Part shown: in pieces, positions 1-41,553 of the stretch
How the letters are laid out: every line of letters starts with the position of its first letter
Position numbering within the stretch: position 1 is the first letter of the stretch
Source: a bacterium
GTDB lineage: Bacteria > Patescibacteriota > Gracilibacteria > BD1-5 > UBA6164
Reading direction: 5' to 3'
Assembly (NCBI GenBank): GCA_024635485.1
Contig: JAGXIV010000037.1
Location: 1 to 41,553, forward strand
DNA length: 41,553 bases
Translations under genes and position numbers: made by a program
The notes under the pieces: model-generated
Told to the model about the DNA's origin: nothing
The model's input: only the letters and a program-made list of their open reading frames with translations
The model's database searches: none

Positions 1-19
1 AGATGTGTATAAGAGACAG
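1..19. other. Tn5/Nextera mosaic-end adapter remnant
   Basis: The first 19 bases are exactly AGATGTGTATAAGAGACAG, the Tn5 transposase mosaic end used in Nextera libraries. This is sequencing adapter left at a contig end and not genomic DNA. No second copy or reverse complement was seen elsewhere in the window. Genomic sequence starts at about base 20. Confidence 0.97.
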
Positions 20-59
20 GATTTGTCAGGATAATTTCAAGAAGAATTTTATACATGAA

Positions 60-995
60 TTAGATTTTTTTAAATAACTCTACTAATGAAGTATCAATAT
101 TTTTCAATATTTTGAAATCCGTTTTTTTATGATTTCCTATTCAGTCAATTAGTCCTATTATGTATTTTCAATCTAATTTTCATCAACGTTTTTGAAAAAT
201 ATTATTATAATCTCATCTAAAACTATCTTCTTCCCAACTACATGGATGTGATCTATCAGTAAAACTATAAAAGTGATTTTTATTGTAATTCTTTCCAATC
301 TTCTCTATTGCATATAATATGTATCTATAAAACTTATATTCAAAATTTAGTTGCCTATATCACTTAATGCTCTGTAAACAGGTTATAAAAATAGAATCTT
401 TTCACATAAATATGCTTCAAGTATAGACTAATTCGACTTCTTCCTGTTCATTTACTCTCTGCCCATTAGAAATATCTAATGTAATATTACCTTTAGAAAC
501 TCATCATTTAGTTCTAAAAATATTCACTGACAACATTCCTGCATTATCTTGCATTCAGTAATATTCTTGAGAGAGAGTATCTTGAAAAACATACATCCCA
601 AAACTCATTTCATAAGTGTAATTAGCATCTGAAATTATTGGAGAAGAAAAAATATTATTATAGTATGCTAATTTATCTTGTAAATCAGGAACAATATTAT
701 ATGCTGCAATAAAAATTTTATTCACTAGGAAATTTTCCAGAAAAAAAATATTTATAATAGTCCCCTCTAGATTTTGTGAAAAGAGTAACTCATAATGATG
801 AAAACGAAGAAAATTCTGTATATTTCACAGATGACGTTCTATATACTGAATATCATGAAGAATAAGATTTTTATGGCGTCATTTTCTTAATCACTCTTTC
901 CACAGAAGAGCTATATGCTTGAGTGCATTAGTTCAAAGTTGTTTGAGTATTATAAAATTTTCAGAAGTGATGGCATGTTTTCTTGTTTCACTCAT
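60..995 (-). CDS. DUF535 (VirK/YbjX)-like protein
   Basis: This is a 311-residue protein under code 25, with many in-frame TGA codons. The C-terminal half resembles the DUF535 family (VirK/YbjX): a FITCLQSIKGYRQ stretch at about residue 200 matches the family's IGGLQG-type block, YSFTDRSHP matches its (V)SN-x-SH block, and DYNNIFQKRGGKLDGKY at about 260-275 matches its DYD-x-FW-x-E-x-GG block. DUF535 has no settled enzymatic activity, although members are linked to virulence and peptide resistance. No signal peptide or membrane segment is seen. It is the last gene of the minus-strand Hxs-type operon, 5 bases after the upstream radical SAM gene. The family call rests on remembered motifs, so it is moderate. 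Confidence 0.6.
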
Positions 996-1000
996 AGTGA

Positions 1001-1936
1001 TTAAATAAGTATCCTTCCATTTCTATATTCCTCAACTTCAAATTTGTTCACCTGACAACCATATTGACATTTATTATTGTGGTGTTCACATCATTCACAC
1101 CACTTGGGAACTGTTTGTCTGAGTCTCTTAGTATGAGGTGAAAACTTTTGAATATAGGCTGACATATCATTATTCAAAAGGTATTTTATATCTGCTGTAA
1201 AAGCAAGAGGTGGACAAGGAAGTATGGTCTCTCCATCAGGATTGATAACAGTAAATGCATCCGTTTTCTCAAAAGAAGGCGTCCCACAAGTAGATACAAG
1301 ATTCATATTATACTTTAAATAGACATACTGCTTTTCAGTAAACATACATATGGGCATAGGACCGAATATTTCTACGTCAATTTTTTCTTCTTCTTTGAGC
1401 GCTCTAGCAAGTTTATAAAAATACTCTCCATTCTCAAGACTTGGTTCTTCACTAAATACGATTCAGAGTGATACCGGTACTTTTAGTTTTCAAAGAATTT
1501 TTTGTATCAAAATAGCTTGATATTTATTAATATCATAAAGGTTATAAATAAGACGGACTCGAGAATGCTTTGAATAATATGAAACATTTTTTATAATTTC
1601 TTTATGACGCGTCATAAAGAGGACATTAATATTTATAAGAAATCTGTCAGGCATTTCTTTAAGCTTAATCATTGCGTTCGACATTACCGTAGTAATCATT
1701 CACTCTTCTCGTGCAAATTTAATAGCTTCATTTATGTGCTTCCACAAAGCTGGTTCTCAACCAATAAATATTATATATCGGACTCCATTTTCTTTTAATT
1801 GAAGTAGGATTTCTTTATAACGCTCAAAAGAGAGTTCTATATTTTTATACGGAGCTATGTATTTCTCTGCATAACAATAATCACAATTTGTATTACATTC
1901 GTATGTTCCAACAAAGGCTATATTATCAAATTTCAT
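1001..1936 (-). CDS. Radical SAM/SPASM-domain protein
   Basis: This 311-residue enzyme has the radical SAM cluster motif C14-x3-C18-x2-C21 near its N-terminus and a GGEPALW motif (GGEP-type SAM contact) in the first 60 residues. The C-terminal third has the SPASM/twitch pattern: a cysteine in STCGTP, then an INPDGETILPC segment, and finally CEGCEHHNNKCQYGC, which supplies ligands for auxiliary iron-sulfur clusters. Such enzymes usually modify ribosomal peptides or enzyme side chains by 5'-deoxyadenosyl radical chemistry. It sits in an operon with three other radical SAM genes and a His-Gly-Ser repeat precursor, so a role in peptide maturation is inferred. The start is the ATG 7 bases after the upstream DUF3050 stop. 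The substrate is unknown. Confidence 0.88.
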
Positions 1937-1943
1937 AAATATC

Positions 1944-2765
1944 TTATTTAGTTGCTAGTATTTTTTCATTTATTGTATTGAGTACTCATAATCTCAGCTC
2001 AAAACTTCTAATTATTATTTCTAATGCTTTTTCAAAGTTCTCGTCACTGAGGAAATAAGCAAGCAATTCATATCATTTTTCACTATGTTCTCCTCCATCA
2101 AGATCTATATGTCTTTGAAGGTAATTGATAAAAAATGCGTTATTAGTTTTTCATCTCTCGGAAGTCTGAGTTACTATCGAAGTAAAAAAATCTGGAATAA
2201 GATCTTCTCTACAAAAGAAAAACGATGCAAGAGGCTGGAATATTAATTTATCTGGGTCTTCTACTATATTTGAAATTTCTCTCATATAGAGAAAATGCTC
2301 TTTGACAGATTCAGAAGGAAAGAAATTAGGCTGATGTAGGTCAAGACTTATATCATCTGACATTCTCACATGTCACATGGCTCTTTCAATATAATATAAA
2401 TCAGCTTCTGATTGTTCCATAGCCTTGAGGTAGTATTCGAAGTGAGATAAGTCGTTAATTTCGCTATCACTTTCTTCATCTAAAACAATTTCTGTAATAA
2501 GTCGTGAAAACTTACCAGGAACTTTAGGATACCAACAAGAAAAATTATTACTTCCTTTCTTATAGACTGAATTTACTCCAAACTGAATTGATTTTAAAAG
2601 TATCATAAAATCCCATACTTGAAAAACATGATGTTCCATGTACATACGAATATTTTTTTGGGAATTAATATTATTGAAAACATCATGCTGAACAATTGCA
2701 TTTCGTAATTCAGCAACTCTCGGATTACTTAAAATATCTTGGATATATAAACTATCGTATTGCAT
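1944..2765 (-). CDS. DUF3050 haem-oxygenase-like-fold protein
   Basis: This 273-residue protein matches the DUF3050 family: MEHHVFQVWDFM at residues 43-54, ITEIVLDEESD at 90-100, SHFEYYLKAM at 107-116 and YLQRHIDLDGGEH at 215-227. The helical pattern with E44, H45/H46, E97/E98, H108, H219, D223 and H227 resembles haem-oxygenase-like diiron oxidases, and DUF3050 has been placed in that fold. Metal binding and oxygenase activity are inferred. The gene is 7 bases upstream of a radical SAM/SPASM gene and follows a lipoprotein gene, inside the Hxs-type operon. An oxidative tailoring step on the modified peptide is one possibility. A glycine codon TGA lies at residue 131 and again at 205. Confidence 0.85.
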
Positions 2766-2774
2766 AAATTATAA

Positions 2775-3548
2775 TTAGTATGAAATCAAATTCTCTTCTA
2801 TATAGGCCTTACAACTTCCATTTCTATATGCTGTCGCCATAAGTATTATATAAAATAACTCTTCCGACCCTACTCACGTATCCTCGTAAATAGTTCTTAC
2901 ATTTTCATTATATATTTGCATATATTTATTATATGTATCTTCATCCTCTATAAAAGCAATATAAATACCTAAAAGTGCTAGTCTTCCTAGTTCTGCCCCT
3001 TCCCCATTAGGATCAATTTTTATTGATTCATAGCTTACTTCTTGGAGTGAATTGATATTATCGAAATTCTTAAATTTTTCAGGAAGTTTGCCATTAATCA
3101 TTTGATCTACCATTGTATATTTCTCTTCTTTTGATTCAGTTCCAGGACAATATCCATTTTCCACTGCATCATAAAAGTAATTTTTTAATGTAAACGCTGG
3201 AAGTTGAACTTTTTTTCATTCTTCTAGAACATAATCAGTTTCTCATTCGAAATATTGGCATTTTGTAACCAGAGAATCAACCACCTCTTTCGAGAAGACC
3301 ATATCATTTTTTAATGCAAATCGACTTGTTGATTTTTCACCTTCTACTTCACTATATGTACTGACTTCTACAACTGGATTTTCAGTAAGAAAATCATCTT
3401 GAGGATCTTCTGAATTTATAGGTATTTCTACATCGACTATTCCGCTACCTGCTGAACTACCAGATTGATTTTCAGTACTAGTTGCTACATTATTTCCACA
3501 AGAAATAAGTACAAAAAGGAGACATATAAATGCAAAAAATTTCATCAT
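2775..3548 (-). CDS. Predicted lipoprotein, unknown function
   Basis: This is a 257-residue protein with a clear lipoprotein signal: two Met, a basic residue, a hydrophobic core and a LISC box with Cys17 followed by Gly. A Ser/Thr/Asn-rich linker follows (about residues 18-45), then an acidic, mostly soluble domain with no motif I recognise. Two further cysteines (in KCQYF and NGYCPG) and one near the C-terminus (GSCKAY) could be structural. It would be anchored to the outer face of the cytoplasmic membrane. It lies between a radical SAM gene and the DUF3050 gene in the Hxs-type operon, so it may bind or present the modified product outside the cell. That role is inference from context only. 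Confidence 0.8.
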
Positions 3549-3625
3549 ATTTTAAGTTATAAAAATATATAATATATGGTTACAAATTGTAAGGTATTTC
3601 TAACTAATGTAAAATGTTTTCCCAT

Positions 3626-4525
3626 TTACTTTTCGAAAGAATATCAACTTTGAATACAGTCAAAACAATTTTTCTTCATACTTCAAGAACTATATTTCAT
3701 AAAATATTGCTCAGATTTTAAAAAATGCCGAAAAATTTCTTCTCTCGTATAACGAATATGAGAAATTTTTATATCTGAAAGAAAGCATACTGGATGATGA
3801 ATACGAATATATCACTCGATATCAAACTCTATCATATCTTTCATTTCAAGCTCTCCATTCTCCAGATTAAAAAAATCTGGATATATACATGTTTCAAAAT
3901 TACATCCATCTAGACTCTCCTTTGCTTTATTATTTGTAACTTTACTTGAAATACTCCCATGTATCCCCTTATATAGAAATTCATAATTAAAGTAATCCTC
4001 ACTTTTGGTTATTTGAATTCAAGATGTTTTTCGTATGAGTGGAAGGAGTTTTTCAAAATCTAAACTCATATCATATCGTACGGTATCTATATTCATATGC
4101 TCTAGCATTTTTGCAATTTTCAGAAAATCTAAAAACTCTTTCAAGGAATTAATATTTTTTGATAATAAAAAATGCATCTCTGGATATATCTTTGAGAGAG
4201 AGTGTAATCTCTGTAGATATTCTTTTTCAAAAAAAGAAGCATCATTAATTTGAAGTACTACTCATCTTGAGAGTTCTTTAATTTTCTCTAAATATATATC
4301 TAAATTTGTATGTAAAATAGTGTCTACTCAATACAGAAAATAGACAAAGTTTTCGGTCGTAACTTCATTCGCGTATACTATATTATCTAAAATTTTTTGA
4401 CTATCATAATCTTGATTTCATACTGTACCATAAAAGCACCCGCTACATTTTGTTGGGCACTTTTCTCCAAGTTTTATAAAAATCTCTGGAGCTTTGGCTG
4501 ATGAAGTAAAGATTATCTGTGACAT
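3626..4525 (-). CDS. Radical SAM domain protein
   Basis: This 299-residue protein has the radical SAM motif C23-P-T-K-C27-S-G-C30 followed by FYGTV. The usual GGEP motif is weak: the stretch after the cluster reads FVYFLYGVD. Cysteines near the C-terminus (DGCNFETC, HHPVC, and NCFDC at the end) may bind an auxiliary cluster, though the spacing does not match a textbook SPASM domain. It is an unplaced member of the radical SAM superfamily. The stop codon of the upstream Rossmann gene directly abuts its ATG, which indicates tight co-expression. Substrate unknown; a role with the neighbouring His-Gly-Ser precursor is inferred. Confidence 0.82.
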
Positions 4526-5254
4526 TTAAAAATCTTGAGAATAATAGAGTTTTATATTTTTTTCTTCTTGTAATAATTGCTCAAGAGCAAGATCAAAATT
4601 TATAGGGTCATTATATGTTTTATTCCCAAGAATTAAAACTCAGTCATGAGAAAATTTATATGTACTCTCTACATTTTGATACCGAAAAACAATTTCGTAC
4701 CTCATAGTATCAGCTTTTGTAGGAATAATTGTAGTAGTATATTGTAGAGAAAATCATAAAAAATTATTGTGTATATGCAAAAGCCCTACAGATTTTGATT
4801 CACAAGATGTATATTCATTCTCAGGGATATATAAGCGAATATGTATATTTGAGATGTGCTGTTCACTTTTACGAAGAAGTTTCGCAAAAAGTGTATAATA
4901 CTCTTCTAAAAAAAAACTAACATTATCATAATCCATAAGCGACTGTATCACCGTATTATCCCAACTTACTGGAGTATCTACAATAATTTTTCAGCTATAT
5001 CATTGATTTAAAATATTAAGAGCCGTTGTTCATTGAATTTTAACGGGAAGAGCTATGATAATGAGATCATATTCTTTAAAGTGAACTTTTCAGCTCAGTC
5101 ATATAATAACCTGTATATCATATTTTTTCGATATGAGTGACTGAGACGCTTGACTCTGACATACACCAGTAATATGAACAGGTTTATTTTGGAAAAAATT
5201 AATATACTTTTTTCACTGCTCTCCTACTCAGATAATAAGTATAGTATTAAACAT
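4526..5254 (-). CDS. Rossmann-fold (Gfo/Idh-like) protein
   Basis: This 242-residue protein begins with a beta strand and the dinucleotide-binding loop GVGEQG at residues 9-14, in the order expected for a Rossmann NAD(P)-binding domain. Later segments such as YDLIIIALP and GKIIVDTP look like the beta4 and beta5 strands of Gfo/Idh/MocA-type or prephenate-dehydrogenase-type folds. The C-terminal half is not recognised and is short for a complete Gfo/Idh oxidoreductase. The start ATG overlaps the upstream radical SAM gene by 8 bases and its TAA abuts the next radical SAM ATG, so translation is probably coupled. It may supply a redox step in the pathway, but nothing in the sequence shows the substrate. 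Confidence 0.65.
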
Positions 5255-6176
5255 GGAGTGTTTTTAAGCAGCTATCTCAAAAGAGCTCATAGTAATCTCT
5301 GGGAATTCACATACATTTTCCTGAAAAAATACAGTCTTTACATGTTTCTGTTTGAACACTATCGTAAGTCGCAGCATAATCATCTCGTTTCTCTCAAGTG
5401 ACCAGATGACTCACACGATCATTTTTTATATTATCCTTTATAAAAGGATAATATGTTTCCTCTATTACGCAGTATGGAATATTATCAATCACTACCTTCA
5501 GTTTAATTTTCTTACTAATATATAAAATTTTTTTTATATATGGGAGAGAATCCTTATATTCAACCATAAGGTCTTTCTTCTCTGAATTTGTAAATAATTC
5601 AAGAGAAGAACAGTAATTCAACTGACAACGTGTAATTTTAAATTTCCCTAAATAGAGAAATAACTTCAGAAGTTCCCTATAGTTTCATTTATACAAAACA
5701 GTATTTACATCCAAAACAAATGTTGTGTCTTGCGAAATAATATCATCTACATTACGTATTGCTGCATCTAAGTTCGCAAAGCTCGATGGAGACTGTGTAA
5801 TGTCATCATGAAGCTTGCCATATCAGTGAAATGAAAATATAACTCCCGTCAATCACCTCTCATACAAATCAGATACATATGATGTATCTTTGAGCCTAAA
5901 TCAATTGGTATGAATTCTTATATGCTTATATCATTGACTCTTAGCAAATGAAATATAGTGAGGAAGATTCTTATCGAGTGTTGGTTCTCCTCACGCAAAA
6001 ATAACAAAGCGTTTTCATTGCTCAAAACCATCCCTGAGAAGAGTTTCAACTTCACTTTGTGTTAAGTTATTTTTATATTTGAACCGTAAATCTTTTTGAT
6101 AGCAAAAAACACATCGTACGTTACACGCGTATCATAGAAATATTTCAAGCCCTTCAAGGTCTTTAATATCTTCCAT
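5247..6176 (-). CDS. Radical SAM protein next to HxsA; HxsC candidate
   Basis: This 309-residue enzyme has C18-N-V-R-C22-V-F-C25 at its N-terminus, AGGEPTLD as the GGEP motif and a HTNGF strand, typical of MoaA-like radical SAM proteins. Near the C-terminus CKDCIFSGKC plus a final cysteine (GDSC) could hold an auxiliary cluster. It starts 9 bases after the precursor gene stop, which is where a second maturase would be expected. Classical His-Xaa-Ser systems have two radical SAM enzymes, HxsB and HxsC, so this is the HxsC candidate by position. I do not recognise diagnostic HxsC residues, so the name is not assigned. The coding sequence contains a 12-bp perfect inverted repeat. Confidence 0.85.
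5428..5454. repeat. Perfect 12-bp inverted repeat inside a CDS
   Basis: ATATTATCCTTT at 5428-5439 and its exact reverse complement at 5443-5454 are separated by three bases. It lies within the radical SAM gene at 5247-6176, where it encodes a segment around YYPFIKDNI. In RNA it would form a stable hairpin on either strand. No U-tract follows it on the minus strand, so it does not look like a terminator. Confidence 0.85.
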
Positions 6177-6185
6177 AAGCGCCTA

Positions 6186-6590
6186 TTACCATCTACTTCC
6201 ATGACTTCCATGACTTCCGTGACTTCCATGACTTCCATGACTTCCATGACCAGTGATAGTATTTATTCATCCATTAGGAGTAAATTGAGCTGATGGGGTA
6301 GAGCTAAAATGTCCATTTACAATTCAACTTGCATGATTTACTTTACAAACTCATGCATTATCATAATCGATATCATAATTCATTTTAAGTCCATTTGAGG
6401 CTGGTGATAATCCATCAGATTTCGTTTGATTAAAGTGTTCAAAAGCAGCAGATGCCTGATCTGCACTGGCAAAAAGAAGAGCTCAAGCACTTATTCATAA
6501 TGCATCTTTTTTTGTTATTTTTCCACTCTCGTCAGTAAGAAAATTTTTGAGTGATTTTTTAAGTGCTGGAAATTTTTTGTGTACTGCCAT
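6186..6590 (-). CDS. hxsA: His-Xaa-Ser repeat precursor (HxsA-like)
   Basis: This 134-residue protein is the likely substrate of the operon. It has a basic N-terminus (KKFPALKKSLKNFL), a short hydrophobic, Ala-rich stretch (ALGISAGALLFASADQASAA, residues about 30-49), a middle region with HAS and HFS, and a C-terminus of six exact His-Gly-Ser repeats followed by RW. The His-Xaa-Ser rule with Xaa = Gly fits the HxsA family, whose repeats are believed to be modified by radical SAM maturases. The Ala-rich stretch ending in ASA could be a leader or an export signal. It lies between HxsB and another radical SAM gene. HxsA is not known to be an enzyme. The Gly codons in the repeat are GGA, not TGA. 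Confidence 0.85.
6195..6248 (-). repeat. Six 9-bp repeats encoding His-Gly-Ser
   Basis: Six tandem copies of a 9-base unit (CATGGAAGT on the coding strand) make up the 3' end of the precursor gene. All are identical except the fourth, which uses CAC in place of CAT for His. The near identity at DNA level suggests recent expansion or replication slippage, so copy number may vary between strains. Confidence 0.95.
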
Positions 6591-6675
6591 AATTTATATT
6601 TGAGTAACTAATAGTTAGTATTATAGAAATTTTTACATAATTGCAAAAAAGCTCTCTTTACTTCAATTCTCTTTC

Positions 6676-8127
6676 TTATCTACCTATCCAGGACATCAAG
6701 ATTTTTTTATCTTCAGGATTCTGTAATTTTTCAAAAATAGTATCTAAAATAGCTATCTGTAGCTTCATTTTTTCATCTTTTACAAGAGGAGTATAGAGAT
6801 TTCCATCTATTTTATAATTATGAATAATATCTACTCATAAGTATGGTTTATAGACATGATCATTGTATCATGGAAGTCCATCTAATGTACTTGATTGGAC
6901 CGCAATTTTAGTAATATCACTGTTCATCATTCTATTATACGTTTCTTGACCAGAATCACCCACATCTGTCATAAAAAAAGTATCATCTCACATTCTTCCA
7001 AGCATTCTTGATTCATCACTCGCATAGATTTTTCCATCATAGTTATAGGCTACTCATCCAATAGCTATACCACTTGGACTTCGAATATCCATAAACGCTG
7101 GATCAAAAGCATTAAATATCTTTTGAAGATATATGCCTGTAATTTGCTCTCTAAATTGTTTTCACTGTTTATTAATCTCTATAATATAATCAAGGGATTT
7201 TCTATAGAAATCTATCCATTCATCTGATTCATATGCAAGAGTTTCCATATCACTTGCCGCAAATCCATAAGGATTAAGCCATCTCAAGAAAATACCATCA
7301 AGTCATAAATTAATATAGGTATCAATTATTTCTTTGTAGCGAGGAAGTGTTTGTTTTGTTACGGTAAGAAGTGCTCCAATTTTTCAAAGTCCTCTTTTTT
7401 GTTTTTCCTCATCAACTCTTTTAAGCCAATACGTTACAGATTCAAAACTATTTCCATCAAAACCGGTTCTATTTGCATTATGAGACAATTCATCTCCATC
7501 AAGGCTGCTACAAATATCAACTCAGTTATCTAATAACCATTTCAATTTATCCTCTGTCATAAGCGTCAGATTTGTAACAATAGAAAAAGTCAGTTTTTTA
7601 TCAAGATGTAGAGCTCTTTGTCCTGCATATTCAACTATATATTGTACAATTGGATAATTCACAAGTGATTCTCCACCCTGAAATTCTATAGTAAGACTTG
7701 GAGAGTTTGTATATAAAATTGCATCGACTACTTTTTTTGCAGTTTTCTCATCCATATCAAATTGTTTTGCGCTCATAGGAGCTACTGCTGCATGACAATA
7801 CTTACATTTATGATTACATCTGAGAGTAGTTACAATCATATGAAGCGTTGGTCCTACTCATACAAAATGATGTTTTCCTGCAACACTTCAAACCATTCTC
7901 TCTTCATAAGATTCATTTTTTATAAATCCTTTTTTCACGAGCTCCTCAAACTGATTCCCTACATCAATATTTCCAAGTATAAATTTCTGAAAATCATCGT
8001 TACTAAAAAAGTGAAACTTTCCAGCATCATTCGTTATAAGATAAGTATTTTCATTAAATTTTTTAAAACGGAAATATCCTATTTTATCCTTTGGAATTTT
8101 ATCAATCGTTTTTGTGTCTAAATGCAT
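6676..8127 (-). CDS. hxsB: His-Xaa-Ser system radical SAM maturase HxsB
   Basis: This 483-residue protein matches HxsB along its whole length: an N-terminal TYLITNDAGKFHFF segment, the HMIVTTLRCNHKCKYC core with C104, C108 and C111, IEFQGGESLVNYP, TNLTLMTEDKLKWLLDN, ICSSLDG, an IRSPSG-x-AIGGVAYNYDGKIYASDESRM block and a C-terminal IFEKLQ...MSW ending. HxsB is a radical SAM enzyme paired with the His-Xaa-Ser repeat protein. The oddity is in the expected auxiliary-cluster region (about 412-435): where SPASM-like domains have several Cys, this one has T414, Y421, H424 and L430. The start is the ATG 4 bases after the small upstream gene; TGA is read as Gly many times. Confidence 0.93.
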
Positions 8128-8131
8128 AGGT

Positions 8132-8317
8132 TTATATTGAAAGGAGGTAGTTCATAAATTCTCTAAAAATCTCATCAGATTCTTCGCTGTTTTCTGCAGA
8201 AATAGAAATTGCTCAATCTTTATAATCTATTTTTGCTACATCAGAAAAATCTTTTATAGATTCTTGAACTGAATCATTTGAGTAGATTTCTGATGATATT
8301 TCATATTTTTTCTGCAT
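8132..8317 (-). CDS. Small HxsD-like protein (61 aa)
   Basis: This 61-residue open frame lies between hxsD and hxsB, with 8 bases to the gene upstream and 4 to the one downstream. Its pattern (IYSNDSVQESIKDFSD, a short strand DYKDGAISISA, then EIFREFMNYLLS) repeats the order of HxsD: an initial helix, one or two strands and a helix ending in EF-x-N-x-LL. It looks like a shortened HxsD paralogue. It is too small for a catalytic domain and could be an adaptor that delivers the precursor to the maturase. One in-frame TGA (Gly35) supports code 25. The relationship to HxsD is by eye. Confidence 0.72.
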
Positions 8318-8325
8318 GGGAATAT

Positions 8326-8889
8326 TTATTGTTTTTTAAATTTGTTCTTCATATCTGCTACTGCACCGGGATCAGCTATAACTTGTGGTTTAGCAAGTTC
8401 TGTTTCTTCTTCAATTTCTCGAAGTATATTTTCTATTTCTTGTTCATCAATCTTAAGGTCAGGGTCATTTTCTATTTCTTTTAAGATATCATCAATATCT
8501 CTATCAAAATCTATTTCATCTTGCTGAGAGTTATTTGTGTTATCTGTATCGAGAGAAACATAATTCTGAAAATCAAGTGGTCCATTAATGGCCTTAGTTA
8601 CAATAGTTTCACGAATAACTTTATTATCTTTTTCGAGTTTATCTCTCAAGTATACATTTAAGAGTTCATCAGAAAATTCTCATATGATATGTTTTGGATC
8701 TTCTGTAATATCTTGTTTTGTTGTAAACTCTAAAATAATATTTTTATTTCCATCAAACTTGAAGAAAAAATATCATATATCAAGAAAATTATAGGCAGCT
8801 TTTAAAATAACGTCTTTTGGAAAAATATTTGTATCTATCAGGAGTTCAAATTTTTCTCCATCAATTTTCTCACTTAGAAATTGACTCAT
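8326..8889 (-). CDS. hxsD: His-Xaa-Ser system protein HxsD with acidic tail
   Basis: The first half (about 90 residues) matches HxsD: IFPKDVILKAAYNFLDIGYFF, then a strand, then IGEFSDELLNVYLRDKL, the family's LLNDYLRE signature, followed by IRETIVTKAI. The second half (about residues 105-187) is an added acidic, helical tail rich in Asp/Glu with paired helices (DDILKEIENDPDL and IENILREIEEE), unlike the short classical HxsD. HxsD is an accessory protein of the His-Xaa-Ser system with unknown activity. It is the first gene of the operon. The ATG at 8889 is chosen because homology begins shortly after it; a GTG at 8958 in the same frame would add 23 residues. The in-frame TGA codons fall in DIGYF and IIGEF. 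Confidence 0.88.
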
Positions 8890-8958
8890 GGGTTTAAAAG
8901 GATTAATGTATATGGTTTTTTTTGTACTCAAAAAGTATATTGCTTTTTGAGCTATCAC

Positions 8959-9038
8959 AAATTATTTTATCGACTTTACGTTGAAAAGTCTCATATATTT
9001 GTATAATCGTGATATTATAATTTTTTATTAGACTGAGC
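8959..9038. promoter_or_regulatory. Divergent promoter region, hxs operon / ppaC
   Basis: This is the only gap between the minus-strand Hxs operon and the plus-strand ppaC group. On the plus strand TTGAAA near 8981 precedes TATAAT near 9002, with a second TATAAT near 9015. The second box also reads as TTATAATA on the minus strand and could serve the Hxs operon. Boxes are assigned by eye in AT-rich DNA, so exact sites are uncertain. Confidence 0.4.
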
Positions 9039-9971
9039 ATGACTCAAATACAAATAATTGGACATAAAAATCCAGATACTGATTGTACCCTTTCTGCTAT
9101 TATTGCCGCTGATTATCTTGAAAAAAAATGATATACTGCAACTGTTTTTATTCAATGATCTCTGAATAAAGAAACTCAATACTTTTTAGAAACATACAAG
9201 ATTCCAGAGCCTGAAATACAGACAAAACTGAATCCAGAAATTGATGTATGCCTCGTTGACCATAATGAATCTTCTCAAAGTATTGATAATCTCAGCGAAG
9301 TAACAGTGAGTCATGTTATCGATCATCACAAAGTTCAATTCACGTCAAATGCTCCGCTTTTTATGAGGTTGGAACCACTGTGTTCAACTGCTTCTGTATT
9401 ATATAAAATGTACAGTGATGAGTGATTTATTATATCAAAGGAAATAGCAACTATGATGCTTGCTTGCATTATGTCAGACTCTCTCCTATGGAAATCACCT
9501 ACAACAACTCAGGAAGACAAAGAAATTGTATCACAGTTACAAAAAATTTCAGAAATCTCTGATCTTGAAGCTTTTGCAATGCCTATGTTTGAGGCAAAAT
9601 CTGATATTTCTGACTTAGATGCTCAGGATATTATAATGTCTGACTATAAGATATTTGAAGCTGGGACTATTACTTTTTGATGTGGAACTGTTGAAACAAC
9701 CTCTCCAAAGAGTATTTTAGAAAGAAAATGAGAAATTCTTGATTGACTGAAAGAAATCAAAGAAAAACAAAAACTAGACTTCATTATGGTGAGTATTGTG
9801 GACATTTTAAATGAAAAAAATACTACACTCGTACTTGATGGGAAAGACAGTGATATTATTGAACTTGTTTTTTGATGTACGGTACTTGAAAACCAAGCTG
9901 ATTTATGAGCACGACTTTCTCGAAAAAAACAAATTATTCCAGAACTCACACAATATTTATCAGCATTATAA
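9039..9971 (+). CDS. ppaC: Manganese-dependent inorganic pyrophosphatase (family II)
   Basis: This 310-residue protein is a DHH-family pyrophosphatase that hydrolyses pyrophosphate to phosphate in the cytoplasm and pulls biosynthetic reactions forward. GHKNPDTD at residues 8-15 is the family II signature, although the next residue is Cys in place of the usual Ser. VDHNE and VIDHHK supply the remaining metal ligands of the DHH domain. The C-terminal DHHA2 domain ends with the phosphate-binding SRKKQIIPEL motif. Length fits the family (about 310). Its TAA overlaps the ATG of the next gene (TAATG), so the two are probably translationally coupled. Many TGA codons read as conserved Gly, for example in TITFGCGTVE. 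Confidence 0.95.
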
Positions 9972-10480
9972 TGGAAACACTCTGACTTATTATTGGTCGA
10001 TTTCAACCTCTACATATTTGACATAAGCTTCTAATTTCAGAGTCTTTAGCTCACAATTCAGATACAATTATGCTCATTGGTTCTTGAGAAACAAGAGATA
10101 AAAAAAATCCCTATAGTTTTAATCTCAGAAAAAAAATAATACAAACAGAATATAGAAATAAAAAACTTTCTCTGTATTGTCTTCCAGATTTTCCAGAGGA
10201 TGAAGATTGGATAAAAAAAATTATTTCTTTTATTCCAGAGAATACATTACATATACATCTATATTGTTGAGATATACAAAATGACTACGCCATACAGGTG
10301 TTAAAAACATTTTATACAGAACTTCCCTTCAGTATGAAAATTATTGAAATACCACGTAGTATTATTCCAGTATCTGCGACACAAATACGAAACTGGATTA
10401 GGAAAAATAACAATAAAGAACTCAAAAAATATATTTCAAATGAGAGCTTAGAAATACTGAAAGAAGAAAAATTGATTTAG
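9971..10480 (+). CDS. nadM: Nicotinamide-nucleotide adenylyltransferase (NadM-like)
   Basis: This 169-residue protein is a nucleotidyltransferase of the HxGH type. GRFQPLHIGHK at residues 9-19 is the ATP-binding motif, and VSATQIR near the C-terminus is the ISTTxIR motif that closes the active site. Short length and motif form fit archaeal-type NadM, which makes NAD+ from NMN and ATP, better than NadD. TGA encodes the Gly of the HIGH motif (Gly17), which is strong support for code 25. It overlaps the ppaC stop by one base. Pairing with a pyrophosphatase makes sense because the reaction releases pyrophosphate. A related cytidylyltransferase (FAD synthetase type) cannot be excluded fully. Confidence 0.87.
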
Positions 10481-10533
10481 ACTCAAGACTGGCTATAATA
10501 CAAACATATTTTAATAATTATCGGACAACGAAT

Positions 10534-11079
10534 ATGATGCAAGATGCAAAAAGAGATTTAGACAAGGCACTCTCTCACCTTGATAGTGAGTTTTCTAAAC
10601 TCCAAATGGGAAGAGCAAATCCTTCATTAGTAGAATGAATCATGATTGAACAATACGGAAGTATGCAAGCAATCAAAAATATTGCCTCAGTAAATATACT
10701 TGATACTCAAACTCTTTCTATTGCTCCATGGGATAAAAGTATAGTGCACGCTATAGCAAAAGCCATCACTGATGCTGGTGTTGGACTTAATCCACAAACA
10801 CAAGCTGATTCTGTCCTCATAAGAATTCCACCAATGACAGAAGAGAGAAGAAAAGAAATGGTAAAAGTAGTAAAAAAATTTACAGAGGAAGGAAAAGTTT
10901 CGGTAAGAAATGTTCGAGGTGATTATATTAAAAAAATAAAACGACAAGAAACTGAAAAAGAAATATCTGAAGATGTTGCCCAAGGTCTAGAAAAAGATTT
11001 ACAAAAGCTTATAGATGAGGCGAACAAAACAGTAGAAGAAACAGCAAAAAAGAAAGAAGCAGACGTGATGAAAGTATAA
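10534..11079 (+). CDS. frr: Ribosome recycling factor
   Basis: This 181-residue protein matches ribosome recycling factor across its length: an N-terminal helix with LQMGRANPSLVEGIMIEQYGS, the SIAPWDKSIVHAIAKAI segment, LIRIPPMTEERRKEMVK, and a C-terminal helix (VRNVRGDYIKKIKRQE). RRF splits post-termination ribosomes together with EF-G. Length is close to the usual 185. Two consecutive ATG codons start the gene and the first is used here. Gly35 is encoded by TGA. It follows the NadM gene by 53 bases. Confidence 0.97.
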
Positions 11080-11157
11080 AAATTATTTGTTTTTCACAGA
11101 ATTCTTTATATAATCCCACAGATTTAAAATTACATTTACTCTTTATTATACGTACTC

Positions 11158-11337
11158 ATGGCTAAAGGAAAAAGAACTTACGTAGCATACTACTCTACAG
11201 AAACTGGAAATATGGTTCACTCAACGAACATACAAAAAAAGAATTTTGAAGCTGGAAAAAAAGGTCCAGAACTTCGAAAATATAATCCAAAAACTCGAAA
11301 ACATGAAGTGCTTCGAATGAAGGAAATTAAAAAATAA
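11158..11337 (+). CDS. rpmG: 50S ribosomal protein L33
   Basis: This 59-residue basic protein begins MAKGKRTYVAYYSTETG and contains LRKYNPKTRKHEVLRMKEIKK, the recognisable L33 ending (ELKKYDP-x3-RKH). No cysteines are present, so it is the non-zinc (C-minus) form. It is a component of the large ribosomal subunit near the E site. A strong hairpin terminator starts 13 bases after the stop. Gene position after frr suggests a shared or nearby promoter in the 78-base gap. Confidence 0.93.
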   Translation: MAKGKRTYVAYYSTETGNMVHSTNIQKKNFEAGKKGPELRKYNPKTRKHEVLRMKEIKK

Positions 11338-11350
11338 AAATAGCTCAACT

Positions 11351-11384
11351 AAAAAACTCTCAAGATTACCTTGAGAGTTTTTTA
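11351..11384. terminator. Bidirectional intrinsic terminator
   Basis: ACTCTCAAG and CTTGAGAGT form a 9-bp stem with a 5-base loop, with an A-run on the left and a T-run on the right. It ends the rpmG group on the plus strand and could also end the minus-strand pilin operon whose last stop is at 11398. Confidence 0.9.
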
Positions 11385-11397
11385 TATCTATCATGTA

Positions 11398-12699
11398 TTA
11401 TCTCACAAAAATCCAAACGTCGTGTTCCCAACTTACATCATATCCTGGTTGACCTGATACAATTCCCCAAGGATTTGAGTCATACCTTGCTCCAGTTCAT
11501 AGTCCATCCCCAGAGAGAAAATCCCGAAAAGCAAGCAAATAACTTGAATTATGTGGTGTAGGTCTGAGTGACCATTGAGTTCAATGACACTGTATTTGAT
11601 TACTAACTAAGTAGCTTCAATTAATACTGGTCTTATACGAAAATTCAGTACTGCTTCCAAAAAAATTACTACAAGGAACAATAGGCCCCATATACATACC
11701 ATTCATAAACTTATCATATTTTAATTGTAAAAATTTTGAATTAGTATTTGCTGTACTCACGTTTGAGGTATCAAAGAGTACCATCATTTCTGTATGATAT
11801 AATTGTGCCATATTTAATGCATAGGTTTCATTTGTATCCTCCATTGATGAAGTATAGATTCACATTGGAGCATTAAAAGATATCTCAGTTCCATTTGTAT
11901 CATTATCAATATGGGCTGCAAAAGTCCATCCCCCTCAATCAGTAGTCATATCACAATATACATCTATAGGTTGGACTCAAGATGGATTTATTTTTTTGAT
12001 TCAAGACTGAGTAGATCACAACAATGCTTTAATCCCCTTGCAGCTTGTGTTTGGAACTATTCCCACATAATCATTTCAATTCGCTCATACAATCTTATTC
12101 TGAGTCGTAAGATACGATACAAATGAGCCCGTAGAGCTTTGTAAATCTAAGCCATTATCTAATATAACACTTTCAAGTTTATGTATAGGTATATTTGTAG
12201 TTTGTTGCATCAAAACTCAGATCTCAGATCCAAAAACTCATGGGTAGAGGGAGCTGTAACTACTCAAATTTTCTGCAGCATGCACATTATTTCCAAGGAC
12301 GAATGTATCTGTGTTTTTTTCTTCAAAAAACGCAAGTATTTGACTGCTTTTTCTATCAGCTGAAACTATATAAGTAAAAAAATCTTTTGATTTTGGATCT
12401 CTTCCTCCATCAGAATATTTAATAATATCAAGCACAGATTGATCCAAATCTCACTGAGTTCAGATTTGAGCTCCAGAAAAACTCACTGCTACCATATCAG
12501 CAGAAAGTGGGATTTTTTGTCGAGTAGCATGAAGTTCTAATGCCTTATGGAGAGATGAAATTTGTTCAAGTCTGCTTCCATCTCTGACTCATCTTAAATA
12601 GTCTGTATATGACACAAAACCAATACTTGATAAAATTGCTACAATTGTGATTACAACAATGAGCTCAACAAGAGTAAATCCTAAATTTAATTTTTTCAT
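11398..12699 (-). CDS. Type IV pilin-like protein with fibrinogen-like domain, copy 1
   Basis: This 433-residue protein has a class III signal (GFTLVELIVV, with Gly7/Phe8 cleavage and Glu at +5) and a long hydrophobic N-terminal helix as in type IV pilins and pseudopilins. A globular region follows, then a fibrinogen-like module from about residue 222: SCKGIKALL, INPSGVQPIDVYCDMTTDGGGW and a C-terminal DVWIFVR. That order (Cys, SG-x-Y-like strand, VYCDM, DGGGWT) is the signature of the fibrinogen C-terminal superfamily, known for binding surface ligands. It is last in a six-gene run with 7 bases between it and the next copy. An adhesive pilus subunit is inferred. Confidence 0.85.
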
Positions 12700-12706
12700 T
12701 ATTTTT

Positions 12707-13999
12707 TTATCTTATATAAATCCACACATCATTTCAAAAAGAATTTGTTGTGCTTATACCATCCCATTCTCCATTGAGCCATCTCCAAGCATCAGAGGAC
12801 CATCGAGTCCCAGCAGTAGTACTTTCTCGAAAATATAACAAGTATAAACCTAAAGGACCTCATGTTGGATTATAATCTTGTGGTCTAACATACCAAGCTG
12901 TTCAACATCATCAGACTTTACTTGACATATATTCTCATCATATTTTAGTTTTATGAAATAAAATATCAGAGGATCATAGTGGATTCGGGCATGAACTTAG
13001 AGTTGCTGTATGGAACATAGGAGCATCTAATCCATACCGAAGCATAAGAAAAGAATTAGTATTATTCGCCTCTTGAGGAGATTTTGTATTGATGAGTGCC
13101 ATCATTTCAGTATGTTCAAATTGAGACATATCCAAAAAATACTCAGTTCACGTATCTTTTCTCTCTACATTATAAGTTCATACGGCAGAAGCAAAAGAAA
13201 TTTCAGAAATTGCACTCCCTCCATCTACATGACCAGCAAAAGTCCAACCACCTCATTCTATATCCATATCACAATATACTTGAAGAGTTGATGAACCGTT
13301 TGGAGAAATAAGATATTTTCAACTTTCTCATGCCTTTCCAAGATCTTTTATTCTTTTACAACTCTGGTTCGGAATCATCTCAGTGAGATCATCAAAAGTT
13401 GAATCTAAAAATTGAGTATCAGAAAAGTAAGACAAGGTTGTTTCAGTTCATGTAACAATATCATAGGAATTTCAGACAATATTTGTAAGTTTATTGAGTG
13501 GGATTTGAGTATTTTTTTCTAGCATAATACCAAGAGGGCTTCAAACAACCTTAGGAAACATATTTATATAATCTATAGTGTCAGCATGAGTACTTGGGAG
13601 AAAAGTAAGAAGTTTTGAATCTCAAATATATCACATTAGTTGAAAATCACGTCCAGTGTGAGTTAACATATATGTATATGGAACATCATATTCTGGATCT
13701 AGACCTCCACCATCATATCAAATAGCCTTCATTACGTTAGATCCTGCAAGTCCTTGATATGCAAATAATGAGCCATTTGCTGAAATTTCTACTGCATCTT
13801 CTGGAAATGGAAGTTTTGTTTGTGAACTTAATATTTTTAATCAATCACGTATTTCATTGAGTTGTACCATACGATTTGTATCTCTACTTCCAGCTAAATA
13901 TTGCTGGTATGTCGTAAATCATACTGTTGAAAGGATTGCAAGAATTGCAATCACTACAATTAGCTCCACAAAGGTAAAAGCTCATTTATTTTTTATCAT
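12707..13999 (-). CDS. Type IV pilin-like protein with fibrinogen-like domain, copy 2
   Basis: This 430-residue paralogue has the pilin start MIKNKGAFTFVELIVV, where the residue before Phe is Ala, not the usual Gly; prepilin peptidases often accept Ala there. The middle domain carries GGGLDPEYDVPYTY, a block shared by all six copies. The fibrinogen-like part includes SCKRIKDLG, SPNGSSTLQVYCDM, EGGGWTFAGHVDG and a DVWIYIR ending. It differs from copy 1 over much of the C-terminal domain, which suggests diversification of binding surfaces. The upstream gene stops 7 bases before its ATG. No alternative start is plausible, because the nearby ATG at 14007 meets TAA after two codons. Confidence 0.85.
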
Positions 14000-14006
14000 A
14001 TTTTCA

Positions 14007-15305
14007 TTATCTAACAAATATCATTCCATTTTTTCAATCTAGATCTCAATCAACTCAACTATTAAATCTATCTGATCTCAAACCATATATACTTTTTCAA
14101 TTATTAATTCAAGAGTTCACAGCTGTTGAATAATATCTAAAATAATATCATTCATATCTATGTCCACTCACTCTCCCTCAATCAGCAATTTCTCTATCTG
14201 TGTAATCAATATTTCACCATTTGCTTATATAGTAGCCTGTTGTCCCCTCATTATCACAAGCACTTGCCCAGGTTGTTAGAGGAAATAATTCCCTACAGCT
14301 TCCAGGAACTGTAGAACTAGCGCTTGCATATTGGCTAGCATCTTTAATATAAAGTGTATCACTTATTTCAAAACTTAAAGCATAATCAATAGTTTTACCT
14401 GTAGTAAAAGAAGCTAACATAATTTCAGAAAAATTTAGATTTTTTGATGACTCTCAAAGTGAATATGGCTTAGACTCATCTTGGACATTCCCACCTTCGA
14501 CCATCCATCAAAAGTCTTTATACAATGCATCAACAGGACTTGATCTCGCTACTAAAGTCCAACCTCAACCATCCATTTGCATATCACAATATACTTGAAT
14601 TATTTTTTTTCAACTTGGATTTATAACATACAAACCACTTGTAGCACTTGGTAGCAATAATTTATGAGTTTTGCAACTAGAGTTTGGTACGAGTCATAAA
14701 AATTCATCATTATTTCAACTCAAAACTCTCGTATTTGATAAAATTGCTACTAAATTAACCTGAGTCCCCGAAACATCTATAACTGAACCTGTTTCATATA
14801 CTGGATTTCGATGTATTGGCATATTAGTAGTAGTATCAATAATTACCCCTAACTCTCATCCATAGACGTAAGGATACATATCCTCTCATGCAGCATATGT
14901 ATTCTCTAGTATAGAAATATTTTGTGATGATTTTGATTCTAAAAATGTAAGTATTTGTATGTTTTTTCTATCAGCACTCGTAAAAAAAGTAAAAAAATCT
15001 TTTGTACGAGGATCTACTCCTCCATCTGAATATCGAATAATATCAAGAGTATCTTGATTTATATCTCATTGATATCAAGCAATAGCTCCATTATACTGGA
15101 TAGTTTTTGTTCATTGTGAAAGAGGAAAGAGTGCACGAGTAGTATAGAGTTCGCTTGCACTAAACAAGCTAGTAACTTGTTGAATACGATTTGAATCTCT
15201 GACTCCTATTAAATAATTTGTGTATCCTATAAATCAGAGTGTGGAAAGGATTCAAACAATTGTAATCACCACAATTAACTCAACGAGTGTAAATCATTTT
15301 TTCAT
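14007..15305 (-). CDS. Type IV pilin-like protein with fibrinogen-like domain, copy 3
   Basis: This 432-residue paralogue begins MKKGFTLVELIVVITIV, a textbook class III signal in which the critical Gly at -1 is encoded by TGA. The fibrinogen-like part has SSCKTHKLLLP, INPSGKKIIQVYCDM, DGGGWTLVARSS and GMIFVR at the end. The C-terminal domain is closer to copies 4 and 5 (GWM-x-E-x-G, YSLGE, LNFSEIMLAS) than to copies 1 and 2, so the cluster contains two or three subtypes. Extra cysteines (GSCREL, SACDNE) are spaced as in a disulfide pair. Location is expected to be the cell surface after N-terminal processing. Confidence 0.85.
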
Positions 15306-15316
15306 ATATTTTTTAT

Positions 15317-16606
15317 TTATCGAACAAAAATCATTCATTCTGTATTTCCTATATCTCCACTTCCTTCATCAGTAAATTTATTAGCCCTTAAGCCATAGAG
15401 TGAAGAAATATTATTAGAGTTAGTTGGATTAGAGTAGTATCGAAAGAAGAATCATTCATCTCGAAATCAAATTTTAGTTTCATCACTTCGATAGCTTATA
15501 AATCACCAATTAGCGTGAGCAAATACGTTTCATAACTTTTCAACATCACAAGAACTATTCCAGTCAACTCAATCTTGTGAAAATTCTCTACAATTAGATG
15601 TGGGAGATGATACAGCATAATTATTCGAATCAACAATATAGTCATCGTCTACTCAAATTACAATTGCCTTATCCGGATTTTTCCCATTTTGATAACTTGC
15701 TATCATTATTTCTCTAAAATTTAACTGAGTAGAAACTGGTCAAAGAGAATATTTATCAGTATCGTTATTTATACTTCAATATTCAATCATCCATCCAAAA
15801 TTTAATGGTGCTGCATTGATATGACTTCTTCAAACAAGAGTCCATCATCAACCCGCAAAAAGCATATCACAGTAAACTTCTTTTTTTCATCCATTTACTA
15901 AATCAATAATATAGTTTCAGTTTCCTCGAGCACTTCATAGTTCTTGAATTCTATTACAACTGGAAGCTTGAGAGAGAAAAAACAGATTATCTCGACTTGA
16001 ATCGAATTTAATTTTATCTGATTTATACATATAAACACCTCCAGTTCAGTTTATAACATCATACGTATTATTTATAGGAAGCTCAGACCTTTGAAGAGGT
16101 GTTTGAGTAGCTTTATCTACTATAACTCATAAGGGTTTTCCTGCAGTTTTAGGAAATAAATTTCAATATTCAATAACTGCAGCATGAACTCATAATACTC
16201 AAGCACTAGAAAGTAAATTTACATCCGATACATAGGTTAATAGCTGAAAATCTTTTCCATTATCAGCTAACATGATCGTTAAGAAAGTATCAAACTCTGG
16301 ATCAAGTCCTCCTCCATTATAATCTATTGCTTGAATTATTTTTTCATCTACATCTCATTGTATCGCGTATGAACTTCAGCTCATTGTGATATTTACTAAG
16401 TTTGCAGGAAATGGCAGTTTCGTTGTTATACTCAGACGCTCTAATCAATCATGCACATCATTGAGTTGTACAATTCTATTTGAATCATAACTTCAAGATA
16501 TATATTCTTGATAGGTCACAAAACCTACAGTCGCTAAAATAGCTAAAATTGTAATTACAACTATAAGCTCCACAAAAGTAAAAGCAGGTTTATTGGTTCT
16601 ATACAT
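15317..16606 (-). CDS. Type IV pilin-like protein with fibrinogen-like domain, copy 4
   Basis: This 429-residue paralogue begins MYRTNKPAFTFVELIVV, with Ala before Phe at the processing site. The shared middle block reads GGGLDPEFDTFLTI. The fibrinogen-like part has SSCNRIQELG, EVYCDM, AGGGWTLVGRS and EGMIFVR at its end. Two of the three glycines of GGGWT are TGA codons, which shows that reading TGA as Gly restores a conserved motif. The 11-base gap to copy 3 and lack of any terminator between copies support one transcript. The N-terminal helix would polymerise; the C-terminal module would be displayed. Confidence 0.85.
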
Positions 16607-16610
16607 TTTT

Positions 16611-17900
16611 TTATCTTACAAATATCATTCCTTGTTTGTTTTCCATAACTCCTAAACCATCTCAAGTAGTCTTATTCCATCAACTTGATTCCATTCAATA
16701 ATGTAAAGTTGCACTATTTCTTGCATATTCATCAAAAAAGTAATGTGTATCATTAAGAAGATTATCAGTTGAATAATTCAATAATCCCCAAAAAACAAGA
16801 GCACTATGATCCGTCGTCTTTCAATCCTGTCAGGTTATATCACAAGGACTCATCCAATTTGAAATTGGATACACTTCCGTACATCCAATACCACGAGAAA
16901 ATGTTCAATAATTACTTGAATTTTTAATATAATTCTTATCAATACTCGTTTTAGCTGCATATTCTATATTTTTTCATTCAACATAAGAGCTTATCATAAT
17001 TTCTCAAAAACCTAAAGTTGTTGATTCTTCTCAAAGTGAGTATGCTGCATTGTTATCTCTTACTGTTCATGTTTTTGACAACCATCAAAAATTATTAGGT
17101 GAAGAATTGTTACTACTTCGAGCTACAAGAGTCCATCATCCACCATCAATTTCCATATTACAATAAACTTCAAATGGACTGAGTCACGATGGATTAATAT
17201 TATAGATCCCATTTCCAAAACTTCATCATGTTTCAAGTATTTTTTTACAGGTAGTATATGGAATGATTCAAACAAGATTGGATTCTTTTCATGAAATGAG
17301 ATAGCTATCTGTTATGTATGCGTCAAATAAATTTGTAGTACTATCTTGTAAATCTATATAACCACTTTGTGAATATTCACTCATTTCTTGCAAGGGAGTA
17401 TTTGTTTTTTGTTCTAAAAGAATTCAGAGTTTCTTTCAAAAAACATTTGGATATCTTTGAGAATAATCTTCTGCAGCATAGGTTTGAGTCAATGTATTTG
17501 AAATAACATCTGAATTATATTTTTCTAAAAAACCAAGCAATTGAAAATCTTTTCTATTTCGAGAAAGTAAGTAAGTGTAAGGAGTTTCATCAAGTGGATC
17601 AAAAGTATTTTCACTGTAAGCAATGGATGAAAGTACATTTTTTCAAGCATATCCTTGGTATAAAAACGCTGTTCCACTATTTCGAATTTCTACCGCATCA
17701 TCTGGAAGTGGAAGTTGTCATTTCGTAATAGCAAGCCTCATACCATCCCTCAGACCTGAGAGTTGAGCAAGTCTTTTACTATCTCTCGTATCACCAAGAT
17801 AGTTTTCATATGATATAAATCCAACTGTCGCAAGGACAGAAAGTATAACTACGACTACCATTAATTCTACTAATGTAAAAGCTTTAAAATTTTGTTTCAT
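16611..17900 (-). CDS. Type IV pilin-like protein with fibrinogen-like domain, copy 5
   Basis: This 429-residue paralogue begins MKQNFKAFTLVELMVVVVIL (Ala at -1, Glu at +5). It has the shared block TPYTYLLSRNRKDFQLLGF, then TTCKKILETGGS, INPSGLSPFEVYCNM, DGGGWTLVARSS and QGMIFVR. VYCNM replaces VYCDM. It is 4 bases upstream of copy 4, the tightest spacing in the run. It shares the C-terminal YSLGEESTTLGFGEIMISSY block with copies 3 and 4. Function as a minor or major adhesive pilus subunit is inferred from domain layout. Confidence 0.85.
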
Positions 17901-17918
17901 AAATTATTTTTTTAAAAA

Positions 17919-19253
17919 TTAGCGAACCATAATATAAGAACTGAACCCTTGGTAAGCTTTATCAGAAAAGGTATCTCAACAAGACAGTCCATCTTGAAAA
18001 TCATCAAACCCATACGAGTTGCTGCTTCAACCGTTAGCTCTTGCATCTGTAAATGATATTTTTCATCATGTTGTTGAACTTCAAATGGTAGTAACTGGGT
18101 TATGAGGAAAAGTATTATTAGGAGCATCTGTCTTAATATATCCTGTAGAAACAGAAGAACTACTACCACAATAAATAAGATTTAGATTTTGAAATCTATC
18201 CAGCTTCTTTATATCACTACTCGCAGGAGGAATAATATATGGTGTAGTAGCTGGAATTCTTTGGATAGAGTTCCATTCAAGATATCTGTATGTTTTTAGA
18301 TTTTTAAAGCTTCCCTCATAGACTCACCATACAAATTCACTAAACTCTAAATCAGATGCAGCTACTACAAAGTCACTTCAAGCTTTCAATGTACCACAGG
18401 CATGTCATGCGAATCAAGAAAGTCTTGGATAACATTTATTAGTAGTATCGCTGATAAATTCATCATCAGAGTTATCATTATTTACTAATATACTCCATCC
18501 ACCTCCGTCAGTTCTCATATCACAATAGACTTGTATTTGTGTAACTCAATTAGGAGAAATAGTATATACACCGTCACCAGTAGATTTTCACATTTCAAGT
18601 ATTCTTTTACAACTTTGATTTGGAATAATACTGAGAATATTTGTACTATTTACTTCATAAAAATCATTAGAAGATTTGAATGCTAAAAATGTTCAGGTAC
18701 CTGTTACAATATCATATTTTCAAGCAGAAAGATAGGAATCAATGGTTTGAATAGGTGCACTCGTTTGAGAGTCAAGCAGTATTCATAAAGGTTTTCAAAT
18801 AGTAATTGGGAAAACTGTTTCATAATCAACAAATGCGTGAGTTTGAGAAACAAAACTTTGAAGACTCGCATTGTCTTCTACAAAGTTCAATAATTGAAAA
18901 TCTTTTCTATTAGAATTTAGAGAATACGTTGGATAGGTCTCGTACTCTGTATCGAAAATATCTCATTTGTATCAAATAAGATTTGCCATCTCGTTTGTAA
19001 TAAATCATTGATAGGCAAAAACTTTTGAGCTCGCTTCGAGTGAGACTTTGTTTTCTGGTATTGGGAGTTTAGAGAGTGTTGAAAAAGTAGAAAGACTTTG
19101 ATGAATCCCTTGAAGCGTCACTATACGTTTTGTATCTCTTCAAGTCCCTAAATACGACTCATAAACAGTAAAACCGATTGTTGCAAGTATGGCTATAATA
19201 ACAAGCACGACAATAAGTTCTACAAAAGTAAATCAAGATTTATTCTGTCGCAT
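17919..19253 (-). CDS. Type IV pilin-like protein with fibrinogen-like domain, copy 6
   Basis: This 444-residue protein is the first gene of the pilin run. It begins MRQNKSGFTFVELIVVLVII with Gly at -1 (TGA codon). The fibrinogen-like part has QSCKRILEMGKS, SPNGVTQIQVYCDM, TDGGGWSILVNND and ends SSYIMVR. Its C-terminal domain has several extra cysteines (NKCYPR, HACGTL, IYCGSS, LSCGDT) absent from the other copies, so it is the most divergent member. The promoter for the operon is probably in the 123 bases upstream, which also hold the rpsU terminator. Confidence 0.84.
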
Positions 19254-19328
19254 AGAGGTACATAATAAAGTATATGAATTTATTGTATGAACTTTTGCTT
19301 TCTGGTAAAGGAGAATGTCTTGACATAA

Positions 19329-19364
19329 AAAAATACTCCTTGCTTACTAGCAAGAAGTATTTTT
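19329..19364 (-). terminator. Intrinsic terminator of rpsU
   Basis: AAAAATACT pairs with AGTATTTTT and CTTGCT with AGCAAG, with a single C/A mismatch between the two stems and a 4-base loop. On the minus strand it follows the rpsU stop by 12 bases and runs into a U-rich tract. The A-tract on the other side would also allow function on the plus strand. Confidence 0.85.
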
Positions 19365-19376
19365 AGGTAGAGAATA

Positions 19377-19577
19377 TTAAAAGTAAACTTTTGAATTCAA
19401 ATCTCTATAATGATTCGTGATAATTGCTTTTTCACGTTGTTTTCTTTTCTTCAGATCCTTTACTGCATATCTTTCTTTTTTTAATTTCGTAACAATTCGA
19501 GATTGGAAAAAAAGTTTTTTGTATCTCAGTACTAGTTTCTCATTTGATTCAGAATCTTTTCTAATAGCGTATATCAT
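19377..19577 (-). CDS. rpsU: 30S ribosomal protein S21
   Basis: This 66-residue, strongly basic protein fits S21: an N-terminal strand followed by SNEKLVLRYKKLFFQSRIVTK, a helix in which S21 has ALRRFKR-type residues, then ERYAVKDLKKRKQREKA, matching the Y-x-KP-x-x-KRKRK segment. S21 sits near the anti-Shine-Dalgarno end of 16S rRNA and helps initiation. An AGGGAGA Shine-Dalgarno sequence lies 5-6 bases before the ATG, one of the few clear ones in this window. It is flanked by its own terminator and a divergent promoter region with rbfA. Confidence 0.88.
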   Translation of the reverse strand: MIYAIRKDSESNEKLVLRYKKLFFQSRIVTKLKKERYAVKDLKKRKQREKAIITNHYRDLNSKVYF

Positions 19578-19689
19578 AGTTCTATCTCCCTGAAGAATAA
19601 ATAATTAAGTGGCATTATTCTATCTTTATTTTTTGTTTGTCAAATAAAAAAAGCTCGTTACTATATGTGCATATTTCTAATATTACAAG
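19578..19689. promoter_or_regulatory. Divergent promoter region, rpsU / rbfA
   Basis: A near-palindromic TTGTCAA at 19637-19643 gives TTGACA on the minus strand (19638-19643) and TTGTCA on the plus strand (19637-19642), so the two -35 boxes may overlap. Plus-strand -10 candidate is TACTAT at 19659-19664, 16 bases on. The minus-strand -10 candidate is GAATAA or TAGAAT, 15-17 bases from TTGACA. Boxes are by eye only. Confidence 0.45.
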
Positions 19690-20031
19690 ATGAAACACGA
19701 AAGACTCCAAAAAGCTGAATCTATTACCAAAAAACTCATAGCAGAATACTTAGCAACAGAAGCAAGAGAGCTCAGTCTCGAATACTGAATTATAACAGTA
19801 ACTGATGTTAAAATAAGTCCAGATCTCTCTTATCTTGATGTATTTGTAAGTAGTATATGAAAACATGATTGAGTAACAAAAGCACTCTCAGAACATGCTC
19901 ATCCACTTCATAGAATGCTAGGGCGAAAGATAAATTTCATTAAAGTTCCCAAAATTAGGTTTCGCTATGATGAAAGTTGAGAAATATCATTTGATATCAC
20001 TCAAACTCTCTCCAATCTTGATATTAAATAA
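19690..20031 (+). CDS. rbfA: Ribosome-binding factor A
   Basis: This 113-residue protein has the RbfA KH-like fold signature: an N-terminal helix (RLQKAESITKKLIAEYLA), VTDVKISPDLSYLDVFVSS as the central strands and RMLGRKINFIKVPKIRFRYDES near the C-terminus. RbfA binds the 30S subunit during 16S rRNA maturation. Gly codons at EYGIITV and DESGEIS are TGA. It starts 112 bases from rpsU, divergently, and the FtsQ-like gene follows after 9 bases. Confidence 0.94.
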
Positions 20032-20040
20032 TTATAGTCA

Positions 20041-21012
20041 ATGTTCTCAAAATTTTCTCTTTCAAAAAATAACAAGAAGAAAAAAAGAAATTCTGTACCC
20101 CAAAAAAGTATGCGGAATTTTTTTTGAGCGAATGATGAAAAAAAATTTAAGAAAAGAAAAAAATCTCATTTCAAAAGATGACTCCTTGCTCTTGGGTATT
20201 ATTTTGGAAGACATAATTTCAAAATAATTGCCTGAGCTTGAATTGCTATTTGTATTTCTATTATTCTATTTCTTCTTATTTGACCGGTACTGCGTGTTGA
20301 AAATATTCTCGTAACAAGACAAGATACTATTATTAATATCAATCAAGCCTATTCAAGTCTTGAATATATACGTTGAAAAAATATTTTATTCCTCGATACC
20401 TCAGAGATAGTAGCTCGACTACAAAAATCACAAAATTCTATCAAAAATATTGCCTTTAATATAAAATTTCCGAAAACAATAGAAATTAGTCTTGGAGCCT
20501 ACAGCCCAGTATTTCAAATGGAAAAATCTCTTATTTTAAGTAATGGAACCCTCCTCTCAAAAGAAAATACTTCTGAATATGATATTCCTACAATTCGACT
20601 TGTTTCTGACGATATAGATGAAGATCTTACATTTTGAAAAAATCTGAATGTACAAGATATAAAAAAAATTGAGTTATTATTACAAGAGCTCCAAAAAAAC
20701 ATTTTAGGTATTTCAATTATTTCAATCCAATATTTTGTTTCTGAAAAAGAACTTATCTTAGCAAATGAGGATCAGACACTTTTTATATTTGATTTGGGCA
20801 CAGATATAGAAAGACAAATCGAACAACTTTCAATTTATCAAAAAGAAGGGAGAAATCTAGCAGAAAAAAAATACGTCTATATTGACGTTCGTATTCCTCA
20901 AAAACTGTATGTTTGCCCATTAGAAAATGAATACTCTTGTAGGCAAAATATTATAACTATTTATGATGAAGAAGTTTTTAATTCTCTGAATGTTCCCGCA
21001 GATGCTTCGTAA
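20041..21012 (+). CDS. ftsQ: FtsQ-like cell division protein with POTRA domain
   Basis: This 323-residue protein has a long basic cytoplasmic N-terminus (about 60 residues, very Lys/Arg-rich), one membrane segment at about residues 62-84 (IIAGAGIAICISIILFLLIG) and an extracytoplasmic part beginning LRVENILVTRQDTI, the first strand of a POTRA domain, with YIRGKNILFLDTSEI matching the FtsQ G-x-N-x-(L/F) segment. FtsQ (DivIB) links early and late divisome proteins. The C-terminal half is variable, as usual in the family. TGA codons fall in the membrane segment as Gly. Its 3' end overlaps the convergent ATPase gene by 35 bases. Confidence 0.82.
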
Positions 21013-21523
21013 CAATTACACAGAGTCATTTCCCTCTAATGTTTTCAAATTTTAAGCTATCTACGAGCTTAGAAATAATAAGAAATAAGCCTCTTCATCT
21101 AATAGAATGGTGTTCTCTAAAGTCTTTACTTGTATGTTGAATTCTTAATTCTTCCATTTGTTGGGCATTTTTAGATTTAGGTCCCGTTCCTCTATCGGTA
21201 ACAGCAATTTTTATATTAATTTCTCAAGACTCCTTCTTTTGAAGCAAAAATTCGAATAAATTCATATCTCAAAAAGCACTCCCATATTCAATCGCATTAT
21301 TATTCAACTCATCTACAATGAGCACAATCCTCGTTCTCCATTTTGGATGAACTCAATAATTTGTACATATTGTATCGGCTATTTCTCTCAAAAAAATAGC
21401 ATTTCTAAAATCAGACTTGTATTCTATCTCTAAATGAACTGAATGAGGACCACAAAAACCAAAAAGTATGTCTTTTTGGATGGCGTTTTCTCATAGAGTA
21501 TCAAGCAGGATCTTATTCATCAT
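20978..21523 (-). CDS. HATPase_c (RsbW-type) serine kinase-like protein
   Basis: This 181-residue protein has a GHKL ATPase domain: DELNNNAIEYGSA is the N-box, AVTDRGTGPKSKN is the G1-like D-x-G-x-G motif, and RGRGLFLIISKLVDSL is the G2-like segment. Small stand-alone GHKL proteins of this kind act as anti-sigma factors or switch kinases (RsbW/SpoIIAB class). No sigma-factor partner or anti-anti-sigma (STAS) gene is adjacent, so the target is unknown. Two consecutive ATG codons start it; the first is used. It overlaps the tail of ftsQ on the other strand. Confidence 0.85.
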
Positions 21524-21576
21524 ATTTCGATATGAGATATCAATAACATAATAGCATACTTAACTGGAGAAATCAA

Positions 21577-21607
21577 AAAAGGAGTATTTTTTAAAAATAC
21601 TCCTTTT
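21577..21607 (-). terminator. Intrinsic terminator of the HU gene
   Basis: AAAAGGAGTATTTTT pairs perfectly with AAAAATACTCCTTTT around a single base, giving a long hairpin with T-runs on both sides. It lies 15 bases after the HU stop on the minus strand. The effective loop will be several bases. Confidence 0.85.
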
Positions 21608-21622
21608 ATCTCAAAAAAACGA

Positions 21623-21895
21623 TTATCTAATAGATTCTTTGAAAGTTTTTCCAGCTCTGAAAACTGGAGATTTTCGAGGACCTATTTGCATAGATTCTTG
21701 AGTTCGTGGATTCACCCCTTTTCTAGCAGCTCTATGAGCAACTTTAAATGCACCAAAACCAGTAATATTAACTTCTTCACCAGATTTAAGTTCTGAAGTA
21801 ATAGTATCAATCATTGAGCTGAGAACTTTTGAAACAGCATCTTGAGAAAGACCAGCATCAGTAGCTACAGCTTTAATAAAATCTTGTTTTTTCAT
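21623..21895 (-). CDS. HU family DNA-binding protein
   Basis: This 90-residue protein is a full-length HU/IHF-type nucleoid protein: MKKQDFIKAVATDAGLSQ, the strand GEEVNITGFGAFKVAHRAARKG, NPRT (the DNA-intercalating proline arm with Pro at NPRT) and PVFRAGKTFKESI. It binds and bends DNA as a dimer. It has its own terminator and probably its own promoter in the AT-rich gap upstream to 22031. No TGA codon occurs within it, so it reads the same under both codes. Confidence 0.97.
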   Translation of the reverse strand: MKKQDFIKAVATDAGLSQDAVSKVLSSMIDTITSELKSGEEVNITGFGAFKVAHRAARKGVNPRTQESMQIGPRKSPVFRAGKTFKESIR

Positions 21896-22031
21896 AATAC
21901 AAAAGTAATTAATATAAAATAAACACGGGTAATTGTAGCACTATAAATAGCATTTTCAAGTTTTTTTTGTATTTTTCTGCTAATTTAAGGGAAACTTGCC
22001 AATTGAGTATATTTATTTTGGCTTAAAATAG

Positions 22032-22808
22032 CTAATTTCAAGAATATATAGAATACTCCAAAATACCGAGAAATTGTGTATTATCTAGCTTAGTTTCAAG
22101 GTTTTGAGTGTATTTTCAAAGCTTTGCTGACGATGTAATTATAGCTCTTGGCTTCGTAATATAGTCATCTCAAGAACTTAATATATAGTCTTTTGTAGTA
22201 TCAGTTGAGTTTTTAAGTTGTAAATAACTTCATGAATTCGATGAAATAAAATCCTGAACAGATTGAGAGGCAGAAAAACTAAAGTCAGGATTTCAAGATA
22301 TCTCCAATTCTTTTTTTCAAACAGCAGTGAATTTGTTTATAGCTCAAATTCCAGATAATCATGAATTATCTCAGATTATATTCCATCCTAAATCATTCGG
22401 AGCATCCAAAAGTAGCTGGGTAGCAGGAATAATTTCACCTGAGTCTCAGATAGAAAAAAGTGGAATTATATCATTTTGATAAGCTTCTATACTTCAGCTA
22501 AAGCTCTTCACTCTTGAATCAAAACTATAAGACATAATTGGATCTTTCGTTCATTCTCACAAGATCTTAGCGTCACTTAGTTCACCGTAATATCCATATC
22601 CATTTTCTTTTATTTTTAAGAGAGCCAGTTCAAGTCATCCTTCTGCTGCTGAATATGCCTTCATATAATCTTGATTTCCTTTTCCATTAAACATTTCTTG
22701 GATAGATAAATTAAGAGTTGTAGTTGTTAGGACTAGCAAAAAACCAATAGTAAGTACTGCAATAATAATTGAATATCCCTGATTATTTTGTATTTTCGTA
22801 GATTTCAT
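22032..22808 (-). CDS. PilX-like minor pilus protein
   Basis: This 258-residue protein begins with a short basic segment, NNQGYSIIIAVLTIGFLLVLTTT, a class III-like signal where Glu+5 is replaced by Ile, as often seen in PilX/GspK-type minor pilins. AYSAAEGGLELAL is the hallmark block of PilX (YSAAEAGLE). The rest is unrecognised. It is the last gene of the pilus assembly operon. The ATG is 4 bases after the upstream stop; a TTG 18 bases earlier is in frame but overlaps the upstream gene. Expected at the pilus tip complex. Confidence 0.8.
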
Positions 22809-22812
22809 AAGT

Positions 22813-23430
22813 TTATTGTGTTTCAATTAATTTTTGACTCACTGTGGTCTGAATATTTATTTCATTACGAATAATAATATCTGAACTCATTCATTGGTAT
22901 GCTGCAGGTCGAAGCGTAAGCTGTATAAAGAGTTTTGGCATATCCTTGTTAGTTATAATAAACTTCAAATTCTGAAAAGCAACGAAGCCATTAGTTAATG
23001 GATAATAATCTCAGGCAGGATCTTTTTTAATGATTCTACATATTTGATTTATTTCTTGGCATTGATTTTTGATATCACTACTTCTCTCCCACTTACCAGT
23101 AAGTTCATTTTCAAATCAGATAGTATAGACTGATCCTCATATACAAACTCCTGATTCTTGTTCTATTTCTTCTCAACTAGTGAGATAATCAGTACAAGAT
23201 TCTGCAAATCCAATCGTTCATTCAAGTCCATTTTTCCTAACTCATTCTGCGATATTTTCTAAAACATTTTTTGCATTTTCTTGCATAGTTCGATTCAGTT
23301 CTACTCTTGTTGACATTTGAGTTGCAAAAAGAAAAATAGAGACTACAGCGACTAAAATCATACTTAAAATCGTAATAGAAACGATGAGTTCTACCAGAGT
23401 AAATCAAATAATATTTTTTTTGTTTTTCAT
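22813..23430 (-). CDS. PilW-like type IV pseudopilin
   Basis: This 205-residue protein has NIIGFTLVELIVSITILSMILVAVVSIF, a class III signal with Gly/Phe cleavage and Glu+5, followed by the helix LNRTMQENAKNVLENIAEGVRKNG, which fits the PilW/GspJ minor-pilin pattern of a long amphipathic helix. Several cysteines (ESCTD, GVCIGG, NQCQEINQICR) may form disulfides. It lies 4 bases upstream of the PilX-like gene and is expected in the priming complex of the pilus. Confidence 0.8.
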
Positions 23431-23439
23431 TATTTTTTA

Positions 23440-24054
23440 TTAAATTCTTCTCCAATCAGCAACAACAGTATCTATATAAAATTCATGGTATCCTCGTTTA
23501 TACCAAATAACTTTAGACCGTACTTTATAGGCGTTATCTATACTCACTTTTGACACGTCAATGACTGGTTCAAGAAATAAGTATCTATAAAAAGGAGTCT
23601 TTACAGCATCTCAACTACAATCAGAGCTATACATTCCTTCACTATCCATACATAATTGATAATTCGTCATAGTGGCCAGCTTATCTTCTCATTCCTGAAA
23701 AGATGTTATCTCATGTACTGATATAGAAAAATTATCAGATACGTTAAAGTTATTTTCTAAGGTATAGTATTTCCCTGTTTCAAATAAGTTTGAACTCTCA
23801 TCGTAAGCAATATTTGGATTCATTTGATTCCAAACATTTAACTGAGTATAGTTCGTATCACGTATATTTTTAAAAAGCTCGATTTGTTCACGTGCGAGAT
23901 TAGAAGCGATTATCGCATTTTTAGAATAATCACTTGTATTAAGTGAAGATGCAAGAAGTGCATAGATAGAAACAAGTCAGAGTGAAAATATAAAAATACC
24001 CACCATAACCTCTATGATAGAAAATGCTTTATATGATGTATATTTTTTAACCAT
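23440..24054 (-). CDS. PilV/GspI-like type IV pseudopilin
   Basis: This 204-residue protein starts MVKKYTSYKAFSIIEVMVGIFIFSLGLVSIYAL, with AFSIIEV as the class III signal (Ala at -1, Glu+5) and the LG-x-x-x-x-ALLASSLN pattern of PilV/GspI minor pilins. The remainder is a beta-rich globular domain ending VIWYKRGYHEFYIDTVVADWRRI. Its start overlaps the FimT/GspH-like gene stop by 8 bases, showing translational coupling. It probably forms the tip complex with the other pseudopilins in this run. Confidence 0.82.
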
Positions 24055-24580
24055 TATTGCCAATTATATCAGAAATAAATGCATCCGTTCTATATCTAAT
24101 GGTACTTTGTAGTACTGGACTTTCGGATCACTGATATGAAATATTAATATCAATCGTACTTTCAGAAGTATAACTTCAACTTCACGTAATAGCATGAAAT
24201 TCGAATAAATATGGACTACTCTCTCAAGCAACTGAATCAATTTGTATTCCTTGAGGAAGCTTTTTAGTTTTATATTTATAAGCCTCTTTTAATGTATTTA
24301 TATCCATATTTTCTTCCAATGGGTATGCGTAGTATACAATATCTGTAGCTCCTGAAGAAAAATAGAGTCATATATTTAAATTCCCTGATCACGTATCAAG
24401 TCAATGCAAGGCAAAGTTACGAGCTTCTGTCATACTTTGAGTTACTTCTCGAGCTCACTGTCGTAAAAGTGTCTTTTTTTGATGATGAGCATATGGCATA
24501 TACGTCACAGTCATAATAATCATAAGTATAGTTATGACAACAAGAAGTTCTATGAGAGTAAAGGCTTTATTTTTTTGCAT
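24047..24580 (-). CDS. FimT/GspH-like type IV pseudopilin
   Basis: This 177-residue protein begins MQKNKAFTLIELLVVITILMIIMTVTYMPY, a classic class III signal with Ala/Phe cleavage and Glu+5. The next helix (LRQGAREVTQSMTEARNFAL) fits GspH/FimT, in which a Q-x-L-x-x-A-R-x-x-A pattern is common. A beta-rich C-terminal domain follows. It lies 9 bases after pilC and overlaps the PilV-like gene. Confidence 0.83.
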
Positions 24581-24589
24581 ATGAAAATA

Positions 24590-25666
24590 TTATCAAACAG
24601 TTTGCGTTACCTTAAGAATAGCTCCAAATATTGCAAAAGCAAACCAAAGAACAAATATTCCAGCAATCAAAATAGCAATTGGTTCAATCCACTTTGTAAG
24701 ACTGTCCAGTGAATAATTTACTTCTCTCGTATATTGATCAGTAAGTTTTTTACTCACCTTATCAAGTGATGCAGTTTTTTCTCAAACAGAAAGCATTTGA
24801 AGAAAATCAAGAGGAAAAAGTTCATGATTTGGGTCAACTTCAGCAAGTGAATCAACTATTTTTTGTCATCCAGAAACCTTTACAATAACTTCATTTATAT
24901 GTGCCTCATACACGAGATTATCAAGTGCTCTACCAGAAAGAGACAGCGATTTAACTACTGGAACCCCTGAAGCTATAAGACTTCATAAATTTGTTGAAAA
25001 TGATGCTAACATATAATTTTTGTATACCTTCCCAATGAGTGGAAGTGAGAGAAGAATATAATCTAGATTGGCTCTTCCTTTATCAGTATTTTTATATCCA
25101 TAAAAAAATACAAGAATACTAAGAATAAATAGTATTATATATCCCCAATTATAAATCACAAAATCTGAAGTAGCTATGAGTGCAATAGTAGCTACTGGAA
25201 GAGAAACTTCTGTAGTTTCAAATAGCTGACTTACCGAAGGAATAACATAGGCAAGGACGATAACAACAGCCAAAATCAAAAATAAGAATATAATGATTGG
25301 GTAAGTTAAAGCTCCTTTAATTTTTGATCGAAGATCATGACTTTTCCTAAGATTTTCCGCAAGATTTCAAAGTGAAATTGAAAGTTTTCAGGTTGTTTCT
25401 CATGATTCTATAATTGAAATTTCTCAAGCAGAAAAAATTTGTGGAATTTTTTTCATAGACTTACTAAAAGAATCACCAGAAGAAACAAAGGTTTGTAACT
25501 CCTGTATTTTTTCCTTAAAAAAAGTATTTTTTATTTTCGTTTGAACCGAATCTAATGTTTCAGAAATGGTTACTCCACCATCTAGCATAACAGAGAGATA
25601 CTCATAAAAATTGAACTTATCTACGAGTGAAACTTTTCTATGAAAAATATTTTGTAATTCAGTCAT
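24590..25666 (-). CDS. pilC: PilC/GspF family inner-membrane platform protein
   Basis: This 358-residue protein is the polytopic platform of type IV pili or type II secretion. It has two GspF repeats: the first around YEYLSVMLDGGVTISETLD and GEISIIESGETTGKLSISL, the second around ASFSTNLGSLIASGVPVVKSL and LPLDFLQMLSVGEKTASLD. Membrane segments lie at about residues 120-145, 160-185 and 325-350. It is somewhat shorter than typical PilC (about 400) because the N-terminal extension is missing. It interacts with the assembly ATPase PilB, which is not in this window. The stop is TAA preceded by TGA (Gly). Confidence 0.93.
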
Positions 25667-25669
25667 TTT

Positions 25670-26236
25670 TTATTTTTGGTAATAGAGGATTAACGGAATG
25701 CTGGCTTGAATATTTCCAGAACTTTCGTTCATATTGTATTCAAATGTGTCTATATAAAATCTATATTTTTCTCATTTAGAAGTAAGAAAACTAATAAAGT
25801 TCAGGAGTGTATCCTCAGAAGAAAACACAGCTGAAACTTGAACATTTCCTTCATTGAATCATATATCACTCATTCAGGCTTCAGAAATACTTAAATCCCT
25901 GATAACAAGTCTATCATTGGTGAGATTAATCTTTTGAGCATAAGAATAAATATATTCTACAATATCTTCATCATTAAAAGCTCCAGTAAATCATTGTATT
26001 TCATCAAGAGCTTCACTTCCGCTATCTTTCAGCTTAGTTTGTAAATCATTAAGCTTTTGAAGCGTTGCTTGCTTTTTTTGAAGTTCTGTTTGTTTTAACA
26101 ACTTAGTATCTGACTGTACCTGAATATCAGAGTAGATATTCTTTGTAAAAAATAACAATATAAAAAAACTCAGGAGTAGTAAAAGATACACTACGAAATT
26201 ATTTTTTTTATATGCTTTTGCTTCTGTATGTTTCAT
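25670..26236 (-). CDS. pilO: PilO-like pilus alignment protein
   Basis: This 188-residue protein has a short cytoplasmic N-terminus, one membrane segment (about residues 13-33, VVYLLLLLSFFILLFF), a coiled coil (about 40-75, rich in Lys/Gln/Leu) and a small ferredoxin-like C-terminal domain, the layout of PilO. Sequence identity within PilO is low and the call depends on layout and position between PilN and PilC. PilN and PilO form a periplasmic scaffold for pilus assembly. It is 3 bases upstream of pilC. Confidence 0.72.
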
Positions 26237-26260
26237 AATTACAGTAATTGAAATAAAATA

Positions 26261-26788
26261 TTATCGAAGAACAAACGTGGTTTCATATCAAATTCTATCA
26301 TATCCCTCAAAAGATTCTATCATATTAATATCAAAGAGTGCTTTTTCATCTTGAGGATATTCTCGGAGAAAACGAACAACTTTTTCAAATGCATAGCCAT
26401 TATCGGTCGTCTGGTTGGATAAAGATGTAGTAATCTCACCTCAAGTGTAGGCAAAACCTTTTGCTTCAACTCAATATTTAATAAAATTTTTCTTCAGATG
26501 AGAAACAAAAAGTGGTATTTGAGATTCTAGAGCCTTTGTATCTAATAATTTTTTATTTTGAGAATAAACATTGTATATTGTTACCAATGGATCAGATTGA
26601 ACTTCATCTATAGATTTTTCAATTCGTGAAATTTCAGATTCTAATTCAGATGTAGTACGTATCACATTGCTATTATAAAAATACAATCCCAGAGTTCCAA
26701 GAATAACTATAAGTAAAAATCCAAGTGCAAAATAAAAATTCATAGATTTTTTATTTTTGTAAAATGTAGTATCAACAATAGTTGGCAT
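26261..26788 (-). CDS. pilN: PilN-like pilus assembly protein
   Basis: This 175-residue protein has a cytoplasmic N-terminus of about 15 residues, one membrane segment (about 17-38, FYFALGFLLIVILGTLGLYF), a coiled coil (about 45-75) and a globular C-terminal domain, typical of PilN. The N-terminal segment that binds PilM (INLLP-type) is not obvious, and pilM is not in the window. The name rests on topology and order upstream of PilO. Confidence 0.68.
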
Positions 26789-26806
26789 AATAATATTATA
26801 ATAAAG

Positions 26807-27232
26807 TTAAGCTCAAAGGGCCCTATAAATAAAGAGAGTTAATGGCCACGCAAGCCATATTATCGCAATTCATATAACAACGTATATAATTGTTTGCTTT
26901 GATTTTTTCATTTTTTCTTCATCTCCATTTCAAATAAGAATTTGAAATCCAGCGTAGATGATATATATTATGGCAATCAGTGAAATGAAAGTCAGAAGAT
27001 ATAAAACAACGTCTTGCACATATTGTGACAAAGGTCTTTCGGTTTCTATCCCATCAATTTCACCTCGAATAATATTGGTTCACTGATCAAGACCACATTC
27101 TCATGGATTATCACAATAGCGAATAGCAGGAGAACCTCCGTCAATAAATTGATCAAAAAATCATGCATAGGTATTTCAAGCATACAAACTCAAGCTCAGG
27201 ATACATACAAGAATTGAAATTATTTGTTTCAT
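26807..27232 (-). CDS. VirB2/TrbC-like small membrane protein (T4SS pilin-like)
   Basis: This 141-residue protein has an N-terminal signal-like hydrophobic segment (residues 3-17), a loop with two cysteines (RYCDNPGECGLD), and two membrane segments joined by a short basic loop: VVLYLLTFISLIAIIYII, GNGDEEKMKKSKQ, then TIIYVVIGIAIIGLAWPL. That hairpin with GDEEK-x-KK-x-K in the loop is the pattern of T4SS pilin-like proteins common in Candidate Phyla Radiation genomes. It is 18 bases upstream of pilN, so it is co-transcribed with the type IV pilus genes although it belongs to a different pilin family. Confidence 0.78.
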
Positions 27233-27310
27233 AGATTCTTAGTTAAAATTTACATTTAATACATTATATATACTCTATCGTTTCAGACAATATACTTTTT
27301 AAAGCACAAC

Positions 27311-28339
27311 ATGGAAAATAAAAATATTGTATCTATTCTTCTTCTCTCAAGCTTCGCTGCTCTATTATTTTATATATCTGGATGGGTTGCTGTCCTAGAA
27401 TTTTTCTTATTTCTTGCATTGTATGCAGCTATTTTTTATGGAGCATGAAGCCTCATAAACTTTTTCAGAAAGACAACTCGAACAGATATTTGAGAATTTT
27501 TAGAAAAATTTTTCTTCCGACTCTCTCTTAGTCTTGCAATAACCCTATCTCTAGTAGTAACATTTGTATTCTATCATACTATTTTTTATCCTGCAACTCT
27601 TCCACTCTATACTCTCTCAAATTGAGAAAAAACCGTCCATTTTCAGACCATGAGTCATATAGCATCTCAGGCATTTTATTTACAAGTGCAATCAAACATA
27701 TATCAAGCGAAAAAAAATAACTGAGTATTATTTTTTGAATGAGTGAGACCTGGAAGTTCAGAAAATGAAGATAAATTTAATCAAGCTCTGTGAATAGATT
27801 TTGCACCTTGACTCTATGATAATCTCTCAGAGCTCTACTGAGTAGTAGCTCAAGATAATGATATGTTTCTCTGACTGGTGAATAATAAAGATTACAATAT
27901 TGATGTATCAATTGATGATATCATAGAAATTTATGAAGAAAAAAATAAGAATCAAACTCAAAATTCTTCACTCCTACAAAACAAAAATGTTGTAGATATC
28001 AACTGAGATGTTATTAAAGTACTCAGTGAACTAAATCCTCGAGAATTACAGCTCATTCGTTATTTTAATCAATCATTTTTAAACTTTATTTTAAAAAATG
28101 AAGGATTCCGAAACAAAATGTTAGAGTTAGCTTGAAACCCTGATATATTTAGCGTTATAGTAGAAGACAGAAACAAAGTACTCGCAAACGCTATTTTAGA
28201 AAGTGAAGAAAGTAATATTTTTGTTATTTACTGACTCATGCACTTTTCGGGAGTTCTAAAAATATTACAATCAAATGATCCAAATTGGAAAATAATAGAA
28301 ACAAAGAATTATAATGTTATTTCTGATCCTTGAATGTAA
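27311..28339 (+). CDS. TraB/GumN-like membrane protein
   Basis: This 342-residue protein has two or three N-terminal membrane segments (about residues 5-50 and 70-95), followed by a domain resembling the TraB/PrgY/GumN (Tiki-like) fold: VHFQTMSHIASQAFY, then LFFEGVRPGS (the glutamate strand), and near the C-terminus EDRNKVLANAILES and VIYGLMHFSGVLKIL, matching the DRN and G-x-x-H-x-x-G motifs. Tiki-type members are metalloproteases, but activity here is not shown. It is convergent with the PrsW gene and the stop codons overlap by 23 bases. Confidence 0.62.
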
Positions 28340-29279
28340 GACTGGAGAGAAAGAAATAGAGAGCAAATATATAAAAGATTATAAAGCCAATCTTATTATA
28401 GGTCAGTGAGATATCAAACAAGGCATGACTCATAAGTCATAAACTCGCAAATAATAAGAATAAAGCTATATTTTTCGTATTTAGAACAAATGGGATATGG
28501 ACCATATACCAAAAAGCACTGGCAAAAATCATCGAACTAAGTAAATGCAGAATGACAGAAAAAATACTTCTAAAAAAAATTAACTGGAGCAACTCTAAAG
28601 AGATTCCAGAATGTATGTAATATCCTCTTGCGTAAATGATATTTTCAAAAAATGAAAACCCTAAAGCAATACAAGCACATACTAAAATATATGATGTAAA
28701 ATTCTGAAAATTTTCTTTTCAAGCATAACTTAATGCTCCTATATATTTGGATCCTTCTTCTAAAAGTGAAACAATGATGTAATATCATATTATACTTCAA
28801 AGTCAGCTGTATATATACATTCAAAATGAAACTGAAACATTTGAATTACTATTTCAAAACATATTTTGAAAGAGATATATTGCACTTACACTTATAAAAA
28901 TAACACTTATAAGTGCAATCAAACTTCGTCATTGTCGTAATAAAAAAGATTTCTGATAATTCTGAAAATAGCTACTGCAAAGTATCTCAAATACTCACAA
29001 AAAAATATAGAAGATAAGAATATATAAACAAAGTTCGAGGAAATGAGTCAGTGAAAGTCAAGAAACCAAAGGTTCGAATATATTTCCTAAAAATAAGCTC
29101 ATAACACTTCCCTGATTCAAAATAAGAGGAAGACTCATAACTGCTCAAATACATATACCGATAAGAAAATGGAAACGACTTACTTTATTTTCAAAAAATG
29201 AAACAAAAATATACATCCAAAAAGCAATCGGGAGTAACAAAATTAAAGCGCTTCATATCACAAGGAGTATATCTCACAT
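28317..29279 (-). CDS. prsW: PrsW-family intramembrane metalloprotease
   Basis: This 320-residue, highly hydrophobic protein has about eight membrane segments. LLEEGSKYIGAL at about residue 170 is the EExxK motif of PrsW, followed by ALGFSFFENIIYA (FExxxY), HLLSSMIFAS and LMSHALFD with the metal-binding His residues. In Bacillus PrsW makes the first cut in the anti-sigma factor RsiW. Here it is the last gene of a cassette with an ECF sigma factor, a membrane anti-sigma-like protein and a secreted beta-propeller, so the same role is likely. The ATG is 8 bases after the propeller gene. Many TGA codons fall in membrane segments as Gly. Confidence 0.87.
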
Positions 29280-29287
29280 AAAAAGTA

Positions 29288-31543
29288 TTATTTAAAATCT
29301 ACTGTATATTTTTCATTCAGCTTGAAATCATAAACTCATAAAACACTATCAGAGATTCAGTAAACCTTATCTCAGATATAAAGAGCTCTTTTTATCTGGC
29401 TAGATTGAAACTGCCATTGTTTATCTCATATATATAGCCAAATAGTTGAATCTTTATAACAATAGTTTGGAACATACTGTTCAATAGTTGGACTACTACA
29501 AACAACTTCACCATTTAAGAGTTCTCGACATACTGGTTCAGAAGAAACAGCACTATACGCTGAACATTCTTTCTCCCTTGTTTGCTCAAGTTCCGATATA
29601 TTTATATGAGTATTTTTTCATAAAAGCTCTATTCATGTTTCGGCATTTATACCTAGAGCAAAAATCCCGTTATAATAATCCGTGAGTTCATAATTTTTGT
29701 TTCTCTCACTTAGACTCGCAGGAAGTAACAATATTTTTTTAGCTGCATTCCAGACAAACATTCGAGGATTAGCAAGTGCTTCACTATAACTTCCGTTTCC
29801 ACCAAGAGTTTGAGTATAGAGTTGCTCGACTATAATTCATTTATATTCTCATGAATCACATTTTTTTACCTGTTCAGGAGTAAGTCAAATATCTCAACAT
29901 TTTTTATCATAATTTATTTTATAGAGATCAACTTTAAGACCATTTGTTTGAGTACCACCCCACTGATTTTGTACAGTGTCATATCAAAGTCAGATAAGAT
30001 GAGTACTATCATAGGGATGAAGATACGTTGAATAACCAGGAATCTTGAGTTCTCATAACACTTTTGGGTTTCCTATATTAGAAATATCAATTGCAAAAAG
30101 TGGATCTATTTGTTCAAAAGTTACGAGAAAAAGTTTATCTCCTATAAAACGACTTGATTGAAAAGCTTCTCAAGGAGCGAGATTTTCAAGTGAAGAAACT
30201 TTTTTGAAATCTTGATTTAAGACAAAAAGAGAAGTTGATCTTTCTGGGAGCCAACTACTTGTAACAATTCTAAAGTTTCATTCATATTCGTCCATTGAAT
30301 ATTGGTTTAATGGAGATCAAGGAATAAGAGCTGAAGCCTTATATTTTATATCTCATAGGTTTAATGCAAATTTGTGAATAAGTGTATTTTGATTTCCTCC
30401 CCAAAAAAATGGTCTCATACACATTGCATTTACAGGACAAGAAAAATCGTTCACTGAGTACAGTGATTCAGTTAAATATAGATTTTCTAAACTCATATGG
30501 AGTTCACTATTATTTCAAGCAATAATGTGCGTTCCAACATTTTGTCATACATCTACTATATTGATGCTCGAAATAATATTATACCCAGGATTAAAAGTCG
30601 TATTTTTTAATGTTTCTTCATCAGGAAAACTATAAGAAATTTTATTACAATCAGCTATATCTCATCCACTGACATGAAAAGGAAGATTGTTATTTTTTAT
30701 AGAGAGATTTTGCTTTGATAAAGTATCTGTCAGTGTGATATCTATTTTTTGAGGTAGTAATTTCTCACTCTCAAGACTCATATCATCGATATTTTTTATA
30801 TCATAATATGGAAAATTTATAGAGTTTGTAGAAATTACATAGAGCATATCTCCAATTCTTCTAGATTCCTTATAATATCAGTCTGATCCATACAGCTTCA
30901 AAAGTTCTGGATTTTTTTTATCACTTGTATCAAAAATAATACTATAGTTCTTTGCATTTCTATTTACATAGTATCAAAATGAAGTGTAATTTGTAGTTGA
31001 GTAAGCAGACGCCACGATAACAAGTCTATTTTCTGATACATAGAGTACTGGAGTATAAAAAGACTTCGGAAGTTGTATCTTTTTTATAATCTCAGAATTA
31101 CGAGAAGTATCAGCTATAAATACAGCTTTCTCAGTTTCGTTATAATAATATATATATGTTCCATCTGTTTTTGCAATGTCTGCTTCATCAACTCATGTGA
31201 CTTGTGTGTTAGTTTGAGAAAAATCTCACACCATTCATCCATCATCCACAGCCTCCTTAGTCGGAGACGTCACTGCATCGCTTGCCTGCATTTCTAAAAT
31301 CTGTGGACCTCAAAGATATCCATAATTATTCTGAGGATTATTTTTTAGATAGCTCTTATAGTATTTTTCCATTTCTGTTTCAAAGGCATTACAACTATCA
31401 AAACTCTTCATAGTAATATCGCTTTGAAGTGGAGTTGTATTCTCTTTTGAAAGTGCATCTAAAACAGAAGTATCATCTACTGCAGCAAAAAGATTCAAGG
31501 GTAGAAGAAAAACTCATAGTAGAATTCAAGTAATTTTTTTCAT
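29288..31543 (-). CDS. Secreted beta-propeller domain protein (PF09826-type)
   Basis: This 751-residue protein has an N-terminal signal peptide (MKKITGILLGVFLLPLNLFA) and the hallmark of the secreted beta-propeller family, TQVTGVDEADIAKTDGTYIY at about residues 110-130. Later blades show RLVIVAS, GDMLYVIST, SRFIGDKLFLVTFEQIDPLFAIDIS and a C-terminal RALYIGDKVYGISDS. The usual length is 600-750, so it looks complete. It lies between the anti-sigma-like gene and prsW, 25 and 8 bases apart, so it may sense an extracellular signal for that pathway. The final 20 codons were traced through two TGA codons to the TAA at 29288. Confidence 0.88.
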
Positions 31544-31568
31544 AACATGTATATAAGATAATAAAATA

Positions 31569-32423
31569 CTAGGGATCACATGTTTCAATTTCACTCATTT
31601 TACAGACTGTATTGTTTTTAAAACTACAATAATTTTTATCAGGAGAAATAGTTCCCTCTTTAGATTCACATAAATTTTCTTGCTCAATAGGACTAAGAGA
31701 AACAGATTCACTTTTTAACATCATACGACTCTCCATAATCTGATTATTTCAATCATCTTGTAAGCTCAAATCATTGAGAGGACTTATGCTCTCTTGTATC
31801 ATCATTTCTGGCTTTGGATCATCTTGTATCATATCTCAAGCAGTTTCGGGAGACTTCATCATTTGAGGAGAATCTTGAATGATTTCTGCATCGTTTGAGT
31901 CTTGTTGAATAGAAGAGCTATCCTGAAAGTTTTTATCCTGTTTTATTTGTGGTGCTTTCTTTTCAGGAAATTTTTGTTGCTGGATTTCGGAAACCTGTTC
32001 TTTTCATAGCATCTCGGTTTCAAATATTTCTCTTCCAGTTTCAAATATATTTTCTATTTCTTGATCCATTTCTGTAGACTGTGGAATATTTGATTGAAAT
32101 AGACTAGGAGTTTCTGTTTGTTTTATAGGTTCAAATCAAGTTTTTTGGATATCATAGATCGAATATAATAATGAAAATGCAAAAACACAGGTTATTATAG
32201 CTCAGAAATATTGGAACCACGTAAATCAATTTGAAGTCTCTTCAACTGAAAGCTCATGAAGTTTTTGAAGTTTGTTTTTAAGTTCTTTCTTATATGCCTT
32301 ATTTGGAGCTGCCTCTCATTTGAGATTCTCAAGACCTTTTGTAATAGCATAAATTTCTCTTTCCGAAAGTTCTGGAAAAAGTTCTTTAAATTCAATTATT
32401 ATTTTATTATTTGATTGTTTCAT
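31569..32423 (-). CDS. Single-pass anti-sigma-like membrane protein
   Basis: This 284-residue protein has a cytoplasmic N-terminal part (about 65 residues, with FKELFPELSEREIYAI and basic helices), one membrane segment (about residues 67-87, WFQYFGAIITCVFAFSLLYS) and a long Gln/Glu/Ser-rich, low-complexity outer region ending in a small four-cysteine segment (LCES, NYCSF, TVCKM, ETCDP). It lacks the zinc-binding HxxxCxxC of ZAS anti-sigma factors. Position directly after an ECF sigma gene (2 bases from its unshifted stop) and before prsW is what makes it a probable anti-sigma factor. That assignment is contextual. Confidence 0.68.
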
Positions 32424-32425
32424 AT

Positions 32426-32980
32426 TTATATAAAAAATATCATTATGAAGAGAAGAAGGCTACAATTTGCCTGAATTTTTTCGAGACTTCTTTTATATAT
32501 TTGTTTACAGTTATCTTCTTTTTTTCAAGTAATTTCAGCTATTTCTTTATAGCTTAAGTCATCCCAAATTCTTAGTATGACGATTTCCTCTTCTATTGGC
32601 TTAAGTTTTTTTAAAAAATTTAGTACCTGAGTCAATGAGTCTTTATTATCTATCTGACTTGCAAGATTTTCAGAAATTCAAATTTCGGCAATTTCATCGA
32701 GATTCACCTGTTCTTTTTTGGATCTATAATAATCAATTACTATATTACTTGCTATCCTATATATCCAACTTTTAAAACTTGCTCCTTCCTGAAAATCAAA
32801 GTTCTTAAGGCCCTTCATCGCTTTCATCCAGATTTGACTCGTCAAATCTTCAGCTACTTCTCGATCGCTCGTTTTACGAAGCACATACGCAAAGATTTGA
32901 TCTACATATTCTTCGTACAAAGCTCAAAAAGCAGAAAAATCTCCTTTTTGATAGCGTGTAATGTAATCTTGCTCTTGCAT
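32426..32980 (-). CDS. ECF-type sigma factor, frameshifted in region 4
   Basis: This is an extracytoplasmic-function sigma factor. Region 2 shows FSAFWALYEEYVDQIFAYVLRKT and DLTSQIWMKAMKGL with FKSWIYRIASNIVIDYYRS. Region 4 begins LKPIEEEIVILRIWDDLSYKEIAEITG, but at an A7 run (near 32520) the open frame leaves the helix-turn-helix. Removing one A restores KKKITVNKYIKEVSKKFRQIV and a TAA at 32443. As read, the frame runs to 32426 (184 residues) with an unrelated tail. Either the run has one extra base from sequencing, the gene is broken, or slippage corrects it. It heads the cassette with the anti-sigma-like protein, propeller and PrsW. Confidence 0.85.
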
Positions 32981-33073
32981 ATACTACAACGAAAAAATAC
33001 AAATAAAGTGACAAATACAACTCTATCATAATGATTTACACAAAATGAGAAGGAATTTTATTTGACAAATATA

Positions 33074-35554
33074 TTATAATAATCCTTTCTCTTTTAAAAA
33101 GGCATCAATATTCACATCTCTGGCAAAAAAGTCTTGGAATAATTCTGAGGCTTTTTTGGTACTTCCAGCAGAAAGCATAAGGTCGTGAAAACGAGAAGCA
33201 ATTTCTGGAGAAAAAATGTCTCACGCATTTTTAAATGCTTGCCATACTTCTTTTTCAATAATTTCAGCCCACATATAACTGTAATACCCCGCAGCATAAC
33301 CTCCGTCAAAGATATGAGTAAAAGTTGTATGAGGAGAATAGCTTTTTGAAACGGGAAATATTGAGTTTTGCAATGCATTTTCACGAACTAGAGCGTCGAG
33401 CTCAGCTTCATTTGTAGGAATATTTTGACTGTGCAAGCTCATATCTAACATAGCGTAGGTATTTTGAGCGAGAATCATCTGAGCGTTCCCAAACATTTCG
33501 AGTATTTTGAGTTTTTGAAGCATCTCGCTAGGAATTTCTGAACCATTTTCAAAATGTCGAGCAAAGAGTTTCATTCCAACTTCGTCTCTTGCCCAATTTT
33601 CAAGGAGTTGACTTGGAAGTTCTACAAAATCATGTTCTACGTGGAATCCAGACAATTCACTATACTCTGATACAGAGAGCATTTCATGAATCGCGTGCCC
33701 AAACTCATGGTACATCGTTTCTACATCACCAAGTGTTAATAAAGTCACTCCATCACTTCCTTTTTGGAAGTTACAGGTATTTAAAACTATTTTTTTATAG
33801 TCTCAGAATTTTTCACGCATGAGATCAGCCCAAGCTCCCTGTCTTTTCAGTGGAGTATAGAAATAATCTGTAAAAAAATATGATATGAATTTTCCGTTTC
33901 TTGAAACCTCATAGATTTGAACTTCAGGACTATAACTTTCAAAAGTTGTTTTTTTCATTTCAATTCCGTAGAGTCTCCCCGTTGTTTCAAACATTCAGGC
34001 CAATACATTTTCATACACAAAATACTTTTTGAGTTCTCGGCTATCAAAGGCATATTTTTCTTGTTTGAGTTTATTTGCGTAATAGCCTAAATCCCATATA
34101 TCTAAATTTTTAAGCTGAAAGTAGTCTTTTATTTCTTGGAGTTCTGCTTCAGCTTTTGGTCGAGCCTGAGAAGCTATATCTCAAAAGAGTGAAATAATTT
34201 GCTTTGAAGAATCAGCCATTTTAAAATGCAATGAAAGCTCCGCGTAGTTTTTAAATCCTAGCAGTTTCGCCTTTTGTTCTCTGAGTTTGAGTATTTCTAA
34301 AATAAGAGGATTATTGTTATATTTTCCTGTTGTCGCAAAAGAGTTTCTTGACTCATAAAAATATTTTCGCACCGAACTCTCAGAGCAATATTTCATAACA
34401 GAGCCATAAGAAGACTGGCTCGCATCAAAAAGGTATCATTGTTTTTGCGATATATCTTTTGAAAGTGGTGCTACCATCATGAGTTTTTTTGTATTTCAAC
34501 AATCAACTGGGTCTGAAAATCTTTGAAATCAAAATGTATTATAATATGTTTCATTTTGCTCAGCTGCAGGAATATACATCTTCGTTTCTCACTCTTTCGC
34601 ATATTTTTGTTGAACAAATTCTATGAGAGTAGAACCAAGACTTTTTCATCTGTATTCCTTAAGAACTCAAATTCTCCCTAAAAGTTTCTCTCAAATTTTT
34701 GCAACTCATTTCAATTCTTTATCATCATTTTCAATAATTTTTTCATCAATAGATTCAATTTGAATAGCTCCAATTAGTTCATCTCAGCCAATGTAAAAAA
34801 TTTCACTTCGAGAAAATTTTTCATATTTATTCTTTCAAAGAGTAATATTAAATTCATGATCCCACATTATTTGAAAGAATTCAAAACATGCTTTAAATTC
34901 TTCTTCACTTTGAGCCTTATGAATACTATATTTTTCATCATACTTCTTTTTTGCTACAGATTTGTCATCTTCTGGCATTTGCGAAATAATAGATTCGTCA
35001 GTAATAATATACTCAAATTCTTTTTGAGAATCCAGTGCATTATTTGAGAATTTTTGAGAAAGTTCTGATAAATTTTTATTGAGTTCTTTCAAAATATCTT
35101 GATCAGAATCAGCAAGCGCAATTCATCGAACTTCGTACGACTCTATAGACTCATCCAGAATTTTAATTTGTTCTAGATTCAGATTTTTTGTCTCTCGAGC
35201 TATTTTGAGCATTTCAAAATAACGCTTTGAGTAGGCAACTTCATTTCAAAAATCTATATATTCTGGTTCAAAGTCTTCGATTATTTTCCGAATAACATCA
35301 TCACTATGCACTCCTTGATAGTGTTCTAAAATACTAAAAAAATATCCAAGAAGAGAAAATTCATCAAAACTTTCAAAAGTTATCACGTCATTTTTCAGGA
35401 GCAACTTTTCTTGAAATTCTTTTTTTTCTTCTTCGAGTAATTCTCTGAGTAATTCTGGTGCAATATCTAAAACTTCAGCTGAATAGAGAAATTTAAGATT
35501 TGGAAAATCGGGATTATTGAGCTCTTTTCTGATTTCTTCTTTGAGACTTTTCAT
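33074..35554 (-). CDS. M3-family oligopeptidase with inserted GNAT domain
   Basis: This 826-residue protein is a zinc metallopeptidase of family M3 (oligopeptidase A/PrlC type). HEFGH at residues 616-620 and the downstream E645 in FVELPSQ form the zinc site; FDGGYAAGYYSYMWAEI is the substrate-binding block near the C-terminus. About 160 residues (209-367) form an insertion that reads as a GNAT acetyltransferase: LGRIGVLKEYRGKSLGSTLIEF is the acetyl-CoA loop, followed by MYIPAAEQNETYYNTFGFQRF. M3 sequence resumes at GYLFDASQSSYGSVM. The whole length is one frame under code 25. It lies alone between the sigma gene and the DUF2127 gene. Without the insertion it would be about 665 residues, normal for the family. 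Confidence 0.9.
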
Positions 35555-35623
35555 TGCTATAAATAGTTTGGATAATATAATAGTGTAAGTCTACTCAGAT
35601 TTTTTGGTTTCTCAATTCACTCT

Positions 35624-36079
35624 ATGCATAAAAATGATAAAATAATACTCTTATTAAAATGACTTTTTAGTATTGCTCAAATCTGAACATGAATTCTTGC
35701 TCTTTTTATAGGTTTTGCCAGAATACAATCGTGGATCATATTTTTGGCATGAAGAGAATTATCAGAAGATTCAACAGATTTTATTGCTCATTACATACTC
35801 AATTTTGCAAATAATGTATCAGTGAGTGTAGGAACATTTATAGCCCTCTATATTATATGAGAGTGAGCAACAAAACTCTTGCTTATATGGTGAGTATACA
35901 AAGAAAACAGAGTTCTTGTACCCATTGCATTTTGTATCTTTGGTATGATAATTCTCTATCAAATATACCTATTAATCATGTGACATTCACTCTATATTAT
36001 TGGATTTATTCTACTAGATTTACTCCTACTTTGGGTGATATGAAAAGAGTACCAAAAAATTAAAAATAAATGAAAATAA
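35624..36079 (+). CDS. DUF2127-like membrane protein
   Basis: This 151-residue protein has four predicted membrane segments. The block YIIGEGATKLLLIGGVYKEN followed by a strand ending MIILYQIYLLIMGHS and a final LLDLLLLGVIGKEYQKIK matches DUF2127, whose K-x-x-L-x-x-G and YQ residues are recurrent. Function of the family is unknown. It is alone on the plus strand, and its stop is one base from the convergent rlmH stop. About ten Gly positions are TGA. Confidence 0.72.
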
Positions 36080-36080
36080 T

Positions 36081-36533
36081 TTATTTATGATAACTACTCC
36101 CTCTTTCTATTTCACTACATCTATAAATCTGTTCCAGTAATACCGTGAGAGCGAGACTGTGTGGGAGAATCATTTTTCAGAGAGATAATTCAAAATCTAC
36201 ACTATTTTTAAGAGCTCAGTAATCAAGTCCATTTGCTCCACCAATCGCAAAAATTATTTTATTTCCAGCATTTTTTTGTGTTTCAAACATCTCTCATAAT
36301 ACTTCGGTTGAAATAACACTTCCGTTTGGAGAAAGGATTATTTTATATCAAGACTCTTTGTCTAATTTTTCGGCTAAAATTTTTGTTTCTGCTTCAATTA
36401 TTTGCAGTGGAGTTCACTTTTTGATAGGTTTAAGTTCCATGAGTTCAACCTGTTTTCAAAGTCTTTTTGTATATTCAAAAATAGCATCTTTGAAATGCTT
36501 GTGTGAATCAGCGAATATATAGAGTTTTATCAT
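36081..36533 (-). CDS. rlmH: 23S rRNA pseudouridine-1915 N3-methyltransferase
   Basis: This 150-residue protein is a SPOUT methyltransferase. FAIGGANGLDY is the SAM-binding knot loop and LGKMILPHSLALTVLLEQIYR is the C-terminal knot helix of RlmH (LS-x-x-TLPH-x-LAR-x-x-L-x-EQ-YR). It methylates pseudouridine 1915 in helix 69 of 23S rRNA. Length matches the family (about 155). It follows the NUDIX gene by 2 bases at the end of the minus-strand wecG/tyrA/pheA group. A NADG-like LSPNGSVISTE block supports the call. Confidence 0.94.
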
Positions 36534-36535
36534 AT

Positions 36536-37099
36536 TTATAAATATTTATACATCATAGCCTGAAATCCAGTTGAAAATTTTTCTCTATTTTTCATTATTT
36601 CTTCTAAAGAAATCCAAGATATCTCTGCTACATCTGGATCTCACAGTGAAAAAAAAATGTTTTCATTTACAACTCAAAAATAGTTTAGGTCATAGTGATA
36701 GTGCTCTGGTTCAAATCCATGCTCAGAATGAATTCTTTCTGGAACTATATGAATATCCACGCTCCCTATTTCTTCATCTAAATGTAAAAAGTCTGCAGAA
36801 ATTCCAGATTCTTCTTCAAACTCTCTCAGAGCAACATTCCTCAAATTACTCTCACCATCTGCATGCCCTCAAAACTGCTGCCAAGTGTCAGACTTTTTAG
36901 ATTTCATAAGCAGAAATTTATTTTTTTCAGCATTAGATGCTATAACTCCAGCAGTAAAATGACCATCTTGAAAATAATCTCTCGAAAAAACAGCTTAATG
37001 AGGATATTTTTTCAACAAAGATAAGCATTTTTCTACAAACTCTTCTTTTTCAGGATGAATAAGGAGGAATTTCTGTAATTCTATTTCGAGATTATACAT
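36536..37099 (-). pseudogene. NUDIX hydrolase interrupted by in-frame TAA
   Basis: The frame encodes a NUDIX hydrolase: FGGHADGESNLRNVALREFEEESGI carries the NUDIX box (G-x5-E-x7-REUxEExGU). The N-terminal part (34 codons from 37099) ends at TAA (36995-36997), directly before AVFSRDYFQDGHFTAG, the expected continuation of NUDIX proteins with a PxAFSR-GH segment. No start codon fits the downstream part. A single base change from CAA, GAA, AAA, TCA, TTA or TAT/TAC could have made it. Reading past the stop gives 187 residues, a normal length. Either real gene loss or a sequencing error. It lies between pheA and rlmH with 2-9-base gaps. Confidence 0.8.
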
Positions 37100-37108
37100 T
37101 TTATATTT

Positions 37109-37924
37109 TTAATATTCTCCTAAAATTTTAAAAAACAGGCTTTTTTTCTCAAGATGCTCAAAAGCTTCTTGTATATTTCATTCACTCATATTTCATTCTA
37201 TGGTTGCCCAAAAGCCATAGGTAAAATGACCAGTTCAAAGTGGAATACTCTCTATTTTTGTCATATTTATTGAAAATTTTGAGAATATTTCAAGACAATG
37301 ATACAGTCAACCTGGAATATGATTAGATTCAAAGAGAAAGCTAATTCTATTTTTCTTAGGTGTATAATCTATACTCTCATTTCATTTTTTAATAACAATC
37401 AAAAACTTCGTTGTATTCCCCTCTTGATCCTGAATATTTTCTTCTAAAATATTGAGATTATAGAGTTCAGCTGCAAGTTTTGATGCAACTGCAGCCACTC
37501 ATCTTTTTTGTTTTTCTGCTATCATTTTTGCCGCTCAAGCTGTGTCCCCAAATGGTTTTGGAGTAATATTTTTATTTCTTAAATATTGGTGTGTTTGACT
37601 GAGTGCCTGATGATGAGAATAAGCTTCTGAGATATTTGAAATATCATCTTCAAGACTCAAAAGACAATGTTCTACCACAAAATTATATTCTCAAATAATA
37701 GTATGTTCATGGTTTAAAAAATGATATACGTTTGCATGAATACTTCCAGCATAAGAGTTTTCTATTGGAAGTACTCCAATATCTCATGCAGAAATTTTTT
37801 CCCATACAGAGTCAAAATCAGCCATTCATATAATATTATCTACATCATGAGTTAGATGAGAGACAATATTTTTTGAAGCAAGGTGACTATAAGAACCTGG
37901 TTCTCATTGATAATAAATATTCAT
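37109..37924 (-). CDS. pheA: Prephenate dehydratase
   Basis: This 271-residue protein converts prephenate to phenylpyruvate, the committed step to phenylalanine. The dehydratase domain has GEPGSYSHLA, GVLPIENSYAGSIHAN, SHHQALSQTHQYL and NTTKFLIV, with the catalytic T-x-(R/K)-F pattern (TKF). The C-terminal ACT domain (about 190-265) has the ligand loop GGLYHCLEIF and KIESIPLG, close to the ESRP motif of Phe-regulated enzymes. There is no chorismate mutase domain. It lies 15 bases after tyrA. No other aromatic pathway gene was found in the window. Confidence 0.93.
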
Positions 37925-37939
37925 ATGTTTTTATTTGTT

Positions 37940-38998
37940 TTATATTATTTGTATATCATATTCATCGAGAATATATTCTCAAAATTCTTGTAAAGTAAAA
38001 CTATGAGTCGTAAATGATTCGAGAATTCAGAATATTTCTTCTCACGAATAAATATTCTGAATTTTTATCTTCTTTCATAAAGATTTTTTTAATATATCTA
38101 TTTGTCTTCCCATAAGATAAATAACTTTGTCTGTATATTTTTGACCAATTTCACAATTCTCTACTCCGAGAAAATCTCTCGCTGATTCTATATCAGAGCA
38201 AAACTTTTCGAGCTCTCTATTTTTTACAGAAGTATGGAAATTATGAGCTGTTTCTAAAAATTTTTCATGAACCTCTAAAACTTCTTCATTAAACATTTGA
38301 ATATCAGCATAGAGTCTTGGATTTTGGGATAAATATCGTTCAACACTTGATATCATAAGTTTATATATCGGAGAAACAAAATCCATAGAATCTCAAATAT
38401 TACAACCAAGACGTTTCATCGTCTCTCAAACAACAAACATATTAAAATGAGTAAGTCATTGTACAATTGCCATCATCTTGTCATGGTAGACTGGGCTTGC
38501 TTCAATCACTTTTGCTTTTTCTCATTCTAAAAAATTTTTAAGTTTTTTATAAGAAGCTTGTTTTTTTACAGACTCTTGTGGAGTGAGCACTATAACTTGA
38601 CCAGCAATAGAAGAAAGAAATGGACCAAACATAGGATGACTTGGAATTGCGATGATATCGGCTCTTTTTTGAAGAGCTAGACTTGGGGCTTTTTTGATAC
38701 TTGTAACATCTGATACAATAGCTCAAGACTTAATATAATCAATAGTTTGATTAATAATAGAAGTAGTTTGAGCAATTGGAACACTATAGATAATGATATC
38801 AGCCTCTTTGACTGCAAAAATATTATCATTACTAAAAAAACATCAAATTTGCTCAGATACTTTTTCTCATTTTAAAATATTTGTTCCAGTAATGGTAAGC
38901 TGAACTGAATTTCAAAAGTTTTTTAGAGCATATATTGCAAGCCATTTTCCAAAACCATCTGTTCCTCAGAGTATCGTGACTTTAAAAATTTTTTTCAT
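37940..38998 (-). CDS. tyrA: Prephenate dehydrogenase
   Basis: This 352-residue NAD(P)-dependent enzyme oxidises prephenate to 4-hydroxyphenylpyruvate on the tyrosine route. GGTDGFGKWLA at residues 11-21 is the nucleotide-binding loop in the GG-x-G-x-x-G-x-W form seen in short TyrA enzymes. SDVTSIK, PSHPMFGP and VQGLTHF are the active-site segments (catalytic His in HPMFGP). The all-helical dimerisation domain makes up the second half, which continues past the usual end by a short tail. The ATG overlaps the upstream wecG/tagA-like stop (TAATG). One TGA at 38075 is read through as Gly. Confidence 0.9.
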
Positions 38999-39828
38999 TA
39001 CTTCTTATATAGTAAAACTTTAATAGGAAATACAATAAGCGCCTGATAAATTCTACCTAATCTCTTGATTTTATTAGGACTTGTAAAAACTCTATACAAC
39101 CATTCTAATCAAAAATCCCTAAAAATCTTTGGCGCTCGTTTTTGAAATCAAATGAAATAATCAAATGATGACCCAACTCAAAGTCATAATTTTAGATTTT
39201 TACATTTTTTGAGTCAGTCTAAGACAGAAAGTTCTTGTTTCTTCATTCAAAGTGTTGAAAACAAAATCTCAGCTTTTGAGTGAGATATTTTTTCAAAAAT
39301 ACTGTTTTTTTCCTTTTCAGTATATATATAGTGGTCAAATTTAAGATTTGGAAATACCTTTAGTAAATTTTTTGAAAAATATTTTTGACTCAAACACTTT
39401 TCCACGTCATTTGGATAATAGGGATCAAGAATCGCAATTCGTATTGATTTCGCTTCGCAAAAATACACAAGATCCTCAGTTACGTCACTCCCACAAATTC
39501 TTTCTCCATACTTTTGATAAAGATAAAATTTTCTAAAAAATAAATTTAAAAAATAATATGGAAATAATAAAATATTAATAAAAGAGCCGTAGTTATTATC
39601 TTGAATTTGATATCAAAAATATAGTCCAATTCCATCACTTGTGAGATAATCGGCTTTTTGTAGAGCTTGTAAAAATTCTTTATCTTTCAAGGTTTGTAAG
39701 CACATTTCTGGATTTGGAGTAAATATAGCTTTTCAATTTTTGAAATCTTTCTTCTGTAATAGAGCAGTGATTTCAGTAAAGAATTTGGAGTATTTGAGTC
39801 TATCAATCTTTAGTTCGAATATTTTCAT
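38998..39828 (-). CDS. WecG/TagA/CpsF family glycosyltransferase (GT26)
   Basis: This 276-residue protein transfers N-acetylmannosamine-type sugars to lipid carriers in polysaccharide or teichoic-acid assembly. FTPNPEMCLQTLKD matches the T-x-N-x-E strand, ADYLTSDGIGLYF is the catalytic D-G-x-G block, RICGSDVTEDL matches the G-(S/T)-D strand, STLGMKKQE corresponds to the G-x-P-x-QE segment, and [32 protein letters not shown] is the strongly conserved C-terminal region. It is first in the group with tyrA, pheA, the NUDIX gene and rlmH. Its sugar specificity cannot be read from the sequence. Confidence 0.93.
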
Positions 39829-39905
39829 AAAGTTGTTCTCTTTTTTTGACTGTAAGATATATGTATGATATTCTTATTATAGAAATTAAATCTTAAAAAC
39901 AAGTT

Positions 39906-40124
39906 ATGAGCTTTTTCAAAAAAATATTATCTCTTCCAGAGCATACACAAGAAGCTACAGAACTAAGTCATAACTCTGCTGTTGCAGAATGAATTGATGA
40001 AACTTTATCGCAGCTTGAAAGGCTCTCAATTCCATTAACGCTTGAGCTTTCTGATGAGCAATTTGATGCCATTAGAGCTTGAATTGCAAATAATAATTAC
40101 CCGACAACTGCTGTGGCAGCTTAA
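39906..40124 (+). CDS. Small protein of unknown function (72 aa)
   Basis: This 72-residue protein begins MSFFKKILSLPEHTQEATELS and ends NNNYPTTAVAA. It has an amphipathic N-terminal stretch and a segment LELSDEQFDAIRAGIANNNYP that could be two helices. Two in-frame TGA codons are read as Gly. No domain is recognised. It has its own hairpin terminator downstream, so it is probably expressed alone. The 77-base gap upstream could hold its promoter. Confidence 0.65.
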
Positions 40125-40140
40125 TACAAGGTTAAAGTCT

Positions 40141-40169
40141 TGACTCAAAAATTGCGCCCCTTTGAGTCA
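40141..40169. repeat. Inverted repeat TGACTCAAA/TTTGAGTCA
   Basis: TGACTCAAA at 40141-40149 and TTTGAGTCA at 40161-40169 are exact reverse complements separated by 11 bases. It sits between the stop at 40124 and a conventional terminator at 40173, so it may be an RNA hairpin or a protein-binding operator. The loop ATTGCGCCCC is unusually GC-rich for this window. Confidence 0.85.
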
Positions 40170-40172
40170 TAA

Positions 40173-40203
40173 AAAATCTCCCAAAATTGGGAGATTTTAT
40201 TTT
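40173..40203. terminator. Bidirectional intrinsic terminator
   Basis: AAAATCTCCCAA and TTGGGAGATTTT form a stem of up to 12 bp (practically 10-11 bp with a 4-base loop), with A-rich and T-rich flanks. It ends the small plus-strand gene and also sits directly after the minus-strand DUF218 stop at 40202. Confidence 0.88.
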
Positions 40204-40804
40204 ATTTCAGAAAAAATATTTTCAAAAAATCAATAAATGATTGAGGCACAATTTTTTTTGCTCCTCAGAGTTGTTCTTGTACCCATCTCCCAACATGCCT
40301 TTTAGTAAAGTATGTATTATTTTTTCACAATGGCTTTGGAAGTATACTTTGAGTAGAAATATAAGAAGTAACAGGAATTCAAGCTTCTTTGAAGTTTTGT
40401 GTGGCTCTTTCTCTATGAGAAGCTTCTCAAATAAGTGTAATACTTTGTTGATCTGCTAATTTCTCTCTTACTTTTTGAGCATTTTCTTGAGTGGTTTGAG
40501 AGCTATCTTCAAGGATTATTTGAACTCATTTCATAATATCTGCTATACTTCACTTTTTAAGTATTTCTTCCATATATTCTGCCTCAGACATAGAATCGCC
40601 ACTTGGATTTCATCATGTTAAAATTATTTGAGAAATAGTCCCTAAATCTCTGTTTCAATTATTCGACTGGTTATTTCTTACTTGTAATATTCGTGCAATA
40701 CTGAGAGCAACTTCTCTTCTTAAGTCTGCATTATTATATCACAGTCACACCAGAACTTCACTTATGTTTAAATCTATAGCTATATTTTTTTTGTTTTCTT
40801 GCAT
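40202..40804 (-). CDS. DUF218 (YdcF/ElyC-like) protein
   Basis: This 200-residue protein matches DUF218: IILTGGNPSGDSMSEAEYM, GVQIILEDSSQTTQENAQKV, ITLIGEASHRERATQNFKEAGI, in the order expected for the YdcF/SanA/ElyC family (TGG..., SEA, E-x-x-S-x-x-T-x-x-N, H-x-x-R). Some DUF218 proteins are cell-envelope factors; several lack a membrane segment, as does this one. No clear catalytic residue has been established. TGA codons fall in GG of the first motif. Confidence 0.82.
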
Positions 40805-40960
40805 AGTATTGTACTGCATATAATTTTTGGAAAAATATAATAACTATTATAAATTTAATTCAAGTATAAATTAAATATTTCATAAATAATTATGATATAA
40901 ATTTTACAATATATTTTTTATTCTATAATAATTTTTAATTTAAATAATAAGTTAAGAAAT

Positions 40961-41254
40961 ATGAGCATTCATAGTGTTTGAAAGAGTCAAGAATCACAAA
41001 TTGAATTTCAAGAATGAGTTGATTTCACGGTTGAAAAAGTAAGGACTGAATTATGACATATATTATTTTATTTTAAATCAATGAACTGAGATCTTATTTG
41101 ATATATTAAAACATATTACAAATGCTTAACACAGTGAGAATATAGATTGAGTCAAGCTACTATAGTAGATACCGTTTCTTCTTATAAACTTGAAAAAAAT
41201 GCTCCAAAAATGCTAGAGTTATTTCAAAAAACTGATATACTTGATTCTCAGTAA
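40961..41254 (+). CDS. Small protein of unknown function (97 aa)
   Basis: This 97-residue protein begins MSIHSVGKSQESQIEFQEGV and includes KSMNGDLIGYIKTYYKCLTQG. It has no signal peptide, membrane segment or motif I recognise; the charge pattern suggests a soluble helical protein. Six TGA codons are read as Gly. The gene is followed after 17 bases by another small gene, suggesting an operon. The 156 bases upstream are very AT-rich and hold no visible gene. Confidence 0.65.
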
Positions 41255-41271
41255 AAGGTTTCTGAACGACT

Positions 41272-41490
41272 ATGTACGCAGTAGTATTAAAGCACTTTCA
41301 AGAAATACATTGAAGTGATATTGTTGTGGATGTAAATGCTTATGAAAGAAACAGAAAACATGTAATGGATTTAGTAGACAGAACCCAAAAAGCTACACAA
41401 GGAATTATCAATAAGTATAGAGGTGGAGATGACGGTATGGTAGCAAGAATCTATTTACTTGATAGAGAAGATGAAAACGTAAATCAATAA
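41272..41490 (+). CDS. Small protein of unknown function (72 aa)
   Basis: This 72-residue protein begins MYAVVLKHFQEIHGSDIVVD and continues with VMDLVDRTQKATQGIINKYR and MVARIYLLDREDE. The pattern is a strand, then a helix, then a strand; no motif is recognised. It is 17 bases after the 97-residue gene and is followed by a terminator at 41498, so the two genes form a short operon. One TGA is read as Gly. Confidence 0.65.
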
Positions 41491-41497
41491 ATAATTA

Positions 41498-41530
41498 AAA
41501 AAAATCTCCTAATTAAAGGAGATTTTTTTT
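41498..41530. terminator. Bidirectional intrinsic terminator
   Basis: AAAATCTCCT and AGGAGATTTT form a 10-bp stem with a 6-base AT loop, with A-run and T-run flanks. It ends the plus-strand pair of small genes and is next to the minus-strand stop at 41533. Confidence 0.88.
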
Positions 41531-41532
41531 AA

Positions 41533-41553
41533 TTATTCAGACATATATGACAT
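41533..41553 (-). CDS. 3' end of a gene continuing beyond the window
   Basis: On the minus strand the last 21 bases read six codons (MSYMSE) and TAA. Because a terminator follows directly, this is probably the C-terminus of a gene whose body is to the right. Too little is present to identify it. Confidence 0.35.
   Translation of the reverse strand: MSYMSE

Follow-up and report, generated by a model that had tools for sequence, protein, structure and literature searches.

HxsB of a Gracilibacteria His-Xaa-Ser locus: a SPASM-type radical SAM maturase without the cysteine ligands of either auxiliary cluster

The HxsB protein encoded in the window (the whole stretch of 41,553 nucleotides analyzed here) probably descends from a three-cluster SPASM enzyme that lost its auxiliary iron-sulfur clusters stepwise, kept the protein shell that once surrounded them, and now would catalyze a reaction that does not yield a thioether. 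The role of the auxiliary clusters of SPASM enzymes has been called largely enigmatic (PMC10470005). HxsB is a previously annotated group in the SPASM network, and maturation of the HxsA precursor relies only putatively on HxsB and HxsC (PMC9062424). In the open-access literature, no paper was found that deals with the clusters, product, activity or iron content of HxsB.

The hxsB gene and its genetic code

The hxsB gene (6676..8127, minus strand) encodes a radical SAM maturase of 483 residues belonging to a His-Xaa-Ser system. Its reading frame is open only when TGA, which occurs ten times in frame, is read as glycine. At the TGA positions 275, 322, 380 and 431 most HxsB proteins of standard-code outgroups contain glycine, which shows that code 25, the SR1/Gracilibacteria code, is the right one. 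The protein matches the HxsB model TIGR03978 with 483.5 bits (cut-off 370) over positions 3-466 of the 466-position profile. The match to PF04055 (Radical_SAM; 49.8 bits, cut-off 29.5) and the CX3CX2C motif place it in the radical SAM superfamily. This motif, C104-C108-C111 (7795..7818, minus strand), which serves the radical SAM cluster, is intact and is invariant in all full-length homologues. C206 is the only other cysteine, and none is found beyond residue 300.

The original prediction described C104, C108 and C111 as intact and listed T414, Y421, H424 and L430 at positions expected to carry cysteine. These residues are exactly as described; their codons are TGT, TGT, TGT, ACA, TAC, CAT and TTA, respectively. 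A wrong genetic code that masks cysteines was ruled out, as no ligand codon is TGA and TGA sits on conserved glycines. A pseudogene was ruled out by the intact frame and the strong constraint on the protein. Chance or sequencing error was likewise dismissed: the replacements are identical in 16 genomes and the ligands are lost all or none, and the occurrence of the cluster-free HxsB in 16 separately assembled genomes excludes an error of sequencing.

Lost ligand positions

For comparison, 70 HxsB proteins were aligned, 68 of which were complete enough for classification. They came from Gracilibacteria genomes, plasmids, phages, viral contigs and two other genomes of the phylum (L066 and L067) whose HxsB genes contain no in-frame stop codons. 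In the viral contigs, a scan with a single protein retrieved no relatives, and a query with the alignment retrieved ten. The full form of HxsB displays the motif C352-x12-G-x4-C370 ... C421-x2-C424-x5-C430-x2-C433 ... C454, which is the SPASM ligand set; columns 421, 424, 430 and 454 belong to auxiliary cluster II and columns 352, 370 and 433 to auxiliary cluster I. In a family profile alignment, the cluster II columns correspond to C317, C320, C326 and C348 of anSMEcpe, which are the cluster II ligands of that enzyme; column 370 corresponds to C276, one of the cluster I cysteines named for anSMEcpe (C255, C261, C276 and C330; PMC5715301), and column 352 to a cysteine of CteB. The most complete form of HxsB, L066, exceeds the Pfam cut-off for SPASM.

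In the window protein, the SPASM set CX9-15GX4C...CX2CX5CX3C...C is replaced at all seven positions, by S352, S370, Y421, H424, L430, D433 and M454. The former cluster I segment (7018..7074, minus strand) contains S352 (7072-7074) and S370 (7018-7020) in place of cysteine. In the former cluster II segment (6829..6867, minus strand) are Y421 (6865-6867), H424 (6856-6858) and L430 (6838-6840), together with the former cluster I ligand position D433 (6829-6831). M454 (6766..6768, minus strand) occupies the column of the fourth and last cluster II ligand, which corresponds to C348 of anSMEcpe and is cysteine in 21 of 21 outgroup proteins. Nor does HxsB of the window fit the Twitch type with its single auxiliary cluster, as there is no cysteine after residue 300. 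As judged from its sequence, the protein has cysteines to ligate the SAM cluster and no other.

An alignment of homologues, proposed with the original prediction as a check, confirmed that the family normally has cysteine at columns 421, 424 and 430, namely in all 21 HxsB proteins from outside the Gracilibacteria, and among the 68 aligned proteins no conserved replacement cysteine was found in the C-terminal half; both results that had been named as refuting the prediction thus failed to appear. The list of positions was correct with respect to these three cluster II ligands. It wrongly included T414, since column 414 is no ligand position and is cysteine in just 4 of the 16 window-clade proteins, and it overlooked M454 and the loss of cluster I at 352, 370 and 433. 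The predicted single iron-sulfur cluster agrees with all that the sequence would allow; it is not a peculiarity of the window protein, as cluster II is absent throughout the canonical Gracilibacteria HxsB proteins.

It is very improbable that S352, S370, D433, Y421 and H424 take over from the cysteines and hold a cluster or another metal. Such a role has a precedent in PqqE, where an aspartate ligates an iron of cluster II (PMC5715301), and D433 is invariant in the window clade. However, residue 430 is hydrophobic and residue 454 variable within the clade, and HxsB proteins of other phyla that lack cluster I have alanine, asparagine or threonine at 352 or 370. With such variable residues at the former ligand columns, no complete set of non-cysteine ligands has been kept.

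Four cluster states in one family

The 68 HxsB proteins fall into four states: 6 have the ligands of both auxiliary clusters, 17 those of cluster II only, 29 those of cluster I only, and 16, including the window protein, those of neither. The cluster-II-only proteins originate from Proteobacteria, Cyanobacteria, a Leptospira phage and viral contigs; the cluster-I-only proteins are all from the class Gracilibacteria. All four cluster II cysteines are present in 21 of 21 HxsB proteins from outside the Gracilibacteria and in 0 of 45 canonical Gracilibacteria proteins. The cluster I cysteines occur in 35 of the 68 proteins. In the window clade they are replaced by serine, at 352 in all 16 members and at 370 in 15, the remaining one having glycine. 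Column 370 is mostly serine in both groups that lack cluster I, and column 433 is acidic in both: aspartate in 16 of 16 proteins with neither cluster, and aspartate in 15 and glutamate in 2 of the 17 cluster-II-only proteins.

In 67 of the 68 proteins, the ligand cysteines of each cluster are either all present or all absent. The sole mixed case, L069, has retained C352, has S370 and D433, and has an intact cluster II set; it looks like an intermediate stage on the way to a protein without cluster I. Two divergent Gracilibacteria paralogues from code-25 genomes, L052 (G029:C16) and L053 (G047:C117), have retained all seven SPASM cysteines, and the genome G029 contains a cluster-I-only HxsB copy in addition to the paralogue with all ligands. 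No hxsD was recognized in the vicinity of these two paralogues.

The possibility that an organism reading TGA as glycine had given up cysteine or iron-sulfur assembly in general was considered and ruled out by three facts: SufB/D was found in the genome, the neighboring radical SAM proteins retain CX2CX5C, and the code-25 paralogues L052 and L053 retain all seven ligands.

Order of cluster loss

Phylogenetic trees of HxsB were built without the ligand regions, and their root is not independently fixed. The 16 proteins with neither cluster form one clade (bootstrap 100, SH-aLRT 96) that is nested among the cluster-I-only proteins. The simplest account of the sequence tree is that cluster II was lost first, in the canonical Gracilibacteria line, and cluster I later, in the window clade. 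The cluster-II-only group stands separately on the tree, which makes two losses of cluster I probable. Given the root as stated, the tree does not support the idea that the window clade and the cluster-II-only proteins share one ancestor that already lacked cluster I. How many times cluster II was lost is uncertain, given the long branches of L054 and of the paralogues L052 and L053. The cluster state is not strictly bound to the genus: genus g4 includes cluster-I-only proteins (G035, G044 and G046) as well as proteins with neither cluster (G010 and G028). As far as can be read from these proteins, loss of the clusters is a trait of lineages and is not peculiar to the HxsB of the window.

Constraint and predicted fold

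Within the window clade, consensus is 94% in segment 345-380, 90% in segment 414-437 and 88% in the radical SAM core segment 95-160, which comprises the CX3CX2C motif and EFQGGE; the two emptied segments rank as the best-conserved parts of HxsB. Between the window protein and its relatives within the genus, dN for residues 345-460 is 0.10-0.15 and dS is above 0.9, which is near saturation and makes the dN/dS comparison a rough one. These comparisons reveal that the emptied cluster segments are under strong constraint, with purifying selection.

An AlphaFold model of the window protein, calculated with 13 sequences, reached a pLDDT of 87 and a pTM of 0.87; an input of four close sequences gave a pLDDT of only 50. 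The best structural matches of the model are CteB (Z 35.7 over 404 residues) and anSMEcpe (Z 35.2 over 360 residues), the match extending through the SPASM part. Residues 91-483 of the model align with residues 2-384 of anSMEcpe. The fold is thus, in prediction and not in a solved structure, that of a complete SPASM enzyme. Conserved emptied segments together with a complete predicted SPASM fold argue for a maintained, putatively single-cluster enzyme rather than one in decay.

The hxs locus and its variable cassette

Upstream of hxsB lies hxsD (8326..8958, minus strand; TIGR03976, 59.6 bits, cut-off 50), and downstream the gene of an HxsA-like precursor (6186..6590, minus strand) with a conserved leader and an (HGS)n-RW tail. 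The precursor scores below the cut-offs of the HxsA3/HxsA4 models (NF038309, E 1.4e-9; NF038313, E 1.6e-6) and belongs to a single family across the relatives. HxsD and a His-Xaa-Ser precursor are therefore adjacent to hxsB. In the position of hxsC is the gene of a radical SAM protein (5247..6176, minus strand) with a C-terminal CX2CX5C...C motif that reaches only 69 bits with TIGR03977 (cut-off 268). None of 79 relatives contains an HxsC above this cut-off, and HxsB is not paired with HxsC in the window. Pairing with HxsC is a habit of the system that lies outside the protein model, and the window protein is still an HxsB. Further along the minus strand are a GFO/IDH-like NAD-binding cassette protein (4526..5254; PF01408, 25.6 bits, cut-off 24), a divergent radical SAM-like protein with the sequence CPTKCSGC (3626..4525; PF04055 below threshold) and a radical SAM protein that has kept the CX2CX5CX3C motif (1001..1936; PF04055, 53 bits).

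In window positions 1-8958 and the related loci (L078-L117), a constant HxsD-HxsB-HxsA trio is followed by further radical SAM genes, as many as about nine, which vary greatly and differ even among the species of one genus. The HxsA precursors of L078-L117 have a leader in common (FPKLKKKIKGFLTDESGKISKKDALGL-like), and most of them terminate with (HGS)n-RW or -QW; those of G026, G058 and G033 (L086, L110 and L114) have tails made up largely of Ser-Gly repeats that lack histidine. The cassette is apparently an interchangeable set of maturases for one precursor family. A second stretch rich in radical SAM genes in the same genome (L120; G000 contig C22, 1-8000), with seven CX3CX2C open reading frames in 8 kb, is perhaps a continuation of the window cassette across a contig break. 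Elsewhere in the window, six proteins of 429-444 residues are encoded in tandem (11398-19253, minus strand). At the N-terminus they resemble type IV pilins (N_methyl), and their C-terminal domain is similar to Fibrinogen_C; for 15317-16606 the Fibrinogen_C score does not reach the cut-off. Additional pilus-type genes are located beside them at 22032-25666.

The constancy of the trio amid variable radical SAM genes, together with the progressive loss of clusters, would suit an HxsB that is a non-catalytic scaffold presenting the precursor to interchangeable radical SAM enzymes. This is rather doubtful, as a scaffold would need neither the CX3CX2C motif, invariant in all full-length members, nor EFQGGE, both of which lie in the conserved core segment of the clade.

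The original prediction had also envisaged a partner that supplies the second cluster. In the version considered here, HxsB would form a complex with a radical SAM protein of the cassette, for example that encoded at 5247-6176, whose auxiliary cluster would take or give the electron. The neighboring radical SAM proteins have retained their CX2CX5C motifs, TrnC and TrnD form a working complex in the thuricin CD system (PMC12093266), and for PapB and QueE the transfer of electrons from one radical SAM protein to another has been documented (PMC10470005). Arguing against a partner is the poor conservation of the candidates: within the genus, HxsB proteins are 72-79% identical, whereas most of the 19 radical SAM proteins of the cassettes lack homologues in the sister loci (as seen in stretches of about 8-20 kb, in which distant genes may be missed). 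Moreover, a search for a ferredoxin-like gene near hxsB in the loci of the clade yielded none that stands out, and similar cassettes occur in genomes whose HxsB retains cluster I. A partner is thus an unlikely explanation.

The changed chemistry that had been predicted as the alternative to a partner is not borne out by the presumed substrate. The His-Gly-Ser tail of the precursor is identical in kind in the cluster-I-only genomes, and therefore the tail does not account for the difference in clusters.

A possible mechanism

In the scheme we favor, the ancestor would have been a three-cluster SPASM enzyme. The canonical Gracilibacteria lineage would have lost cluster II, and the window clade would later have lost cluster I, with the SPASM fold staying in place and the emptied pockets remaining under constraint. 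HxsB of the window presumably still cleaves SAM and abstracts a hydrogen from the HxsA precursor, and it would contain no cluster for binding a substrate thiol or relaying electrons. The HGS tail of HxsA offers no cysteine for such binding. Holding the precursor would be the sole role left to the SPASM shell. The most economical guess is that the reaction is redox-neutral or passes an electron to an external acceptor.

By analogy with PapB, HxsB should generate the 5'-deoxyadenosyl radical and should not form a thioether via a cluster-bound thiolate. PapB without AC1 or AC2 still forms 5'-deoxyadenosine; without AC1 it makes no cross-link, and without AC2 it cross-links once, in a single turnover (PMC10470005). 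SAM cleavage is therefore possible without auxiliary clusters. Against catalysis by HxsB is the published finding that TrnC and TrnD are dead as double cysteine mutants. If HxsB resembled these mutants and PapB without AC1, a SPASM enzyme devoid of its auxiliary clusters may no longer be a catalyst.

Comparison with known systems

Artificial deletion of clusters yields proteins that are unstable or mostly dead. In HxsB, evolution removed the clusters one by one and left the precursor tail unchanged, so that conserved proteins of each state can be compared directly and natural deletion mutants are available for asking what purpose auxiliary clusters serve in SPASM enzymes. The chances are about even that HxsB constitutes a natural deletion series whose members, with both clusters, cluster II alone, cluster I alone or none, all act on one kind of His-Xaa-Ser precursor. 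In this series, cluster I would have been lost in two separate lineages, each with an acidic residue (D/E) at 433, and HxsB without auxiliary clusters would be a functional peptide maturase with a single cluster. If this is true, the SPASM fold can function as a cluster-free holder of the substrate.

HxsB of the window resembles the known HxsB proteins in its full-length match above the curated TIGR03978 cut-off, in the upstream hxsD and in the downstream HxsA-like His-Gly-Ser precursor. It differs from the HxsB proteins of plasmids, phages and viral contigs, which have kept cluster II or both clusters, whereas it has kept neither. The second-best NCBIfam model for the window protein is that of the ranthipeptide maturase PapB (NF047865), whose ligand spacing, C352/C370/C421 and C408/C411/C417/C440, is very similar to that of HxsB; PapB, unlike HxsB of the window, contains both auxiliary clusters and forms thioethers. 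Among solved structures, the SCIFF maturase CteB (5wgg) and anSMEcpe (4k36) come closest in fold, with a match that includes the SPASM domain; they too bind two auxiliary clusters, in contrast to HxsB. The Twitch enzymes MoaA and BtrN, and TrnD, resemble HxsB in having fewer auxiliary clusters than a full SPASM enzyme. Twitch enzymes bind one auxiliary cluster, whereas HxsB of the window would bind none and yet is predicted to adopt a SPASM-type fold.

Follow-up and report, generated by a model that had tools for sequence, protein, structure and literature searches.

The M3A oligopeptidases of solved structure that lie nearest to the protein described here, at about 24–29% identity, are the Arabidopsis organellar oligopeptidase (4ka8), oligopeptidase A (OpdA/PrlC), Dcp and neurolysin. 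Our protein has in common with them a full-length M3 frame, a TOP_N domain and an HExxH+E zinc site, and its modelled fold is the same over 657 residues. It differs in a GNAT acetyltransferase domain that sits in the loop after residue 208 and is present in none of the listed structures of these enzymes. This domain shares a complete topology and the near-invariant positions of the acetyl-CoA site with stand-alone GNATs (PF13508/PF00583) such as SACOL1063 (5jph), ElaA, YjcF, RimI and, nearest of all, the product of a gene from a genome of the same family (L023). Unlike these, it is embedded in another enzyme, has neither a start nor a stop of its own and carries a serine in motif A. Domain insertions are common: one account, which mentions neither GNAT nor peptidase, reports them in 20% of multidomain proteins (PMC13114784). 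The M3–GNAT protein combines two known families in a nested architecture that is new. No M3–GNAT fusion, candidate-phyla UvrC–GNAT or nested-enzyme isoleucyl-tRNA synthetase (IleRS) was found in the open-access literature searched, which does not prove that they are absent elsewhere.

The gene lies in a stretch of 41,553 nucleotides (the window) and is read from the minus strand. Read with NCBI table 25, where TGA encodes glycine, it forms a single open reading frame of 826 amino acids with 16 in-frame TGA codons; a table 11 reading was rejected because it yielded short fragments only. In-frame TGA also occurs in the M3 gene of most relatives from the same family, which places the host among the UGA=Gly patescibacteria of the Gracilibacteria/Absconditabacteria type. 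The initial annotation of this DNA had located the insertion correctly, save for its end point (see below), and had claimed a continuous frame through both junctions, which the single frame under code 25 bears out; missing from it were the strand and the fact that the frame is open only under table 25. The gene and the M3 features are as follows.

33074..35554, minus strand: whole gene, M3 oligopeptidase with nested GNAT, stop codon included (826 amino acids, table 25)
34931..35554, minus strand: M3 N-terminal part, residues 1–208, from comparison with relatives and Pfam
35102–35350, minus strand: Pfam TOP_N, residues 69–151 (E 1.3e-7)
33077..34438, minus strand: M3 C-terminal catalytic part, residues 373–826, from relatives and Pfam
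33695..33709, minus strand: HEFGH zinc motif, residues 616–620, invariant in 25 relatives
33620..33622, minus strand: E645, third zinc ligand by homology, invariant in 25 relatives

The Pfam model Peptidase_M3 (PF01432) matches residues 386–824 with an E value of 1.5e-103 and is covered from position 1 to 456 of its 457 positions. Besides the zinc site residues H616, E617, H620 and E645, the channel residues Y739, H747 and Y753 are invariant among 25 M3 homologs. The Pfam matches and the conserved zinc site thus agree with the earlier description of a GNAT nested in an otherwise complete and catalytically equipped M3 peptidase, and the motif and residue numbers given for HEFGH and E645 were exact. 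The NCBIfam equivalog for OpdA (NF008159) stayed far below its cut-off, at 360 versus 927 bits, and we therefore refer to the protein as an M3A-type oligopeptidase rather than as OpdA.

The remaining features belong to the insert and to its junction with the M3 catalytic part.

34463..34930, minus strand: inserted GNAT acetyltransferase domain, residues 209–364, full-length counterpart of the stand-alone GNAT at L023:1450–1923
34634..34651, minus strand: GNAT motif A, R302-G-K-S-L-G307, acetyl-CoA pyrophosphate loop by homology (near-invariant columns in alignment A2)
34541..34543, minus strand: Y338 of YYNTFGF, candidate GNAT general acid by homology, near-invariant in A2 (Y135 of P0002)
34439..34462, minus strand: linker back to M3, residues 365–372 (SKDISQKQ), of which 371–372 align to the relatives' M3

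Relative to uninterrupted M3 proteins, the insert spans residues 209–370 (±2), about 162 residues, with residues 371–372 already aligning to M3. An insertion at 209–367 had been proposed; the GNAT assignment and the start were borne out, and the end moved from 367 to 370 (±2). Failure to detect a GNAT profile had been named as one observation that would speak against the assignment. GNAT models exceed their gathering scores whether the full protein or only the insert is searched (Pfam, E 1.4e-7 to 4e-7), the three for the insert alone being PF13508 at 32.2 bits (cut-off 27), PF00583 at 31.4 (20.7) and PF13673 at 30.5 (23.6). Modelled separately with 28 homologs, the insert reaches a mean pLDDT of 92.7 and adopts the canonical GNAT topology, β1-α1-α2-β2-β3-β4-α3-β5-α4-β6-β7. 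Compared with known structures, the model gave a Z score of at least 8 for 970 of 999 aligned chains, with the best match (Z 18.2) to SACOL1063 in a structure with CoA. Ten near-invariant GNAT positions are kept: R294, V297, L298, K299, R302, G303, K304, G307, Y338 and G342. Within the motif A pattern R/Q-x-x-G-x-G/A, the insert has a serine at the first glycine (RGKSLG), as do L042, L046, L050 and L067. Neither sequence nor fold points to a particular substrate: no equivalog scored above its cut-off, and the structural neighbours (ElaA, RimI, Naa50, YjcF and others) are generic, covering peptide N-terminal as well as small-molecule acetyltransferases.

To see how the host enzyme accommodates this domain, a whole-protein AlphaFold2 model was built with 25 M3 sequences. 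It is confident for M3 near the junctions on both sides and falls below a pLDDT of 50 over residues 233–370, because the alignment holds no homologs of that stretch. Superposition on 4ka8, the plant organellar oligopeptidase, covers 657 of 695 residues at 2.4 Å (Z 38.1), and in the model the M3 fold is intact around the insert. The structure prediction proposed earlier thus yields an undisturbed M3 fold and a folded GNAT, from lobes that were modelled separately. The insertion point lies between a helix that starts at residue 195 and ends near 208 and a strand at 374–377, which begins GYLFDAS. The stretch varies among relatives, and the same loop holds shorter insertions in L010 and L015; together with the confident model on either side, this favours a loop that is external and permissive. 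The M3 genes of six relatives (L007, L010, L011, L015, L191 and L192) carry in-frame repeat-type peptides in loops (VIPAKAGIYEKGNDN..., SPTGEG-like), two of which occupy the same loop as the GNAT of the window.

The closest relative (G005) has an uninterrupted M3 ortholog of 665 amino acids, with 85% identity for the C part and 69% for the N part. Synteny between the two runs through an RlmH-like gene, a small membrane protein, M3, an ECF sigma factor and the genes that follow. Just upstream of its ortholog, G005 has a second M3 gene, about 31% identical (L169:1309–3372, plus strand), which is absent from the window. Of 353 genomes of the class that were scanned, 56 contain the M3 protein, the window's own included. 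Besides the window's genome, 51 have the two halves of M3 on a single contig, and in all of these the gap between the matched halves is at most 39 nt, versus about 490 nt in the window; the gaps were counted by hand from match tables. A further ten M3 frames, drawn from the wider phylum, are open over 640–710 amino acids and lack the insertion. The initial annotation had suggested a search for the same architecture in relatives and held that its lack in all of them would count against the proposal; it is absent from every sampled relative. Across these sequences, the architecture is not conserved. Its absence from relatives, including the syntenic ortholog in G005, indicates a gain in the lineage of the window, so far a singleton seen in one assembly.

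A counterpart of the insert is present within the same family. Genome G120 contains a stand-alone GNAT gene of 157 amino acids (L023:1450–1923), whose product aligns with the insert end to end, its Met1 pairing with Y209 and its C-terminal residue with about L364. The insert is therefore a complete GNAT gene minus its start and stop codons. The local alignment score lies about 21 SD above that of shuffled sequences, a similarity far beyond chance. A viral source was considered and rejected, the one weak IMG/VR match covering 26 residues, and plasmid records contained no place covering 80% of the query. At the junctions, a search for a target-site duplication returned only 7-nt A-rich matches. 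In composition, insert and host differ: GC3 is 23/156 in the insert versus 173/662 in the M3 part (Fisher p 0.002), and TGA supplies 9 of 13 glycine codons versus 7 of 30 (p 0.007). Measured against other genes of the window, however, it is ordinary, as the TGA fraction of glycine codons there averages 0.50 (SD 0.18) and GC3 is as low as in the insert in 31 of 293 stretches; a recent foreign origin is thus unproven by composition.

These data also bear on whether an assembler joined a piece of a GNAT gene into the M3 gene. The gene sits on one contig of a single, 39-contig assembly, and an insert-type GNAT was found nowhere else in the genus, both of which speak for such an error. A misjoin would, however, have had to keep the frame at both junctions and leave the two M3 halves on one contig, ordered as expected and between conserved neighbours. 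It would also have had to pick an insert that uses TGA for glycine like its genome and that runs from one end of a whole GNAT gene to the other while leaving out both start and stop. No long repeat that could drive misjoining is present at the junctions, and nested enzymes are found independently in genomes elsewhere in the class. We consider an artefact highly improbable. The continuous frame, the synteny, the fold and the full-length stand-alone homolog together support a real, lineage-specific insertion.

How might the product work? We propose that, in one UGA=Gly patescibacterium, a permissive loop in an M3 peptidase of the OpdA/neurolysin type received a complete GNAT gene, in frame and minus start and stop. 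The resulting chain would comprise two enzymes that fold independently. The zinc oligopeptidase part would trim short peptides in its channel, and the GNAT lobe would bind acetyl-CoA and acetylate some amine. The insertion presumably survived because the loop accepts insertions. We regard this account as probable; both sites would then be active, work independently of each other and be of benefit to the cell. With an uninterrupted ortholog and a stand-alone insert-type gene at hand for this enzyme within an enzyme, the tolerance of M3 for the insertion and any gain of function are directly testable.

Two other readings of the insertion deserve weighing. The GNAT may be a tolerated passenger, a neutral insertion into an accepting loop that folds, has no useful activity and will decay. 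The architecture is a singleton, and the six relatives named above show that M3 tolerates repeat-type insertions without obvious function, both of which would fit. At four-fold degenerate sites, only 66 of 162 are identical between the window gene and that of G005, so the two species are far apart. The GNAT frame has stayed intact over about 160 codons and the near-invariant positions have been kept on this long branch, which argues against a passenger, if weakly, as the insertion may have occurred at any time within the branch. On balance a passenger seems unlikely. Alternatively, the two activities could be coupled, as the initial annotation had suggested in general terms, with the GNAT acetylating what leaves the M3 channel, whether peptide N termini or amino acids, and so tagging or protecting these products. 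Physical linkage is the only support that we found for this suggestion, apart from the presence of peptide N-terminal acetyltransferases such as RimI and Naa50 among the structural neighbours and a report of a Gracilibacterium living on externally derived peptides (PMC6851277). Small-molecule acetyltransferases are equally present among those neighbours, however, and no other sampled M3 carries the fusion. A peptide-specific reason is made less likely by the GNATs nested in UvrC and IleRS, hosts for which it could not account. Coupling thus strikes us as improbable, and two independent enzymes on one chain are the simpler reading.

The nested enzymes of other genomes in the class were read from the following loci.

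L025, L026, L029 and L168:1980–4313 (minus strand for L168): UvrC with GNAT in the UvrC RNase H domain
L167:533–4690 (plus strand, code 25) and L180–L190: isoleucyl-tRNA synthetase with nested enzymes, 12 genes read

In several families of the class, where the arrangement seems widespread, a GNAT lies in the middle of a split UvrC RNase H domain, and many UvrC frames are 700–880 amino acids long; those of family f1, at about 460–520 amino acids, have no nested GNAT. The IleRS of G018 (1386 amino acids) contains a histidine phosphatase and a GNAT. Together with eleven others of the same family, it makes up a set of 12 IleRS with inserts of 143–359 residues at five sites, located after residues 219, 510, 536, 567 and 707 of the 1056-residue reference IleRS (L196). 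The inserts carry NUDIX, His_Phos_1 (up to three), Ser_hydrolase or GNAT domains in varying combinations, with up to four enzyme-sized inserts per protein, and they bring the total length to 1227–1925 amino acids versus about 1030–1056 without. Three IleRS genes, that of the window genome included, have no inserts; L196, L197 and L198 served as plain references.

Like M3–GNAT, these cases place a whole small enzyme in frame inside a larger housekeeping enzyme. They differ in that the hosts are other enzymes and the arrangements recur in many genera, whereas M3–GNAT is so far a singleton. The M3–GNAT protein seems to fit a recurrent habit of nesting enzymes in these bacteria. It is conceivable, though we put it forward tentatively, that a recurrent and perhaps still active process places entire genes for small enzymes, in frame, into the loops of larger ones, with the nested IleRS, UvrC–GNAT and M3–GNAT among its products. 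If so, the lineage would have its own way of gaining functions without extra genes. With the IleRS of this family, an essential enzyme seems to offer a natural insertion library. Should the pattern hold, nested enzymes would be characteristic of these reduced genomes and would be hidden by annotation under the wrong code. The single M3–GNAT case is of moderate interest; the lineage-wide pattern merits more.

Two further loci in the window were noted by eye. On the minus strand at 1001–8175, several CxxxCxxC radical-SAM-like proteins are encoded beside a small protein ending GSHGSHGSHGSHGSHGSRW (6186–6590), a possible modified-peptide (RiPP-like) cluster. At 11398–19253, also on the minus strand, six tandem pilin-like genes share an N-terminal GFT-VEL-motif, and each has a YCDM/YCNM...GGGW C-terminal part that resembles a fibrinogen-type domain; they are possibly a variable adhesin array.
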